This document shows positions 1-64,000 of a DNA stretch of 64,000 bases, in pieces. Within the stretch, counting starts at the first letter, position 1. Each line of letters starts with the position of its first letter. Below the pieces are notes generated by a model. It worked only from the letters and a program-made list of their open reading frames with translations. It was not told the origin of the DNA and searched no databases. Location: contig NZ_CP002597.1 of the NCBI RefSeq assembly GCF_000196675.2, positions 1-64,000 on the forward strand, given 5' to 3'. Source of the stretch: Pseudonocardia benzenivorans CB1190 (GTDB taxonomy: Bacteria; Actinomycetota; Actinomycetes; Mycobacteriales; Pseudonocardiaceae). The translations under genes and the position numbers were made by a program.

Positions 1-114
1 TTCTTGACACGACGCGTCGAAGACAACACAACCCCTAAACGATCATGGGAGTGTTGCGACGCTCCGTAGAAACCACCCGGTCGGCACCTGCTCAGTTTTC
101 ATCCGTCGTCGACA

Positions 115-663
115 TTGGTCGACGCCGAAGGCCGGCCGCTGGTCCACCCACACCGCTTCCGCCACACCATGGGCACTCAGCTCGGGGAACGCGGCGCGAA
201 GCTCCAGACCATCATGAAGGTCCTCGGCCATCGTTCCGCGGGCATGTCGATGACCTACACCAGCCTGTCGGACCCGGTGGTCCTGGCCGACTACCAGTCC
301 GTCCTCGCCCCGGGCGCTGTCCTGGCCGGGCCGCAGGCCGAAGCAATCCGGGCTGGGGAGCTCACCCAGGAAGCGGTCAGCTGGCTGTCGACAAACTTCT
401 ACAAGACCGAGCTCGAACTCGGCCGCTGCCTGCGCCTGCCCCAGGAAGGCCCATGCGAATGCGACCTCTACCTGACCTGCTCGAAGTTCGTCACCACTCC
501 CGACTACACGCCGCGGCTGCAGGCACGGATCCGCACCGAACACCAGCTCGCTACGGACGCCGAGCAGCGAGGTTGGGCACGGGAGGTCGAACGACATCAA
601 CGCACGGCCCGCCGACTTTGCGATCTGCTCGACCAGCTCGGAGAGCCTCACACGCCTCGCTGA
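115..663 (+). pseudogene. Tyrosine recombinase, C-terminal fragment
   Basis: C-terminal catalytic part of a phage-type integrase. The segment HRFRHT carries the His-x-x-Arg motif, LGHRSAGMSMTY carries the second His and the nucleophilic Tyr, and a C-x-C-x6-C-like cysteine group (PCECDLYLTC) follows, as in transposon-type tyrosine recombinases. The N-terminal core-binding domain and the first catalytic Arg are absent. Upstream the frame is closed by a TAG at 67-69, so the fragment can only start at the TTG at 115, which has no clear ribosome binding site. It is probably a remnant at the edge of an old insertion. The 114 bases before it hold no gene I can support. Confidence 0.6.
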
Positions 664-750
664 TCCCAAGAGTCCCGACATCGGCCAGAACCGCTGCTTC
701 GGGGCCGTGTCTGTCTGAAGTCTGTCGGGCCCGAAGGGGAGCATGAGCGG

Positions 751-1980
751 GTGGATGGCAGAACCTTGTTCAGCAACGGAGACTTGGGCCAGCACCTCGC
801 CCAAGCCCGCGCCAAGGCCGAGCAGGCGCTGCTCGACTACAACCCTGACCAGCTGCTGCTCGCCTCCGAAACGGACGTCGTCGACTACCTGATCGGTCTG
901 GGGACCATCGAGGAGCTCGTCCTGCACCGCGACGAGGCCTACCAGCTCGATTCCCCTGCTGAGATCACTAAGTGGGTCCATGATCGCTGGGACAGGCAGA
1001 AGCACCAGCGTCGCGTTACTCGCTACACCGTGGTCGTCCCGTTCAGCGGTGACCCCAAGCTGTTCGACCTGCGCGCATCGACCTTCGGCTTGGCGCCGCC
1101 ATACGCCTACGTCGGCCGCCAGGAGATCCATCTGTTCTGGGACAGCGACTACGGACACGGCACCGCCGAGGTGATCAAAAGCCACATCGGCGAGGAACTC
1201 ACGCGCATCGAGACATCGGTCGGCTTCACCAACAACGATATCGCCAGACACAACAAGACGCTCGCGAGCGCCATCCCCGGCCTGGTCAGCAAGCGGCGCG
1301 CGAAGCACCTGGCCGACAAACAGATCCAAGCTGACCTGGGGTTTCCGCTCAAGACTCGGCGCGACGCCGCAACCTATACCGTTCCGATCACCCGAAAGAA
1401 GGTCGTCCCAACCCGGCCACCGCAGGAGCGCGGACAGGCCTACACCCCCGAGCCCGCCATGGGCGAAGCCGAATACGAACAGGCGCTGAAGGTTCTGCTC
1501 AACAGCCGTAACGCGTTGGAGCGCAGCCCCTCCATTGCAGCAAAATTTACCGAGGAAGAAATCCGCGACATCCTGCTGATCGGCCTCAACGCCCAATTTG
1601 AGGGCGCAGCGTCCGGCGAGGTCTTCAACGGCGCAGGAAAGACGGACATCCTCATCCGCGAAGACGACCGCAACATATTCATCGGCGAGTGCAAGATCTG
1701 GAATGGGCCGAAGAAGTTCGCCGCCGCCATAGACCAGCTTCTCAGCTACACGACCTGGCGCGACACCAAGGCCGCCCTGCTGATCTTCGTGAAGTCGGGC
1801 GACGTCACTGCAATCACGACGAAGGCCGTCACTGCAGTGACCGAACACCCCAACTTCAAGCGGAAGGGCACTCACGCCAGCGAGGACCGTCACGACTTCG
1901 TCCTCCACGCAAACGGAGACCCCAACCGCGAGATCAAACTCGCCCTCATGCTGTTCGTGATCCCGACGAGCACCGCCTGA
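751..1980 (+). CDS. PD-(D/E)XK nuclease-like protein
   Basis: Protein of 409 residues. The C-terminal part (about 240-400) looks like a restriction-endonuclease fold: Asp299 in GKTDILI, then Glu313 and Lys315 in IGECKIW after a hydrophobic strand, which is the PD-(D/E)XK signature, followed by a strand/helix pattern (TKAALLIFVKSGD). The N-terminal 230 residues are not recognised. No methylase or other defence partner is adjacent, so a standalone defence or DNA-repair nuclease is possible but unproven. The GTG at 751 is preceded by AAGGGGAG about 10 bases upstream. The gene sits between a recombinase remnant and the convergent truncated Rpf gene, suggesting it arrived on a mobile segment. Confidence 0.6.
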   Translation: MDGRTLFSNGDLGQHLAQARAKAEQALLDYNPDQLLLASETDVVDYLIGLGTIEELVLHRDEAYQLDSPAEITKWVHDRWDRQKHQRRVTRYTVVVPFSGDPKLFDLRASTFGLAPPYAYVGRQEIHLFWDSDYGHGTAEVIKSHIGEELTRIETSVGFTNNDIARHNKTLASAIPGLVSKRRAKHLADKQIQADLGFPLKTRRDAATYTVPITRKKVVPTRPPQERGQAYTPEPAMGEAEYEQALKVLLNSRNALERSPSIAAKFTEEEIRDILLIGLNAQFEGAASGEVFNGAGKTDILIREDDRNIFIGECKIWNGPKKFAAAIDQLLSYTTWRDTKAALLIFVKSGDVTAITTKAVTAVTEHPNFKRKGTHASEDRHDFVLHANGDPNREIKLALMLFVIPTSTA

Positions 1981-3716
1981 ACGTCTCCAGCGCAGCTATG
2001 GCCTGCCTCACTCTGGGTCCGATCCGTTCGGATAACGCCGCTGTATGACCCGCCCGCGGCCCTCCAATTGTTGCCCGATTCGCAGGAAGCCAAGCGATCC
2101 CAGACGGTGTTCGTGCTGGTCCCGGCGTCCGGGCCGGACTGCTTGTCCCCGCCGGCCTGGTCCCCGGCAGGCTGGTCGTCCTGCGCGGCCTGATCCGTCG
2201 AGCTCTGGTCTGTTGAGTCTTGGTCCGAGGCGCCGTCGTCCTGGGACTTCTGGTTCTCCGACTCGTCCTGCTTCTGGTCCTGACCGTCGGAGCTCTGCTG
2301 GTCGTCGGCGCCCTGCTGGCCGCTGTCGGTGTCCTGGTCGCTGGGTTGATCGCTGTCGCCGCCGCCCTGATCGGCACTGTCCGAGGTCGACGAGCTGTCC
2401 CCGGAGTTGGTGCCGGTGGAGGTGGTGTCGGTCGGGTTCGTGGTGCCGGCCTGCTGGGCGCGGCCGGTGATGCCCTGCGCGGCGAGCTGCTCGGAGAGGT
2501 TGCGTGCGACCGGGTCGTCACCGGCGGAGGACAGCTCGTCGGCCAGCTTCTGCGCCTTCGCCTCCCACGCCTGCCCGGCCGCCCCGGCCCCACCGGTCGA
2601 GGTCTGATCGGTCGCGGGATCGTTCGCGCCGGTCGTAGCCCCAGAACCCGTGGCCCCGCCGCCGCCCGGGGCGGTGTCACCACCGGTGGTGCTCCCGGTG
2701 CTCCCTTGTCCGGTGCTGCCGGTGTCGGTGCCGCCGGCGTCGGTGCCGCCGGCGTCGGTGCTGGTGGTGCCGGTGCCGGTGCTGGTCGCGCCGCTGTCGC
2801 TCGTGGTGGAGCCGTTGTTGCCGCGTTCGGTGACCTGGTTGTTGACGGTGTTGCCGGTCCCGGTCCCGCTGGCGCGGGCCTGCTCGATGATTTGGGCGAG
2901 CTGGCGGGCGGCGGGGTCGGAGTCGCCGGTCAGCTGGGCGAGCAGGGCGTCTGCCTGGGACGACCAGTCGCCGGTGCCGGCGGCGCCATCGGCCGACGAG
3001 CCCCCGCTGGTGCTGGTGCCGGTGGTGGAGTCGGTGGTGGAGTCGAGGCCGCAGGCTTCGAAGCCGTCGGCGGGCAGTGCGCGGATCGCCGCAGCGAGCG
3101 CGCCGCCGGCGAGCAGGACCGACCCGACCGCGGCGCTGGGCGCGATCGCCGGCCCGCTCCCACCATCCGCGGCCGCGTCCTGCCCCGATGCTGTGCCGGT
3201 GGCCGTGCTCGCGCTGGTGTCGGGGGCCTTGTTGGTGTCGGTGCGCAGGTCGGCGGGGGTGGGGGAGTAGCCGGCCTTGGCCAGCGCGACTGCGAGCGCT
3301 CCGGCGGCCGGGTCGTCGCCCATCGCGGCCAGCGTGGTGTCGGCGAGGTCGTGGGCCTGCTGCTCCCAGCCCGAGGCCACTGACGGGGTGATCCCCAGCG
3401 CCCGGATGCCCGAGCCCAACGCTGCCGCGCGGGCATCGGCGCCGGCGAGGGTCAGCGAGGTCACCAGTTCCCGGGTCTGCTCGAGCAGCTGCGCGGCCTG
3501 ATCCGGCGTGAGCTGCCCCGTGCCACTGGCCCCCGTGCCGCCGGTCCCGGTGCCGCCGGTCCCTGTGCTGGTGCTGGTGTTTCCGGTGGAGGTCTGGACG
3601 GTGCAGGTCCGGTTGTCGGTCTGGTCGGCGACGAGGGCGGGAGTGGTGGTCAGGGCCGGTCCCGCGGCCAGCGCGGCGGCGACGGCCAGGGCGCCGACGG
3701 TGGTGGTGACAGGCAT
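1890..3716 (-). CDS. Secreted low-complexity protein with truncated Rpf-like transglycosylase domain
   Basis: Begins with a signal peptide (MPVTTTVGALAVAAALAAG, then Ala-rich), continues as several hundred residues of Gly/Ser/Thr then Asp/Gln/Ser-rich low-complexity linker, and reaches the opening of a resuscitation-promoting-factor domain (VWDRLASCESGNNWR). The usual continuation of about 60 residues is missing: after GGSYSG the frame runs into unrelated sequence overlapping the 3' end of the convergent nuclease gene. The natural end was probably lost at a junction near 2050-2065. The ATG at 3716 is preferred to the GTG at 3725 because AAGGAG lies 11 bases before it and only 2 before the GTG. 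It is last in a leftward gene run; intact homologues would cleave peptidoglycan outside the membrane. Confidence 0.5.
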   Translation of the reverse strand: MPVTTTVGALAVAAALAAGPALTTTPALVADQTDNRTCTVQTSTGNTSTSTGTGGTGTGGTGASGTGQLTPDQAAQLLEQTRELVTSLTLAGADARAAALGSGIRALGITPSVASGWEQQAHDLADTTLAAMGDDPAAGALAVALAKAGYSPTPADLRTDTNKAPDTSASTATGTASGQDAAADGGSGPAIAPSAAVGSVLLAGGALAAAIRALPADGFEACGLDSTTDSTTGTSTSGGSSADGAAGTGDWSSQADALLAQLTGDSDPAARQLAQIIEQARASGTGTGNTVNNQVTERGNNGSTTSDSGATSTGTGTTSTDAGGTDAGGTDTGSTGQGSTGSTTGGDTAPGGGGATGSGATTGANDPATDQTSTGGAGAAGQAWEAKAQKLADELSSAGDDPVARNLSEQLAAQGITGRAQQAGTTNPTDTTSTGTNSGDSSSTSDSADQGGGDSDQPSDQDTDSGQQGADDQQSSDGQDQKQDESENQKSQDDGASDQDSTDQSSTDQAAQDDQPAGDQAGGDKQSGPDAGTSTNTVWDRLASCESGNNWRAAGGSYSGVIRTDRTQSEAGHSCAGDVQAVLVGITNSMRASLISRLGSPFAWRTKS

Positions 3717-3829
3717 AGGGGTCACTGCTCCTTGGTCAGGAAACGATCGGTGTGGTCGGGTCGACGACTGGTTCTCGGTAGACAGGCGAGACGCGCCCGG
3801 TACATGGCGTGGCCGTCAAACGGGAGGGC

Positions 3830-5125
3830 TCATCGCTGCCCGTTTCCGCAGGTCGCCGCGCTGGGCTCGACCCCGCCCGAGCCCGACCCCGAGCCCGCGC
3901 CCGAGCTGGTGCTGGGGTCGGTGTCGGTTCCGGTGGGGGTGGTCTGGGTGCCGCCGCTCCAGTCGGACAGGACGCGGAGCTTCGCCCACGGGATGTGGTC
4001 GAGGGCGACGAAGTCCCCGGACAGCCCGGCCTGGGAGTAGGCGTTCGAGTCGGGGGCGTACTCGGCGATGAACGCCATCCGGGCGCCGCCGTTGTCCCCG
4101 ACGTAGGCGCCATAGGTCTGCAGGGCCTTGGCGATGGCCTTCTCGCCGCTGCTGATCCCGGGGATGGTGTCGACGTCGATGCTCGGGTCGAGCTGCACCC
4201 GCGCGCCCTCGGGGATCGGGGCGGAGGCGCCGTCCATGTTCGAGCCGTCGGTCTTGGTGGCCGGGTAGCGGACCTCGCCGGGTTTGACCATGTTGGTGGA
4301 GAAGAACAGGGCGTGCGGGATCGTGCCCGCGGCGATCTCAGAGGCCCGCACGACCGCGGCGTAGCGGGCGATGCCGGCGCCGGTGGAGGAGCCGTTGTGT
4401 TCGCGGCCGTCACCGTCGAGCGGGGTGGCTGCGCCCCAGTTCGCGGCCAGCCCGGTGCCGGTCTTCTTGGTGACCCACAGGTTGACCACGGTGTCGGTGG
4501 TCGGGTCGGCGATCGCGACGTGGCCGTCGGAGCCGGGTGGGATTTGCAGGTTCGCCGGGACCGGCACCTTCACCCCGGCCAGGGGGTTGCCGCCCCAGTT
4601 CTCCGACAGCGGCACCGTCGAGCGCGGGGTGGAGGCGCTGATCTGGTCGGGGTTGACCAGCGCGACGCCGAACTCGCCGGTGTTGAGGATGTGATCGCCC
4701 GAGGCCAGATCCCCGGCCATCGCGGTCGACGACGGATCGAGTTTCGCCCCCGACGGGATGGGGGACCACAGCCAGTCGGCCTTCGGGAAGTACGGCCGCG
4801 CACCAGACGGGCACGTCCTCGTGTTCCTGCCCGTCACGCCGGGGGCGGTGTCAGCGCAGCCCGCAAGAAAGGCCGGTGTGCCGGCACCTGCCGCCGCAAG
4901 GCTGTCGCGCAGCCGCGTTCCTCCTGGGTCAGCGGCCGACCGCAGATTGTCGAAGAGCTGCTGAGCGGTCTGGCGCCATCCACATCCGGCGGCCACCGCA
5001 ACAGCAGCCGCGGGCGTAGGCAGCTGGGCTTGGGTCCCAAGGGCGGGCACGGTGAAGCAACCGAGAAGTGACGAGGTGGCCAGTGCGGCGGTGACGACCA
5101 TCTTGAGAGCGCCCATCGCCGTCAC
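3830..5125 (-). CDS. Secreted protein of unknown function
   Basis: 431 residues, starting at a GTG that overlaps the stop of the upstream ATPase gene (GTGA), so translation is probably coupled. Residues 1-35 form a signal peptide with a hydrophobic core (VVTAALATSSLLGCF); the Cys could be a lipobox but lacks a typical LAGC context. The mature part has four further Cys residues near the N-terminus, a globular region with the motif SDGHVAIADPTTDTVVNLW, and a Ser/Gly/Thr-rich tail. No family is recognised with certainty. Context (ATPase, proline-rich protein, Rpf-like protein, NlpC/P60 hydrolase nearby) suggests a surface role in conjugation. Confidence 0.6.
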   Translation of the reverse strand: MTAMGALKMVVTAALATSSLLGCFTVPALGTQAQLPTPAAAVAVAAGCGWRQTAQQLFDNLRSAADPGGTRLRDSLAAAGAGTPAFLAGCADTAPGVTGRNTRTCPSGARPYFPKADWLWSPIPSGAKLDPSSTAMAGDLASGDHILNTGEFGVALVNPDQISASTPRSTVPLSENWGGNPLAGVKVPVPANLQIPPGSDGHVAIADPTTDTVVNLWVTKKTGTGLAANWGAATPLDGDGREHNGSSTGAGIARYAAVVRASEIAAGTIPHALFFSTNMVKPGEVRYPATKTDGSNMDGASAPIPEGARVQLDPSIDVDTIPGISSGEKAIAKALQTYGAYVGDNGGARMAFIAEYAPDSNAYSQAGLSGDFVALDHIPWAKLRVLSDWSGGTQTTPTGTDTDPSTSSGAGSGSGSGGVEPSAATCGNGQR

Positions 5126-6453
5126 CGCCCGCCGGTCGTGAAGCCGTCGGGGGCAGGGAAGTCCCAGGTGAACGCTTCCGCGACCAGGGCTGCGAGTTCG
5201 CGACCGGCCTGGCGTGTCCGGGGCCGCAGCATCTCGAGGTCGATCCGGCCGCCCTCGGTGAGGTGCGGATCGGCTGGGAACTCGACGACTGCGCGGCAGC
5301 GGTCGGCGAAGTGCTCACGCAGGGCAGCGGGGTCGATGCTGTGGGCCTGCCGATCGCAGGTCAGGACGACGATCGCATCGCGGACGAGCTCGTCGAAACC
5401 GTGCGCGATGAGCCAATCCAGCGTCGTCGTGATCCCCTCGGCGGCGTCGATCGTGGGCTTGCCCGTCACGATCAGGCTGCGTGTCGTCTCCAAGGCTCCG
5501 GTCATGGCCGAGTGAATCAGCCCGGTGCCGCTGTCGGTGATGACGATGTTGAAGAACCTGGTCAGCAGCGCCAGGACGCGGCGGTACTCCGCGGCGTTGA
5601 ACGCCTCCGACATCGCCGGATCGAGGTCGCTGGCCAGCACCTGCAGGCGTCCGGCAGTGTTGACGAACCGGCTGACCTCGGTGAACGAGGCGAGCTGATC
5701 GAGATTCTCCTGTTCGAGCAGCTGGCGGACAGTCGCGGGGGCCCGGTAGCCGAGCAGTCGTTGAGCGAGGTTGCCGGCGTCGGGGTTGGCGTCGAGGGTG
5801 ACCACCCGATCGCCGCGGTGCTCGGCCAGAGTGAGACCCAGCAGCGCCGACGTCGTCGTCTTGCCCACCCCGCCCTTGCTGCTCGCCACCGTGATCGTGT
5901 GCCAGCCGGTCAACGGCGTCCGGATCCTGTCGAGGTGCACACGCTCGGAGAGCTCGCGCGCTGAGGCGCCGACTGAGATCCGGCCGCCGCTGGCCCTCCA
6001 GAGGAGGGCGCGCAGGCCGCGGCGCGGTACCTGGAGCTGCAAGCTCTGCCCGCGCAGGTAGCCGTCGAATGTCGCGTGCTCCGGTGGCGCAGTCGGAGCG
6101 CTCGCTGGTGGTGTGGCAGTCAGGGCTGCCGCTTCGGGTGTTGGCTCGGACTGTGGCCCGGTGGTGGCGGTAGGTCCCGTTTCGTCCCGGTCGGTGCCGC
6201 GCCCGAGCGGCGGGGTCGCCGAGGACGCAGTGTCGCGGGGCGCGGGAGGTTCGAAGGGAACTGCCCTCAGTACCGGGCCGGATGGGACCGCCGCGGACGA
6301 CGGCACATGGGCACGCGCCCTACCTGGAGCGGCCGGAGCGGTCTGCGGCGGGGCTGCGTGACCGCCGTCGGGGGAGGCGCTGGTGGCTGGGGCGAGGGCG
6401 CCGCTCCATGCGCGGACGAAGGGCTGCATCGGGGCCGGGCGTTCCTCGGTCAT
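5122..6453 (-). CDS. ParA/MinD-like ATPase with proline-rich N-terminus
   Basis: 443 residues. The first ~125 are a disordered Pro/Ala-rich region; residues ~185-430 form a SIMIBI-class ATPase with deviant Walker A (SSKGGVGKTT at about 191-200), a Walker A'-like VVTLDANPDAGNL and an ITDSGTGL Walker B-type strand. Such N-terminally extended MinD-like proteins occur in actinobacterial type VII secretion and conjugation loci. The gene overlaps both neighbours by 4 bases (ATGA upstream, GTGA downstream), making a tight operon with the NTF2-like and secreted proteins. It is separate from the ParA at 52079-53080, which sits with ParB, so a secretion or transfer role is more likely than plasmid partition. 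Confidence 0.75.
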   Translation of the reverse strand: MTEERPAPMQPFVRAWSGALAPATSASPDGGHAAPPQTAPAAPGRARAHVPSSAAVPSGPVLRAVPFEPPAPRDTASSATPPLGRGTDRDETGPTATTGPQSEPTPEAAALTATPPASAPTAPPEHATFDGYLRGQSLQLQVPRRGLRALLWRASGGRISVGASARELSERVHLDRIRTPLTGWHTITVASSKGGVGKTTTSALLGLTLAEHRGDRVVTLDANPDAGNLAQRLLGYRAPATVRQLLEQENLDQLASFTEVSRFVNTAGRLQVLASDLDPAMSEAFNAAEYRRVLALLTRFFNIVITDSGTGLIHSAMTGALETTRSLIVTGKPTIDAAEGITTTLDWLIAHGFDELVRDAIVVLTCDRQAHSIDPAALREHFADRCRAVVEFPADPHLTEGGRIDLEMLRPRTRQAGRELAALVAEAFTWDFPAPDGFTTGGR

Positions 6454-7469
6454 GAGCTTCTCTCCGCGTTCTCGGGGATCGGGGCCAGCTCCACGACGAG
6501 CGCTCCTGAGTCATGCCGGCGGATGGGGATCGACAGCCGCAGCCACATCGACGGTCCGGCTTCCCACCCCGCTGCGGTCGTAGGCGGTACCGACGACCAG
6601 CGGGCTCCCTCGAGCAGCTCGAAGTCGTCGGTCAGGTCGGGCGGCGGCCCAGATAGCCGCCGGTAGGGCGTGACGCGCGCCCGTACGTCGACGACGAGCC
6701 AGTAGTCGACGCTGATGATGCGACCCGCATGCGCGGCCTCGACGCGCTGGCGCCCCTTGCCCGTCCAGCCGAGCGTGCAGTCGGCGCCCGGGGGGAGGTA
6801 CCAGCCGAGAGCCTCGACACGGCGCTCCGGTACTGCCTCGTCCCAGGACAGGTAGTCCGTCGCGAAGCAGACCGCCAGCTGTGCTGCCTCGCTCCGATCC
6901 GGTGGCGTCAACGCTTCGAGCGGGCGATCAACTGAGGTCCAGATGCCTGGGCGATGGCCATCGACGGGGCGGCGGACCGCTGCGGCCGGGGCGCTGCTCG
7001 CCGGGGGGATGAACCCTTGGGCGGGCGGGGGTGCGCTGTGCGCCGAGTTCATTCGCAGCGGCGCGACGACCGCCGGGCCCGGAGGGGGCGGCGAAGTGTC
7101 GGCGTCCGGCTGGGCCCACCGCTTCTTGACCGCGGCCAGCGCCGCTCCGAGGACGTTCGGTGGTGGGACGGTCGGCGGAACCGGCGCCTGCTGAGCCGGT
7201 GGGGAAGGAGCGGGGAGAGGGACCGGTGCGAGTGGCGCGGACGGCGGCACCGCCGCCCGCGGCTCAGGCGGCGCTGGGATTGGGACCGGCCTCGGCCTCG
7301 GTGCCGGTGTTGGTGGCGGGGAGGGCCTGGTCGGAGCGGGCCCGATCGCTGGCGTGGGCGCGTACCCGGCGGCCCGGCGGTCCCCGGCTGGGCCACCGTC
7401 CTGCGGTGGAGACCACCATGGGGGAGGGGAGGAGACACGGCCGCGGCGCCCGCTATCGCGGCGACTCAC
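6450..7469 (-). CDS. Proline-rich protein with possible NTF2-like (TcpC-type) domain
   Basis: 339 residues beginning at GTG with GGAGG about 10 bases upstream. Residues 1-160 are strongly Pro/Ala-rich. Residues ~190-335 resemble the NTF2-like fold seen in TcpC/VirB8-type conjugation proteins: AAQLAVCFATDYLSWDE, a VEALGWYLPPG turn, then alternating strands (VDYWLVVDVRARV, MWLRLSIPI). No transmembrane segment is visible, unlike classical TcpC. It is the first gene of the leftward run 7469 to about 2050. Assignment to the transfer apparatus is an inference from fold pattern and neighbours. Confidence 0.45.
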   Translation of the reverse strand: MSRRDSGRRGRVSSPPPWWSPPQDGGPAGDRRAAGYAPTPAIGPAPTRPSPPPTPAPRPRPVPIPAPPEPRAAVPPSAPLAPVPLPAPSPPAQQAPVPPTVPPPNVLGAALAAVKKRWAQPDADTSPPPPGPAVVAPLRMNSAHSAPPPAQGFIPPASSAPAAAVRRPVDGHRPGIWTSVDRPLEALTPPDRSEAAQLAVCFATDYLSWDEAVPERRVEALGWYLPPGADCTLGWTGKGRQRVEAAHAGRIISVDYWLVVDVRARVTPYRRLSGPPPDLTDDFELLEGARWSSVPPTTAAGWEAGPSMWLRLSIPIRRHDSGALVVELAPIPENAERSS

Positions 7470-7711
7470 GACCTGGCCACCTCCGTCGGGGCCTTGCGCA
7501 CAACAGCCGCGGACCCGAAGCCAGTCCTGGACGAGCCGATGACTGGCGAGAATCGGTACGATCGAGGTGTTCTATTGCTCTGCTGACGACAGTGGCGTCG
7601 ATCCGACGGGCACGCCTCTACCATGTGATACGGCTCGATCCGAGTCGTAGGAGGTGTCTGGTCGAGGCGAGCAAGCACGGTACGACTGTACCGATGACTC
7701 TATCTGTGCGC

Positions 7712-7725
7712 TATACAGTCATGCA
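7712..7725 (+). promoter_or_regulatory. Candidate -10 element for a leaderless transcript
   Basis: TATACAGT at 7712-7719 lies 5 bases before the first ATG of the EspR-like gene (7725), so transcription could begin at the start codon. No Shine-Dalgarno sequence precedes that ATG, which fits leaderless translation as is common in actinobacteria. The -35 is not clear. The 255-base gap 7470-7724 separates two divergent genes and should carry both promoters. Confidence 0.3.
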
Positions 7726-8285
7726 TGACCATGACTGCGGCCCACCGGCTGGTGCGTACGCTTGCCCCGATTCGACGCGGGCTCGAGCTCGTACCGACGG
7801 TGGAGGGTGACGAGGTGGTCAGGCGCCAGGCTGGGACGCAGGACGGGGTGGCTGCATCCAGCGCGCGCCGCAGGAGGGTCGCCAACCCCCGCGGGACGAT
7901 GCCCGAGCGGCTGAACTACCTGTTCCAGAGCATTCGCAACATCGACGACAAGCCGTACTCGGCGGCCCAGGTCGCACGCTGGATCAACGACAACGGCGGC
8001 GAGATCAGCAGCGTCTACATCCTCAAGATCCTCAACGGCGAGCGGACCGACCCGTCGCAGCGCTACCTCAAGGAACTCGCCCGATTCTTCGGCGTCTCGC
8101 CCGCCTTCTTCTGGGAAGACGAGCCAGCCGACCTCGACGTCGACGAGCTGCGCCAGCGGATCCTGCTGCGTGACGACCTCGTCCAGTCGATGATGCTGCG
8201 CGCCGCCCGGCTCTCCCCGCGCTCACAGCAGGCCTTGAGCGACATCATCGAAAGCCTGCTCAAGGCCGAAGGAAAATCGGACTAG
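7725..8285 (+). CDS. EspR-like helix-turn-helix regulator
   Basis: 186 residues. After a basic N-terminal extension, residues ~58-186 follow mycobacterial EspR closely in layout: LNYLFQSIRN, a helix-turn-helix (SAAQVARWIN...ISSVYILKILNGERTDPS), LARFFGVSPAFFWEDE, then a C-terminal helical pair (MMLRAARLSPRSQQALSDII). EspR is a nucleoid-type regulator of ESX-1 genes; here the gene is divergent from an operon with an ESX/conjugation-type ATPase, which it may control. The internal ATG at 7899 (MPERLNYL) is an alternative start giving a typical ~130-residue EspR. Family call is firm; target genes are inferred. Confidence 0.7.
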   Translation: MTMTAAHRLVRTLAPIRRGLELVPTVEGDEVVRRQAGTQDGVAASSARRRRVANPRGTMPERLNYLFQSIRNIDDKPYSAAQVARWINDNGGEISSVYILKILNGERTDPSQRYLKELARFFGVSPAFFWEDEPADLDVDELRQRILLRDDLVQSMMLRAARLSPRSQQALSDIIESLLKAEGKSD

Positions 8286-8339
8286 CGGGCGCGAGAAGGA
8301 ACCGAATTCCGTCGGTAGGGCCTGATAGATCTCACGGAC

Positions 8340-8576
8340 GTGTGGATTGACAGCGTGCGCAAGTTATTCGGTATACGGATCTCGGAGCCCGAGGTGCCCT
8401 GGCAGGAGCGCTGCGAGCAGCAGGAGGATCGCGGGCAATGCCCGGCAGGCGCGACTGAGTCGTTCCAGAACCGGAATCTATGCACCGAGCACGTCGAGCT
8501 GATCGTGATGTACGAGTATGACCGGCCAAGGGGCTGGCGCCCCGGCGGAGCGCCTCAGCCCCCTTGGCTGCCGTAG
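8340..8576 (+). CDS. Small cysteine-containing hypothetical protein
   Basis: 78 residues from a GTG. It has three Cys and one His arranged as C-x8-C-x14-C-x2-H (ERCEQQEDRGQC ... NLCTEH), which could bind a metal. No family recognised and no strong ribosome binding site. The last residues are encoded inside a hairpin (8525-8568), so the true 3' end is uncertain. It follows the EspR-like gene by 54 bases in the same direction. Confidence 0.35.
   Translation: MWIDSVRKLFGIRISEPEVPWQERCEQQEDRGQCPAGATESFQNRNLCTEHVELIVMYEYDRPRGWRPGGAPQPPWLP
8525..8568 (+). terminator. Hairpin, possible terminator
   Basis: GCCAAGGGGCTG at 8525-8536 pairs with CAGCCCCCTTGGC at 8556-8568 (one bulged C), loop of about 19 bases, no T tract. 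It lies after the EspR-like gene and small ORF and before the lipoprotein gene. Confidence 0.4.
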
Positions 8577-8797
8577 GCGGGGCGGGGACGATGCTGCGGG
8601 CCCGCCGGCGGCGACCGGCTGCTTGCTGTCGCTGCGTGCTCCGAGGGGCGGGTGGGCGGATCGCGCGGTGCTCCTCGGTCAGGTGGTCCTTTTGGGCCGT
8701 CCTGGTGTTGAGCTGACGATCCGGCCGCGCGGTGCGTAACGCCGTAGGTACAGTCCGCGAACATTTCGTGCAGGTCCGAACAGCCCGGGGGGGTGGG

Positions 8798-9454
8798 ATG
8801 GCGAAGCGCGTCGTCGCGCTCGTGGCCGGAGCGGTCGCGGTGCTGCTCGCCGTTGGGGGGTGCGGCACCGAGCCGAACCCGAATCCGACAACCGGCGTGC
8901 CGCCGGTGACCGGGCAACCGGACACCGCCGAGCAGACACCTGCTGGTGACCCCGGCACCGTCGACTCGGGTGTCGGGCCGACGTCGCCACGTGGGGCGCG
9001 GCCGTGGAAGGTCGGCGAGCGGATGCAGTTGTGGGGGCCGCCGATGTCGGCAGGAATCGGCCAGTACGTGACGGTTACGGCGATCAAGTCGCTCGACTCG
9101 AGCTGCCCTGCGGCGGTGACAAAGGAGAACGCGAAGCCGGAGCACGGCCGGTTCTTCACCATCGAGATGACGGTCGAGAACACCCCGGTCTACGACGCGT
9201 CGCAGCCCGGCTACTACGCCGGGTCCGCTCAGCAGTTCGACTGGGTCAGCGCCGACGGCACGGCGATCAACGACGTCGCCAACCTCGCGTCCTTCTACTG
9301 CACCAACAAGATGACGGTGTTCTCCCAGATGAAACCGGGGCGCACGTACAAGGGCTTCACGAACGTCGACGTCCCGCCCGGGGCCGGGTGGCTCATCTTT
9401 GGGCAGTCCCAGTTCGCGGGGCCTGGGTTCGAGTTCGAGATCCCCGCGGCCTGA
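8798..9454 (+). CDS. DUF4352-like lipoprotein
   Basis: 218 residues from the ATG at 8798. The signal peptide VVALVAGAVAVLLAVGGC ends in a lipobox, so the protein should be anchored on the outer face of the membrane. After a Pro/Thr linker, the remainder (about 70-218) has the beta-sandwich pattern of DUF4352/telokin-like domains: GQYVTVTAIKSLD, FFTIEMTVENT, a YxYAGSAQQFDWVSADG segment and MKPGRTYKGFTNVDVP. Two Cys (one in SSCPAA, one in FYCTNK) may form a disulphide. Such lipoproteins are common beside actinobacterial transfer genes. Function unknown. Confidence 0.65.
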   Translation: MAKRVVALVAGAVAVLLAVGGCGTEPNPNPTTGVPPVTGQPDTAEQTPAGDPGTVDSGVGPTSPRGARPWKVGERMQLWGPPMSAGIGQYVTVTAIKSLDSSCPAAVTKENAKPEHGRFFTIEMTVENTPVYDASQPGYYAGSAQQFDWVSADGTAINDVANLASFYCTNKMTVFSQMKPGRTYKGFTNVDVPPGAGWLIFGQSQFAGPGFEFEIPAA

Positions 9455-9672
9455 ACCGGTGGTCAGGCCTCCGGTCGGCTAGGTACGGCAGCCTCGAGAC
9501 GCTGCGTGTGATCGAGTGGCTGCACCGCAAGGAACGCGACCGCCGGCGGCGGGCGCATCCAGGCGCGTGCTGGGGCACGGCTGGCTTCCCTGATTCGAGG
9601 CCCTCCGACGGGCCAGCCCTGCCACAGGGTCGTGGACGCACTGGTCGCGCGCCCGGCAGGGTTCCGGCGGGC

Positions 9673-10707
9673 TTAGCGAGGCGTAGGAACTCCTGCTCGT
9701 ACGGCGCCGATGAACTCCCTGGTCCAGTAGGGGGAGTTCCAGATCTTCTCGACCGTCTTGACGACGTCCCCGGTCTCGGGAGCGTGCACCATCTTTCCGT
9801 CTCCCAGATACAGGCCGACGTGGTGGATCCCGCCAGCGGTGCCGTTGCTGCTGAACAGAAGCATGTCTCCGGGCTGGAGCTGAGCACGGTCGGTGATGGC
9901 GGGCTGAAAGGTGGCCCAGATCGACTGCGTCTGGTGCGGCACGGTCACCCCGATCCCGGCGAAGGCGTAGACCATCAGCCCGGAGCAGTCGAACCCTCCC
10001 TTGGTCGGGCCGTTGGCGTCCCCGCCAGCCCACACGTAGGGCACTCCCTGCTGGGAGAGCGCCCGGTCGATCACCAGCTGCGCCTTCGGGTTGGTCGCCA
10101 GAGAAGTGCCCGGGCTCGTGCACACGATGCCGGCAACTGAGCCGACCAGGGCCGAGGCAGGCTCTTCCCACCGCGCGTAGGCGTCCGGGAAGGCACTCAC
10201 CTGAACCGCCTGCGCTGCTTGGGACAGCGACATCGACTGCCAACCCGGAACGGCCAAGAGTCGGGCGTAGAACAACTGCGCGGACTTGCGCGCGTCCATC
10301 CGTACCGCGAGCGGCCCCCAGGACGTCCGCTGCTGGAACAAGCCCACGGAGTCGTGGTCTGAGCCCACACGGTCGTGGGGGAGGCTCAGTGACGCGGGGA
10401 CCGTCGAGTTGGCGTACATCAGCAGCTTCGACTCCTGGATCGCGGTTGCCACGGCGATGACCTGGCCGCGTTGGGGGACGCCCATTTTGACGCCGACCGT
10501 CACGATGGCGGCCGCATTGGCCAGCTGTGGTCCGGCGAACCCGGCTACGGGGTCCCCCGGCTTGCCTCCCGGCGGCGCGCAGACGACCCCGGGCATGCCT
10601 GGTGCGGCATTCGCTTCGTCAGAGCTGCTGACCAGGACGATCAGCATCAACAGCGCAGTCATCCCGGCAGCTAGAGCACCCCCGACGGCAAGAGCTGCCT
10701 TCTGCAC
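9673..10707 (-). CDS. NlpC/P60 peptidoglycan hydrolase, transfer-associated
   Basis: 344 residues, GTG start. A hydrophobic helix at 7-27 is a signal or anchor. Residues ~60-180 look like a transglycosylase-type region (AIQESKLLMYAN, SVGLFQQRTSWG). Residues ~208-340 are an NlpC/P60 peptidase: catalytic Cys241 in GGFDCSGL, His in GGIHHVGLYLG, and a third polar residue around VHAPETGD. These bifunctional hydrolases open the cell wall for conjugation machinery in Gram-positive plasmids (TcpG-like). It is transcribed away from the prim-pol gene across an 81-base shared control region and converges with the lipoprotein gene. Confidence 0.85.
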   Translation of the reverse strand: MQKAALAVGGALAAGMTALLMLIVLVSSSDEANAAPGMPGVVCAPPGGKPGDPVAGFAGPQLANAAAIVTVGVKMGVPQRGQVIAVATAIQESKLLMYANSTVPASLSLPHDRVGSDHDSVGLFQQRTSWGPLAVRMDARKSAQLFYARLLAVPGWQSMSLSQAAQAVQVSAFPDAYARWEEPASALVGSVAGIVCTSPGTSLATNPKAQLVIDRALSQQGVPYVWAGGDANGPTKGGFDCSGLMVYAFAGIGVTVPHQTQSIWATFQPAITDRAQLQPGDMLLFSSNGTAGGIHHVGLYLGDGKMVHAPETGDVVKTVEKIWNSPYWTREFIGAVRAGVPTPR

Positions 10708-10788
10708 CTGGCTGAGTATAGATTGATATTGCTAGTATCCGTACAGCTGTAACAGCTGCAGGACCGATCGCGCTGCGGGGGAAGGTAC
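10708..10788. promoter_or_regulatory. Divergent control region with CTGTAACAG motif
   Basis: Short AT-rich spacer between the NlpC/P60 and prim-pol genes. It contains TAGATTGATATT near 10720 and CAGCTGTAACAGCTG near 10745. The reverse complement of the core recurs before 11802 (AGCTGTTACAG) and TAGATTGATAATT plus AGCTGT recurs just after dnaB (about 15220-15240), suggesting a shared regulator for the replication module. Confidence 0.4.
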
Positions 10789-11679
10789 GTGAACGTCGAC
10801 TCGTTGAAGCGGCAGCTGCTTCGTGACGCCCGCGCGGCCGCCGAGCGATTCCCCATCTTCCCGGTAGCACCCTTCGGCAAGACACCGGCCGTCCGGCGCT
10901 GGCAGGACCGCGCCACGCAAGACAACAGAGTGATCGAAGCGTGGTACCGCCAGGCCCCCTTCAATATTGGCCTGGTGACCGGGAAGGGCCTGGTGGTCGT
11001 TGATCTGGACGTGGCCCGAGGCGGCGACGGCCGGTCTGGCGAGTCGGGGGAGCTCTCAGGGCGTGAGCACCTGGCTCGGATCGCCCGCGAAACCGGAGAA
11101 GAGTACCCAGGAGATACCTATACAGTACGTACTCCGAGTGGCGGTGACCATCTGTACTTCGCCGTCTCGGATCGAGAGTTTCTGCGTAACACCGGCGGGC
11201 GTCTGGGAGCTCGCATCGACACCCGCGCGAACGGCGGCTACATCGTCGCTGCGGGATCGCGGCGTCCCGGCGGGATGTACCGCGTCGTGAACCGTCGCCC
11301 CATCGCACCGCTCCCAAGCTGGCTGGCCACCGCGCTGGCACCAACTCCGCCCACGCCTCGGCCCGCTCCGGTCCACGCCGTCGCCAGCGGCAACCTGACG
11401 GGCTACGTGACCAGCGCGATCAACGCGGAGTGCGCGACCGTCGCGGCCGCGAGGACCGGCCACCGGCACTACACCCTGCTGCGCGCAGCGCGGATCCTCG
11501 GCGAGTTCGTCGGCGGGGGAGCCCTGCCCGAGGACATCGCCCGACATGCCCTGACCGCGGCGGCCGCGGTGCATGTCGGGGTCGACGGATGCACCCAGGC
11601 CGAGGTGGACCGGACCATCACTGACGGACTCGAGTACGGCGCCCAACGTCCACGACGACTGCAGGAAGGTCGACGATGA
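10789..11679 (+). CDS. Bifunctional DNA primase/polymerase (prim-pol)
   Basis: 296 residues, GTG start with GGGGGAAGG upstream. The N-terminal ~180 residues match archaeo-eukaryotic prim-pol domains: FPIFPVAPFGKTPAVRRW, NIGLVTGKGLVVVDLDV (acidic metal-binding Asp pair), SGGDHLYFAV (the His strand) and GARIDTRANGGYIVAAGS. The C-terminal ~90 residues are a helical primase-associated region. Such proteins prime plasmid or ICE replication in actinobacteria. The stop overlaps the next start (ATGA), and Rep-like and DnaB genes follow, defining a replication module. Confidence 0.85.
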   Translation: MNVDSLKRQLLRDARAAAERFPIFPVAPFGKTPAVRRWQDRATQDNRVIEAWYRQAPFNIGLVTGKGLVVVDLDVARGGDGRSGESGELSGREHLARIARETGEEYPGDTYTVRTPSGGDHLYFAVSDREFLRNTGGRLGARIDTRANGGYIVAAGSRRPGGMYRVVNRRPIAPLPSWLATALAPTPPTPRPAPVHAVASGNLTGYVTSAINAECATVAAARTGHRHYTLLRAARILGEFVGGGALPEDIARHALTAAAAVHVGVDGCTQAEVDRTITDGLEYGAQRPRRLQEGRR

Positions 11680-12077
11680 TGGAGACCAACTCGCCCGACC
11701 CGGCGGCCTCTTGCCGATGCGATGGCCATGCGGGAGAAAGCCTGTGCCGTCATCGGCGCGTCGCCCCGGCTTTAGCTGTTACAGGTGCCAGGATTCCGGC
11801 CATGCCCACGAGACGGCAGTACAAGCCCCGACCCGGTAGCTACCGCGGCGAGCGCAAGCTCGTCGGTGGCCGTGTCTGGACCGAGATCGTGGAGCAGGTC
11901 GACGAGGCCCGCGGTGATGTCAGCCAGACCGACTGGGTCGCCGCGGCGCTGCTCGTCGCGCTCGACCACCCGGACGCCGTGGAAGAGGCGCTTGAGCGCG
12001 TCGCGCGTCTCGATCCGCGCAACCGTGGCAACAAGCAGCTCTCGCTCGCCGAGGAGGTCCTCGACCGCACCGCCTAA
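11676..12077 (+). CDS. Ribbon-helix-helix-like small protein
   Basis: Up to 133 residues from the ATG at 11676 (4-base overlap with prim-pol). A likelier start is the ATG at 11802, giving 91 residues beginning MPTRRQYKPRPG, because the preceding ~40 residues are Cys-rich and atypical. The core VGGRVWTEIVEQVDEARGDVSQTDWVAAALLVAL has the strand plus two helices spacing of CopG/Arc-type DNA-binding proteins. A CTGTTACAG motif lies just before 11802. It may regulate copy number or the module's promoters. Confidence 0.5.
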   Translation: MMETNSPDPAASCRCDGHAGESLCRHRRVAPALAVTGARIPAMPTRRQYKPRPGSYRGERKLVGGRVWTEIVEQVDEARGDVSQTDWVAAALLVALDHPDAVEEALERVARLDPRNRGNKQLSLAEEVLDRTA

Positions 12078-12132
12078 GCCCTAGGACGCCAGCAAAAGTT
12101 CAAATGGGCTGAGTGCAGCAGGACCCCGAAAA

Positions 12133-12178
12133 CGTTAGGGCCCGTCCCTCCGGCCAAGAGGAACGGGCCCACGTAACG
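12133..12178 (+). terminator. Strong hairpin before rep-like gene
   Basis: GGGCCCGT (12138-12145) pairs with ACGGGCCC (12163-12170), extended by CCT/AGG inside and by CGTTA/TAACG outside with a 3-base bulge. It ends the RHH-like gene's transcript or controls the rep-like mRNA, which starts about 60 bases downstream. No T tract follows. Confidence 0.45.
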
Positions 12179-12234
12179 GGGCGCGGAGTTCCAGCTCCGG
12201 CACCCAGCCCCTCCCCGAAGGGAGGCGCACACGC

Positions 12235-13842
12235 TTGCCTGCGCGCTCCAATAGTAGCGCGCGCCCGGAAAATCGCACAGCCTTCGGACCCGGTGCGTCA
12301 CAACGCTCCCGCGTCACACACCCCGATCAGACCAGCAGCCCGATCACCACCCTGCTGGAGCCGCCGGCCGTAGTCAGGCCGTTTCGGCTCGACCTGGTCC
12401 AGCGTGACGCCTTCGCGCACCGCCCGCCGCAGATGTGCGTTAGCTGTGCTCGGCGCTCCGGGATCGCGCGCAACACCCCCCTTAGGTCGGTCGTTTGCGG
12501 CCCCTGCTGGTTCGCCAGCGGTGGCGAGACCGATGCGGCTGAGTTGACCGGCCGGCCCGCTGTGGCCGAGTCGGTGCTGCCCCGTACCGCGCACGACTGG
12601 GCCCACGCGGTGTTCGCCTCGCGATGGTTCGTCGCGCGCCGCCGCGACTGTGCCGCTCGCTTGCGGTTGCTCGTGCGCACCCTCGCGCTCCACGCGGACT
12701 GGGACGACCACAGCAGCTTCCCCACCTGGGATCGGCTCATGGAGGCCACTGGGTGGAGCCGCAGCACGATGAGCAGCTGGCTCGCGGAGCTACACCGGCT
12801 CGGCTGGCTTGCCCGTCTGGAGCGCGGCACGACGCCTCAGTTCCGGCCGATGGCGCTGCAGCACGTCGAGGGAAACCGCGCCGCGGTCTACCAGCTCCGG
12901 GTCCCCGTGACCGCTGAGGACAGTGCCTCAACTGCTCTAACCCGGACCCCAACCCTCTCTAGAAATCCTGTTTCTAACAGAGAACATGTGGTTCCTACGC
13001 GCGCGAGAAAAATCATCCACAGCTCACACACAAAACCGCAGGTCAACCACACTATTGCCGGCCCTACCGGGCCGCGCCTCGACGGAAAGAGCGCAGGCTT
13101 TTTTGATCTTCGTGTCCCGGTCAGTGCTGGTCAGATGCTTGCTGCTGCAGCTGAGCTCAAGCATGCCGACCGGGCGCTGTGGCGGGTGAGCCCGCGCGCT
13201 CTGCGCGCCATCGTGCGGCCCTGGTGGCGCGCAGGGTGGACCAATAGCGACGTCCTGCACGCTCTCGACCACGCCCCGGCCACCGGAGGTCCCCGTCGGT
13301 CCGATCGCTGCCCAGCAGCCGAACTACGGCGCCCTGAAGGGTGGATCAAGCACCGTCTCCGGCGGTGGCAGGTGGCTGGTACCCCGGTGGCGGCACCGCG
13401 CGTCTGGGAGCCCCTGCGGACCGAGGTGGTCGAGCGCCACGGCGCGGCCGCAGCGAGGCGGCTGACCTACGGTGCTGGCGAGCTCACCGCCACCGACGTC
13501 GAGCTGACCGCGGCTGAGCGGACCGCGGCCGCGGCGGCCGTGACCGAGCAGCTCACCCGCCGGTGGGCCAGGGAGTTTCACGAACGCCGCAACGCCCCCC
13601 GCCCCGAGCAGGACATTGCCAACCCCGACCACCGGCGATCTGTGATCACCAGCTGGCGCCGGACGTCGTCCACCCCGGAGAAGCCGGCCCCGCCACCGTC
13701 GGCGCTGGAAGCCCCCGCCTACGACTCGCCGGCCAACACCGCATCGCCGGAAGCGAGCGCCTATGAGCGCGCCCTGGAGCGAGCCCGGGCCGAAGGACGT
13801 CTCGCCCGCCCCCGACTGCCGCGCAGGAGGCACCGCCGATGA
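12235..13842 (+). CDS. Plasmid replication initiator-like protein (winged-helix)
   Basis: 535 residues from a TTG with GGGAGG 8-10 bases upstream; the ATG at 12433 (MCVSCARRSG) is an alternative. A CxxC...CxxC pair (about 67-92) resembles a zinc ribbon. Residues ~150-200 contain a winged helix-turn-helix (FPTWDRLMEATGWSRSTMSSWLAELHRLGWLARL), typical of actinobacterial plasmid Rep proteins. A second conserved-looking region (about 300-380) includes WRAGWTNSDVLHALDH and GWIKHRLRRW, and the C-terminus is Arg/Ala-rich. The position between prim-pol and dnaB supports a role in replication. The middle of the gene (about 12940-13110) is unusually AT-rich and may contain the origin. Confidence 0.65.
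   Translation: MPARSNSSARPENRTAFGPGASQRSRVTHPDQTSSPITTLLEPPAVVRPFRLDLVQRDAFAHRPPQMCVSCARRSGIARNTPLRSVVCGPCWFASGGETDAAELTGRPAVAESVLPRTAHDWAHAVFASRWFVARRRDCAARLRLLVRTLALHADWDDHSSFPTWDRLMEATGWSRSTMSSWLAELHRLGWLARLERGTTPQFRPMALQHVEGNRAAVYQLRVPVTAEDSASTALTRTPTLSRNPVSNREHVVPTRARKIIHSSHTKPQVNHTIAGPTGPRLDGKSAGFFDLRVPVSAGQMLAAAAELKHADRALWRVSPRALRAIVRPWWRAGWTNSDVLHALDHAPATGGPRRSDRCPAAELRRPEGWIKHRLRRWQVAGTPVAAPRVWEPLRTEVVERHGAAAARRLTYGAGELTATDVELTAAERTAAAAAVTEQLTRRWAREFHERRNAPRPEQDIANPDHRRSVITSWRRTSSTPEKPAPPPSALEAPAYDSPANTASPEASAYERALERARAEGRLARPRLPRRRHRR
12956..13021. other. AT-rich, hairpin-bearing segment inside the rep-like gene: candidate origin
   Basis: TCTCTAGAAA (12956-12965) is mirrored by TTTCTAACAGAGA (12971-12983), a near-perfect inverted repeat. 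TCATCCACA at 13013-13021 differs at one position from the DnaA box TTATCCACA. The surrounding ~170 bases are markedly richer in A and T than the rest of the gene. Several actinobacterial plasmids carry their origin inside or beside rep. This is a candidate only. Confidence 0.3.
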
Positions 13843-15215
13843 GCGCCGTCCCGATCGAGCAGCCCGCGGTCGCAGCACCCGACTATCGTCAGCCGCCGCA
13901 GGACCTCACTGCCGAGCAGTCGGTTCTCGGTGGGATGTTGCTGAGCAAGGACGCGATCGCCGACGTCGTGGAGATCCTGCGCCCGGACGACTTCTACCGC
14001 CCGGCGCACCAGACCGTCTACGACTGCATCCTCGATCTCTATGGTCGGGGTGAGCCGGCGGATGCGGTCACGGTGTCGGCGGAGCTGCAGCGCCGCGGTG
14101 AGCTGATCCGTCTCGGTGGTGCGCCCTACCTGCACACGCTGATCGCGACGGTGCCGACGGCGGCCAACGCGGCCTACTACGCCGAGATCGTCGCGGAGAA
14201 GGCGATCCTGCGGCGGCTGGTGGAGGCTGGTACCCGGATCGTGCAGCTGGGCTACCACGGCGCCAGCAGCGATGGCGGTGATGTTGCTGAGGTGGTCGAC
14301 CGGGCCCAGGCGGCGATCTACGAGGTGACCGAACAGGCCACGAGCGAGGACTACACCCCGCTCGAGGAACTGCTGGGCCCGACGATGGACGAGATCGACG
14401 CCATCGCTGCCCGCGGCGGCATGGCCCTGGGCGTGCCGACCGGCTACACCGACCTCGACGCGATCACCAACGGTCTGCACCCCGGCCAGATGATCGTCGT
14501 CGCGGCCAGGCCGGGCGTCGGGAAGTCCACGGTCGGGCTCGACATCGCCCGCTCCTGCTCTATCCGGCATCGCATGACGAGCGTGGTGTTCTCGCTGGAG
14601 ATGAGCAAGTCCGAGATCGTGATGCGGCTGTTGTCGGCCGAGGCCCGGATCCGGCTGGCCGACATGCGGGCGGGCCGGATGAGCGATGAGGACTGGACCC
14701 GGATGGCGCGGCGTATGTCGGAGATTTCCGAGGCGCCGTTGTTCATCGACGACTCGCCGAACCTGACGTTGACCGAGATCCGGGCCAAGGCGCGCCGGCT
14801 CAAGCAGCGCAACGACCTCAAGCTGATCATCCTGGACTATCTGCAGCTGATGACGTCCGGGCGCAAGGTGGAGTCACGGCAGCAGGAGGTTTCGGAGTTC
14901 TCCCGGCAGATCAAGTTGCTGGCCAAGGAGCTCGAGGTGCCGGTGGTGGCGATGAGCCAGCTCAACCGTGGGCCGGAGCAGCGCAACGACAAGCGTCCGA
15001 TGTTGTCGGACCTGCGTGAGTCGGGCTCGATCGAGCAGGACGCGGACATGGTGATCCTGCTGCACCGGCCCGATGCGTTCGAGCGCGACGATCCGCGTGC
15101 GGGCGAGGCCGACCTGATCCTGGCCAAGCACCGTAACGGCCCGACCAGCACGATCACCGTCGCGCACCAGCTGCACTACAGCCGCTTCACCGACCTCGCC
15201 CACGAACCCCGCTGA
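13839..15215 (+). CDS. dnaB: Replicative DNA helicase DnaB
   Basis: 458 residues. N-terminal DnaB domain (EQSVLGGMLLSKDAIADV, FYRPAHQTVYDCILDLYGRGEP) and C-terminal RecA-like helicase with Walker A ARPGVGKST at 223-231, Walker B LIILDYLQLM, and the SQLNRGPEQR and LRESGSIEQDAD motifs. It unwinds DNA ahead of the replisome as a hexamer. The ATG overlaps the stop of the rep-like gene (ATGA) and has AGGAGG upstream, so the two are co-translated. Its place in a prim-pol/Rep module suggests a plasmid-borne second copy rather than the chromosomal gene. Confidence 0.95.
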   Translation: MSAVPIEQPAVAAPDYRQPPQDLTAEQSVLGGMLLSKDAIADVVEILRPDDFYRPAHQTVYDCILDLYGRGEPADAVTVSAELQRRGELIRLGGAPYLHTLIATVPTAANAAYYAEIVAEKAILRRLVEAGTRIVQLGYHGASSDGGDVAEVVDRAQAAIYEVTEQATSEDYTPLEELLGPTMDEIDAIAARGGMALGVPTGYTDLDAITNGLHPGQMIVVAARPGVGKSTVGLDIARSCSIRHRMTSVVFSLEMSKSEIVMRLLSAEARIRLADMRAGRMSDEDWTRMARRMSEISEAPLFIDDSPNLTLTEIRAKARRLKQRNDLKLIILDYLQLMTSGRKVESRQQEVSEFSRQIKLLAKELEVPVVAMSQLNRGPEQRNDKRPMLSDLRESGSIEQDADMVILLHRPDAFERDDPRAGEADLILAKHRNGPTSTITVAHQLHYSRFTDLAHEPR

Positions 15216-15404
15216 ACGTAATAGCTGTAGATTGATAATTGTCCACTGTGGAGTATCAGCAGGGTCTGGGGTGTGATTGCAGGGATGACGGTGACCGCGC
15301 AGGATGGCTACCGGAGTGCCGCGGCGGGCGGGGCTCATCTCGGAGGGACATCGCTGATGCGCGACAAGGAGGGGGCGGCTGATCCGCCGGTCACCGCGCC
15401 GGAC

Positions 15405-16837
15405 AGTGGCGTCCACCAGGGTGGTGTGCGACCCGGCCCGGGTGAGGGGCGTGGCGTAGACGGGTAGGGCGGCCATCGCGTGATCTTCTGGAGACCTTCC
15501 ACAGTGCTTCAGGAGTTCCACGCGATGACCGCACCCTCCAGTATCGACCCGACCCAGTTCCTGCACGAGCAGCTGTCCCAGGCGAGTCCCGACCTGCTGC
15601 GACAGATGTTGACCACGTTCATCAACACGCTCATGTCCGCCGATGCCGACGCCGTCTGCGGGGCGGCGTGGGGCGAGCGTTCCGAGCAGCGCACGAACAC
15701 CCGCAACGGCTACCGTCACCGCGACTTCGACACCCGCACCGGCACGATCGACGTGGCGATCCCGAAGCTGCGCAACGGCTCCTACTTCCCCGACTGGCTG
15801 CTCGAACGCCGCCGCCGCGCCGAACGCGCACTGACCACAGTGGTCGCCACCTGCTACCTGCTCGGGGTCTCCACCCGCCGAATGGAGAAGCTCGTCGAGT
15901 CCCTCGGGATCACCCGGCTGTCGAGGTCGCAGGTCTCGACCATGGCCCAGGAGCTGGACGCGCAGGTCGAGGAGTTCCGGTCCCGCCCGCTCGATCAGGG
16001 CCCCTACACGTTCGTCGCCGCGGACGCTCTGGTGCTCAAGGTCAGAGAGGGCGGACGGGTGGTCAACGTCCACGCCCTGCTCGCCACGGGTGTGAACGCC
16101 GACGGGCATCGAGAGATCCTCGGGCTGCAGGTCACCTCCGCCGAGGACGGCGCCGGCTGGCTCGGGTTCTTCCGCGACCTCACCGCCCGAGGGCTCAGTG
16201 GTGTCCGGCTGGTCACCTCCGACGCCCACGCCGGCCTGGTCGCAGCGATCGGGGCGACCCTGCCCGGGACCGCCTGGCAGCGGTGCAGGACGCACTATGC
16301 GGCCAACCTGATGGCCGCGACCCCGAAGGCGTCCTGGCCGTGGGTGCGGGCGCTGCTGCACTCGGTCTACGACCAGCCCGACGCCGGCTCGGTGCACGCC
16401 CAGTTCGACCGCGTCCTCGACGCCGTCGCCGACAAGTTGCCGAAGGTGGCCGAGCACCTCGACGACGCCCGCGCCGACGTCCTGGCGTTCGCGACCTTCC
16501 CGAAGGAGCTTTGGCGCCAGATCTGGTCGAACAACCCCTCCGAGCGGCTGAACAGAGAGATCCGGCGTCGCACCGACGTGGTTGGGATCTTCCCGGACCG
16601 CGACTCACTGATCCGCCTGGTCGGTGCCGTGCTCGCCGAACAGCACGACGAGTGGGCCGAAGGTCGCCGCTACCTCGGCCTCGATGTCCTCGCCCGGGCC
16701 CGGATCACCGCCGTCCCCGCCACCACCAGCCCTGCCGAGGAGGTGACCTCCGCCGACACGATCCCGGCGCTCAGCGCCTGACCGACATCCAGAAGATCAC
16801 GCGTCAGCCGTCACACACCACGCCAGGGGACTTGACC
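15405..16837 (+). mobile_element. IS256-family element, copy 1 (complete)
   Basis: 1433 bp flanked by the direct repeat CGCCGGAC at 15397-15404 and 16838-16845, an 8-bp target duplication. Imperfect terminal inverted repeats of 28 bp share ends such as GTGGTGTG(C/T)GAC; an inner repeat CGCGTGATCTTCTGG occurs near 15475-15491 and inverted near 16790-16804. It contains one transposase gene. A second, heavily interrupted copy lies at 39982-46244 in the same orientation. Confidence 0.92.
15525..16781 (+). CDS. IS256-family (mutator) transposase
   Basis: 418 residues from the ATG at 15525. Typical mutator-family features: TRNGYRHRDFDTRTGTIDVAIPKLRNGSYFPDWLLERRRRAE N-terminal block, the DDE Asp in VAADALVLKV, the second Asp in LVTSDAHAGL, the CxxH-like WQRCRTHYAANL, and the final Glu in [13 protein letters not shown]. 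It is intact and presumably active, since the element has complete ends and a clean target duplication. Its reading frame can be extended 45 bases upstream to 15480 but that would use the element's end region. Confidence 0.95.
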   Translation: MTAPSSIDPTQFLHEQLSQASPDLLRQMLTTFINTLMSADADAVCGAAWGERSEQRTNTRNGYRHRDFDTRTGTIDVAIPKLRNGSYFPDWLLERRRRAERALTTVVATCYLLGVSTRRMEKLVESLGITRLSRSQVSTMAQELDAQVEEFRSRPLDQGPYTFVAADALVLKVREGGRVVNVHALLATGVNADGHREILGLQVTSAEDGAGWLGFFRDLTARGLSGVRLVTSDAHAGLVAAIGATLPGTAWQRCRTHYAANLMAATPKASWPWVRALLHSVYDQPDAGSVHAQFDRVLDAVADKLPKVAEHLDDARADVLAFATFPKELWRQIWSNNPSERLNREIRRRTDVVGIFPDRDSLIRLVGAVLAEQHDEWAEGRRYLGLDVLARARITAVPATTSPAEEVTSADTIPALSA

Positions 16838-17138
16838 CGCCGGACCTCCTCGCTCGTCTGCGGCCGCGGCCGTGGGACTCGGAGGCATCCACCGCCTTCG
16901 AGGCTGCTCAAGAGGCGATCAGCCACGCCATCGGCTGCTACTCCTCGCTGCTGGCCTCCGAGCAGCACTCGCCGAATCCACGGGCTGAGCGGATGGACGC
17001 CTGGTCGGCGGCCCGGCAGCAGTGCGCGGCGGAGCGCCGCCGGCTGCGGGCCTACGACCGCGACCAGGTGGCGGAGGTCCGGGCGCGCTACACACGGCTC
17101 ATCGCCGAGCTCGACGCACAACTGCAGGCGCAGTCGCG

Positions 17139-18434
17139 TTGAGCGGTGACGGCACGTCGCCCGACGTTGGGTCCTACCAGCTGTCCGCGGACGACAACGA
17201 CCGTGTCTTCCGGCGCGACATCGTTCCCAGCGAACTGGAGCTGGTCCCGGCGCAGGAGCAGCCGATCGTCGTGTTCCTCATCGGCCAGCCTGGTGCGGGG
17301 AAGTCCGCCACCGCCGACGAGATCCGGGACGTTTTCGGTGACGGGGGTTTCGTCGAGGTCGACAGGGACATCTACAGCGTCGACATCTACGAGGCCTATC
17401 ACCCGCGCTACGCGGAGATCCTCGGCCTCGACGACAAGCTCATGGCGGCGGCCGTCGGGCCGGACGGTCGTGCGTGGATGGCGAAAGTTCAGGACTACGT
17501 CCGGGCGCACCGGCTGCACGCGCTCGTGCACGAGATCGCGCAGAACCCGGACTACCTCGTCGCCACCGCCACGAAGTACCGGAACGCCGGCTACCAGGTC
17601 GCCGTCGTCGTCCTGGCGGTGCCCGAGGGGATCAGCCGACAAGGCATCCTTGACCGCTACTTCCAGCAGGTCGCGGACCGCGGGGCCGGGCGGCTGTCCG
17701 TCCCGGAGAAAGCCGCTGAGTCCTACGCGCGGATTCCCGAAGGCGCAGCCAGGCTGGAAGCCGACAAGGTCGCCGACGCGGTCGCGGTCTTCCGGCGAGG
17801 TCTCAACCCTGCCGGCGCGTCGTACTGGAACCACCAGACCGCGGCCGGTAAATGGCAGAACCCGCCCCGTATTGCCGCAGCGATCCACGCCGAACGACAG
17901 ACAGTCACTCCGCAGGAAATGGCCGACTTCGCCGCCCGACAGATCAGACTGCGAGCCGTCGGCGCCGCCGAGTTCGGGGACGAGTTGGCGACCATCGAGA
18001 ATCTCGTCTCCGCGCTCACCCCCGCAGACAGCACGCCCACCGCGCACCCGGCGCGCCGTGCCGCCGGAGTCTTCGCAGTCCAGGTCGAGCACGGCGCCGC
18101 CCAGGCCGTGCGGCAGACTGCGATGATGGTCCGGGTGGAGCTGGTCGCGACGGCGTACAGCATGCGCCCGCAGGGCCCGGCCGAGGTCGTCGATGACCTG
18201 GTCCATCTGAGCCGGTTGGTCGAGATGCCAGCCGTCCCGCCGGCAGGTGCAGAGATGTACGTGGCGCCTTCCACCGATTCGCTGAGCGTCGAGCACACCG
18301 TCTGGCACGCCGAGGCCCGTGCCGGCGAGCCGCACGTGCAGGTCTACCTGTCCCCTATCGACCTCGACGCCCTCGGCGACAAGGCCGAGGCGCTCGCGAT
18401 GCTGATCAGCGCGGGCTGGGACGCCAGCACCTGA
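17139..18434 (+). CDS. Zeta-toxin family P-loop kinase
   Basis: 431 residues from the TTG at 17139, which overlaps the stop of the upstream partner gene (TTGA). Walker A GQPGAGKS is at residues 49-56, followed by EVDRDIYSVDIYEAYHPRY, the substrate-binding region of zeta toxins, and the helical lid with YRNAGYQVAVVVLAVPEGISRQGILDRYFQQ. Zeta toxins phosphorylate UDP-N-acetylglucosamine and block wall synthesis. Here the domain is about 260 residues followed by a ~170-residue C-terminal region of unknown role. The upstream candidate antitoxin is broken by an insertion sequence, so this toxin is either silenced, inactive, or neutralised elsewhere. Confidence 0.85.
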   Translation: MSGDGTSPDVGSYQLSADDNDRVFRRDIVPSELELVPAQEQPIVVFLIGQPGAGKSATADEIRDVFGDGGFVEVDRDIYSVDIYEAYHPRYAEILGLDDKLMAAAVGPDGRAWMAKVQDYVRAHRLHALVHEIAQNPDYLVATATKYRNAGYQVAVVVLAVPEGISRQGILDRYFQQVADRGAGRLSVPEKAAESYARIPEGAARLEADKVADAVAVFRRGLNPAGASYWNHQTAAGKWQNPPRIAAAIHAERQTVTPQEMADFAARQIRLRAVGAAEFGDELATIENLVSALTPADSTPTAHPARRAAGVFAVQVEHGAAQAVRQTAMMVRVELVATAYSMRPQGPAEVVDDLVHLSRLVEMPAVPPAGAEMYVAPSTDSLSVEHTVWHAEARAGEPHVQVYLSPIDLDALGDKAEALAMLISAGWDAST

Positions 18435-18464
18435 CACCAGTATCTGACACCGCCCCTGACGTCC

Positions 18465-19541
18465 GTGGTGTGCAGGTGTGGCTCGGTTACGGTTCCTGGC
18501 GTGGGTGGGCCCGACCAGCTCGACGACGACGCACTCCCCGCCGGGGCGAGCGTGGTGGCCGCGATGGCGGCCGGGGATGTCGAGCGCGCGAGGGACCGTC
18601 GGAATCGGGTCCTGGCGGCGTTTTTGCTCAGCTGCCGTTCCGAGCACACCCGCCGCGCCTACGCCGGCGACGTCACCGACTTCTTCGACTGGTGCGACCA
18701 GGTCGGGCTCGAGGTCTTTGCCGCACGCCGGGTCCACCTCGACGGCTACGTCACCGCCCTCGCCGCGCCGCGGCCGCGGACCGGACGCCCGGCCGCGGCA
18801 TCGACCGTGGCGCGCAGGCTTGCCGCGTTGGCCGGGTTCTACGACTACGCCGCCGACGAAGACCTGATCGAGTCCTCACCGGTGACCCGGGTACGCCGCC
18901 CCCGGGTCGAGTCCGACTCCCCCAGCACCGGGCTGGACCGCGACGAGCAACGCGCACTGCTGGCCGCCGCGGCCGCCGACGGGCCCCGCGCGACAGCGTT
19001 GGTCACGTTGTTGCTGCACAACGGGTTACGCATCGACGAGGCGCTGTCCCGCGACGTCGAGCACCTCCAGGTCGAGCGGGGGCATCGGGTGTTGCGGCTG
19101 CACCGCAAGGGCGGCCGGGCCGCCACCGCAGCACTGGCGGCGCCGACCGCTCGCGCGCTGGACGCCTACCTCGACGGCCGGGAGACCGGGCCGATCTTCA
19201 CCACCCGCACCGGGCGGCGGATGGACGGCCCGGCCGCGTGGCGGCTGATCCGCCGCCTCGCCCACACCGCCGGCCTCGCCTCGGCGGACCGGATCGGCCC
19301 ACACAGCCTGCGGCACACCTTCGTCACCACCGCCCTGGACGCCAAGGTCGAGCTGCGCGACGTCCAAGACGCCGCCGGGCATGCCGATCCGCGCACCACC
19401 CGCCGCTACGACCGGGCCCGCCACAACCTCGACCGCCACGCCACCTACGCGGTGGCCTCCTACCTTGCCGAGCCGGTAGCCGCTCTCACAGATCAGCCGG
19501 CGCACGACTCGGAGGTTCCGGCCCGGCGCGGTGCGGATTGA
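18465..19541 (+). CDS. Tyrosine recombinase/integrase
   Basis: Up to 358 residues; a GTG at 18501 is an alternative start. N-terminal SAM-like core-binding domain (HTRRAYAGDVTDFFDWCDQVG) and C-terminal catalytic domain with all active-site residues visible: Arg in LLHNGLRIDEAL, His-x-x-Arg in PHSLRHTF, His in AGHADPRTT and the nucleophile in RRYDRARHNLDRHATY. It resembles XerC/D-like or plasmid-resolvase recombinases; on a plasmid it could resolve multimers or mediate integration. No attachment site was identified. It follows the zeta-toxin gene by about 30-65 bases. Confidence 0.9.
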   Translation: MVCRCGSVTVPGVGGPDQLDDDALPAGASVVAAMAAGDVERARDRRNRVLAAFLLSCRSEHTRRAYAGDVTDFFDWCDQVGLEVFAARRVHLDGYVTALAAPRPRTGRPAAASTVARRLAALAGFYDYAADEDLIESSPVTRVRRPRVESDSPSTGLDRDEQRALLAAAAADGPRATALVTLLLHNGLRIDEALSRDVEHLQVERGHRVLRLHRKGGRAATAALAAPTARALDAYLDGRETGPIFTTRTGRRMDGPAAWRLIRRLAHTAGLASADRIGPHSLRHTFVTTALDAKVELRDVQDAAGHADPRTTRRYDRARHNLDRHATYAVASYLAEPVAALTDQPAHDSEVPARRGAD

Positions 19542-19614
19542 CCGACTCCGGACCCCCGAGCAGCCACTGGGGCGGCAAATGGCCGCCTACGGTGAGTCTG
19601 GACTGGCCGCTGTC

Positions 19615-21147
19615 AGACCTGAGTTGCACAGATTTAGTGCCCCGGCGCGTTGATCGCCGGTAGCCGGGGGACTGTTTCAAGATCGGTGTTTTCGGCCCGA
19701 CACGCCGGGCGAGGGTCCGGCGGGATGGGCACTGTGAGTGATGACATCGGACCTTGTGAGTCCACGCAAGGGTGAGTCCAAGCCGGCGCGGGAGCTGTCG
19801 CCGGAGCAGGCCGCTGCAGCGGCGATGGTGGCCGAGGCGAAGGCACGCGGTCTGGCGTTGACCGGCCCGGACGGCCTGCTGAAGTTGTTCACCAAGAATG
19901 TGTTGGAAACGGCGTTGAACGAGGAGATGACCGAGCACCTCGGGCACGCCAAGAATCAGGCGGACCCGGATCGAGATTCCACGAACGTGCGGAATGGGTC
20001 GCGCTCGAAGACGGTGATCTCGGATGCCGCGGGCGAAGTCGAGATTGATGTGCCGCGGGATCGTGAGAGCAGTTTCGAGCCGCAGATCGTGCGCAAGCGG
20101 CAGCGGCGTCTGACGGATGTCGATGAGATCGTGCTGTCGCTGTACGCGAAGGGGATGACCACCGGGGAGATCTCCGCGCATTTCTCGGACATCTACGGGG
20201 CGTCGGTGTCCAAGGAGACGGTCTCGCGGATCACCGACAAAGTCGTCGCCGAGATGAACGAATGGGCCAGCCGGCCGCTGGACGCGGTGTACGCGGCGGT
20301 GTTCATCGACGCCATCCACGTCAAGGTCCGTGATGGGCAGGTGGCCAACCGGCCGGTCTACGCCGCCATCGGCGTCACCGTGGACGGCTGCAAAGACGTC
20401 CTGGGCTTGTGGATGGGCGTTGGCGGCGAGGGCGCGAAGTTCTGGATGAGCGTGCTGGTCGACCTGAAGAACCGCGGCGTGCGCGACGTGCTCTTCCTGG
20501 TCTGTGACGGCCTCAAAGGCCTGCCGGAGGTCGTGGCGAACGTGTGGCCGCACACCGTCGTTCAAACGTGCATCGTGCACCTTATTCGGAACACTTTCCG
20601 GCTGGTCGGCAAACAGGACTGGGACGCGGTCAAGCGGGACATCAAGCCGATCTACACCGCGCCGAGTCCGGATGCCGCCCTTGCCGCCATGGAAGAGCTC
20701 GACGAAAAATGGGGCCGCAGATACGGGGCCGTGGTCCGGCTGTGGCGTAACGCGTGGGAGGAGTTCGTTCCATTCCTCGGCTACGATGTCGAGATTCGAC
20801 GGATGATCTGTTCCACAAATGCGATCGAATCGCTCAACGCCCGCTACCGCCGAGCGGTGCGTGCTCGAGGCCATTTCCCGGCCGAACAGGCGGCGATGAA
20901 GTGCCTGTATCTTGTGACTCGTAGCCTGGACCCGACCGGGACGGGCCGCACTAGGTGGACGATGCGGTGGAAGCCTGTGATCAACGCATTCGCCATCACG
21001 TTCGGTGACCGCTGGCCGGGAGCCGAGACCTACTGACAACGACGCCGGAAACACCGATCACGAGACAGACCCCCGGCCGGCTGAGGATGGCTCGGGCCTG
21101 GTCGGTGATCTACGCGCCGGGGCACTAAATCTGTGCAACTCAGGTCT
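19615..21147 (+). mobile_element. IS256-family element, second type
   Basis: Terminal inverted repeats of at least 36 identical bases begin AGACCTGAGTTGCACAG at 19615 and end with the reverse complement at 21147 (CTGTGCAACTCAGGTCT). The size is about 1.53 kb. The flanks (CCGCTGTC left, CACTCGCG right) show no clear 8-bp target duplication, so one flank has probably been rearranged since insertion. The right end abuts an IS1380 transposase missing its N-terminus. Confidence 0.88.
19738..21036 (+). CDS. IS256-family transposase, second type
   Basis: 432 residues, intact. Hallmarks: LFTKNVLETALNEEMTEHLG near the N-terminus, NVRNGSRSKTV, the DDE residues in VFIDAIHVKVRDG, FLVCDGLKGLP and the final Glu in ICSTNAIESLNARYRRA, plus the conserved WPHTVVQTCIVHLIRN. 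It is clearly divergent from the transposase at 15525 but in the same family. Confidence 0.95.
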   Translation: MMTSDLVSPRKGESKPARELSPEQAAAAAMVAEAKARGLALTGPDGLLKLFTKNVLETALNEEMTEHLGHAKNQADPDRDSTNVRNGSRSKTVISDAAGEVEIDVPRDRESSFEPQIVRKRQRRLTDVDEIVLSLYAKGMTTGEISAHFSDIYGASVSKETVSRITDKVVAEMNEWASRPLDAVYAAVFIDAIHVKVRDGQVANRPVYAAIGVTVDGCKDVLGLWMGVGGEGAKFWMSVLVDLKNRGVRDVLFLVCDGLKGLPEVVANVWPHTVVQTCIVHLIRNTFRLVGKQDWDAVKRDIKPIYTAPSPDAALAAMEELDEKWGRRYGAVVRLWRNAWEEFVPFLGYDVEIRRMICSTNAIESLNARYRRAVRARGHFPAEQAAMKCLYLVTRSLDPTGTGRTRWTMRWKPVINAFAITFGDRWPGAETY

Positions 21148-22524
21148 CACTCGCGGTCGGCGGGGACTGCCTGGCCGACATCGCCATGCTGCGCGCCGAA
21201 CCTGCCGTGTTTGGGCCGGTCGCCTCGGACCCGACGGTGTCCCGCACGATCGATCGGCTCGCAGCCGACGCCACCGCAGCGTTGACGGCGATCGACACCG
21301 CCCGCGCCGCGGCGCGGGCGAGAGCATGGGCGTTGGCCGGCGGGCACGCTCCCGATCACGCCACCAACGCGGCGAACCCGCTGGTCATCGATGTGGACGC
21401 GACCCTGGTCACCGCCCACTCCGACAAGCAGGGCGCCGCACCGACGTTCAAGAAGGGCTATGGCCACCACCCGTTGTGGGCGTTCGTCGACCACGGCGCC
21501 GCGGGGACCGGGGAGCCCCTCGCTGCGCTGCTGCGCCCGGGGAACGCCGGGTCGAACACCGCCGCCGACCACATCACCGTCATCCGCGCCGCCCTACGTC
21601 AACTGCCCGGGCACAAGCCCGGAAACCGGCCCGGCCGCAAGGTCCTGATCCGGGTCGATGGCGCCGGCGCCTCCCACGAGCTCCTGGACTGGCTTCACGG
21701 GCAGCGGTTGTCCTACTCGGTCGGGTTCGGGCTGACCCAGGCCCTGGTCGACCAGCTCGCTGCGCTGCCCGTTACCGACTGGCAGACCGCGCTGGACGCC
21801 GGCCGCGAGCCCCGTCCCGGGGCCTGGGTCATCGAGGCCACCGGCCTGATGAACCTCACGCCCTGGCCGACTGGGATGCGGGTCATCGTCCGCCGGGAGC
21901 GACCACACCCCGGCGCGCAGCTGCGGATCACCGACCCGGACGGGTTGCGCTACGACGCATTCGCCACCAACACCCGTCCCGGCGGCCCGCACCGCCAGCT
22001 CGCAGACCTCGAGCTGCGCCACCGCCGCCGCGCCCGGGTCGAGGACCGCATCCGGGCCGCGAAGGACACCGGGCTGACGAACCTGCCCTGCACGAGCTCG
22101 ACCAGAACCGGATCTGGCAGGCCGTGGTCGCGCTGGCCTGTGAGATCACCGCCTGGACCCAGATGCTCGCGTTCGGCGAGCATCCCGCCCGCCGCTGGGA
22201 ACCCAAACGGCTGCGACTGCGCCTGTTCTCGATCCCCGCCCAGATCGCCCGCCACGCCCGCCAGGTCGTGCTGCACCTCCCGACGCACTCGCCCTGGTCA
22301 AGGCTCATCCTCAACGGACTCGACCAGCTTCACGCACTCGCCGTCCCCGGCTGAACCCCGGCCCGCCAGCCCCGACGACCCAGGAACCCGACCGGCACGT
22401 GGACCCGGCGCCCCGAGCGACCTCGGCCGAACTGTCACACCCAACAGGCAGAATCAGCCCCGCCGCACCGCCCAGCACCGGTGTCGATCAAGGCCCGGCC
22501 TCACGACGAAAGATCCGGGCTAGG
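21148..22524 (+). mobile_element. IS1380-family remnant
   Basis: The right end GATCCGGGCTAGG at 22512-22524 resembles the inverse of IS1380 ends (CCTAGCC...). The left end and the transposase N-terminus are missing, cut where the IS256-type element ends at 21147. Base composition changes sharply to AT-richer sequence immediately after 22524, so this remnant marks the left edge of the catabolic island. Confidence 0.7.
21149..22354 (+). pseudogene. IS1380-family transposase, truncated and frameshifted
   Basis: Begins in mid-domain (GGDCLADIAMLRAEPAVFGPVASDPTVSRTID), continues with DVDATLVTAHSDK, the first catalytic Asp region, and KVLIRVDGAGASHELLDWL, then changes frame near 22085 and resumes as HELDQNRIWQAVVALACEI through RLRLRLFSIPAQIARHARQVVLHL. 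The N-terminal ~60 residues are missing. Both lesions should abolish activity. Confidence 0.85.
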
Positions 22525-22587
22525 TGAAGTGCTCTCTTCGCAAAATCAATCGCAGGCGATAGTACTCTCGGATGATCTCTGACATCG

Positions 22588-22606
22588 GACTCTCCATTCC
22601 AGAGTC
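22588..22606 (-). terminator. Weak hairpin downstream of the FAD/Fe-S gene
   Basis: GACTCT at 22588-22593 pairs with AGAGTC at 22601-22606 around a 7-base loop, about 45 bases beyond the stop of the leftward operon. The stem is short and there is no long T run. Confidence 0.25.
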
Positions 22607-22649
22607 TATGAGTTGCCGCCACCGAACACGATCTGCTCGAGCGCCTGCG

Positions 22650-25577
22650 TCACAAACTGACGGCCCCCTTCAGGCCGAGGGCGCGGGCAGCAAGCTGAGC
22701 CATATGGAGGGGCTCGCGGGTTCCAGCTTCACGTAGTTGGGTGCGACAGCTGAACCCATCAGCGAGAACCTCTGTATCAGCGTCGGCTTCGCGTACCGCC
22801 GGAAGCAGAACTCTCTCAGCGCATGCTATTGAGATGTCATAATGCCCCTTCTCGAACCCGAAATTACCGGCGAGGCCACAGCAGCCCGAGTCGAGAATTT
22901 CAGCCTTCACGCCGAGCGCGGCGAATACCGCTTCGTCATCTTCAGTTCCCAACTCGGCATGTTGATGGCAATGTACCTGGACAATAGCCTTTTGGCCTGG
23001 CAGAACGACGGCAGCACGAAGCTCGTCGATATGCTTAGCAAGAATTTCGGCGAATGTAAAAATGCTCCCTGCAATGGAGCGCGCAAGCGGCGCATTAGGC
23101 AAGAGCTCCGGCGCATCTGCGCGTAGCGCAGCGGTACAGGACGGCTCCAGGCCTACCACGGGAACGCCATCAGCGATCCAGGGGCTGATCGTGTGAAGAC
23201 TGCGCCGCAACACCTTTCGAGCGGTCTCAACTTGACCGGTCGACGTCCACGTGAGTCCGCAGCAGACGGCCGCTGGCGGGACCTCGACTGAGTATCCTAA
23301 TGCGGACAATACTGCTACAGCGTCAGCGGCGATAGACGGGTCAAAGTGGTTGGTGAACGTATCCGGCCAGAGTAGCAGTCGACCGCGTGATTTACGATAA
23401 TCCATCGCTGAGTTAGCAGTAGAAGTAGGTCTGCGACTGGATCGTCGCTGGCGTACGATCGTCGTGAATGGTTGGCGCGCTATACGGGGTACAGCGCGCT
23501 GCGGAGCAATTCCTCCAGCCCGTTTGGCCACTCCCGCAAGAGGAGTTTGGGCAGCCCTATTGAGCAAATCAACAATAGGCGCCGGGAGGTGGCCGACGAG
23601 TCTCATCCAGCGAGGCAATGCGCCCATTGAATAATGGGATGCCGGACGAAGCTTCCCCTTATAGCGTTGAGCGAGAAACTCAGTCTTATAGGAGGCCATA
23701 TCGACGCCAACTGGGCAGTCGCGCTTGCACCCCTTACACGACAAACATAAGTCCAGGGCCTCCGCAACCTCCGGTGACTGCCAACCGTCGGAGATCAATT
23801 CACCGTTAGCCATCTCGAAAAGTAGGCGCGCACGACCCCGGGTCGAGTGCATTTCTTCACCTGTGGCTCGATAGCTCGGGCACATCACGCCCCCAGAAGC
23901 GGTGATGCACTTTCCGACGCCCAGGCACCGGCGAGTGGCTCGTGCAAAACTGCCGCGATCATGTGTGAAAGCAAGTTCGGGAGCATTTTTTAGGGTTGGC
24001 ATTCCAACGAACACGCGGAGGTCGTCATCCATCTTGGCGGGTCGCACGACTCGCCGCGGGTTCATCTGGTTGTCCGGGTCCCAGATGTCCTTGAACTCCT
24101 CAAATGCAGCGATGATCTGCGGAGGGTACATCCGGGGAAGGAGCTCCGCGCGGGCTTGCCCGTCGCCGTGTTCTCCTGAGAGAGAACCACCGTGAGCGAC
24201 GACGAGATCGGCCGCATCAACCATGAAAGATCGGAAATCCGCGATGCCAGATGTCGTAAGCAGATCGAAGTCAACTCGTACGTGCAAGCAGCCGTCGCCG
24301 AAGTGACCGTAGTATGCACCGCGACGGTTGTGGCGCGATAGGAGAGCATCGAACTCCCGCAGGTAGGCGCCAAAGTTCTCCGGTGGTACAGCGGCATCCT
24401 CCCAGCCAGGCCATGCCTCACCGCCGTCCGGGCCTCGAGTGACAATCCCCGCGCCGTCCTCCCGGATCCGCCATAGCGCCTTCATCACGACTGGATCGCC
24501 GACGACAACGCTTGTCGCGCCATAGGACTTCATTGCCGCCGCAATCGCGCGAGCGGCGGTCTCGGCCTCTCGTCGGGTGGTGCCCCCGGTCTCGACGTAT
24601 AGCCAGCCACCTCCGTCGGGCAGGAGCTTGCTCGCGGTCTCAAGCGGGTTGTATACGCGCAACGCAGCAATCAAGCCGGCGTCCATGCCCTCGATCGCCA
24701 ACGGACGATGCTCGCGTACAGCCATTACATGGTCGGCAGCGGTGTAGGCGTCGGGGAACCCCAGCACCGCGAGTGCACGATGAGGCGGCGACTCCACGAG
24801 TCGGACGGTGGCCTCCAGGACTGTCGCGCATGTGCCTTCAGTACCGACCAGGGCCTTGGCGAGATTGAACTGATTCTCAGGCAACAGCTGATCAAGATTA
24901 TAGCCGGATACTCGTCTCGTCAGGTTCGGAAAACTGGACCTGACATCGTCGGCGAACTTGTCACGTAAATCTCGGAGCGCACCGGGGATGCCGATCGCGT
25001 CGACCCCCGGCTCACCTTGTCCGAGACTGAGTCTTTCACCGCGGTACGTGAGCACGTCCAGCGCAAAGACGTTGTCGACCGTCTTCCCCCAGGCCATCGA
25101 GTGTGAACCGCAGGCGTTCGTGCCGATCATGCCGCCGAGGGTGCAGCGATTGTGCGTTGACGGATCGGGGCCGAAAGTCAGTCCATGAGCGCGTACCGCG
25201 TCTCTGAGCGTATCGAGGACGAGTCCTGGCTGAACACGGGCGGATCGCTCTGATGGATCGATCTCGACGATGCGGTTCATGTGCTTGGTGAAGTCAAGTA
25301 CAACCGCGGTGTTCACAGCCTGTCCGCCGATGGAGGTACGAGCTCCAACCGGCAAAACCGCTACACCATACTCACGACACACGGCCATTGCCGCTTCAGC
25401 ATCCTCGGCATCACGAGGTTCGACTACACCTATCGGTACATGCCGATAATTAGAAGCATCCGCCGAATACATCGCCTGAGATGCAGAGTCAAAACGAACT
25501 GCGCCGCGAACTGCTTTCGTGAGCTCAGCCTTCAATGCGGTGGCTGCAGCGACAGAAGGTATAATGTCATCACTCAT
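22650..25577 (-). CDS. YdiJ-like FAD/Fe-S 2-hydroxyacid dehydrogenase (candidate D-2-hydroxyglutarate dehydrogenase)
   Basis: 975 residues. Domain order: FAD-binding type 4 (about 40-260, LPVGARTSIGGQAV and GMIGTNACGSHSMAWGKT), FAD-oxidase C-terminal domain with the metal/substrate motif YYGHFGDGCLHVRVDF and GGSLSGEHGDGQAR, a ferredoxin-like part with two cysteine clusters (CLGVGKC...C and CLSCKGCKRDCPVG), and two CCG motifs (AVCCGLTW, GCCGLAGNFGF). This is the full YdiJ-type architecture; E. coli YdiJ is reported to oxidise D-2-hydroxyglutarate. Alternatives are glycolate or D-lactate oxidation. It lies 203 bases behind the transhydrogenase-like gene on the same strand, which supports D-2-hydroxyglutarate as substrate. 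Electrons would go to the respiratory chain. Confidence 0.75.
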   Translation of the reverse strand: MSDDIIPSVAAATALKAELTKAVRGAVRFDSASQAMYSADASNYRHVPIGVVEPRDAEDAEAAMAVCREYGVAVLPVGARTSIGGQAVNTAVVLDFTKHMNRIVEIDPSERSARVQPGLVLDTLRDAVRAHGLTFGPDPSTHNRCTLGGMIGTNACGSHSMAWGKTVDNVFALDVLTYRGERLSLGQGEPGVDAIGIPGALRDLRDKFADDVRSSFPNLTRRVSGYNLDQLLPENQFNLAKALVGTEGTCATVLEATVRLVESPPHRALAVLGFPDAYTAADHVMAVREHRPLAIEGMDAGLIAALRVYNPLETASKLLPDGGGWLYVETGGTTRREAETAARAIAAAMKSYGATSVVVGDPVVMKALWRIREDGAGIVTRGPDGGEAWPGWEDAAVPPENFGAYLREFDALLSRHNRRGAYYGHFGDGCLHVRVDFDLLTTSGIADFRSFMVDAADLVVAHGGSLSGEHGDGQARAELLPRMYPPQIIAAFEEFKDIWDPDNQMNPRRVVRPAKMDDDLRVFVGMPTLKNAPELAFTHDRGSFARATRRCLGVGKCITASGGVMCPSYRATGEEMHSTRGRARLLFEMANGELISDGWQSPEVAEALDLCLSCKGCKRDCPVGVDMASYKTEFLAQRYKGKLRPASHYSMGALPRWMRLVGHLPAPIVDLLNRAAQTPLAGVAKRAGGIAPQRAVPRIARQPFTTIVRQRRSSRRPTSTANSAMDYRKSRGRLLLWPDTFTNHFDPSIAADAVAVLSALGYSVEVPPAAVCCGLTWTSTGQVETARKVLRRSLHTISPWIADGVPVVGLEPSCTAALRADAPELLPNAPLARSIAGSIFTFAEILAKHIDELRAAVVLPGQKAIVQVHCHQHAELGTEDDEAVFAALGVKAEILDSGCCGLAGNFGFEKGHYDISIACAERVLLPAVREADADTEVLADGFSCRTQLREAGTREPLHMAQLAARALGLKGAVSL

Positions 25578-25780
25578 ACGGCTGGCGCACGGTCACTCGA
25601 AGTGAGCCACGAGCCTTTCACCACCCGAGCAGTCAGGCCACGAGGACATGTGGAAGTTGACAAGGGAACCAAGAAAACAGACGGTCTGCTGAGGTGTGCC
25701 CCTGTAAGCATTTACCGACACCTCCGGGCAATCTTCGAAGAGCCTCAACCGGCCAGCTACCTATCCACAGAGGTGAACCA

Positions 25781-27070
25781 TTACCAGTTAGAGATTGACT
25801 TCGTCAGGATCGAGGCGATGTCATCCTCTGTAGGAGTCCTTGCGCATGTCGACAGCAAACGCTGCTGCTTCATCGTTCCAGGAACGAGATCTGCGACATC
25901 AGACTCGGAGTACCCCACACCGCCAAGGCCGTTAGGGATGTCGATATCACGCATCAGCTGAATCAGTACTGACGGCAGCCGCTCGGCCGGCGCACCGACG
26001 CTAGCTGCTTCGGGGTTAATCAGCTCAGCGGCGCGAAGATGACGCTCGGGGGCGCTGTCGAACGAAAAGCGGAATGCTTCCGGAGCCGTCAAAGAAACGG
26101 CCTGCCCATGAGGCACCATTGCTTCTTCCTGCGGATATCCAGCCGGGCGGTAGTCCTTCACCATCCCAGCAATTGGATATGCATTAGCATGCGGGATGTG
26201 AACGCCTGCGTTCCCGAAGCCCATGCCTGCGAATGTCGCGGCGAGCATCATGTTGGATCGCGCTTCAATATTGTCGTGTCCATCGAGTACTGATAGGCGA
26301 AGTGACTGCGAAATCAGCGCCATCGACTTCTCGCACCACAGATCCGACACAGGATTGGAACCGCAGTATGTGACACGAGCTTCAGGGGTTTTACGATCAA
26401 ACTGCGTATAGTATTTCGCCGTATAGGATTCGAGAGCATGACATACGATGTCCATGCCGGATGCCGCGGTGACCTCCGGCGCCAGCGTCAGCGTCAGAAG
26501 TGGATCGACAACCGCCAAGGTGGGACGCAGACGCCAGTGGCTGATCCCGGTCTTGACTCTCATCGAGAGGATGTCCATGACACACATAGCAGTAGACTCT
26601 GAACCAGTACCCGCAGTTGTTGGAACCGCGATGAGAGGCTTGAGAGGTCCAGGCGGAACCTTGGCCTTACCGATAGGCTTATTGATGTAATCCATCAACT
26701 CACCAGGGTAGCTCGTCAATAGATTGATCGCCTTGGCGGTATCAATTGCGGATCCGCCGCCGACGACAATAAATCCGTCCCACGGCCCTTCTTGACGAGC
26801 GTAGTCAACGGCTGATGAAATAGACTGATCGGTCGGCTCGATGTGCACATCAGCAAAGATGTCCGACTCAATATTATACCTCTTCAGTCCGTCGGAGATG
26901 CGCTGTGGAACTCCGATGGATGCAACTCCCCGATCTGTCACAATGAGGACCCGAGTCATCCCGAAGCCAGAGGCCTCGAATCCGATCTCGTCAGTGGCGC
27001 CGGCCCCGAACTTCAAGGGTGGTGCACCCCACGTGAAGATCGTCTCTTCGACCGAGCCTGTGTCGACCAT
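25781..27070 (-). CDS. Iron-containing alcohol dehydrogenase, ADHFE1-type hydroxyacid-oxoacid transhydrogenase
   Basis: 429 residues. The nucleotide-binding GGGSAIDTAKA and the metal-ligand histidines (GMDIVCHALESYT, NAGVHIPHANAYP, MVPHGQAV) place it in the type III Fe-ADH family. Several blocks fit the animal ADHFE1 subgroup rather than ordinary Fe-ADHs: PLKPLIAVPTTAGTGSE, YCGSNPVSDLW, FAGMGFGNAGVHIPH, YPIAGMVKDY and PERHLRAAELI. ADHFE1 oxidises 4-hydroxybutyrate to succinate semialdehyde while reducing 2-oxoglutarate to D-2-hydroxyglutarate, without free NAD. That fits tetrahydrofuran breakdown, which passes through 4-hydroxybutyrate. A plain NAD-linked 4-hydroxybutyrate dehydrogenase is the main alternative. 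A perfect CATG-N3-CATG palindrome sits 318 bases upstream. Confidence 0.8.
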   Translation of the reverse strand: MVDTGSVEETIFTWGAPPLKFGAGATDEIGFEASGFGMTRVLIVTDRGVASIGVPQRISDGLKRYNIESDIFADVHIEPTDQSISSAVDYARQEGPWDGFIVVGGGSAIDTAKAINLLTSYPGELMDYINKPIGKAKVPPGPLKPLIAVPTTAGTGSESTAMCVMDILSMRVKTGISHWRLRPTLAVVDPLLTLTLAPEVTAASGMDIVCHALESYTAKYYTQFDRKTPEARVTYCGSNPVSDLWCEKSMALISQSLRLSVLDGHDNIEARSNMMLAATFAGMGFGNAGVHIPHANAYPIAGMVKDYRPAGYPQEEAMVPHGQAVSLTAPEAFRFSFDSAPERHLRAAELINPEAASVGAPAERLPSVLIQLMRDIDIPNGLGGVGYSESDVADLVPGTMKQQRLLSTCARTPTEDDIASILTKSISNW

Positions 27071-27387
27071 TTCTCTCCTACCGCTCTAACGATGTTCGAA
27101 TGCAACAGGTACTGCCTAGGGAAGCTGCTTGATTCGCACTCAGCGCAACATCTGTCTCTTCCCGCGTTGCCGACGAAGCTCGAAAAATGAACTCGCGGCG
27201 GTTGCGAATATACTATTCAGGTCGATCATCTCAAAGCTCGGTCGCTCAAGACGGGGTGCCGAATTGTCCCTAAGAGTCCGGCCCCCTCATGCAACAACGG
27301 CGAACGAGCCCTCTCGCCCCGAACAGAAATTCGGGGACCAGGGAAGAAGAACGCACAAGTACTGCTTAGCTACCGAGGGAAGCCATA

Positions 27388-27410
27388 GAGTGGCATGTTG
27401 CATGCCACTC
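27388..27410. promoter_or_regulatory. Candidate GntR operator, perfect palindrome
   Basis: GAGTGGCATG, spacer TTG, CATGCCACTC: a perfect 10-bp inverted repeat with a GT-N-GC centre typical of GntR/FCD sites. It lies just past the end of the GntR gene and upstream of the transhydrogenase-like gene, where it could control the 27070-to-22650 operon. Three related sites occur at 28443, 28470 and 28947. Confidence 0.6.
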
Positions 27411-27412
27411 CG

Positions 27413-28144
27413 TCAACCGTCGACGCCTGAGACCGGGTTTCGCGACTCCCAGGCGGAGGTGGTCCAACCTAGGTCGACATCGACACCGTCCCCAGCCTCC
27501 TGTGCCAGGAGCAATTCTGACGTGGTCTGAATGTGCGCGCACATCGCGTCGGCCGCTCCCTCCGGGTCCCGTGCTTCCAGCCGCTCAAGAACCCCAAGGT
27601 GTTCCGCAACGATGTCAAGCATCGTCCGCGACGACTCTGCAGTCGAGACTCCACGTTTAACGACCATGTCACGCATTCCGTCAATGAACTCCGCGAGACG
27701 CTTGTTCCCGGTCGCCTCGAGGATCGTTCGATGGAATCGGCGGTCGTGCTCCCACATGCGGACCTCATCGCCGTCGCGAGCGGCGCGCTCCATCGCGGCG
27801 AACTGACGGCGCAGCTCCTTCAGGCCCGCAGCATCGAACTTTTCGCAGGCCCGTCGGGTGGCTGGGACCTCCAGTAGGAGCCGAAGCTCGAAGACCTCCT
27901 CCAGATCATGGACCGTGGTTTGGAGGATCCGTACCCCGCGGTTCCGCTCGAAGCGGACCATGCCCTGCTCGGCCATCTTGATCAGGGCTTCACGCACCGG
28001 TGTCCGGGATACGCCGAGCTCGGCGGCGAGCGCATGCACCGAGTGCAGACTTCCAGGAAGAAGCTCGCCGCTCACTACTGCACTCCTGAGAGAGCTGAGC
28101 ACAGCACTGTTAAGAGTCGTGATCCCGTTCGAAACGCCCTTCAT
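27413..28144 (-). CDS. GntR-family (FadR/FCD) regulator of the catabolic island
   Basis: 243 residues. N-terminal winged helix (SLRSAVVSGELLPGSLHSVHALAAELGVSRTPVREALIKMAEQGMV) and C-terminal FCD ligand domain with the metal-binding pattern: Asp/His around MWEHDRRFHRTILEATGN and a later His in VAEHLGVLERL. FCD regulators usually respond to small carboxylic acids, so a pathway acid such as 4-hydroxybutyrate, succinate or D-2-hydroxyglutarate is a reasonable ligand. It is transcribed away from the thm operon across an 850-base gap holding three of the four candidate operators. Autoregulation is likely. Confidence 0.85.
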   Translation of the reverse strand: MKGVSNGITTLNSAVLSSLRSAVVSGELLPGSLHSVHALAAELGVSRTPVREALIKMAEQGMVRFERNRGVRILQTTVHDLEEVFELRLLLEVPATRRACEKFDAAGLKELRRQFAAMERAARDGDEVRMWEHDRRFHRTILEATGNKRLAEFIDGMRDMVVKRGVSTAESSRTMLDIVAEHLGVLERLEARDPEGAADAMCAHIQTTSELLLAQEAGDGVDVDLGWTTSAWESRNPVSGVDG

Positions 28145-28442
28145 CGGAGCTCAGCGGAACCCGTGCCGGCCCCACAGTCTGCATCGTTGTCCTGCTCACA
28201 CATCTACCCGTCCTCCGATCCTCCACCAGCGGCCTGCTGCGTCGGGTGCGCGAACAGCGCCGCAACAGGTGGTCGACATTCGATCACTGCGGCGGTTCCG
28301 TCCTGACGGTGGGCTGTCGCAGCCCGGAGTACTGGGGAACCGCCAGCAAGGCGTATGGCAACGAAGCCTCGACCAGCCGCATCACCTGCCCCTCCGTTGC
28401 GACTTCCTGCTGCTGAGCGGCCACACCGTGGGGAGCTTGACA

Positions 28443-28465
28443 GCTCTACATGTGACATGCCACTC
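28443..28465. promoter_or_regulatory. Candidate GntR operator A
   Basis: CATG (28449-28452), spacer TGA, then CATGCCACTC (28456-28465), whose right half is identical to that of the perfect site at 27388. The left half matches 5 of 10. Centre is 27 bp from operator B. Confidence 0.45.
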
Positions 28466-28469
28466 TGCA

Positions 28470-28492
28470 CCGCAGCATGCTACATGCCAGTA
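28470..28492. promoter_or_regulatory. Candidate GntR operator B
   Basis: CATG (28476-28479), spacer CTA, CATGCCAGTA (28483-28492). Halves match the perfect site at 6 and 7 of 10. Tandem with operator A. Confidence 0.4.
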
Positions 28493-28946
28493 TGCGCAGC
28501 CCCTAGCCAGTAAATCGCTGGGCCCAGGGGAACCGCTCCGTCGCATCGTCGGGATGGAACAGCCTATGGGTGACACTGCTTGGCGCCTTCGAGTTGACCG
28601 GGTGTCGGCCGATAGTTGTGCGGGTTTCGCAAGGTCTTTCGTTTCACCCCTGGCGTTGAAGAGGTTTGCGCTGTACGGCGGCAACTCTGGGTGCGGCTGG
28701 GCGGGATCAGGTCACTACTCCTTCTGTCGGGTCTCGGCGCCGTTAGTGTCATATCCTGGTTGCTAGTCCTAACGCGCATGCTCCGCGATTCGCTTAGTTT
28801 TTCTATTGCCGCCCGTCGTGTTGCGTTAATGTAGCGCATAGCGACCTATGGTTGATGTCGAGCTCGTTCAGCGGTATTGCAATCGGAATCGCGGTTCGTC
28901 AGAAAGCTTCAAGCGTGGCCTCGCCAATGCATTCTGGTCTAGGAAA

Positions 28947-28969
28947 GTGTGGCATGTTACATGGCACGT
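28947..28969. promoter_or_regulatory. Candidate GntR operator C, just upstream of the EthD/thm operon
   Basis: GTGTGGCATG, spacer TTA, CATGGCACGT. The left half matches the perfect site at 9 of 10, the right at 7 of 10. It ends 26 bases before the EthD-like start codon, a position where binding would block transcription or elongation. Confidence 0.5.
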
Positions 28970-28995
28970 CGCAGTGGAGACTCGGAGGCTGGACT

Positions 28996-29319
28996 ATGTT
29001 CAAGATCATGTTTGTCGTCTACGAGCGCGAGGGTATCGATCGGGATGAGGCTCTGCGTTATTGGCGCGAGCAGCATGGCCCGCTCGCGTCCAAGGTTCCC
29101 GGCCTGCGTTATTACGCTCAGACGCACGCCCTCAGCTCTGTTGACGGGGGCTCGGCCCCGTACCTCGGATCCGCTGAAATGGCGTTCGACAGCCAGGGAG
29201 CCTTTGTCGAGGCAACGGCATCTCCCGAGTTCGATGCAGTTCTGAAGGACGTGGTCAACTTTGCAGATCCTGACAACGTTCCGACGGCAGTTGTCCAGGA
29301 TTATGTCTTCGTTGACTGA
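28996..29319 (+). CDS. EthD-family small protein
   Basis: 107 residues from the ATG at 28996, preceded by GGAGG eight bases upstream; the longer frame from 28852 would cross operator C and is unlikely. The sequence FKIMFVVYEREGIDRDEALRYWREQHGPLASKVPGLRYY is characteristic of the EthD dimeric alpha+beta barrel, originally found in the Rhodococcus ethyl tert-butyl ether cluster. EthD proteins are needed for, or assist, ether monooxygenase systems by an unclear mechanism, so its presence before an ether-attacking monooxygenase fits. First gene of the rightward arm. Confidence 0.8.
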   Translation: MFKIMFVVYEREGIDRDEALRYWREQHGPLASKVPGLRYYAQTHALSSVDGGSAPYLGSAEMAFDSQGAFVEATASPEFDAVLKDVVNFADPDNVPTAVVQDYVFVD

Positions 29320-29471
29320 CCTTTATTCTGGTGGCTGGCCGAGTCGTCATCGGCCGTCATAATTTAGGTGTCTGGTTTCGCTCGCGGCGCCGGCCACGCC
29401 TTTGAATGTGCGGTTCCGTCTTAGCACGTAGGGCCTATTCAGCTTACCCTCGCCGTTGAAGGAGTAATAGG

Positions 29472-30974
29472 ATGACTGTGATCGCCAAGCCCGATTACCT
29501 ATTGCGTGACGACGTACAGAAGTTCATTGATCGCCCGAAGAAGCTTTTCATCAATGGTCAGTGGCACGACTCCATCAAGGGTGAGACTCTCGAGGTCTAC
29601 GACCCTGCGGTTGGGACGAAGATCTGTACCGTTGCTGCGGGTGATGCGGAGGATGTCGACCGAGCTGTGGCGGCCGCGCGCCACGCGTTCGACGAGGGGC
29701 CGTGGTCCAAGCTGAATCCTTCGGAGCGCGGCAGGCTGGTCTGGCGGCTCGCGGATCTTCTCGAGGAGCACGCGGACGAGTTTGCACAGATCGATGCGCT
29801 CGACAACGGCAAACCGGTCACGGACGCGCGTGCGGTAGACGTGGCGTTCTCGATCGAACTGCTGCGATACATGGCTGGTTGGTCGAACAAGATTTATGGC
29901 GAGACGATTCCGCTCACCAACCCGGCTGACTTCCATGCATACACGCTTCGCGAGCCGGTCGGCGTGGTTGGGCAGATCGTTCCTTGGAATTTCCCCCTCA
30001 TGATGGCGGTCTGGAAGGTCGCTCCTGCCCTGGCCGCCGGCTGCACCGTGATCCTCAAGCCCGCCGAGCAGACGCCGCTGAGCGCACTTCGCCTGGCTGA
30101 GCTCACCGAGGAGGCCGGCTTCCCGCCGGGTGTCTTCAACGTCATCACCGGCTTTGGCGAGACGGCAGGTGCGGCGATCGCCGCCCACGACAACATCGAC
30201 AAGGTCGCGTTCACCGGTTCGACCGAGGTCGGGCGGCTGATCGCGCATGCGGCGAGCGGGAACCTCAAGAAGGTCTCCCTCGAGCTTGGCGGAAAGTCCC
30301 CCGTGATCGTGTTCGGTGATTCTGACATCGAGCAGGCTGTTGCCGGTGCTTCCAGCGCGATTTTCTACAACAACGGGCAGACCTGTACGGCGGGATCTCG
30401 TCTCTATGTGCACCGGAAGGTCTACGACAAGGTCGTGGAGGGTATCGCCAGTGAGGCGTCTGCTCTCCCGATCGGTCACGGTCTCGACCCGGCGACCCGT
30501 ATCGGGCCGCTGATCTCGGCGGAGCAGCGCGACCGTGTCACTGGCTACATCGCACAGGGCCGCGAGGCCGGCGCAGAGGTGATCGTGGGTGGGGACACTG
30601 TCGGTGATGGGGGCTACTTCATTCAGCCGACCATCCTTACCAAGACTGATCCGAGCATGAGCGTAGTGCGCGAGGAGATCTTCGGCCCGGTGCTGTGTGC
30701 CATGGCCTTTGACGAAGACACCATCGATAGCGTCGTGCGTGAGGCGAACAACTCGGTGTACGGGTTGGCCGCGAGTATCTACACCCGCGACATTAGCGTC
30801 GCACATCGAGTCGCCAAGCGGCTCAAGGCTGGAACGATCGGTATCAATACCCACCATGTGGTCGATGTCGCGCTCCCATTCGGCGGATTCAAGCAGTCCG
30901 GATATGGTCGGGACATGGGCCGCGACGCGATCGACCAGTACACCGAGGTCAAGTCGATCGGTATCGCACTCTGA
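29472..30974 (+). CDS. NAD(P)-dependent aldehyde dehydrogenase
   Basis: 500 residues, ATG with AAGGAG nine bases upstream. All ALDH landmarks are present: PWNFPLMMAVWKVAPALAAG, KPAEQTPLSAL, FTGSTEVGRLI (cofactor), catalytic Glu in SLELGGKSP, catalytic Cys in NNGQTCTAGSR, and EEIFGPV and PFGGFKQSG near the C-terminus. An aldehyde dehydrogenase gene precedes thmA in described thm clusters. Likely substrates are 4-hydroxybutyraldehyde (the open form of 2-hydroxytetrahydrofuran) or succinate semialdehyde; sequence alone cannot decide. A 148-base gap separates it from thmA. Confidence 0.9.
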   Translation: MTVIAKPDYLLRDDVQKFIDRPKKLFINGQWHDSIKGETLEVYDPAVGTKICTVAAGDAEDVDRAVAAARHAFDEGPWSKLNPSERGRLVWRLADLLEEHADEFAQIDALDNGKPVTDARAVDVAFSIELLRYMAGWSNKIYGETIPLTNPADFHAYTLREPVGVVGQIVPWNFPLMMAVWKVAPALAAGCTVILKPAEQTPLSALRLAELTEEAGFPPGVFNVITGFGETAGAAIAAHDNIDKVAFTGSTEVGRLIAHAASGNLKKVSLELGGKSPVIVFGDSDIEQAVAGASSAIFYNNGQTCTAGSRLYVHRKVYDKVVEGIASEASALPIGHGLDPATRIGPLISAEQRDRVTGYIAQGREAGAEVIVGGDTVGDGGYFIQPTILTKTDPSMSVVREEIFGPVLCAMAFDEDTIDSVVREANNSVYGLAASIYTRDISVAHRVAKRLKAGTIGINTHHVVDVALPFGGFKQSGYGRDMGRDAIDQYTEVKSIGIAL

Positions 30975-31122
30975 CGCTACTGCGCTCACCAGGGGGAGCA
31001 CTCTCATTCAAGAGAAGATTGGTGCCCAGGTAAGCGCGACATCTCGGACTTGATACCCCGCATCGTCTGGCGCTCCACCCACCATATAGAGGCGCCATCA
31101 ATGGGAAAGGCTTAAGATCACG

Positions 31123-32760
31123 ATGACTGCCCCACCGATGAAGAGGCCGCGTCGAAGCATTACGGCGAGCCACGCCAAGATCGGCGAGCTGGGCTGGGAC
31201 CGGACGTACTACCCCCATGAGCGCGGGAAGTATCCCAGCCGATACAAGCTGCCGAACAAGCCAGGCCGGGATCCCATGAAGCAGATCATGGGCGACTACC
31301 TGCACATGCAGAACGAGAAGGATGACCGCGTCCACGGTGGCCTCGATGCAGCCGTCCGCGCAGAGGTCCCCGGCAAGGCCCCGCTTCGGTGGCTGGAGCT
31401 GCTCAAGCCTTACCTGCTGACTGTTGTTAGCGCCGAGGCCGCCGCTACCCGCTGTATGGGCATGCTTGTTGATGCCATCGACGACCCCGAGCTGCAGAAC
31501 GCCTATTACATCTAGCAGCTCGACGAGCAGCGTCACACCGCGATGCAGATGAACCTGTATCGCTGGTACATGAAGAACATGCCCGAGCCGGTCGGCTGGA
31601 ACCTCGGGCTCCAGGCGGTCGGGGGCGACTCCATCCTGGTCGCCGCCCAGAACCTCACCGGAAGCTTCATGACCGGTGACCCCTTCCAGGCCGCGGTGGC
31701 GCTCCAGGTCGTCGTTGAGACCGCCTTCACGAACACCATCCTGGTCGCGTTCCCGGACGTGGCAGTCCGGAACCATGACTTCGCTCTGCCCACTGTCATG
31801 AACTCCGTGCAGTCGGACGAGGCGCGCCACATCAACAACGGCTACGCGACACTTCTGTACCTCCTGCAGGAGCCGGAGAACGCCCCCCTGCTTGAGCAGG
31901 ACATCCAGCAGATGTTCTGGACCGTGCACGCATTCGTCGACGCCTTCATGGGCATCATCGTCGAGTACGCCCCCACGGATGCGACCGACCCGGAAAGCTG
32001 GACCACGAAGTGGGACCGGTGGGTGAATGACGACTACTACCGTTCCTACATCGTCAACCTCGGCAAGCTGGGCTTGAAGATCCCCGACTCGATCTTCAAG
32101 CGCGCGCGTGAGCGGATTGCTGCCGACTACCACCACAAGGTTGCTGTCGGAGTCTGGGCCTCGTGGCCCTTCCACTACTATAAGTACGGCAACCTCGAGC
32201 AGAAGGACTACGACTGGTTCGAGAGCAAGTACCCGGGCTGGAACGAGAAGTTCGGTGCGTTCTGGCGCGGCTACGCCGACGTTCGCTACCCCGGTTCGGG
32301 TCCCTTGCAGCTGCCCGGGCTGCTCGAGGGTGCCGGCCCGATCTGCTGGACCTGCCAGCTCGGATGCCTGCGGCCCGAGGAGCAGTGCCACCGCGTTGTC
32401 GACGAGCACACGCGGTTCTATTGCTCGCCGGAGTGCAAGTGGATCGACATGACCAACCCTGGTCGCTATGTCGGTGACCGTGTTTGGTTCGACCGCTACC
32501 ACGGCTGGGAGTACTCCGAGATCGTGCGTGACCTCGGCTTCCTCCGTCCGGACGGTAAGACGCTCACAGGCCAGCCGCACGTTGATCCCGACCCTGCTAA
32601 GCAGTGGACGATCGATGATCTCCGAGAGCTCGGCCACATCATGCAGAGCCCGAACATCCTCACTGCGGAGCGTCTCGGCCTGCCCTATAAGCGAGTGGAA
32701 TACACCGGCACTAAGACCGGTGACATGCCCCCCACCATTCCGCCGCTCTTCGGGGTCTGA
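31123..32760 (+). pseudogene. thmA: Tetrahydrofuran/dioxane monooxygenase alpha subunit with in-frame TAG
   Basis: 545 codons in a single frame, matching group 5 soluble di-iron monooxygenase large subunits of the thm type throughout (MTAPPMKRPRRSITASHAKI start, [26 protein letters not shown], end TIPPLFGV). Codon 131 (31513-31515) is TAG where the family has Gln (YYI[12 protein letters not shown]). The stop lies just before the DExRH iron-ligand motif, so the 130-residue product lacks nearly all ligands. Reinitiation at Met141 (31543) would lose that motif. No other lesion is visible, so the change is recent, a sequencing error, or suppressed. Intact ThmA hydroxylates tetrahydrofuran, and in CB1190 also 1,4-dioxane. 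Confidence 0.85.
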
Positions 32761-32883
32761 GTAAGTCTCATGTCTCGTCCCGGCAGGCTGCCGACTCGTG
32801 GTTTGGCAACCTGCCGGGGCTTGGCGTATGACTCTCACCGAGTCATCAGATGAGTGGCCGCAGGTTGGGAGGGTGGCGAGCAG

Positions 32884-33972
32884 ATGGGAACGTTCAACGT
32901 AAGGTTCGAGCCAATTGGTGAAGAGATCGAATGCGGCGAGGATGAGACCATTCTCGATGCAGCATTTCGATCGGGTTTGAACCTTGTGCACGGTTGCCGC
33001 GAGGGGCGCTGCTCGGCGTGCAAGGCATTTGTCCTCGATGAAGGATGGATATATCTAAAGAAATATTCAAGCTTCGCTCTCTCCGATCAGGAAGAGGAGG
33101 GGGGATATACCCTTCTATGCCGGGCAGTTCCGGAGTCAGACGTTACGATTGAGCTGCTCAACTATGATCCAGACCACTATCGGCTCGAGCACGCCATTAC
33201 TGATGGAGTTGGCCGAGTAGTCGATGTGGAAGCGTTGACGCACGACATTCGACGCTTGGAGCTCCAGATCGAGTCTCCTCAGGGCTTCGGATTTCTTCCC
33301 GGTCAATTCGTCGACATCTGGATCCCCGGGACCGAGCAGCGGCGATCGTTCTCGATGGCAAACCTTCCTAGCGACGGGCGCCTTGAGTTCATCATCAAGC
33401 AGTATCCGGGCGGCCGGTTCGGGGCGATGCTCGACGAGGGCCTGACGGTGGGTGATTCAGTGAAGTTCACCGGGCCTTATGGTACATGCTACCTCCGTGA
33501 TACCGGCGGGAGTCGTTCGGCGTTACTCATCGCCGGTGGTTCGGGTATGGCGCCGATTCTTTCTCTGCTGCGCCAGATGTCAGAGGACGGTCAGGGCCGC
33601 ACCGTGTCGGTCTTCTACGGTGGACGTGCGAGACGCGATCTTTTCTATACCGAGCTCGTTCAGTCCCTCGGAAAACGAATCGAGCAGTTCGAGTTCATCC
33701 AAGTAGTGTCGGATGAATCCGATAGTGACGGTGACGGTGACGATGTACGATACGGATTCGTGCATGACGCCGTTGATCAGTGGATAGAGACTTCCGGGTT
33801 CCGCCTGGATGCATGTGACGTCTATATGGCAGGCCCGCCACCGATGGTTGATGCGGTGAACGATGTTCTGACGCTCAGGCATCAGGTGGAGCAGAATCGG
33901 ATCTTCGTAGACAAGTTCACGTCGACCGGCCCTGAGGAATCTGCCGATTCCGATTCTGTATCGTCGCTTTAA
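32884..33972 (+). CDS. thmD: Tetrahydrofuran monooxygenase reductase
   Basis: 362 residues from the ATG at 32884 (GGGAGG upstream). N-terminal plant-type 2Fe-2S ferredoxin with Cys ligands in HGCREGRCSACKAF and LLCRAVP; then a FAD-binding domain (RRSFSMANLP) and an NAD-binding domain (SALLIAGGSGMAPILSLLR, ending DVYMAGPPPMVDAV). It passes electrons from NADH to the di-iron centre of the ThmA/ThmB hydroxylase. Gene order alpha-reductase-beta-coupling is characteristic of group 5 soluble di-iron monooxygenases. The frame is intact. Confidence 0.93.
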   Translation: MGTFNVRFEPIGEEIECGEDETILDAAFRSGLNLVHGCREGRCSACKAFVLDEGWIYLKKYSSFALSDQEEEGGYTLLCRAVPESDVTIELLNYDPDHYRLEHAITDGVGRVVDVEALTHDIRRLELQIESPQGFGFLPGQFVDIWIPGTEQRRSFSMANLPSDGRLEFIIKQYPGGRFGAMLDEGLTVGDSVKFTGPYGTCYLRDTGGSRSALLIAGGSGMAPILSLLRQMSEDGQGRTVSVFYGGRARRDLFYTELVQSLGKRIEQFEFIQVVSDESDSDGDGDDVRYGFVHDAVDQWIETSGFRLDACDVYMAGPPPMVDAVNDVLTLRHQVEQNRIFVDKFTSTGPEESADSDSVSSL

Positions 33973-34002
33973 GATTTGTTCTCCAGAGAGGAGATCTGCG
34001 CA

Positions 34003-35043
34003 ATGAGTGCATCAGCTGCCGAGCGGCGTGAGCTGCGAGAGCTCGAGCGGACACAGCACTGGTTCATCCCGGAGCGGAAACGTTCGTCGCTCTACGAGGA
34101 CGTGACTATCGACGTCCAGCCGAGCGTCCACCGGCATACCAGGTTCGGCTATCCTATCGCATTTCCAAACGGGCGTCAGTCATTCTGGGATGACTCCACT
34201 GCGATCCGGTCCAGCGACTGGTATGCGTTTCGTGATCCGGCCGGGCTTTGGGAGCGCACGTTCTTCCAGACTGGCTCAACTCATGAGCGCGAGATCGAGA
34301 ATGATCTCCAGGTGGCGCGGGACAACAATCTGTTCGTTGCGGCAAGCAAGGAGTGGGTTGACTTCTTGTCTGCTCAGCTTCTGCCGATCAGCCTTACCGA
34401 GTATGGTCTGGTTGCCCCGCAGTCGGCGGCACTCCGGCCCGCCCTGGGTGATGCCATCGCGAACTGCCTCGGCTACAGCGCCGGTTACAAACTTCGCCAG
34501 GCTCAGGCACTTGTTCTCTACGGGGGAGAGCTGGAGCGGGAGATTCCCGGATTTTCGACCGCAGACGGGAAGCGTCGTTTCTTGGAGGATCCCGAATGGC
34601 AGCCGACACGTCGCTACCTTGAACGGCTGGGCTCGATCACGGACTGGGCGGAGACCGTCGTCGCAGCCAACATCTGCTTCGAACCGCTCATTGGTAATCT
34701 GCTGCGCCGCGATGTGCTGATCCGACTCGCCGGCTCCTACGGCGACGCCACCACACCGACCCTCGGCCAGGTTGCTCAAGCCGAGTGGGGTTGGGTGCGT
34801 GACTGGTCCGTGGCCCTCGTTCGCTTCATCCTGAATGACGCTACTCATTCCGAGGCCAACACCCAGAAGGTCCAGGAGTGGCTGGAGGACTGGGGAACGA
34901 TGGCTCGCGAGGCGATCGATGCGCTGGAGCCCGTCTTCAGCTCGATCGACCCCGCCTACTCTGAGACCCGTCAGCGTCTCAACCAAGATCATGCCGACCT
35001 GCTTCAGGAATGCGGCCTCAAGTCGAGCGAGGTGACGGTCTGA
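34003..35043 (+). CDS. thmB: Tetrahydrofuran monooxygenase beta subunit
   Basis: 346 residues from the ATG at 34003 with GAGAGGAG upstream; an in-frame ATG at 33976 lacks such a site. Matches hydroxylase small subunits: WFIPERKRSSLYEDVTIDVQPS, RSSDWYAFRDPAGLWERTFFQ, GYSAGYKLRQAQALVLYGGEL and the long C-terminal helices. It has no metal ligands of its own but is needed for hydroxylase assembly. The stop overlaps the start of thmC by one base (TGATG). Confidence 0.92.
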   Translation: MSASAAERRELRELERTQHWFIPERKRSSLYEDVTIDVQPSVHRHTRFGYPIAFPNGRQSFWDDSTAIRSSDWYAFRDPAGLWERTFFQTGSTHEREIENDLQVARDNNLFVAASKEWVDFLSAQLLPISLTEYGLVAPQSAALRPALGDAIANCLGYSAGYKLRQAQALVLYGGELEREIPGFSTADGKRRFLEDPEWQPTRRYLERLGSITDWAETVVAANICFEPLIGNLLRRDVLIRLAGSYGDATTPTLGQVAQAEWGWVRDWSVALVRFILNDATHSEANTQKVQEWLEDWGTMAREAIDALEPVFSSIDPAYSETRQRLNQDHADLLQECGLKSSEVTV

Positions 35044-35396
35044 TGACGGATGCCACGGCTGCGCCGGCGGCTGCGCAGGGGAGCGGCGACGTCGCTTATG
35101 ATTATGTGGGGCTGGTTATGCAGCGCACTCCGGAAGGCGAAGCGGTCGGCCGGGTGTGCTCGCAGACTCCTGGTGTCGAGGTCATCACGAACGCAACTTT
35201 CCTCGATGTCAGGGCCAAGGATCGGCTGATCGTCAACTTCGACGCGGTCGGCGAAGAACTCGGCAGCGACATGGACGGTTACGTTCTTCAGGAACACATG
35301 ACCACTCACTATGGCCGGATGGCAATGACCGATGACTCGTTCATCCTGGTCGCCGATCCTCTCGAGCTGATCGAGCTGATCAACTCTGAGTCGTAG
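35043..35396 (+). CDS. thmC: Tetrahydrofuran monooxygenase coupling/effector protein
   Basis: 117 residues. Small MmoB/DmpM-like regulator: DYVGLVMQRTPEGEAVGRVCSQTPGVEVITNATFLDVRAKDRLIVNFDAVGEELGSDMDGYVLQEHMTTHYGRM. Such proteins dock on the hydroxylase and couple NADH use to substrate oxidation. Last gene of the monooxygenase set; translation is coupled to thmB by the overlapping TGATG. Confidence 0.9.
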   Translation: MTDATAAPAAAQGSGDVAYDYVGLVMQRTPEGEAVGRVCSQTPGVEVITNATFLDVRAKDRLIVNFDAVGEELGSDMDGYVLQEHMTTHYGRMAMTDDSFILVADPLELIELINSES

Positions 35397-35646
35397 GAAG
35401 GGATCATCAAGGTGATCTCGCCTCTCGGGTGAGTGACGCAGTTTTTCACTCCTTGATATGTGGGGAGCCTCATTGGGGTGGTGTGTTGCTCCCCTGCACC
35501 ATCCTTGCTCTCGGGCCGGCCGGAGTTCGTGCCGGCCCGAGAGCGGGGCTGTGGTATTTGGGAGGCTTCGGGGTATTGGATTGATGTTATCTGTTCCCTA
35601 GGTGGTGTTTCGCTCGGGCGGACGCCGCCGCAGCTTGAGGAGAGTC

Positions 35647-36312
35647 ATGGTTGTTGAGAATTCTGAGGCACTGGAAACGATGCCTTCGGCAAGCGACAGA
35701 AATTCGGCGTATACGGCTGCCGCGGGTAACCCAATGCTCGTGGCCCTCCCAACCTTTCTCGTGGGTAGTATCACTCTAGGCCTTTGGCTCATTGGTTATC
35801 TGCCGACAGCTCTTCCTGGTGGACTAGTTGCGGGTGTCTTCTTTGCCTCCGGGGTCGGTGTGATTCTCGGAGCGGCCTGGGCAGCGCGCCTGGGCCAGAG
35901 TGCGGTAGCGGGCGTCCTGGCCACATTTGGCACGTTCTGGCTTAGCTTCGGCGTGTTGGTCTTCGGTCTGGTGAATGGGCTTTTCGGGGTATCGACTACA
36001 GATGCGGCAGCAGCTGGTAGCCAGGTGCAGTCGGTGCAGGCCACGTTCCTTTTGTCATGGTTGATTGTGCTTGTGGTGATGACGCTGGCAACTACGAGAT
36101 TGCCGCTCGCCTATACAGTGCTCTTCGTGCTTGTTGACATTGCTCTCGGGCTCGTTCTCGCTGGAGTTCTGGCGGCTTCTTCGGCACTTCTGGTGTGGGG
36201 TGGAATCGCTGTGTTTGGCTTCTGCCTTGTGGGGGCTTACCTGTTCTACGGGGCCATGTCGGAGGAGCTCGGAGGATCATCAGCGCCGCTCGGCTCCCCT
36301 TTGACACAGTAG
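35647..36312 (+). CDS. GPR1/FUN34/YaaH (AceTr) family transporter
   Basis: 221 residues from the ATG at 35647, with GAGGAG upstream. Six hydrophobic helices and the family-like N-terminal motif GNPMLVALPTFLVGSITLGLWLIGYL, and FGTFWLSFGVLVFGLVNGLFG in the middle. SatP/YaaH proteins move acetate and succinate across the membrane. In a tetrahydrofuran cluster it could export or import pathway acids such as succinate or 4-hydroxybutyrate; an equivalent small membrane-protein gene follows thmC in some described clusters. Ends shortly before a strong hairpin, so it closes the thm operon. Confidence 0.75.
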   Translation: MVVENSEALETMPSASDRNSAYTAAAGNPMLVALPTFLVGSITLGLWLIGYLPTALPGGLVAGVFFASGVGVILGAAWAARLGQSAVAGVLATFGTFWLSFGVLVFGLVNGLFGVSTTDAAAAGSQVQSVQATFLLSWLIVLVVMTLATTRLPLAYTVLFVLVDIALGLVLAGVLAASSALLVWGGIAVFGFCLVGAYLFYGAMSEELGGSSAPLGSPLTQ

Positions 36313-36385
36313 TTCTAAGGAACACGGATTTCCTATGGCCCCCGCGCGGCTATTGGGCTGGGGTGCCGTCATTGACGGGCTCCCC

Positions 36386-36437
36386 CCGCAGAAACTCCGG
36401 GAGACTCTCCGTTCCGAGTCTCCCGGAGTTTCTGCGG
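36386..36437 (+). terminator. 22-bp perfect-stem hairpin ending the thm operon
   Basis: CCGCAGAAACTCCGGGAGAC (36386-36405, stem continuing to 36407) pairs perfectly with 36416-36437 around an 8-base loop. No T tract follows, as is common for actinobacterial I-shaped terminators. It separates the transporter gene from the second aldehyde dehydrogenase, which therefore probably has its own promoter or depends on readthrough. Confidence 0.75.
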
Positions 36438-36565
36438 AGGCGGTCGGCCTGCACGAGTAATGGAATCATTAAAGTTGTGCGAGCCGAAGTCGAGCACGCG
36501 CATAGTATCCATCAGTTTGTGCAATCTGGTGTGAGACGTGATAGAGGAAAGAAGCGAACCGACTA

Positions 36566-38005
36566 GTGCAAGCTGAACCATTCTGGATCGCAGGTCGTCC
36601 AGCGACTGGTAGCGCGGTGATTGATGTCCAGTATCCTTATGATGGTCGAACGGTCGCCTCGGTATTTGTTCCATCCGCTGAGCAGGTTGAAGAGGCCGTG
36701 GCCGCGATGCACGCGGCGAGGGATGTTGTGGGGGCAACATCTGCTCATCGGCGAGCGTCTGCACTTTCGCATGTCGCAGACAGGCTTGAGCAGCGTTTAG
36801 AGGAAGCCGCTCAGGTCATCGTGCTCGAGAGCGGTAAGCCCATCAAGTGGGCCAGGGTGGAGGTAGCGCGCGCGGCCTCCACGTTCCGATGGGCGGCAGA
36901 GGAAGCCCGGCGTTGGTCGGGAACCCTGCAGCGATTGGATACCGATGCCGGTGGGGCTGGACGGCTTGCGCTTGTTCGGCGGTTTCCACGAGGTTCTCTG
37001 CTGGCGATTACGCCGTTCAACTTTCCACTTAATCTCGTCGCGCACAAAGTGGCCCCAGCGATCGCGGTCGGAGCGCCGGTTATTATCAAACCTGCCCCGT
37101 CGACTCCGCTCTCATCGCTGTTCTTGGGTCAGCTCCTCGCTGATACGGACCTGCACCAGGGCAGTTGGTCTGTGTTGCCGGTCCCAAACAGTCAGATGGA
37201 GCATCTCGTTCTTGATCCGAGGATTCCTGTTATCTCTTTCACAGGGTCGGGGCCGGTGGGCTGGGATATTAAGAGCCTTGTCCCTCGTAAGCATGTGACG
37301 CTTGAGCTCGGTGGGAATGCGGCGGCGGTTGTATGTTCCGACTGGTCGAGCGAGCAAGATCTGGAGTGGGCAGCTCAGCGGATCGCTCTCTTTGCAAACT
37401 ATCAGGCGGGCCAGTCGTGTATCTCGGTGCAGCGAGTCTATGTGCCACGTGAGCTGTACGAGGTGTTTACCGTGCTGCTTTCGCGTCATATTGGCGCACT
37501 TAGGCAGGGGAACCCGAATGACGACGCAACTGATGTTGGCCCTGTCATTAATGAGGCATCAGCCATCAGGATCGAGCAGTGGATCGATGACGCGGTCCAT
37601 GCCGGGGCGAAGATTCTGGTCGGGGGTCGCAGGAACGGGACAAGTCTTGAGCCGACGCTTTTAGCAGATGTTCCGCTCGCCGCGCGGATTCTTCGTGACG
37701 AGGCATTCGGCCCGGTGGTGAGTATTACGCCTTTCGACAGTCTAGACTCGGCGTTTGCTGCCGTTAATGATTCTGACTTCGGTCTGCAGACGGGTGTGTT
37801 TACACGTGATATCCGGACTGCGTTCCGTGCGCATCGTGACCTTGAGGTGGGTGGGGTCATTATTGGGGATGTTCCGAGCTATCGTGCGGACCAGATGCCT
37901 TATGGTGGAATGAAGGACTCTGGTATAGGCAGAGAAGGCGTCCGCTCAGCGATGGACGACTTCACGGTGGAGAAGGTTCTCGTGCTTGCCGGGGTTGCGC
38001 TGTGA
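36566..38005 (+). CDS. Aldehyde dehydrogenase, likely semialdehyde-type (thmH position)
   Basis: 479 residues from a GTG. ALDH motifs: FPRGSLLAITPFNFPLNLVAHKVAPAIAVGAPVIIKP, FTGSGPVGWDIKSL, catalytic Glu in ELGGNAA, catalytic Cys in AGQSCISVQR, DEAFGPVV and YGGMKDSGIGREG. The FTGSGPVG form and short length fit lactaldehyde/semialdehyde-type ALDHs rather than betaine-aldehyde types, different from the enzyme at 29472. Position downstream of thmC matches thmH of K1/CB1190-type clusters. It may take succinate semialdehyde to succinate or act on hydroxybutyraldehyde. Confidence 0.85.
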   Translation: MQAEPFWIAGRPATGSAVIDVQYPYDGRTVASVFVPSAEQVEEAVAAMHAARDVVGATSAHRRASALSHVADRLEQRLEEAAQVIVLESGKPIKWARVEVARAASTFRWAAEEARRWSGTLQRLDTDAGGAGRLALVRRFPRGSLLAITPFNFPLNLVAHKVAPAIAVGAPVIIKPAPSTPLSSLFLGQLLADTDLHQGSWSVLPVPNSQMEHLVLDPRIPVISFTGSGPVGWDIKSLVPRKHVTLELGGNAAAVVCSDWSSEQDLEWAAQRIALFANYQAGQSCISVQRVYVPRELYEVFTVLLSRHIGALRQGNPNDDATDVGPVINEASAIRIEQWIDDAVHAGAKILVGGRRNGTSLEPTLLADVPLAARILRDEAFGPVVSITPFDSLDSAFAAVNDSDFGLQTGVFTRDIRTAFRAHRDLEVGGVIIGDVPSYRADQMPYGGMKDSGIGREGVRSAMDDFTVEKVLVLAGVAL

Positions 38006-38173
38006 AAAGCGTTGCTCTGTGCCCTGTGAATTCTTACTGACCTCCCCGGCGTCGGCCAGTCTGCCCAACAGTGATCCTTGCTTGGGATATCGGGTGTCAG
38101 TTCGGTTATGGGCTCCCGCTGGATTTGCCCCGCCGGATTCGGTGAGCGAGGGTGGCTCCGATGAGTCACTAGT

Positions 38174-38218
38174 GGCCTCACGGGCACGAGGATTCAATCC
38201 CGGATGGGGCCGTTTTTT
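38174..38218 (+). terminator. Possible T-tract terminator after the second ALDH
   Basis: GGCC (38174-38177) and CGGG (38181-38184) can pair with CCCG (38199-38202) and GGCC (38208-38211), followed by GTTTTTT. The pairing is interrupted. It lies at the point where composition changes back to GC-rich. Confidence 0.35.
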
Positions 38219-38267
38219 GTAGCGGCTCGGCGGCGTTTATCAAGAAGGGGTAATGGAGGTGAACGCG

Positions 38268-39509
38268 ATGACCACGGCGGTGAAGGCGCGCGTCGAACGT
38301 GCCCGATCCGGGGCCCTGCTGCTCGGCCCGGCGCTGGTGGCGGCCGCCGCCTACGTCGACCCCGGCAACGTCGCGACCAACACCGCCGCCGGCGCCGGGT
38401 TCGGCTACCTGCTCGTCTGGGTCGTGCTCGCCGCCAACGCCATGGCCGGGCTCGTCCAGTACCTGTCCGCCAAGCTGGGGCTCGTCACCGGCAGGTCGCT
38501 GCCCGAGTCGCTGCGTGACCACCTCCCGCGCCGCACCCGCTTCGCCTACTGGGCCCAGGCCGAGCTCGTCACCATGGCCACCGACCTGGCCGAGGTCCTC
38601 GGCGGCGCCATCGCCCTCGCCCTGCTGTTCGACCTGCCCCTCATCTGGGGCGGAGCGATCACCGCGGTCGTCTCGATGGTGATCCTGGAGGTCGTAGACC
38701 GCTTCGGGCAGAAGCCCTTCGAGCGTGTCGTCACGACGATGCTGCTCGTCGTCGGCATCGGGTTCGTCGCCAGTCTCTTCGTCGCCCCGCCCTCGGCCGC
38801 CGGGATCGTCGGTGGCATCGTCCCGGGTTTCGAGGGCACCAGCAGTGTCCTGCTCGCTGCGGGCATGCTCGGCGCGACGGTGATGCCGCACGCGATCTAC
38901 GTGCACTCCTCGCTCTCGCGCGACCGGCACGGCTCGCCCCCCCCGGGCCCCGAGCGGCGCAGGCTCCTCTCGGCCACCAAGGCCGACGTCGCCGTCGCGC
39001 TCACCGTCGCCGGGGCCGTCAACCTGGGCCTGCTGCTCGTCGGCGCCGCACTGCTCAGCGGCGACGACCGCACCGGGACCCTCGACGGTGTGCACGCCGC
39101 CATCGGCGACAAGGCCGGCCCGCTGTTCGCGCTCGGCTTCGCCATCGCGCTGCTGTTCTCCGGTCTGGCGTCCACGGCGGTCGGCTGCTACTCGGGTTCG
39201 GTCGTGATGGCAGGGTTGCTGAAGGTCAAGGTGCCCCTGCTCGCGCGCCGTGTCGTCACAGCGATCCCCGCGCTCGTCGTCCTCGGGGTGGGGGTCGACC
39301 CCACCTGGGCGCTGATCGTCTCCCAGGTCGTCCTGTCCTTCGGCATCCCTTTCGCGCTCGTCCCGCTGGTGATCCTGACCTCACGGCGCTCGATCATGGG
39401 CGACGCCGTCAACCAGCGGATCACCGTCGTCGCGGGGATCGTCGTGTGCACGGCGATCGTCGCCCTCAACATCGTCCTGCTGTACCTGACGGCCACCGGG
39501 GGTGGTTAA
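38268..39509 (+). CDS. mntH: Nramp-family divalent metal (Mn2+) transporter
   Basis: 413 residues from the ATG at 38268 (GGAGG eight bases upstream; an in-frame ATG at 38253 overlaps that site). Eleven hydrophobic helices with the Nramp signatures DPGN in TM1 (AAYVDPGNVATNTAAGAG) and MPHAIYVHSSL in TM6, both of which bind the metal. Imports Mn2+/Fe2+ with protons. It is GC-rich and unlike the AT-richer island before it, so it belongs to the backbone or another acquired segment. A role in supplying iron to the di-iron oxygenase is possible but speculative. Confidence 0.9.
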   Translation: MTTAVKARVERARSGALLLGPALVAAAAYVDPGNVATNTAAGAGFGYLLVWVVLAANAMAGLVQYLSAKLGLVTGRSLPESLRDHLPRRTRFAYWAQAELVTMATDLAEVLGGAIALALLFDLPLIWGGAITAVVSMVILEVVDRFGQKPFERVVTTMLLVVGIGFVASLFVAPPSAAGIVGGIVPGFEGTSSVLLAAGMLGATVMPHAIYVHSSLSRDRHGSPPPGPERRRLLSATKADVAVALTVAGAVNLGLLLVGAALLSGDDRTGTLDGVHAAIGDKAGPLFALGFAIALLFSGLASTAVGCYSGSVVMAGLLKVKVPLLARRVVTAIPALVVLGVGVDPTWALIVSQVVLSFGIPFALVPLVILTSRRSIMGDAVNQRITVVAGIVVCTAIVALNIVLLYLTATGGG

Positions 39510-39669
39510 CCCTGGTGATTCGTGGGGCCCGGGACGTGATCTCGGATTCATGATCGTTTCTGGTTTCCGGCTCAGGCGTGACAAGGCGTCCGGCCTGCCG
39601 TTCTTGCCGGGTGCTCCGCGCCGCTCATGCCGGCGGGATCGGAATTCAGCCTGCGGGGATGGGCGATGA

Positions 39670-39981
39670 GAGGAGTCGGACGAACGCCACGGCGAGCTCT
39701 TCGGCCCAGGGCGGCAGCTGATCGGCCCGTTGCTGCCGTCCAACGTGGGGCGGCGTGGTCATCCGTTCGGCAACGACCGCCGCGTGGTCGAGGGGATCAT
39801 CTTCAGGTACCGGACTGGGATCCCCTGGCGCGATCTGCCCCGAGAGCAGTTCGGACCCTGGCAAACGGTGTGGAAGCGGCATCGCCGCTACGCCGGTGAC
39901 GGCACCTGGGACAAGGTGTTGGCAGCGTTGCTGGCACGGGCCGACGCTGCCGGCAAAATCGAGTGGACCGTGTCTGTGGAC
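39670..39981 (+). pseudogene. IS5-family transposase, N-terminal fragment
   Basis: Frame reads ELFGPGRQLIGPLLPSNVGR, then IIFRYRTGIPWRDLPREQFGPWQTVWKRHRRY and WDKVLAALLARADAAGKIEWTVSVD, the standard N-terminal half of IS5-group transposases (normally continuing ST-x-RAHQH). It stops exactly where the IS256-type copy begins at 39982. The rest of the IS5 element was not found on the other side of that copy. Confidence 0.8.
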
Positions 39982-40038
39982 AGTGGCGTCCACCAGGGTG
40001 GTGTGCGACCCGGCCCGGGTGAGGGGCGTGGCGTAGAC

Positions 40039-40068
40039 GGGTAGGGCGGCCATCGCGTGATCTTCTGG
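40039..40068 (+). repeat. 30-bp target duplication, left copy
   Basis: Starts GGGTAGGGCGGCC and ends GTGATCTTCTGG; identical to 41886-41915. It is IS256-type end sequence duplicated on insertion of the IS1634-type element. Confidence 0.85.
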
Positions 40069-41885
40069 CCTGACTTCTGCCACCCCGGCCGGATCGTGAC
40101 GACTGTGGGCTCCTGAGCTGCGGCGATGCTGCTCGGTGGTGGTGGTTTGAGGCACTAAGTTTGGTGTCCTACGCTCGGTTGGTGGCGTGGGTGAGGCGGG
40201 TGCGGACGGCCTCGGGGGCGACCGCGGTGCAGGTCGCCGAGTACACCGAAGGACGTCGGCGGATCGTGGCTCACGTCGGGTCCGCGCACACCGAGGCCGA
40301 GCTCGGCCTACTGGTCGAACGTGCCCGTGAGCTGCTCGCCGACACCGGGCAGGCCGAGCTCGATCTGGGTGTGGAGCCGGCCCCGCGCCGGGCCCGCCTG
40401 CTCACCCCCGTCGAGGCCGGCGACGAGGACGGTGGGCTGTTCCCCGAGTCCACCACACCAGCACCCTCGGCGAGGGCTGCGCGGGCTCGGGTGTCGGCGC
40501 CGCAGGTGATCGCGACGGGGTCGCGGTTGTTGTTCGACACCCTTGCCGAGGTCTACGCGAGCCTCGGGTTCGGCGCCGTCGGCGATCACACGTTCCGGGA
40601 CTTGGTGATCGCCCGAATCGTGGAGCCCACCTCCATCATGGACAGTGGCCGGGTCCTGACCGACTTGGGCGTGTCCCCGTCCAGCGAGCGCACGATGCGC
40701 CGCACCCTGGTGCGCTGCGCCGGGCGCGGCTACCGCGACACGGTCGCGAAGGCCTGCTTCACCCACGCCCGTGGCAGCGGGGACGTGTCGTTGTGTCTCT
40801 ACGACGTCACCACCCTCTACTTCGAGGCGGAGAAGGAGGACGAGCTGCGCAAGGTCGGGTTCTCCAAGGAACGCCGGGTCGACCCGCAGATCGTCGTCGG
40901 GCTGCTGGTCGACCGCCACGGGTTCCCGCTCGAGATCGGCTGTTTCGAGGGCAACAAGGCCGAGACCGCGACCATCCTGCCGATCATCGAGGCCTTCCGC
41001 GCCCGACACGACCTACCGACAGGGCCGGGCGGGATGGTGGTGGTCGCCGACGCCGGGATGCTCTCGGCCGGGAACCTACGCGAGCTCGACGAGGCCGGCC
41101 TGCGGTTCATCGTCGGCTCCCGAGTCACGAAGGCCCCGGTCGACCTGGAGTCGCATTTCCACTGGCACGGCGACGCGTTCGTCGACGGGCAGATCATCTC
41201 GACACCCTCACCCCACGCGACCGCCGCAACGGGCGCACCGAGAACAGCCCGAAGGTCAAAGCCGAGCCCGTCTGGAACCCCGAGCAGCACCCGGGATCCT
41301 GGCGGGCGGTCTGGGCCTACTCCACGAAGCGGGCCGTCCACGACCGACGCACGCTGACCTTGCAGGAGAACCGGGCCCGCGAGGTCGTCGCAGGCGAGAA
41401 GACCGCCCGCACCCCGCGGTTCGTCAAGACCACCAACGGCACCCGCTCCCTGGACGAGGCCTCCCTCGCCCGGGCACAACGCCTGGTCGGGTTGAAGGGC
41501 TACGTCACCAACATCCCCGCCGCTGTCGCGGCGGCCGGGGAGATCATCGGTGACTACCACGACCTCTGGCACGTCGAGCAGTCCTTCCGGATGAGCAAGA
41601 CCGACCTACGCGCCCGCCCGATGTTCCACCACCAACGCCAGTCCATCGAAGCCCACCTGACCATCGTGTTCACCGCTCTGGCCGTCGCCCGCGAGGTCCA
41701 GAACCGTGCCGGGCTCGCCATCCGCAACATCGTCCGCCAGCTACGACCGCTCCGCTCAGCCACGATCGCCGTCAACGGCACCCGGCAGACGTTCCCGCCC
41801 GCCATCCCGGACCACGAACGGACCATCCTCGACGCTATCGGGCGCCAACCGAACTGAGGCACTACGGCAAGTGGCAGAAGTCGGG
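40069..41885 (+). mobile_element. IS1634-family element with 30-bp target duplication
   Basis: 1817 bp. Left end CCTGACTTCTGCCAC and right end (reverse complement) CCCGACTTCTGCCAC form inverted repeats. Flanked by perfect 30-bp direct repeats. Long duplications are known for IS1549 of the same family in Mycobacterium. Contains one transposase gene with a frameshift. Confidence 0.88.
40161..41857 (+). pseudogene. IS1634-family transposase, frameshifted
   Basis: N-terminal part in one frame from the start codon near 40161 (SYARLVAWVRRVRTASGATAVQV; LYDVTTLYFEAEKEDELRKVGFSK with the first Asp; MVVVADAGMLSAGNLREL with the second Asp). Near 41205 the frame shifts by what looks like two extra bases (after GACGGGCAGATCATC) and continues as DTLTPRDRRNGR to YHDLWHVEQSFRMSKTDLRARPMFHH, including the C-terminal catalytic Glu. 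All parts are present, so the lesion is recent or a sequencing error; a programmed shift is less likely in this family. Confidence 0.85.
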
Positions 41886-41915
41886 GGGTAGGGCGGCCAT
41901 CGCGTGATCTTCTGG
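41886..41915 (+). repeat. 30-bp target duplication, right copy
   Basis: Perfect direct repeat of 40039-40068 on the other side of the IS1634-type element; the IS256-type sequence then continues. Confidence 0.85.
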
Positions 41916-41972
41916 AGACCTTCCACAGTGCTTCAGGAGTTCCACGCGATGACCGCACCCTCCAGTATCGAC

Positions 41973-43290
41973 AGCGAGGATGGTCCTGGCGCCACCGGCT
42001 GGGTCTGACCCAAGTATCGATTGACGCTGACGTTGTCCTCGTTGGGATTCGTCGGCCCGGTCGGTGGCGTCGACCCGGCGCCGGCGGGTCGAGCTGTGTG
42101 ACCTCATAGGAGCTTGCTCGAAGGGGCTCATCGCTGTCTTGTCCGTGCTCGACCGGCGGTGGTCTCCGCAGTTCCGACGAGCAGCACGGACGCACGTGCT
42201 GAGCACTCCCTCTCCCCACGAGGTCGTCGGCGGCGTCGACACCCACCGCGACACCCACCACGCAGCGGTGATCGACGCAGTCGGACGTCGGCTCGACGAC
42301 GCCCAGTTCCCGGCGACCGCTCGCGGTTATGAACAGCTGCTGACTTGGATGCGTTCTCACGGGGAGCTCACGCGGGTCGGGGTGGAGGGAACGGGCTCCT
42401 ACGGTGCCGGGCTCGCACGGTTCCTCGCCAAGGCGCACGTCTGGGTCGTCGAGGTCGACCGGCCCGACCGCCGGGCCCGCCGGCGGCACGGGAAGTCCGA
42501 CCCCCTCGACGCCTACGCCGCCGCGAATGCCGCACTGAGCGGCTCGGCGAGCGGTACGCCGAAGAGCAGGGTCGGCCTGGTCGAGGCCATCCGGTCGCTG
42601 CGGGTCGCACGCCGCGGCGCGGTCAAGGCCCGCACGCAAGCGATCAACCAGCTCCGCGCGCAGATCGTGACCGCACCCGCCGAGCTACGCGAGCAGCTGC
42701 GCGGACTCACCACGGGCGCGCTGGTGAAGACCTGCGCTCGACTCCGTCCGGCCGCCCAGGGCGCCGAGCTCGTAGCCCTCGACCCCGACGCGATCGTGTC
42801 GGCTGCGACCAAGACCGCCCTACGACAGCTGGCCCGCCGCCACCAGCATCTCTCCGAGGAGATCCGCGACCTCGACCGCGACCTACAGCCGCTCGTGCAG
42901 GCCGCAGCTCCCGAGCTCGTCGCGCTGTCCGGGGTCGGGCCAGAGGTCGCCGGGCAGCTACTGGCCTGCGTGGGCGACAACGTCGAGCGGCTGCGCTCGG
43001 AGGCGGCGTTCGCACATCTCTGCGGTGTCGCGCCGATCCCGGCCAGCAGTGGCCGCACCGATCGGCACCGGCTCAACCGCGGCGGCGACCGCTCAGCCAA
43101 CAACGCCCTGCACACCATCGTCCTGTCCCGGATGCGCTACGACCCCAGGACCAGGGACTACGTGCTGCGGCGCCGCGCGCAGAGCCTCAGGACGAAGGAG
43201 ATCATGCGGTGCCTCAAACGCTATGTCGCGCGAGAGGTCTACCGTGCACTCCCACGCGACCTCGCTCTACTTGACAGTCCATAGGAGCAT
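41973..43290 (+). mobile_element. IS110-family element inserted in IS256 copy 2
   Basis: Comparison with the complete IS256-type copy shows about 1318 bp of foreign sequence after TCCAGTATCGAC and before CCCGACCCAG, with at most one duplicated base, as expected for IS110-type insertion. The right end carries TTGACAGTCCATAGGAGCAT, typical of the family. About 220 bases upstream of the gene are non-coding and are where IS110 elements encode their bridge RNA. Confidence 0.85.
42196..43284 (+). CDS. IS110-family transposase (bridge recombinase)
   Basis: 362 residues from the GTG at 42196. N-terminal RuvC-like DEDD domain: Asp in GGVDTHRDTHHAA, Glu in VGVEGTGSYGAGL, Asp pair in KSDPLDAYAAA; C-terminal Tnp domain with the Ser region APIPASSGRTDRHRLNRGGDRSANNALH. 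IS110 recombinases use an element-encoded RNA to choose target and donor. Intact. Confidence 0.92.
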   Translation: MLSTPSPHEVVGGVDTHRDTHHAAVIDAVGRRLDDAQFPATARGYEQLLTWMRSHGELTRVGVEGTGSYGAGLARFLAKAHVWVVEVDRPDRRARRRHGKSDPLDAYAAANAALSGSASGTPKSRVGLVEAIRSLRVARRGAVKARTQAINQLRAQIVTAPAELREQLRGLTTGALVKTCARLRPAAQGAELVALDPDAIVSAATKTALRQLARRHQHLSEEIRDLDRDLQPLVQAAAPELVALSGVGPEVAGQLLACVGDNVERLRSEAAFAHLCGVAPIPASSGRTDRHRLNRGGDRSANNALHTIVLSRMRYDPRTRDYVLRRRAQSLRTKEIMRCLKRYVAREVYRALPRDLALLDSP

Positions 43291-43627
43291 CCCGACCCAG
43301 TTCCTGCACGAGCAGCTGTCCCAGGCGAGTCCCGACCTGCTGCGACAGATGTTGACCACGTTCATCAACACGCTCATGTCCGCCGATGCCGACGCCGTCT
43401 GCGGGGCGGCGTGGGGCGAGCGTTCCGAGCAGCGCACGAACACCCGCAACGGCTACCGTCACCGCGACTTCGACACCCGTGTCCGCGTACGACCTCACGT
43501 GCTCAGCGGCGTACGGCCTGACGTGCCGAGGTCCCGGCGTGTCGTGACCGTGATGAGCTGAGTGTTGATCACCCTTCAGGGAGTGTCGGTCGACCGTGCC
43601 GGCGAGCCGAAGGGTGGCCTGCACGTC

Positions 43628-45040
43628 ATGATTCTGGATCCGGAGGAATGGATGGATCTGCGCCGTTTTAGAGCTTTGCATGATGCGGGTGTGAGTATTT
43701 CGGCGATCGCTCGGGAGACCGGGCATCACTGGCGGACCGTGAAGAAGTATCTGGCTGAAGAGAAGGCAACACCTCCAGCGGCTCCACCGCGGCGGGGCAC
43801 CCAGCCTCGGGTGATGGACGCGTTCGCCGAGGTCGTCGACGCGTGGCTGCGTAAAGATGTCACCTTGAAGGGGTCGGTGATTCACGAACGGCTCGTCGAC
43901 CAGTACGGATTCACCGGCCATTACCAGCGTGTGAAAATCTATCTGGCCGAGGCTCGACCGCGAATCCGTGCCGAGCTGGGAATCGACGCCGACGCGTTGA
44001 CCGATCTGCATCGGCGTTTCGAAGTCACGCCCGGTGCCCAAGCGCAGGTCGACTGGGGCGACGAGGGCGGTGTGTTGGCCCATGTCGGGGTCGAGAAGGT
44101 GTACTCGTTCCACATGGTGTTGTCATACTCGCGGGATCCGTTTTGCTGCTACACCACCTCGATGGATCTCGGGGTGTTCTGGGACTGCCACCGGCGGGGC
44201 TTCGCGCATTTCGGCGGTGTCCCGGCGTCGATTGTGTATGACCGGACCAAGACCGTCGTCCGGCGTCACGTCGCTCCGGGGAAGGCGGTGCCGTTGCATC
44301 CGGAAGCGGTCGCGTTCGCCGGGCACTACGATTTCGATATCGACGTGCTCGCCGCCTATCGGCCGACCGGGAAAGGCCGCGTCGAGCGCCAGGTCGACAT
44401 CGTCCGTGACCATGTCCTGGCCGGGCGCAGCTTCGACCGTCTCGACGAGCTCGATCACGCCTTCGCCGCCTGGTCGGGCCTGCGGCGACGGCAGGTCCAC
44501 CGCACCCACGGCGAGGTGATCGGCGAGCGCGCCGCCCGCGACCACGCTGCGCTGCGGGCACTGCCTGCCACCCCGTACCTGGTCGCCGATCGGCATCTGC
44601 GCCGGGTCGGGAAAGACGCTCTGGTCTCCTTCGCGGCCAGCCTCTACTCGACCCCGGCGCGGCGGGTCCGGCCCGGTCAGACCGTGGAAGTGCGGGTCAC
44701 GCCGGCCACGGTGGCCATCCACGCGCTCACCGCCGGACCGGACGAATCCACGCTGCTGGCGGTGCATGCCCGCGCCGAACGCCGGGGCAGCTGGGTCGTC
44801 GACGAGCGGCACTGGGACGGGCTGCCCGACGGCACCGGGCGGGCCACCACCGACCGGCTCGGTGATCCGGCCCCGGCCGGGGCGCCAGAGCCTGAGCCGA
44901 GCCCGCTCGCCGCGTTGCTGACCCGCTCCGCCGCCGCTGCGGTCCCGGTCGGGCGTCGCTCCTTGGCCGCCTACGACGACGCCGCCGGTCTCACCACCCC
45001 ACGCCCTGCTGGACGCGGGAGGAACGGACAAACCTCATGA
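43628..45040 (+). CDS. istA: IS21 transposase IstA
   Basis: 470 residues from the ATG at 43628 (a GTG at 43562 is in frame). N-terminal helix-turn-helix (LHDAGVSISAIARETGHHWRTVKKYL), then an rve-type DDE core: Asp in AQVDWGDEG, Asp in SIVYDRTKTVV, Glu in GKGRVERQVDIVRDH. The C-terminal beta region contains FAASLYSTPARRVRPGQTVEVRV. Overlaps istB by 4 bases (ATGA). Intact. Confidence 0.93.
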   Translation: MILDPEEWMDLRRFRALHDAGVSISAIARETGHHWRTVKKYLAEEKATPPAAPPRRGTQPRVMDAFAEVVDAWLRKDVTLKGSVIHERLVDQYGFTGHYQRVKIYLAEARPRIRAELGIDADALTDLHRRFEVTPGAQAQVDWGDEGGVLAHVGVEKVYSFHMVLSYSRDPFCCYTTSMDLGVFWDCHRRGFAHFGGVPASIVYDRTKTVVRRHVAPGKAVPLHPEAVAFAGHYDFDIDVLAAYRPTGKGRVERQVDIVRDHVLAGRSFDRLDELDHAFAAWSGLRRRQVHRTHGEVIGERAARDHAALRALPATPYLVADRHLRRVGKDALVSFAASLYSTPARRVRPGQTVEVRVTPATVAIHALTAGPDESTLLAVHARAERRGSWVVDERHWDGLPDGTGRATTDRLGDPAPAGAPEPEPSPLAALLTRSAAAAVPVGRRSLAAYDDAAGLTTPRPAGRGRNGQTS

Positions 45041-45810
45041 CTGAACTGACGACCGCGCGCATCAAATCCCACGCCACCAAACTCGGGCTGCCGCATTTGG
45101 CGGCCAGTCTCGAGCAACTGGTCAAACGCGCCGACACCGAACAGTTGGGCTACCTCGACTTTCTCGACCTCATCGTCGAAGAGGAACTCGGGATCCGCGA
45201 AGGGCGCCGTTTCCGGCAGGCCCTGCGACTGTCGAAGCTACCTCACCACAAGACCCTCGAGGAGTTCGAGTTCGCTTTCCAGCCAGACCTCGACACCCGC
45301 AAGGTCCGCGACCTGGCCAGCCTGTCATTCATCGCGACCAAAAGTAACGTTGCCCTCCTGGGCCCGCCCGGGGTCGGAAAAACACACCTGGCCGTCGCGT
45401 TGGCCGTATCAGCATGCCGCGCCGGCTACTCCACCTACTTCACCAGTCTCGACGACATGGTCCGCCAGCTCCGGGCCGCTGAGGAACTCGGCCGGCTCAA
45501 CCGGAAAATGCGCACCTACACGCGCCCAGCAATCCTTGTCGTCGACGAAGTCGGCTATCTTCCGCTCGATCGATCCGACGCCAACCTCGTCTTCCAGATG
45601 ATCTCGAAGAGATATGAGACCGGACCCATCATCCTCACCTCGAATAAGAGCTTCAGTGAATGGGGCCAGGTCTTTTGCGATGACGTCCTCGCCACGGCCA
45701 TTCTCGATCGCGTGCTTCATCATTGCGAGGTGCTCTCGATCAACGGACCAAGCTACCGGCTCAAACACCGACTCACCGCGATCGAAGGAGGCGACACTAC
45801 CGTGGCATGA
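45037..45810 (+). CDS. istB: IS21 helper ATPase IstB
   Basis: 257 residues. AAA+ ATPase with Walker A LGPPGVGKTHLAVAL, Walker B ILVVDEVGYLPLD and the C-terminal DRVLHHCEVLSINGPSYR typical of IstB. It assembles on target DNA and stimulates IstA. Short overlap with istA couples translation. Confidence 0.95.
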   Translation: MTELTTARIKSHATKLGLPHLAASLEQLVKRADTEQLGYLDFLDLIVEEELGIREGRRFRQALRLSKLPHHKTLEEFEFAFQPDLDTRKVRDLASLSFIATKSNVALLGPPGVGKTHLAVALAVSACRAGYSTYFTSLDDMVRQLRAAEELGRLNRKMRTYTRPAILVVDEVGYLPLDRSDANLVFQMISKRYETGPIILTSNKSFSEWGQVFCDDVLATAILDRVLHHCEVLSINGPSYRLKHRLTAIEGGDTTVA

Positions 45811-45874
45811 TCAGCCGGCCAGGCTCGGCACGTCAGGCCGTACCCGCCTCGGCATGTCAGGTCGTACGCGGACA

Positions 45875-46188
45875 CCCGCGCCGACGTCCTGGCGTTCGCG
45901 ACCTTCCCGAAGGAGCTCTGGCGCCAGATCTGGTCGAACAACCCCTCCGAGCGGCTGAACAGAGAGATCCGGCGTCGCACCGACGTGGTTGGGATCTTCC
46001 CGGACCGCGACTCACTGATCCGCCTGGTCGGTGCCGTGCTCGCCGAACAGCACGACGAGTGGGCCGAAGGTCGCCGCTACCTCGGCCTCGATGTCCTCGC
46101 CCGGGCCCGGATCACCGCCGTCCCCGCCACCACCAGCCCTGCCGAGGAGGTGACCTCCGCCGACACGATCCCGGCGCTCAGCGCCTGA
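45875..46188 (+). pseudogene. IS256-type transposase C-terminal fragment
   Basis: Matches the last ~104 codons of the intact transposase at 15525-16781 ([38 protein letters not shown] to the final IPALSA), including the catalytic Glu. Disconnected from its N-terminal half by the IS21 element and a 731-bp deletion. Confidence 0.9.
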
Positions 46189-46244
46189 CCGACATCCAGA
46201 AGATCACGCGTCAGCCGTCACACACCACGCCAGGGGACTTGACC

Positions 46245-46548
46245 GAGCCGGGCCACCGCCGGTGGCTCGGCTCCGCTCTGGCGGATGAGCGATGCCGCTC
46301 GCGACATCACCGTCGCCCCCGTTACCAACTTGTTGGATCTCTGCAGGAGATCAGGTCTGCAGCCATGATCTCCGAGGCGCCGGCAAGGCTTGCTCGCCCG
46401 TTACCTGTCGCCCTCCGGGGGTTGGCTCCAAGAAGGCTTGTGTCCTGGTCGGCGCCGCCGACGGGAGTGGCTTGAGAGAGGTCTGCACTGCCCCAAGTTG
46501 GTCTGCCCTCCTCGTCGAACAACAGATGAAGATCGTCGAGGAGGTTGG
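46245..46548 (+). other. Non-coding left region of IS110-type element 2
   Basis: 304 bases between the end of IS256 copy 2 and an IS110-family gene. It contains GCCACCG-C-CGGTGGC (around 46251-46265) and CCAACTTGTTGG (around 46325) as small hairpins. IS110-group elements carry their bridge RNA in this position. I see no protein gene. The exact left boundary of the element was not resolved. Confidence 0.45.
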
Positions 46549-47742
46549 GTGTCGAACACATCGACGCAACAGCAAGATCGTGTGGTCATCGCCGTCGACC
46601 CGCATAAGGCGTCATGGACCGCGGCCGCGGTCGGCGCGGGGCTGACCCCGCTGGCGACGCTGCGGGTCCCGGTGAGTCAGCAGGGCTACCGCCAGCTGCG
46701 TCGCTTCGCGGCCCGCTGGCCGGACGCGGTGTGGGCGATCGAGGGAGCGATCGGGCTGGGCGCTCCGCTGGCGACCCGCTTGTCGGCGGACGGTATCGAC
46801 GCGGTGGATGTGCCCGCGAAGCTGGCCGCTCGAGTCCGCACGCTCTCGACCGGGCACGGCCGCAAGAGCGACAGCGATGACGCGGTGTCGGTCGGTATCG
46901 CGGCGCTGACCGCGGTCGGGCTACGCAGCGCCGCAGTCGACGAGACGATCACAGCCCTGCGTGCCCTGGTCGAGCATCGAGACGACATCGTCCGCACCCG
47001 AACCCAGACGATCAATCGCCTTCATGCGCTACTCGCCAAGCTGCTCCCGGGCGGAGTGTCTAGCTCACTTGATGCCGAGACCGCAGCACGGGCGCTGCGC
47101 ACGGTGCGGCCGCGCACGCCGGGCCCGCGCATGCTACGCAGCCTGGCTGTCGACCTCGTCGGCGAAGTCCGTCACCTGGACCGACGGATCGCCGCCGCGA
47201 CGACCGAGATCAGCGCTGCCGTTGCGGCCAGCGGCAGCAGACTCACCGAGCTTCGCGGCCTCGGTGATCTGACCGCCGGCAAGATCCTCGCTCGAGTCGG
47301 GGACGTACGCCGGTTCCGTTCGGCGGCAGCCTTCGCCTCCTATACCGGCACCGCGCCCATTGAGGTCTCCTCCGGCGACACCGTCCGCCACCGCCTGTCC
47401 CGAGCCGGGGACCGCCAGCTCAACTGCTGCCTGCACGTCATGGCCATCAGCCAGATCCGGCACGAGGGGCCTGGCCGAACCTACTACCAGCGAAAGCGCG
47501 CTGCGGGAAAGAGCCACAAGGAGGCCATGCGCTGCCTGAAACGGCGACTGTCCGACCTGGTCTACCGCGAACTCCGCCGCGACGCGGAACGTGTTGATGG
47601 CGCGGACCCGGGAGGACACCAGGGGGCGACTCAAGAGTCCAGCGCGACCGGCTCAACCCCTACCACCGGCTCTTCGGACAAGTCACTTCCCGGGCCCGCG
47701 GCCGCCACTCTACCGTCACACGATCAAGATCGACTTGACTAG
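46549..47742 (+). CDS. IS110-family transposase, element 2
   Basis: 397 residues from the GTG at 46549, with GAGGAGG four bases upstream. DEDD residues in VVIAVDPHKASWTAAAVG, VWAIEGAIGLGAPLA and GRKSDSDDAVSVGIAAL; C-terminal Ser region TGTAPIEVSSGDTVRHRLSRAGDRQLNCCLH. A Ser/Thr-rich tail follows. Distinct from the other two IS110 proteins here. Intact. Confidence 0.9.
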   Translation: MSNTSTQQQDRVVIAVDPHKASWTAAAVGAGLTPLATLRVPVSQQGYRQLRRFAARWPDAVWAIEGAIGLGAPLATRLSADGIDAVDVPAKLAARVRTLSTGHGRKSDSDDAVSVGIAALTAVGLRSAAVDETITALRALVEHRDDIVRTRTQTINRLHALLAKLLPGGVSSSLDAETAARALRTVRPRTPGPRMLRSLAVDLVGEVRHLDRRIAAATTEISAAVAASGSRLTELRGLGDLTAGKILARVGDVRRFRSAAAFASYTGTAPIEVSSGDTVRHRLSRAGDRQLNCCLHVMAISQIRHEGPGRTYYQRKRAAGKSHKEAMRCLKRRLSDLVYRELRRDAERVDGADPGGHQGATQESSATGSTPTTGSSDKSLPGPAAATLPSHDQDRLD

Positions 47743-47963
47743 AGAGGAGCCTTCTTGATCAAGCCCGGTGAGGGCTTGCAGGCCACCGGCCACGGCATGA
47801 CTCGTTGCCCCTGTCGTTGATGATCTGGGGGGTGTTGTCACCGTGGTCGGCGGGCGCCAACGACCGCTGATAGAGACCTGACCCGCCTGCGTGGTCTGCT
47901 CGTAACGTGGCTGCCGGCGCGGGCGCCTTGGGTCGGTCTGCGGCGACGAGCGAGGAGACCTTC
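47743..47963 (+). other. Non-coding region before IS110-type element 3 gene
   Basis: 221 bases without a gene, between two IS110-family genes. It should hold the right end of element 2 and the left end with bridge-RNA locus of element 3. TCTTGATCAAG near 47753 is a short palindrome. Boundaries not resolved. Confidence 0.4.
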
Positions 47964-49202
47964 TTGTCGGAACCCGACAACACCGGCTTCGAGGTGTTCT
48001 GCGGCCTGGACGTGGGCAAGTCCGTCCACCACGCCTGCGCCCTGGACCGGAACGGGAAACGGCTGCACGGCAAGCCGTTGCCCAACGACGAGGCGGCGTT
48101 GACCGAAGTCTTCATCCACCTCGCGGCGCACGGCCGAGTACTCGTCGTGGTCGATCAGCCTGCCTCGATCGGCGCGCTGGCCGTCGCGGTCGCCCGGTCG
48201 CTGAACATTGAGGTGGCCTACCTGCCTGGGCTGGTAATGCGCCGCATCGCCGACCTGCACCCCGGCCAGGGCAAGACCGACGCCCGCGACGCCCACGTCA
48301 TCGCCGCACAGATTCGTGGGGCCGCCCGCACCATGCCCCACACCCTGCGCCGGGTCGGCACCGACGACGAAACCCTCGCCGAGCTCACCGTCCTGGCCGG
48401 CTACGACGACGACCTCGCCGCCCAGTCCACGCGGCTGACCAACCGGCTGCGTGACGCCCTGCTGCACGTCCATCCAGCTCTGGAACGCCTGCTCGGACCC
48501 CGGATGGACCGCGGCGGGGTGCTCGACCTGCTCGCCGCCGCACCCACCCCGCAGGCCCTTCGCGACCTCGGCGAGGCCGGCATCGCTGCAACGATGCGAG
48601 CCCGTTCCCCGCGGCTGGCCAAGACCCTGCCCGCCCAGATCCTGGCCGCACTCGACACCCAGACCGTCGTCGTCCCGGGCACCGTTGCGTTCGGGAGGGT
48701 GATCGGCGGGGTCGCCGCCCAGCTGCGTGAGGTCCGCCTCGAGCGAGACACCCTCGCCACCGAGCTCGAGACGCTGCTGGAGGCCCACCCTCTTGCCGGG
48801 GTCCTGACCTCGATGCCCGGCCTCGGGTTCAGGACCGCCCTGAAGATCCTCACCATCGTCGGAGACGGCGCCGCGTTCCCCACCGCCGGCCACCTCGCCG
48901 CCTACGCCGGCCTCGCTCCGGTCACCCGACGCTCCGGCACTTCGATCAAGGGCGAGACCCGCTCTCAGCGCGGGAACCACGCCCTGAAGTCGGCACTGTT
49001 CTTGTCGGCATTCGCCAGCCTCGCCGACCCGACCAGCCGCGCCTACTACGACCGCAAACGAGCAGCCGGCAAGCGACACAACGCCGCCCTGATCTGCCTC
49101 GCCCGTCGCCGCACCGACGTCATCTACGCCATGCTCCGCGACCGCCGCCCCTACGCGCCACCGAGCGTCCCGACGCTGCCGCCAGTGGCCGCAGCCGCTT
49201 GA
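47964..49202 (+). CDS. IS110-family transposase, element 3
   Basis: 412 residues from the TTG at 47964 (GAGGAG upstream); an upstream in-frame start at 47907 is less likely. DEDD residues in VFCGLDVGKSVHHACAL, VVVDQPASIGALA and GKTDARDAHVIAAQIRG; C-terminal region LAPVTRRSGTSIKGETRSQRGNHALKSALF. Related to IS116/IS117-like Streptomyces elements in layout. The element's right end probably lies near CCATAGAGACAC at about 49210. Intact. Confidence 0.9.
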   Translation: MSEPDNTGFEVFCGLDVGKSVHHACALDRNGKRLHGKPLPNDEAALTEVFIHLAAHGRVLVVVDQPASIGALAVAVARSLNIEVAYLPGLVMRRIADLHPGQGKTDARDAHVIAAQIRGAARTMPHTLRRVGTDDETLAELTVLAGYDDDLAAQSTRLTNRLRDALLHVHPALERLLGPRMDRGGVLDLLAAAPTPQALRDLGEAGIAATMRARSPRLAKTLPAQILAALDTQTVVVPGTVAFGRVIGGVAAQLREVRLERDTLATELETLLEAHPLAGVLTSMPGLGFRTALKILTIVGDGAAFPTAGHLAAYAGLAPVTRRSGTSIKGETRSQRGNHALKSALFLSAFASLADPTSRAYYDRKRAAGKRHNAALICLARRRTDVIYAMLRDRRPYAPPSVPTLPPVAAAA

Positions 49203-49304
49203 CAACCCCATAGAGACACCCCCCGTAGGCGCCGTCTCGACGAACTCGCCAGGATTGCCGACCACCGACCACCTTGGGCTTGGGCCATCGCCAGACCCCA
49301 GAGT

Positions 49305-49397
49305 CACATGATAAGTGGCATTATCTTGTGGACCGATACGTAGCATTACATCGCATAAAAATAAAAGGCTATGCTATGATAGATTGCCGTAATGCTA
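49305..49397. promoter_or_regulatory. AT-rich promoter/operator region of the KfrA-like gene
   Basis: Two inverted repeats in an unusually AT-rich stretch: CACATGATAA (49305-49314) with TTATCTTGTG (49321-49330), and TAGCATTAC (49341-49349) with GTAATGCTA (49389-49397). The second brackets a TATGAT-like -10 near 49375. The coding start is at 49419. This arrangement fits an autoregulated plasmid-maintenance gene. Confidence 0.5.
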
Positions 49398-49418
49398 TGT
49401 ATCTGGTAGTTTCGTCGC

Positions 49419-50561
49419 GTGACCGAGACCAATGCGGCGGACGCCGGCGTGCCGCAGCCGCAGCTGATCGCGTGCGAGTTCCCGATGCCGGGCGGCTGCC
49501 CGAACGTCATGGAGTACGCCGGCGTGGGCCGCAAGCCGAAGTACTGCCAGCAGACCGTCGACGGCCTCCGGCACGTCGCCTACACCGCGCACCGGGTCGT
49601 CAACGGCATGGTCACCGTCCCCGAGCCGGGCAGCCAGCCGTCCGCGCCGGCCGTAGGTGCCACTCCCCCGCGCCCGATCACCCAGGCTCGCGCCACCGCC
49701 GCGAAGCTGCACGAGCAGCTCGGCAACCTGGTCGACCGTCAACTGCAGCCGCTGATCACGCAGCTCGTCGAGGCGCTGCACGTCGCCGCCGACCCCGAAT
49801 CGGCCACGTCGGAGGTCGACGCCGTGCAGCGGGAGGCCCGCACCCGCATCGACGCCGCCGAAGCCGCCGCTGAGGACGCACTCGCCCGCGCCGAGACGGC
49901 CGAGCGCGCCGCCGACACCGCCCGGCTCGCCCAGGCCGAGGCCGAGGACGTCGCCAGCCAGGCCCTGACCGAGCGCGACGAGGCCCGCGACCAGCGCGAC
50001 CAGCACGAACGCGCTGCCGCGTCACTCGCCGGCGAGCTGGCCGAAGTTCGTGCCGCCCTCGCGGCGGCGGAGAGCGAAGGCGAGACGACCGCCGCGGCGC
50101 TGTCCGACGCACGGAACGAGATCGAGCGCCTCACCGCACGACTCCTGGCGGCCAAGGCCGCGCGAGACGAGGTCCGGACCGAACTCGCAGGCGCGACACA
50201 GCAGGTGCGCGACCTCACCGAGGCCCGCGACGACGCCCGCGCCGCGTTGGCGGCCGAGCGCCGCGAACTGGGCGAACAGCGCCGCCGCACCGAGCTGGCC
50301 GAACAGCGCATCGCCCGCGACGAATTGACCATCGCCTCACTCACCGAACAACACAGTGCGGCCCGCGACGAGGCGCGCGACCAGCAGGAACGCGCCGCCG
50401 CAGCCCGCGCCGAGCTCGCCGCAGCGACGGCGCAGATCGAGGCCCTACGCGACGCTGTCGCCACCGCCACCGCGCACGCCGAGCAGCGCCTCGCCGACGC
50501 CCGCGCCCGCCACGACGAGCAGCTCGCCGAGCTCCGCGCTCGGCTCGGTCAAGGCGAGTAA
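49419..50561 (+). CDS. Coiled-coil plasmid protein (KfrA-like)
   Basis: 380 residues, GTG start. Residues ~18-60 form a Cys/His segment (LIACEFPMPGGCPNVMEYAGVGRKPKYC...H) that may bind zinc or DNA. From ~120 to the end the sequence is an almost uninterrupted Ala/Glu/Arg coiled coil. KfrA-type proteins bind their own promoter through an N-terminal domain and form filaments that assist plasmid partition. The AT-rich palindromes upstream and the parAB genes downstream support this, but the N-terminal domain differs from classical KfrA. Confidence 0.6.
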   Translation: MTETNAADAGVPQPQLIACEFPMPGGCPNVMEYAGVGRKPKYCQQTVDGLRHVAYTAHRVVNGMVTVPEPGSQPSAPAVGATPPRPITQARATAAKLHEQLGNLVDRQLQPLITQLVEALHVAADPESATSEVDAVQREARTRIDAAEAAAEDALARAETAERAADTARLAQAEAEDVASQALTERDEARDQRDQHERAAASLAGELAEVRAALAAAESEGETTAAALSDARNEIERLTARLLAAKAARDEVRTELAGATQQVRDLTEARDDARAALAAERRELGEQRRRTELAEQRIARDELTIASLTEQHSAARDEARDQQERAAAARAELAAATAQIEALRDAVATATAHAEQRLADARARHDEQLAELRARLGQGE

Positions 50562-50972
50562 CCCGCCGAGTTCCGCAAGCCAACGAGTCGAACCTGCTGA
50601 TGCGGAAGAGCCGACCCCCGCCTAGACCTAGGCATCGACAAGAGCCAACTCCCCCGGACTGGCCGGCAGCGTTGCGGACCTTGCGCGCTGCCGTCGAGCT
50701 CGTCAGTACCCGAGCATCGCCCGGGAGCTGCTTCTCCTCCCCACCCGCCGCTGCGAACCCGCCCTCTCAGCTCAGGGGAGTCGCGATCGTCGAGATGGTG
50801 ACCGAGCCATCGCCGGAATTGACCCCGTCGGCGTACCAGGGGTGTCGATAGCGAGGCGCATTCGTCGGCGGCGCGGGAGGGGGAAGTCCCCTCTCCGTCT
50901 GGACGGAGAGTTGTCGGATTATCGAGGGGAGACCATGCTGATCATCCACCCAGCGCAACGCCCAACCGGGGC
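50562..50972. other. Intergenic region between KfrA-like gene and parB
   Basis: 411 bases between convergent genes with no gene I can support. It contains CTCTCCGT (50891-50898) facing ACGGAGAG (50903-50910), an 8-bp hairpin with a 4-base loop that may end parB transcription, and CCTAGACCTAGGC near 50620. Confidence 0.5.
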
Positions 50973-52082
50973 TCAGCCTGTGAGGTGCTGACGGAGTCGG
51001 TTCTGCGCCTTCTGCATATGCCGCATGGCATCGGCGAAGGCGCGAGCTAGGTCGCCGTCTCCCCCATCAGACAGCACACGGTCAGCTTCCGCCAGCGCGT
51101 TGTCGAGATGCTGAATGACGGCCGACGCCGCTGCGCGCCGCCTGGGGCCTGGGTCCGTCGCGCCAGCAGCTTCGCGGGGTGAGGTCGCGGCCTCAGCAGC
51201 GGCAACTGCGGTGTCGACGGAAGCAAGGGGAGGCCCGTCTCCGCCAATCTCGCTGTCGTTGGAAACCGGGTTTACAAGCGGGGGCACGAGATGGAGCGGG
51301 CCCTCCTCCCCCACTGCGGCGGTTGAAAGCCGTGTCTCACTGCTCTCACCGACCTGGGCCGCTGGGGCAACGGGGCGCTGCTCCACGAACGGCGGCCCGG
51401 CCGCAAGTACACTCCGCTGCTCGTCCGCAGGCATACCCCCGAGGCGGCGGGCGTCCTTGATGGACAGAGTTCCGGCACGAAGCTGGTCCTGGAACTCCGG
51501 TATTAGTTGGAGCAGCGCCACGCGCTGCGACACGTATGTGTGGCTCTTCCCGATGGCCTCGGCAACAGACCGCAGGGTCTGCCCAGCTCGGTTCAGACGC
51601 CGCTGCAGGTGCGCGGCTTCGAGCAAGGGCGGCAAGTCCTTCCGGTGGATGTTCTCGATCAGCACCCGGTCCTCGAGATCATCGAGGCTTTGAACCTCGC
51701 TTTCGACACGGACGTCGAAGGTGTCGAGCCCGGCGAGTAGAGCCGCGGCGAGACGCCGGTTGCCGACGTAGACCACCCAGGGCGCCGGCCCAAGCTGTGC
51801 CTCGCAGTCCGGATACAGAGTGACGAAGTCCGAGCGGGAGATCACGAGAGCAGGCTGCAGCTGACCAACTTGCTTCATGCTGTTGGCGAGCTCGACGACT
51901 TCGGGGTCGTCGTCCGGATAGCGAGGATTCTGAGGGTTCGGTTGTACCTCAGAGAGACGCAGAGCGGTCGGACGGGCTGCTCGTGAGCGCATTGCTTCCC
52001 GCGCCTGGACCGCAGTCCCCGCTCGTGCCGCTGCCCGCTGCTCCATCGCAGCGAAGTCCTTCTTCGCGACCACGTCCGTCAC
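50973..52082 (-). CDS. parB: Plasmid partition protein ParB
   Basis: 369 residues, GTG overlapping the parA stop (GTGA). N-terminal ParB/Srx-like domain (ALRLSEVQPNPQNPRYPDDDPEVVELANSMKQVGQLQPALVI; VVYVGNRRLAAALLAG; RVLIENIHRKDLPPLLEA) and a helix-turn-helix (AEAIGKSHTYVSQRVALLQLIPEFQDQL). The C-terminal third is a linker and a helical dimerisation segment. It binds parS and spreads along DNA. One parS-like palindrome (51260) lies inside its own coding region. Confidence 0.92.
   Translation of the reverse strand: MTDVVAKKDFAAMEQRAAARAGTAVQAREAMRSRAARPTALRLSEVQPNPQNPRYPDDDPEVVELANSMKQVGQLQPALVISRSDFVTLYPDCEAQLGPAPWVVYVGNRRLAAALLAGLDTFDVRVESEVQSLDDLEDRVLIENIHRKDLPPLLEAAHLQRRLNRAGQTLRSVAEAIGKSHTYVSQRVALLQLIPEFQDQLRAGTLSIKDARRLGGMPADEQRSVLAAGPPFVEQRPVAPAAQVGESSETRLSTAAVGEEGPLHLVPPLVNPVSNDSEIGGDGPPLASVDTAVAAAEAATSPREAAGATDPGPRRRAAASAVIQHLDNALAEADRVLSDGGDGDLARAFADAMRHMQKAQNRLRQHLTG
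51260..51276. repeat. parS-like palindrome 1 (inside parB)
   Basis: TGGAAACC-G-GGTTTACA, 17 bp. One of five copies of T(G/T)(G/T)AAACC-S-GGTTTMCA around parAB. Confidence 0.65.
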
Positions 52083-53080
52083 GCTCCTTCCGCATGCGCG
52101 CGGACGCCGTCGACTGCAGCGTCCTCAGTTGAGTCAGTGACGTAGAGCTCTTCGTGGTGCGGCCCGTCAGGGTCGAACTCGAGGAACGGCTCCGGTTCCC
52201 AGGCCTCCGCCGGGCTCAGGCCGGCCGCGATGTCGAGGCGGAGGGCGACCTTGCGATACGCGTCGGCGATCGGGGCAGATGGCCGATAGTCGGTAACTGG
52301 CTCTCCGGAGAGCCACGCCTCCTCGACGATCGTCGCGAGCGGCAAATGAGCCAAGATCGGCAGCGGCTCGACGAGTCCGTCCGGGTCGGGAAGCGTGTAG
52401 CGCTCGAGCTCAGCCATCTTGAAGCGCTGGATGCCGGACAGCGGACGCCGGTAAAGCCCCGGGACCATGCCGTACAGCTCCCGCCGAGGCAGCCGCAAGT
52501 CGTTCTCGATCGCTGCGATCTGATCGATCAGCAGGCGCAGCGCTCGCAGAGAAGTGTTGCTGGGCTGAACTGGAATGACGACGCCATCGGCGGCGACCAG
52601 AGCAGTGTCGGTAAGGATGTCGAGCGACGGCGGGCAGTCGATGAGGATGTGGTCGTAGGCATCGGAGGGCAGCTGCTCGAGCAGCCGAGCCAGCTTCGTC
52701 TCCGGGGCACGCCGGCTGTAAAGGTCGCGCACGACCAGGAACATCGCGAGCGTCGTCGGAATGACATCCAGCTGACCGCCACCGTCGTATGACGGTCGGG
52801 AGATGATCAAATCTTGGATCGGGCCCTCGTATTCCCCGGTCAGCGCCCTAGCGAGATTCGGCCCATCCTGGTCAGCCTCGGGCAGGCGGAGCGCCTCACA
52901 CGTCAGATGTCCCTGGGGGTCCAGGTCGATCATGAGGACTCTGCGCCCCATCTCCGCGAGTGCGCCTCCCGCTCCGACCGTGACGCCGGTCTTGCCCACT
53001 CCCCCCTTCTGGTTGAGGAAGGCGGTGACGAGGGGGAGCGAGACGGCGGCATGAGCCGAGGATGTAAACCGGGTTGCCAC
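52079..53080 (-). CDS. parA: Plasmid partition ATPase ParA
   Basis: 333 residues. Walker A FLNQKGGVGKTGVTVGAGG, Walker A' VLMIDLDPQGHLTCEAL and Walker B HILIDCPPSLDILTDTAL. Partner of the adjacent ParB in moving plasmid copies apart. The GTG start and codons 1-6 (MATRFT) are encoded by a parS-like palindrome at 53063-53079, so ParB bound there would repress the operon. There is no alternative in-frame start before the Walker A motif, which supports this one. Confidence 0.93.
   Translation of the reverse strand: MATRFTSSAHAAVSLPLVTAFLNQKGGVGKTGVTVGAGGALAEMGRRVLMIDLDPQGHLTCEALRLPEADQDGPNLARALTGEYEGPIQDLIISRPSYDGGGQLDVIPTTLAMFLVVRDLYSRRAPETKLARLLEQLPSDAYDHILIDCPPSLDILTDTALVAADGVVIPVQPSNTSLRALRLLIDQIAAIENDLRLPRRELYGMVPGLYRRPLSGIQRFKMAELERYTLPDPDGLVEPLPILAHLPLATIVEEAWLSGEPVTDYRPSAPIADAYRKVALRLDIAAGLSPAEAWEPEPFLEFDPDGPHHEELYVTDSTEDAAVDGVRAHAEGA
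53063..53079. repeat. parS-like palindrome 2 (over the parA start codon)
   Basis: TGTAAACC-G-GGTTGCCA; it lies within the first six codons of parA on the opposite strand. Confidence 0.65.
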
Positions 53081-53086
53081 GTAGAC

Positions 53087-53386
53087 CTACCGCTTCGGGT
53101 TGTCGGTGAAAACGTCCTGGTCGATGAGCCACTGCCGCCAGTACGCGACTCTCGCAGGGTCGGCGACGAAGCCGGTTGGCCACCCGTCCGTGACGATGTG
53201 GCGGAGAGCGTCGCGCACACGGCTGCGCCCGATCCTGGACCGGGAGTTCAGCCGGGCGAGCTGCGGATCGACGACCGCGTGCATCGCCCGGGCCGTCTGG
53301 TCGAGGGTAAAGGTGATCGGACGGTGTGCGACCAGCACCTCCGTACCGTTCTCGTCGCGACGCGCGACGAGGGCACTCTCACGCAT
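53087..53386 (-). CDS. Small protein, paralogue of 54636-54956
   Basis: 99 residues: MRESALVARRDENGTEVLVAHRP..., then TFTLDQTARAMHAVVD and RIGRSRVRDALRHIVTDGWPTGF and VAYWRQWLIDQDVF. It is clearly homologous over its length to the 106-residue product 1.25 kb away, which shows both are real genes. No known family recognised. It ends 6 bases before parA and may be cotranscribed with parAB, suggesting a maintenance role. Basic helix RIGRSRVRDALR could contact DNA. Confidence 0.6.
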   Translation of the reverse strand: MRESALVARRDENGTEVLVAHRPITFTLDQTARAMHAVVDPQLARLNSRSRIGRSRVRDALRHIVTDGWPTGFVADPARVAYWRQWLIDQDVFTDNPKR

Positions 53387-53562
53387 TTGCCGTCCTCCAG
53401 AACAGTCCCAGGAACGGTACCGACAGGAGCGCGGTCGGGTTGGTTGACACGCCTGACCCGAACGACCGAACTGTCGCGAGAGCGAAGCCGAAGAGCCGCG
53501 GTGGCGACTCGGCCGTCAATGCGCAGAGGCCAGCGAGTGCCGCGCCTGCATGCGGCTGGGCG

Positions 53563-53579
53563 TGGAAACCCGGTTTACA
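53563..53579. repeat. parS-like palindrome 3
   Basis: TGGAAACC-C-GGTTTACA; lies between the small gene at 53087-53386 and the lipoprotein gene starting at 53668. Confidence 0.65.
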
Positions 53580-53667
53580 GCGCGGCACGCGTCCGCACTC
53601 CCCCAGGACCGTCGGTCTGGGTTCCGGACGGCGTAACGACCTACGGGCCGCGACCGAATCGTCACCC

Positions 53668-54369
53668 GTGCGCCGCGCCCTGATCATCACCATTGCCGCC
53701 ATCGCCGCCGCGACCCTAGCCGCATGCAGCAGCTCCCCCAACGCGCCAGCAGCCAACCCTGGCGGTCCGTTGAGCACGACTCAGCCGGCTGCTGCCGCCA
53801 CCCCGTCGGCGCCACCCGCAGCGACGACGCAGACGAAGTCCGGCCAAGGAACCGACGTCGTCACGCTCGACACCTCCGTTGAGGTCGGCATCCTCAAGTT
53901 CGACTGCTCGAAATGCACGGGCACAGTCGAGGTGAAGACCGACGCGGAGTATGACCCGAACATCGTGTTCTACGGGCACAAGGCGCCGTATGTCGGCACA
54001 TCCTGGTTGGGTATGCGAGGGGACACGGTCACCCGGATACAGGTCAACACCAAGGGGCCCTGGACGGTGACCGTCGGCGGTCTCGATCTCATCCGCGTGG
54101 TCGACGGCAAGAGCCCAATCGCCGGGAAGGGCGACGAGGTCCTGAGACTGACGACGCCGGCTGGCGCCGCCGCGATCACAAACAAGGGTGGCCAGTACAG
54201 CAACTTCACCGTCTGGGTGATGACCGATGGGACGTCGAGCCCGGAGCTGGCGGTGAACGAGGTCGGCGGCTCATACGAAGGCACGGTCATGTTTCCCGTA
54301 GCCGGACCGGACAAAATTCAGCTGGTGCAGGTGAAGTCGGATGGGAACTGGACGATCACGCCCAAGTAG
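53668..54369 (+). CDS. Lipoprotein of unknown function
   Basis: 233 residues from the GTG at 53668. Signal peptide RRALIITIAAIAAATLAAC with a clear LAAC lipobox. After a Pro/Ala/Thr linker (about 20-60) the rest is predicted beta-rich: VVTLDTSVEVGILKFDCSKCTGTVEV with a CxxC pair, and a repeated GPWTVTVGG / GNWTITPK pattern near the ends of two halves. No family assigned. It sits amid the partition genes but is transcribed the other way. Confidence 0.65.
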   Translation: MRRALIITIAAIAAATLAACSSSPNAPAANPGGPLSTTQPAAAATPSAPPAATTQTKSGQGTDVVTLDTSVEVGILKFDCSKCTGTVEVKTDAEYDPNIVFYGHKAPYVGTSWLGMRGDTVTRIQVNTKGPWTVTVGGLDLIRVVDGKSPIAGKGDEVLRLTTPAGAAAITNKGGQYSNFTVWVMTDGTSSPELAVNEVGGSYEGTVMFPVAGPDKIQLVQVKSDGNWTITPK

Positions 54370-54579
54370 CGGGCGGTGCTGGGCCGCCGTTCGCCAAGGA
54401 CGGACTTCCTTCCTGCAATGCGCTTCGTCGACGGCCGTGAGCGCCAGCAGGAAATCACGGACCGGGGGAGCGTTCGAGGGGGCTGGGCCGCGGCCGGGAC
54501 CGTGGCAGCGTCGCGCCACGCCCACTTCCCGTCTTTCCTCCCATGCCGGACCAGCAGTGACTTTCCGCTGAAGGAACTT

Positions 54580-54596
54580 TGGAAACCCGGTTTACA
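54580..54596. repeat. parS-like palindrome 4
   Basis: TGGAAACC-C-GGTTTACA, identical to palindrome 3; located between the lipoprotein gene and the second small paralogue. Confidence 0.65.
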
Positions 54597-54635
54597 CGAA
54601 GCCCTCAACAGGGCCAAACACGCAACCGTGTCCGG

Positions 54636-54956
54636 TCAACAAGGCTCTGCGCGACCGCTGGCGGCGCCCCCACCCACAAACACACCCTCTCTGACCAGCC
54701 AAGCCCGCCAGTACTGGACCCGTACGGGATCGGGCTGAAAGTCCTTGGGCCATCCATCGAGGACGATCGTCCGAAGAACTTCGCGAACCCGTGATCGCCC
54801 GACGCGATTTCGAGCGCCGAGTCGCCCTAGATGAGAGTCGACGATGGCGTGCATTGCACGGGCTGCTTCGTCGAGGGTGAAGGTCACAGGTTTGTGCACC
54901 ACAAGAACCTCGCGGCCGTGGTCGTCCCGGCGCGCGACCAGGGCGCTCTCTCTCAT
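54636..54956 (-). CDS. Small protein, paralogue of 53087-53386
   Basis: 106 residues: MRESALVARRDDHGREVLVVHKP, TFTLDEAARAMHAIVD, RVGRSRVREVLRTIVLDGWPKDF, VQYWRAWLVREGVF. Strong similarity to its neighbour indicates a tandem duplication of the locus including a parS-like site. Function unknown. Confidence 0.6.
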   Translation of the reverse strand: MRESALVARRDDHGREVLVVHKPVTFTLDEAARAMHAIVDSHLGRLGARNRVGRSRVREVLRTIVLDGWPKDFQPDPVRVQYWRAWLVREGVFVGGGAASGRAEPC

Positions 54957-55185
54957 GCGGACCTCCGTCCACTGTCTTCGGCCCCATTAACGAGGACGGT
55001 ACTAGGTAAAGGGGTGTGACACATCCTTTCGTGTGCTTGCTGGACCTGCCGCGACCAGCAGAAACGTGAGACGTAGAGAGCGGAAGCAGGTTGGAGCCAA
55101 CACTCTGCGTAGGTACAGAGCCCGGCATGACTACACAGCGCTGCAAGATGACTCGGCCGCCCGCGGAGGCCGCCGCTCGCCCGTG

Positions 55186-55983
55186 CTACTCGACCTCGCC
55201 AGGGTAGGAGGCGTACAGCGCGGACCAGGAGGTATCGGCAGCACGGAGGTCATGGTCGATCGCGAGCTCGTTGAACACCGCGCTGCTCGCGAGATCCGCC
55301 AGTGCGAAACGAATCAGCTGAACAGATCCTGGCGTGACGACGTCGTCGCGCAGGTCACGGGCGATCTCAACAACCCACTCAGCCGTCTCGACGTCGAGCA
55401 GATCGCGATGCGCCACAAGAGCCTGGGCAACAGCGAGCACTTCGGAACGGTGGCGGTCTATCCAGCGAGCCTCGCGCGCATGTTTGTCCTGGTCGGGACC
55501 CTTGAGCGTCGCCATCGGTGCTTCTCCGCGGAGGCGGGCGATCTTTGCGCGTGCCAATCGGAGTCGGTCGTGGACACCCTGCCGGCTGCGGACGCCGAGC
55601 AGCTTGCCGATCCGCCGGGGCGGGACCTGGAGCCGGTGCGCGCGCTCGAGCAGCCACAGCTCCGCTTCTTCGCCAAGCCACCAGAGGCGGACACGCAGGA
55701 CGAACCCATCGAGCAGGTCGGCTTCGATCACCGACCGTGGGAGCCCGCCTCGATGCCGCTGTAGGTAGACCAGCACATTTGCTGGGTCGCGGTCGAGTTG
55801 CCAGAGATCAGGATCGTCGACGGCCCGGTGGCGGTCGATGATCCGCTGGATCGCGGCGTCGGCCTCGGCCGCGGTCACAGGCGGGGGCGTGGCCACCCCG
55901 TCAGAATAATTCTGACGAGGAGCGACAGGCAGCTCTGCCCAAGTCGGATTCGAAGTCGCGAGGCTTGGAAACCGGGTTTCCAC
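55186..55983 (-). CDS. Helix-turn-helix protein near the partition locus
   Basis: 265 residues from a GTG. The central part (about 120-160) is ERAHRLQVPPRRIGKLLGVRSRQGVHDRLRLARAKI, a helix-turn-helix like that of plasmid-borne actinobacterial regulators. Flanks are helical and acidic. Codons 1-6 (METRFP) are encoded by the perfect parS-like palindrome at 55966-55982, exactly as in parA, so this gene is probably under ParB control. Its role is unknown. Confidence 0.6.
   Translation of the reverse strand: METRFPSLATSNPTWAELPVAPRQNYSDGVATPPPVTAAEADAAIQRIIDRHRAVDDPDLWQLDRDPANVLVYLQRHRGGLPRSVIEADLLDGFVLRVRLWWLGEEAELWLLERAHRLQVPPRRIGKLLGVRSRQGVHDRLRLARAKIARLRGEAPMATLKGPDQDKHAREARWIDRHRSEVLAVAQALVAHRDLLDVETAEWVVEIARDLRDDVVTPGSVQLIRFALADLASSAVFNELAIDHDLRAADTSWSALYASYPGEVE
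55966..55982. repeat. parS-like palindrome 5 (perfect; over a start codon)
   Basis: TGGAAACC-G-GGTTTCCA, fully symmetrical. Overlaps the start of the helix-turn-helix gene on the minus strand. Confidence 0.7.
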
Positions 55984-56397
55984 GGTGACACGCGGGATGG
56001 TCCGGCTGTTCCTCGGACGTCCTCGCCGCCGTCGCCAGCCTGGTCCGGCGCGAGGCGCTGCGCGTCATCGGCCAGCTCTACAACGCCACGCGCGGACCGA
56101 GGGCGAGGCGCCCGGCGGCGAGGTGGTCAGGGACTAGGTGACCAGGGACGGCGGCGACCGCTGCCGCGTAGGGACCAACGCAGGGGAGTGGCGGCCTGAT
56201 GTGGAGGGCCGCCCACTCGGCATTCCACTGAGGGGCCGCGGTGACCTACCATCCAGGTCGTGACGTCGGGCGGAGCCCGCCCATTACGAGCACCCCGAAA
56301 CCGGACATGGCATAGGACCGGATCAACGCCGTGTCCGGTTTCGGGTCAGTCCCGCGCGGATAGCCGTCTACGCTGCCTCCCAAAGGAGGTGCGCGAC
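55984..56397. other. Intergenic region with a 14-bp inverted repeat
   Basis: No gene I can support. CCCGAAACCGGACA (56294-56307) pairs perfectly with TGTCCGGTTTCGGG (56332-56345), 24-base loop. CCTCC-CAAA-GGAGG at 56377-56390 could hide the ribosome binding site of the following small ORF. Confidence 0.5.
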
Positions 56398-56592
56398 CTG
56401 GCCCAAGACACCGAGCCTGTCGACCGCGTCTTCAACGACCCCATCGGCGGAGTCACGGTGCGGCCCGGGGACTGGACCACCACCCCTGAGGCGATGGCGG
56501 TGCTGCTCCGTGACGGGGCGGCGTCGTGGCACGCGTGGTGCGACGAGCACAGGCCAGAGCCTGCCGACGACGGCCCGACCGCCGAACCGTAG
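56398..56592 (+). CDS. Small hypothetical protein, uncertain start
   Basis: 64 residues if it starts at CTG 56398, eight bases after a near-perfect AAAGGAGG. No ATG, GTG or TTG lies at suitable spacing; a GTG at 56389 overlaps the Shine-Dalgarno and the frame is open back to 56260. The product, ending EAMAVLLRDGAASWHAWCDEHRPE, is acidic and unrecognised. Confidence 0.3.
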   Translation: MAQDTEPVDRVFNDPIGGVTVRPGDWTTTPEAMAVLLRDGAASWHAWCDEHRPEPADDGPTAEP

Positions 56593-56884
56593 GGGTGACG
56601 GCGTCGCGGGTCGTCGACTGTGGCGCGGGCCGGCGTCGGGAACCTCGGTGAGGCCGGGGGCGTCGGGTCGACCTGATCGGCTCAGCGCCGACTGCGGCCG
56701 CGTGGCGGACGGCGGTGGGCGGCCTGACGCTCGGCGGGCCACCCACTCGCATTTCCATTGGTCGCGCAGGGAATCCGGAGGGGACGGGCTCGGGCTTGCC
56801 CTGGCCTGTGTGCAGCCTGGGGCGTGAGACGGTAAGAAGTATCGAACACTTGTTCGATTTGCTCGGCGAGGCGACGATCCTCGA

Positions 56885-57157
56885 GTGACCCCGTACCGCC
56901 GTACCCCGCTGACCCCTAAGCGGCTTGCCGCCATCGCCGCTGACGTTGAGGCCGACGCGGCCTGGCGACGTGAACCGTGTCCGTGCGGCGCCCACGAGAC
57001 CACCCACGGTTGGCACCCGTGCCGCTGCGGTGGCCACCGCACCAAGCACTGCTGGGCGTGTGGGCGAGAACTCTTCCGGCCCGAGCTGGGGGAGCGGTGC
57101 GCCGATCCGAGCTTCGGGCCTCCGCCGCCCGGGTTTCCAACCGCAGGCCGCCCCTGA
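56885..57157 (+). CDS. Small cysteine/histidine-rich protein
   Basis: 90 residues from a GTG. After a basic helix (RRTPLTPKRLAAIAADVEADAAWRR) it has CPCGAHETTHGWHPCRCGGHRTKHCWACGRE, eight Cys/His-rich positions that could form one or two zinc ribbons. The 3' end includes a half parS-like motif (GGTTTCCA at 57132-57139). Unknown function; probably real given the metal-site spacing. Confidence 0.45.
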   Translation: MTPYRRTPLTPKRLAAIAADVEADAAWRREPCPCGAHETTHGWHPCRCGGHRTKHCWACGRELFRPELGERCADPSFGPPPPGFPTAGRP

Positions 57158-57444
57158 CGAGCGATCACGCGGACCGTGGGAGACGGGTGCGCGGTGGGGT
57201 AGACCTCAACCCAATGTGGCGCAGGAGGAAATTTCCTTTCCGACGATCACGGCCGAGGCCCCTGGCTCCCTCAACGCGATGCGTGTACGCGCGCGAGGCA
57301 GTGAAATTTCCCGCTGACTTCCAACGCGTGGGGCTGGGGCCGTCGAGGCCTCAGCCTGGTTCGGTCACATGCGTTGCCAACCCTGATTAGTCGCGCCTAG
57401 TCTCAAGCTCGTAGGATTCGGCGACTATTGGGACGGGGACCGGG
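57158..57444. other. Intergenic region upstream of the regulatory trio
   Basis: 287 bases without a supported gene. GGAAATTTCC near 57227 and GAAATTTCCC near 57303 are near-repeats; TAGTCGCGCCTAGTCT at 57388-57403 resembles the repeated TAGTCT/AGACTA motifs upstream of the WhiB-like gene and may be an operator for the downstream regulator. Confidence 0.35.
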
Positions 57445-57828
57445 ATGATCACTGGCCTGCTGGCGGCGTCGGACTGCCGGAACGGCAACTGCCCGACGGT
57501 CTGGGCAACCGACCGCGACACAGTCCTCGTGCAGGGCTACGTCGAGCGGTCGCGGCGCGCGCACGCCATCACTGTTCGGGTCCCCGGACCGATCCTCGAC
57601 GGGGCCGCAGCGTCGATGCTGTGCGGGACTCCGCCGACGATTCCGAGCCAGGCCGGCCCGCTGTCGGAGTGGGCCATCGAGCCCGACGGAAACGACTTCC
57701 TGGTGACTGGACCCGGCGACACGCCCGACGCCGAGGCGTGTAACGCACCCGACGGTGAAGCGGTGGTCGAACTGCCCGCCGTCGCCCTCACCCGGCTCCC
57801 GGCCACCCGAGAGGAGGCAGTGGCATGA
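57445..57828 (+). CDS. Hypothetical protein of the DUF6879/DUF5753 trio
   Basis: 127 residues from an ATG, with a GGGACGGGGACCGGG leader. The N-terminal half (GLLAASDCRNGNCPTVWATDRDTVLVQGYVE) is reminiscent of small beta-barrel partners found with such regulators, and the C-terminal end overlaps the next start (ATGA at 57825-57828). Three Cys are present. Likely part of one regulatory unit with the two genes that follow; individual role unknown. Confidence 0.6.
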   Translation: MITGLLAASDCRNGNCPTVWATDRDTVLVQGYVERSRRAHAITVRVPGPILDGAAASMLCGTPPTIPSQAGPLSEWAIEPDGNDFLVTGPGDTPDAEACNAPDGEAVVELPAVALTRLPATREEAVA

Positions 57829-58394
57829 CCCCCGAGGACCTGAGCGAGCTGTACCGAACCTTCGAGCGCACCGCGTTCCGCCTCGAGTGCCGTGACACCT
57901 ACTCGATCCCTGGCGAGGACCCCGACTTCGACGACTTCCTGGCCGGGCGCCCGGTGGCTCCCCGCACTGTCGACAACGATGAGTGGCTCGCGAACATCGC
58001 AACCCAGGTAGCTGCTGGCAAGCACTTCGGACGGGTCCGACTGCTCGGGCGCCCCGTCACGGATTACACCCGTTTCGAGCTCGCCAGCTACCCGGAGAAC
58101 ATCGCGGCGGGCGAGCAGGTGTGGATCCTGGACCGGCAGCGTCTCGAGGCCGGCAACGATGCCTGGACCCACCAGGACTTCTGGCTCTTCGACGACCGCA
58201 TCGCCGTCCTGCAGCACTACGACGACGCCGGCCGGTTCCTCGGAGTGGAACAGGCCCGCGACGCGAGCCCGTATGTCGCGATCAAGCGGCGCGCCCTCGC
58301 GCTGGCAGTGGCCTTCGAGGACTTCCAGCTCGTCCCCGCCCCGCGGCAGGGGTGGCACGACCAGCAAAGCCGGGTCGGGGCCCTTGACCAGTGA
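57825..58394 (+). CDS. DUF6879-family protein
   Basis: 189 residues. LSELYRTFERTAFRLECRDTY at the start and WILDRQRLEAGNDAWTHQDFWLFDDRIAVLQHYDDAGRFLGVEQARD in the second half are characteristic of DUF6879, a family that occurs next to helix-turn-helix DUF5753 regulators in actinomycetes. The 3' end overlaps the regulator's TTG start. Biochemical function not known. Confidence 0.7.
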   Translation: MTPEDLSELYRTFERTAFRLECRDTYSIPGEDPDFDDFLAGRPVAPRTVDNDEWLANIATQVAAGKHFGRVRLLGRPVTDYTRFELASYPENIAAGEQVWILDRQRLEAGNDAWTHQDFWLFDDRIAVLQHYDDAGRFLGVEQARDASPYVAIKRRALALAVAFEDFQLVPAPRQGWHDQQSRVGALDQ

Positions 58395-59253
58395 CCGTGA
58401 TCCGACCATCAGCCAGCAACAGCGGTGGCTAGCAGCGCGTCTCAAGCAGCTGCGGCTCGACGCTGGACTCTCGGCTGAGAAGCTCGGATCTCCGCTGGGA
58501 TGGTCGCAGAGCAAGACGTCGAAGATCGAGAACGGCCGGACACTCCCGTCAGTCGACGATGTCCGCTCATGGCTCGACCAGTGCCGCGTGGATGACGAAC
58601 TCCGCGTCGAGCTGCTCGACGCTGCGCGGGAGCTGACGACTCGCGTTCAGACCTGGCGTCAGCTCCATCGCGCAGGACCAGCCGACCAGCAACGAGTGCG
58701 GGCGGCTCGCGACGCCGAGACCACCGGACTCGGGATCTACCAGTCCGAGGTCGTTCCTGGTCTGCTCCAGGTTCCCGAGTACGCGCGTCGCATGCTCGAA
58801 GTCCACAGCGAGGTGCCGGCTGCCGATATCCCTGCGATGGTCGCTGCTCGGCTCAGCCGTCAGGCGATCTTGTTCGACGAGACCAAGAGCTTCGACATCG
58901 TCATCACAGAGCAGGCGGTGCGCTGGCGGCCCGGCAGCATCGCCACAACGCTCGCTCAGCTCGACCGCATCGCCACCCTCGCTCAGCTCCCGACCGTCTC
59001 GATCGGCATCGTGACGCGCGAAGCGCAGGAAACGGCGCCGCTGCTGCACTCCTTCGTCATCAGCCGATACCCGGACGGTGCCGGCCTCGTCGAGATCGAG
59101 ACTCTCACCGCTGAGCAGACAGTCACCGATCCAGTCGACGTCGCGCGCTACGAGCAGTTCCTTCGCGACCAGCAGGAACGAGCCGTCCACGGCACCGACC
59201 TGCGTGCGCTTCTTGACGCGATCGCCGCCGACCTGCGCTCGCGTCAGATTTAG
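58384..59253 (+). CDS. XRE-family regulator with DUF5753 domain (Scr1-type)
   Basis: 289 residues from the TTG at 58384. N-terminal XRE helix-turn-helix (LAARLKQLRLDAGLSAEKLGSPLGWSQSKTSKIENGRTLPS) followed by the DUF5753 domain (IYQSEVVPGLLQVPEYARRML; VTEQAVRWRPG-like IVITEQAVRWRPGS; VSIGIVTREAQETAPLLHSFVIS; VARYEQFLRDQQERAV). These are abundant actinomycete regulators, sometimes classed as antitoxin-like. Repeated TAGTCT/AGACTAG motifs occur both before this trio and before the downstream WhiB-like gene, so it may govern both. Confidence 0.85.
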   Translation: MTSDRDPTISQQQRWLAARLKQLRLDAGLSAEKLGSPLGWSQSKTSKIENGRTLPSVDDVRSWLDQCRVDDELRVELLDAARELTTRVQTWRQLHRAGPADQQRVRAARDAETTGLGIYQSEVVPGLLQVPEYARRMLEVHSEVPAADIPAMVAARLSRQAILFDETKSFDIVITEQAVRWRPGSIATTLAQLDRIATLAQLPTVSIGIVTREAQETAPLLHSFVISRYPDGAGLVEIETLTAEQTVTDPVDVARYEQFLRDQQERAVHGTDLRALLDAIAADLRSRQI

Positions 59254-59293
59254 AACGCCACGGCCAAGAGCGACCCACAACGCTGGCCGTGAT

Positions 59294-59339
59294 TAGTCTC
59301 AGACTAGATCTAGACATGAAGACTAGGCGAGACTAGTCT
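59294..59339. promoter_or_regulatory. Cluster of TAGTCT/AGACTAG repeats upstream of whiB-like gene
   Basis: Within 46 bases: TAGTCT (59294), AGACTAG (59301), CTAGAC (59310), AGACTAG (59320) and the palindrome AGACTAGTCT (59330-59339). Candidate operator array for the DUF5753 regulator or another plasmid regulator; it lies 90 bases before the WhiB-like start codon. Confidence 0.5.
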
Positions 59340-59428
59340 TGATCCATAGAAGGGCCCCGGCGGGTGCAACCGCCGAGGCCCGGTGAGCGAGAAAGCCCGC
59401 CTCCCGCCAGAGAGGAAGCCAGACGCCC

Positions 59429-59713
59429 ATGGCCACCGTATCCGTGGTTCTGCACGCCCCCGCTTGGGGGCCGCAGCACACAACCCCTTGCCAGGCTGAG
59501 CCGGAGCTGTTCTTCCCGGTCAGCGAGGACGGACCGCAGTCCATCGCTCAGATCGCCAAGGCGAAGCGACTGTGCCGAGGCTGCTCGCGAGTCGCGGACT
59601 GCCTGCAGGACGCGCTCGACGAGGGCCACGACCACGGCATCTGGGGCGGCACGACCACTGCGGAGCGCCGTGTCATCCGCCGGCGCCGCAAGACGGCTGG
59701 CGTCACCCGATGA
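59429..59713 (+). CDS. WhiB-like iron-sulphur regulator
   Basis: 94 residues from an ATG with GAGAGGAAG upstream. The four conserved Cys are visible (TTPC, then RLCRGCSRVADC as C-x2-C-x5-C), with the turn motif GIWGGTTTAERR and a basic tail (RRVIRRRRK). Wbl proteins bind a 4Fe-4S cluster and usually act with the housekeeping sigma factor. First of a coupled series of plasmid genes (stop overlaps the next ATG), so it may regulate transfer. Confidence 0.9.
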   Translation: MATVSVVLHAPAWGPQHTTPCQAEPELFFPVSEDGPQSIAQIAKAKRLCRGCSRVADCLQDALDEGHDHGIWGGTTTAERRVIRRRRKTAGVTR

Positions 59714-60798
59714 GCACGGCGCTCAACGGTCATCGCGTGCCGAACCCGCTGGACACCGAGCATCTCCAGGACGTCGACGTGCCTGTCGACATCGCCGACG
59801 GGCTATCTGCTGCCACAGGAGACGACAGCCTGCTCCGCCTATCCCACCGTGCGCCCGGGGTGCGGAAGAGCGCTGACCCGGTTGCCCGGCTCGCCGAGGA
59901 GGTGCACCGAGCCCGAGGGCTGGTCGCCCTGCAGGACGACGAGGCCCTCCAGCTCGCCCTGTCGGCTCGCGAGCGCGCCGCGGACCGCAAGGTCACCGAG
60001 CGGCTGCGGGCGTTCGATCGGGCCGAGCGGCGACGGTCCGGTGCCGAGCAGGCTCGTGAGGCCCGACGCGCCCGGGCCGATGCACGGTGGACCGCCAGGG
60101 CCCAGCGGGGTCGCCAGCGGCTGCTCAATCCCAACCGCCGCCTAGCGAGCACCTACCGCCGCTACATGATCCTCTCCGCCTTTCCGATCGCAGTGATCAT
60201 CGGCGGCGTCGCGTGGATGTCGGCGTCGGTGCACCATGGTGTCGTCGGTGTCCACGGGACGTGGCTGGGCTACCTGATCGAGCCGATGGCCTCGGTGCTG
60301 CTGATCGTGTCGATGATCGCGCAGTTCACCGCCATCGAGAACCGCGAGGACTGCCCGAGGTGGTTCCTCTGGCTCGACGTGGGCATCGCCGCCGCGTCGC
60401 TGTTCCTCAACATCGTGCCGTGGGGAGTCCGGTTCGGCTGGCAGTCCGCCGAACTCCCGGGCCACGTTTTTCCGCCGCTGCTCGTCGTCGCCGGCGTCGC
60501 GGTCTTCCACATGATCAACCGGCTCTTCGGCAACATTTTGGTCAACCTGCACGACGAGCTCACCGAGACCCGACTCAACGAGCAGACCGCCGACGTCGTG
60601 GTCCTCTACGAGCGTGCCAAGCGCGAGATCGCCGCCGGGCGGCTCGCAGTGGGGGAGTCAGGCAAGCCGAGCCGGGAAGGCATCCGGCGCCTGTTCAACA
60701 TCGGCAAGGGCCGAGCCCAGCTCACCGGCGATGCCTTCGACGTCGTCCACAACGCCCTCGGGGCGGCGGCCGAGTCCAGCGTGCCTGCGCGGGGCTGA
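59710..60798 (+). CDS. DUF2637-like membrane protein
   Basis: 362 residues, ATG overlapping the whiB-like stop (ATGA). N-terminal ~155 residues are charged and coiled-coil prone (ERLRAFDRAERRRSGAEQAREARRARAD). Four hydrophobic helices follow (RYMILSAFPIAVIIGGVAWM; MASVLLIVSMIAQFTAI; WLDVGIAAASLFLNIVPWG; VFPPLLVVAGVAVFHMI), the arrangement of DUF2637 proteins common on actinobacterial conjugative elements. The C-terminal domain (REGIRRLFNIGKGRAQLTGDAFDVVHNALG) looks like a helix-turn-helix. Probably part of plasmid spread or transfer. Confidence 0.65.
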   Translation: MSTALNGHRVPNPLDTEHLQDVDVPVDIADGLSAATGDDSLLRLSHRAPGVRKSADPVARLAEEVHRARGLVALQDDEALQLALSARERAADRKVTERLRAFDRAERRRSGAEQAREARRARADARWTARAQRGRQRLLNPNRRLASTYRRYMILSAFPIAVIIGGVAWMSASVHHGVVGVHGTWLGYLIEPMASVLLIVSMIAQFTAIENREDCPRWFLWLDVGIAAASLFLNIVPWGVRFGWQSAELPGHVFPPLLVVAGVAVFHMINRLFGNILVNLHDELTETRLNEQTADVVVLYERAKREIAAGRLAVGESGKPSREGIRRLFNIGKGRAQLTGDAFDVVHNALGAAAESSVPARG

Positions 60799-60881
60799 CC
60801 CCAGCCCGGACTGGCCCGTCCCGGGGGCGCCTCCGGCACCGCGATGCGGGAGGCGCCCCCTCGAGACCAGGAGAACGTCCG

Positions 60882-61097
60882 ATGCCGGACACCCTGACCC
60901 TGACCCTGCTGACCGCCGACGGACGCCGCTGCGCACGAGCGCGGCAGGTGGACGCCGACGCCCAGGCCCCGCACACGCTCCTGCCCCATGTCCTCGAACT
61001 GGCCCAGCAGAACCACCTGCCGGGCAACGACTTCGAGACCGAGGTAGCCCTCGCCGACAGCGGCAAGGTCATCTACCTCCTCAGGTGCCTGGTATGA
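60882..61097 (+). CDS. Small conserved-looking hypothetical protein
   Basis: 71 residues: DTLTLTLLTADGRRCARARQVDADAQAPHTLLPHVLELAQQNHLPGNDFETEVALADSGKVIYLLRCLV. A compact alpha/beta pattern resembling ubiquitin-like or EsaB-like folds, but no family can be named. GGAG lies about 10 bases before the ATG, and the stop overlaps the next start (ATGA), supporting translation. Confidence 0.6.
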   Translation: MPDTLTLTLLTADGRRCARARQVDADAQAPHTLLPHVLELAQQNHLPGNDFETEVALADSGKVIYLLRCLV

Positions 61098-61393
61098 GCG
61101 GCCACCGGCGGACGCTCGCGAATGGCGCGGCGCTCCCGCTGACACAGCGCAAGAGTCGTCTGGCCCGGCGGCGGGCGAGCCTCGCGGCTCGCTACGCGGC
61201 GGCCGCGACACCGATCGAGCGGGCTCACGCCGCCTGGGCATACCTCCTCGGCGCTGCCGCCCGACGCCAACCCGACCAGCGCGTCGCCGACGAGCTGCTC
61301 GACGACGTCGCGCGGACGCTCATCCGCGTCGGCGACCAACTCCTGCAGCTCCAGGCCCGTGAACCGCTGCACCCGGACCGGAGGCAGTCATGA
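61094..61393 (+). CDS. Small basic hypothetical protein
   Basis: 99 residues, ATG overlapping the previous stop. Very Arg/Ala-rich N-terminal half (LTQRKSRLARRRASLAARYAAAATPIERAHAAWAYLLGAAARR) then an amphipathic helix (VADELLDDVARTLIRVGDQLLQLQ). Could bind nucleic acid. Its place in the coupled run implies a transfer-related role. Unknown family. Confidence 0.55.
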   Translation: MSGHRRTLANGAALPLTQRKSRLARRRASLAARYAAAATPIERAHAAWAYLLGAAARRQPDQRVADELLDDVARTLIRVGDQLLQLQAREPLHPDRRQS

Positions 61394-61926
61394 CCGACCC
61401 GACCCCGGTAGCCGAGCAGGCGGGCCCGGACGGGGACGACACCCCGGACGCCGCGGCTGCCCGCACCGTGGGCGAGCTGGCCCGTGCCAAGCTCAAGGCT
61501 GCATCGCAGGCGCCGGCACCGACCCGCGCAGCAGAGGTCGCCGTTACCGCGGACCAGGGCGACCGCAACCCGAGGGCCGGACTGCACGCCCGGCTGATGG
61601 CCTCGGTCAAGGAGCTGCGGTTCGTCTCCGAGCAGCCCAGCTCCCTGCACGACGTCATCGCCCTTGCCGCTCGCGGCGAATGGACGGCTGCCGAGGCAGG
61701 ACCGGTGCGCGCACTCGCCCAGATCCACGCGACCGCCATCCAAGTCCCGCTGCTCACCGTGGCCTACTTCCTGGCCTGGTCCTGCCGAAGCCCCGCCCGG
61801 CTGTGGACGGTCTTCGCGCTCGTCAACACCCTCGGCTCGGCGCTCAACACCATTCCTGTCATCAACGTGGTCATCCCCGACTGGCTCACCTGGGGATTCT
61901 GGCCGCCGTTCTGCTGGATCTTCTGA
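61390..61926 (+). CDS. Membrane protein of the transfer-type operon
   Basis: 178 residues, 4-base overlap with the previous gene. Acidic disordered N-terminus, a central amphipathic region (MASVKELRFVSEQPSSLHDVIALAARGEW), then two hydrophobic helices (AIQVPLLTVAYFLAWSC; LVNTLGSALNTIPVINVVIPDWLTWGFWPPFCWIF). No family recognised. Confidence 0.6.
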   Translation: MTDPTPVAEQAGPDGDDTPDAAAARTVGELARAKLKAASQAPAPTRAAEVAVTADQGDRNPRAGLHARLMASVKELRFVSEQPSSLHDVIALAARGEWTAAEAGPVRALAQIHATAIQVPLLTVAYFLAWSCRSPARLWTVFALVNTLGSALNTIPVINVVIPDWLTWGFWPPFCWIF

Positions 61927-61957
61927 TGCCGTACTCCTACGAACAAAGGACGGAAAC

Positions 61958-62398
61958 ATGAACTGGGGAGTTGCCTCGATTTGCGCTGTTGCGCTCGTCG
62001 TCGGGGCCTGGACCTACTGGCACAAGGACGCCCCAAAGTTCACCACCTTCCTGTTTCTGGTCGGGGGCATCGGATTCGGTGGTGCCCTCGGCAAGTGGAT
62101 CGGCGATCACCTCAGCCAAGCTCTCGGAACCGTCGGGACCACCACCGGCACGCTGATCGGCTTCTCCACGTCGGCCATCGTCGCCGCGATTGGGCTGGTC
62201 GCGACCCTAGAAGTCGTGGTCAAGGGCATGCACCCGAAGAGGGCGAAGCCCAAGCGCTGGCACCCATGGCTGGCTTTGGCGCTGCCGCTGATCGTCACGG
62301 CCACAGGCGTTCCCGTGATCACGCAGCTCATGCACGCATTCGCCTCCGGTGTCGGAAACGTCGGCAGTGCGCTGTCGAATCTCGGGCTGGGCGGGTGA
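61958..62398 (+). CDS. Small membrane protein, possible SpdB-like
   Basis: 146 residues, ATG with AAAGGA upstream. Four hydrophobic segments (GVASICAVALVVGAWTYW; TTFLFLVGGIGFGGALGKWIGDHL; LIGFSTSAIVAAIGLVATLEVVV; WLALALPLIVTATGVPVITQL) and a basic loop (KGMHPKRAKPKRWHP). The layout resembles small Spd/Trb-type proteins of actinobacterial plasmids; this is inference. Confidence 0.6.
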   Translation: MNWGVASICAVALVVGAWTYWHKDAPKFTTFLFLVGGIGFGGALGKWIGDHLSQALGTVGTTTGTLIGFSTSAIVAAIGLVATLEVVVKGMHPKRAKPKRWHPWLALALPLIVTATGVPVITQLMHAFASGVGNVGSALSNLGLGG

Positions 62399-62403
62399 TC
62401 TAA

Positions 62404-63441
62404 GTGGAACTGCTCATCCTGTCCATGCTCTTCGCTTGGGGGATAGTCCGATACGGGGCCACCGAATTCGTCGCCGCACGGTCGGGCACCGAGGCCCCGC
62501 GAATCGCCGAGCGCCGCCAGCGCGCCGCCCACGCCCACGAGATGGCCATGGCCAAGCTCGCCCGCCGCACCACCCCGACGATCGCCGAGGCCCTCGGGGA
62601 ACGGATCGCCGCACGGATCGCCAACCCCCGCGGGGGCCCCGCCCGCCAGGCCATGAACCAGTGGTGGGCCGACTCCTGGGGCTACGCCCTCGAGCGCCGC
62701 CGCCGACGCCACGAGCGCGCCGAGGCCGGCGACCTCGGCCGCCAACGCGCGGCCCGCGCAGCCAAGCAGTGGCTGCGCAACCGCACCAGCCGCAACCAGG
62801 ACAACCCCGATCAGCAGCAGCGGGTGTGGGCCGAGGCGGAGGTCGTGGACGACGACAACGACGTCATCGACGCCGAACTCGTCGACGACGACCAGCCCAA
62901 CCCGAGCCCGGCACCCGAGCAGGACACCCCGCAGCCAGACGACCAGCTGCCCACCGACCGCTTCGACGACCCGACCGCGCCGTCCGCCCCGGAGCCGGAC
63001 CCGACTCAAGCCGACCCGGTCACGCTGCCCCTCGCCGGCCTTACCGCAGCCACCGCCGAACTGCACGACATCGAGGCCTCTCTGGCCTCGGTGACCCCCA
63101 TCCGAGGAGGAATGACCATGACCGCCGCCCAGCACACGATGACCAGCGGAGAGACCCTCGACCCCGCCGCCGCGCTCGCCTTCGTCGACGGCATCCGCGA
63201 CCTGGCCCAGCGCATGTTCACCGAGATCGAGCTGTCAGTGGCCACGCTGAGCCAGGCCGGCCTGGCCGGTGAGCCGATCGCGCTCCTGCGCCAGATGCAG
63301 GAGGCCGCCCAGGTCCTGGTCGGCAACAGCGACGCCGCCAAGAGTCACTTCGAGCGTCACCTCGCCACCCAGGACGTCGTGCTCTCCGACGACACCCTCG
63401 CCGGCACCGTCAGCGGCACCTACGTCGGCACCCGCTCCTGA
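62404..63441 (+). CDS. Membrane-anchored charged hypothetical protein
   Basis: 345 residues from a GTG. One N-terminal hydrophobic segment (MELLILSMLFAWGIVRYG), a long Arg/Ala-rich helical region (about 25-130), a Pro/Asp-rich linker (about 145-210), and a C-terminal helical domain (DPAAALAFVDGIRDLAQRMFTEIELSVATLSQAGLAGEPIALLRQMQEAAQVLVGNSDAAKSHFERHLATQDVVLSDD). The C-terminal helices resemble coiled-coil plasmid proteins seen next to TraB/FtsK-type transfer genes. Function unknown. Confidence 0.6.
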   Translation: MELLILSMLFAWGIVRYGATEFVAARSGTEAPRIAERRQRAAHAHEMAMAKLARRTTPTIAEALGERIAARIANPRGGPARQAMNQWWADSWGYALERRRRRHERAEAGDLGRQRAARAAKQWLRNRTSRNQDNPDQQQRVWAEAEVVDDDNDVIDAELVDDDQPNPSPAPEQDTPQPDDQLPTDRFDDPTAPSAPEPDPTQADPVTLPLAGLTAATAELHDIEASLASVTPIRGGMTMTAAQHTMTSGETLDPAAALAFVDGIRDLAQRMFTEIELSVATLSQAGLAGEPIALLRQMQEAAQVLVGNSDAAKSHFERHLATQDVVLSDDTLAGTVSGTYVGTRS

Positions 63442-63618
63442 CCCCCACTGCGCGAGGTGTGATCGGCGCCGGAACCAAGACCATCCGACGCCGCTGACGT
63501 CAGAACCTTCGACAGCCCTGCCCCCACACCAGGTGGGCACCCGTGTCGCGGCGGAGCAGGGCACCACGACTCGCAAGACCAGCACTCTTCATCAGTCAGC
63601 TCCGAGGAGGGGCGAGCG

Positions 63619-64000
63619 ATGCAGCAGCGGACTCGACCGGCCAGCAAGGCACGGCCGTCAGCCGACCTGTGCGTGGCACCGACCCGCGCCATCGAGGTCG
63701 CGCAAAACGCGCGCGCCGACCGAGGCCGTCGGGCCAGGCGACTGCCCTACGTCGCCGCGGGCGCGACCGCGGCCGCCGGGTACGGCGCGTGGGGGCTGAG
63801 CGAGCTCGCCCAGCTTGCTGCTGGACCAGCCGGCGAGGTGGTCGTCTCGACCGGCACCGCCGGACTGTGCGCGGCGGCCCTTGGCATCCTGCGTCTGCAC
63901 CGGGGCTCCGTAATCCCCAAGTTGTGGCGGCGGCGACTGTGGACCGCAGGCGCGAGCGCTGCCTCGTGGGTGACCGCGGCGTCGGCGGTCGGCCCGGTGA
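63619..64000 (+). CDS. Membrane protein, continues past the window
   Basis: At least 127 residues from the ATG at 63619, with GAGGAGGGGCG upstream; the frame is open to the window end. Basic N-terminus (QQRTRPASKARPS; RADRGRRARRLP), then hydrophobic segments (YVAAGATAAAGYGAWGLSEL; VVVSTGTAGLCAAALGIL; WTAGASAASWVTAASAVG). It has the look of the N-terminal membrane part of a transfer protein. The 177 bases before it (63442-63618) show no gene. Confidence 0.6.
   Translation, partial: MQQRTRPASKARPSADLCVAPTRAIEVAQNARADRGRRARRLPYVAAGATAAAGYGAWGLSELAQLAAGPAGEVVVSTGTAGLCAAALGILRLHRGSVIPKLWRRRLWTAGASAASWVTAASAVGPV

Follow-up and report, generated by a model that had tools for sequence, protein, structure and literature searches.

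Position of the stop codon in thmA

Does the in-frame stop codon in the recorded thmA gene of Pseudonocardia strain CB1190 reflect a lost function, an unusual decoding event, a redundant gene copy, or a flaw of the record? The window analysed here is a stretch of 64,000 nucleotides from this record, and we take its contig to be a piece of the CB1190 plasmid pPSED02. Judged by sequence, the window carries the tetrahydrofuran/dioxane monooxygenase cluster thmADBC (dxmADBC): the gene order A-D-B-C with a reductase, a beta subunit, and a coupling protein is that of a group 5 soluble di-iron monooxygenase of the thm/dxm type. All genes of the cluster lie on the forward strand. As claimed in an earlier note on this DNA, the frames of thmD (reductase; 32884–33972), thmB (hydroxylase beta subunit; 34003–35043), and thmC (coupling protein; 35043–35396) are open, and the upstream aldehyde dehydrogenase gene (29472–30974) is also intact.

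Inspection of the sequence and of the open reading frames confirmed that the otherwise open 545-codon thmA frame (31123–32760) contains a single internal stop, a TAG at codon 131 (31513–31515). This codon separates an upstream fragment of codons 1–130 (31123–31512) from codons 132–545 and the terminator (31516–32760). The window has a T at position 31513, whereas both intact thmA relatives that were found, in Rhodococcus ruber YYL and Pseudonocardia sp. N23, have a C and thus read CAG. Among the 4896 possible single substitutions in thmA, 193 (3.9%) yield a stop codon. The TAG had been described as directly preceding the DExRH motif; it is indeed close to this motif, but Gln132 and Leu133 intervene before DEQRH. 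The first ATG 3' of the TAG is located at 31543 (codon 141) and opens a possible restart reading frame of 405 amino acids (31543–32760), and no ATG, GTG, or TTG codon was found in the stretch between the TAG and the codon of E135.

Predicted consequence for the di-iron site

The iron ligands of ThmA were located by alignment with MmoX of the soluble methane monooxygenase (PDB 1fyz), a distant member of the same family (E 1e-68). Residues 131, 105, 135, 138, 199, 233, and 236 of ThmA correspond to MmoX residues 140, 114, 144, 147, 209, 243, and 246, of which the last six are the di-iron ligands. The codons of all six ligands are present in the window, but they are not joined in one alpha chain, as the TAG parts E105 from E135, H138, E199, E233, and H236. 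No stop occurs between the six ligands in the ThmA of YYL and N23. The 130-residue fragment would thus contain one of six ligands and should be unable to form a di-iron site. The same is predicted for the Met141 restart product, which would lack E105, E135, and H138 while retaining the second DExRH motif. The anatomy of the ligands, as deduced from homology to MmoX, hence upholds the view that neither product yields a di-iron site.

Residue 131 in related proteins

The ThmA sequence of YYL was used as tblastn query against 40 alpha subunit loci, of which 35 were aligned with an E value of 1e-20 or better (L002, L004, L005, L007, and L008 were not aligned). Position 131 was occupied by Gln in 32 loci, by Gly in two, and by a stop only in the window. 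With the window left aside, Gln was found in 32 of the 34 aligned alpha subunits, N23 included, which upholds the statement of the earlier note that the family has Gln at this position. The loci included those of 30 of the 48 matches obtained by a ThmA search of the order, which covered 397 genomes as a sample of a larger group. Internal stops were present in two of these 48 matches, namely the TAG of the window and a TGA in one other genome, where the protein is only distantly related to ThmA (42% identity). Broken relatives of ThmA thus do occur. The in-frame TAG is not shared by either of the two thmA-bearing relatives found.

Age and likely origin of the lesion

A three-way alignment of window positions 27838–35597 with YYL and N23 revealed 17 differences private to the window, 19 private to YYL (including two gaps, of which one falls on the last part of the aligned stretch), and 285 on the N23 side. 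Nine of the 17 window-private changes are situated in named genes and comprise one nonsense, four nonsynonymous, and four synonymous changes; the class given to the change in EthD (28964) presupposes the start codon that was assumed for this gene. With regard to decay after the stop, thmA offers only three of these changes (one nonsense, one nonsynonymous, one synonymous), a small number. A high error rate in the window was considered and rejected, as 17 private changes compared to 19 in YYL represent no excess. Since private changes are not enriched and the remainder of the frame and cluster is open, the TAG would be either young or not real. The one homopolymer gap near thmA (30992) is also found in N23, which places the change on the YYL side; it therefore does not favor an error over a mutation.

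The best explanation of these observations is a lesion of a single base that is confined to this record, and we regard this reading as probable. The thmA of the window would have been hit by one change, C to T at 31513, which may have entered as an error of the consensus sequence or have arisen as a spontaneous nonsense mutation in the culture that yielded the DNA; the two origins appear about equally likely. As written, the gene would give rise to the 130-residue fragment or to the piece restarted at Met141, whereas in functioning stocks codon 131 is most likely CAG and ThmA probably is full length. Lesions of this kind are ordinary, and the present one most likely is a flaw of this single record or stock and not a sign of new biology.

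Published function of strain CB1190

The best surviving alternative, although a very unlikely one, is that the monooxygenase has truly been lost and that another di-iron monooxygenase, for example the prm-type enzyme at 688 kb on C1, oxidises ethers instead. Candidates do exist: a search of the genome (7,440,794 bases on six contigs) with PF02332 gave 14 matches (16 of 16 candidates scored), 12 of which are located on the chromosome C1, several in adjacent pairs resembling alpha and beta subunits. The propane-type paralogue at C1:687998–689560, presumably prmA-like, has Gln in the column of residue 131 and the same iron motifs as ThmA. It is only about 42% identical to ThmA, and no alpha subunit encoded elsewhere in the genome is closer (42%). 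Also in favor of this alternative, the articles available gave no proof of an intact thmA in CB1190 itself. The CB1190 cluster itself, when expressed in another host, reportedly oxidised dioxane and tetrahydrofuran (in the Sales 2013 study), which argues against a replacement enzyme. The same holds for the function ascribed to the cluster in CB1190, a model dioxane degrader: dioxane serves as only carbon source for growth of the strain, and the first step is attributed to thmADBC, which is located on pPSED02 (PMC5743803); a second article likewise gives thmADBC the credit (PMC5578833). Metabolism of dioxane by CB1190 is also stated in a third one (PMC12542641). The suggestion that the host has recently lost ether oxidation therefore conflicts with published growth on dioxane, but a mutant stock as the source of the sequenced DNA is compatible with it.

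The same article lists the DxmA of CB1190 as WP_103383250.1 and applies a rule of one or two DExRH motifs, with one of its 39 queries (D17) lacking both motifs (PMC12542641). This accession was rejected as proof of an intact CB1190 DxmA because, under this rule, the 405-residue Met141 piece would also be admitted: one DExRH motif is retained in it, and across all of its residues it shows 99.3% identity to N23. WP_103383250.1 may, as a guess, stem from strain BERK-1, in whose genome tetrahydrofuran monooxygenase genes have been reported (PMC5887028). A literature search, which was weak and had the main CB1190 papers outside its reach, found no mention of a stop codon, nonsense mutation, or pseudogene in CB1190 thmA.

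A qPCR primer and probe set for thmA/dxmA, reportedly that of Li et al., was compared with the window. Both primers matched exactly, and the probe (31499–31523, forward strand) showed one mismatch at 31513, where it carries C. The probe is exact to YYL and has one mismatch to N23 at another position. A thmA/dxmA TaqMan assay of Li et al. was applied with calibration by CB1190 DNA in PMC5743803. A single probe mismatch might still permit amplification, and the use of CB1190 in qPCR thus is weak evidence.

Decoding of UAG

Even less likely is a TAG that is fixed in the strain and read through as Gln by a near-cognate tRNA, with growth on dioxane sustained by a low level of enzyme. The simplest candidate is tRNA-Gln(CUG), whose gene is present in the genome. 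A UAG followed by CAR-YYA is a leaky context of plant viruses; the codon after the TAG in thmA is CAG, and CAG CTC fits this pattern except for the last base. Moreover, the published growth on dioxane would need no further explanation. The decoding machinery speaks against this reading. None of the 46 tRNA genes above the Rfam cut-off has a CUA anticodon (ARAGORN anticodons were obtained at all 46 places), and of two weaker tRNA matches, one lies inside the tmRNA gene and the other has no ARAGORN call. A pyrrolysyl-tRNA synthetase was not detected in the genome with TIGR02367 at an E value of 0.001 (the model scored above its cut-off in one of 14 control genomes), and a pyrrolysine system was rejected on the grounds that both the CUA tRNA and the synthetase are missing. 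A missing release factor was rejected as well: release factor 1 is encoded and contains PVT and GGQ, the functional motifs of this protein. UAG also serves as a regular terminator in the cluster itself, since TAG is the stop codon of thmC both here and in YYL.

Further arguments against readthrough are the lack of internal stops in all 102 PF00106 matches of this genome (150 of 153 candidates scored) and the CAG kept in both relatives. Near-cognate decoding typically proceeds at a level of about a per cent or less, which is low for an enzyme that has to support growth. What has been published on the function of CB1190, together with the intact relatives and the lack of suppressor components, thus argues against a working amber codon.

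Copies of thmA

Least likely of all is a second, intact thmA that was collapsed or is missing in the assembly, so that the record displays the dead copy only: pPSED02, which we take to be the three pieces of 66,907, 45,552, and 24,346 bases (136,805 in sum), is not closed and its repeats may have collapsed, but no second copy was found in the six contigs (neither among the 14 PF02332 matches nor in a DNA search with 40 of 118 candidates scored), genome completeness is estimated at 100%, and N23 and the YYL plasmid contain one match and one place, respectively. Among the 14 PF02332 matches, thmA alone has a stop within the matched stretch (one TAG), and the other 13 have none.

The gene is rare in the databases searched, in whose counts the window's own genome records may be missing. 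Within the genus it occurs in two of 62 genomes (CB1190 and N23), and a contig collection of genomes yielded one locus. Of 27 matched PLSDB records, YYL alone reached 99% or more and the other 26 remained under 60%. No further ThmA match near 99% was obtained among the 397 genomes of the order, and a pattern-based search of viral contigs for thmA relatives gave no match.

Because the genome lacks a CUA tRNA and PylS, encodes release factor 1, uses TAG to terminate thmC, and offers no second thmA, neither a suppressor dedicated to this codon nor an additional thmA is likely. Of the four outcomes proposed in the earlier note, these two are thereby disfavored, the suppressor by 46 tRNAs without CUA and the lack of PylS, the additional copy by the PF02332 and DNA searches; a sequencing error or a mutation of the stock is what remains.

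Implications for the marker gene

Biodegradation of dioxane and tetrahydrofuran is widely monitored with this marker gene, and the record represents its reference copy. A ThmA/DxmA sequence taken from it is a broken or shortened protein, and automatic reading would call the gene broken. In addition, the qPCR probe reportedly used for this gene sits over the changed base at 31513.

Comparison with related thm clusters

The thm region of CB1190 closely resembles that of the R. ruber YYL plasmid pYYL1.1 (NZ_CP024892.1), which has the same thmADBC order and 99.7% DNA identity over 30900–35500 (4.6 kb). A block around thm (21928–38589) is common to both and consists of three pieces with 99.5 to 99.7% identity; for the part at 21928–23353, YYL contains another matching site (99.1% identity). 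This degree of identity suggests a recent transfer of the thm stretch between the two genera Pseudonocardia and Rhodococcus. The YYL island is flanked by two direct copies of Tn3 transposase, SDR, and methyltransferase genes (YYL locus 1682–6205 and 28937–33460), an arrangement that resembles a composite element. IS1380 and IS630 transposase genes are found at two joints in YYL (near window positions 27270 and 35600) and are missing in the window. The gene of a GntR-family regulator (27413–28144, reverse strand) has two bases fewer than its YYL counterpart at 27599, in its 3' part, and the C-terminus of the regulator should therefore differ from that of YYL; the N23 contig ends short of this gene. 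In the YYL record the start of ThmA is annotated at 20378 instead of 20225, where the full frame begins, so that YYL locus 20225–20377 is left out and ThmA lengths in databases may differ.

Besides CAG at codon 131, the ThmA of YYL has two private residue changes (377 and 416). The same cluster is present in N23 (NZ_BEGX01000008.1), whose region diverges by about 4% at the DNA level over 9.8 kb and whose ThmA shows 99% identity to the YYL protein, with codon 131 again being CAG.
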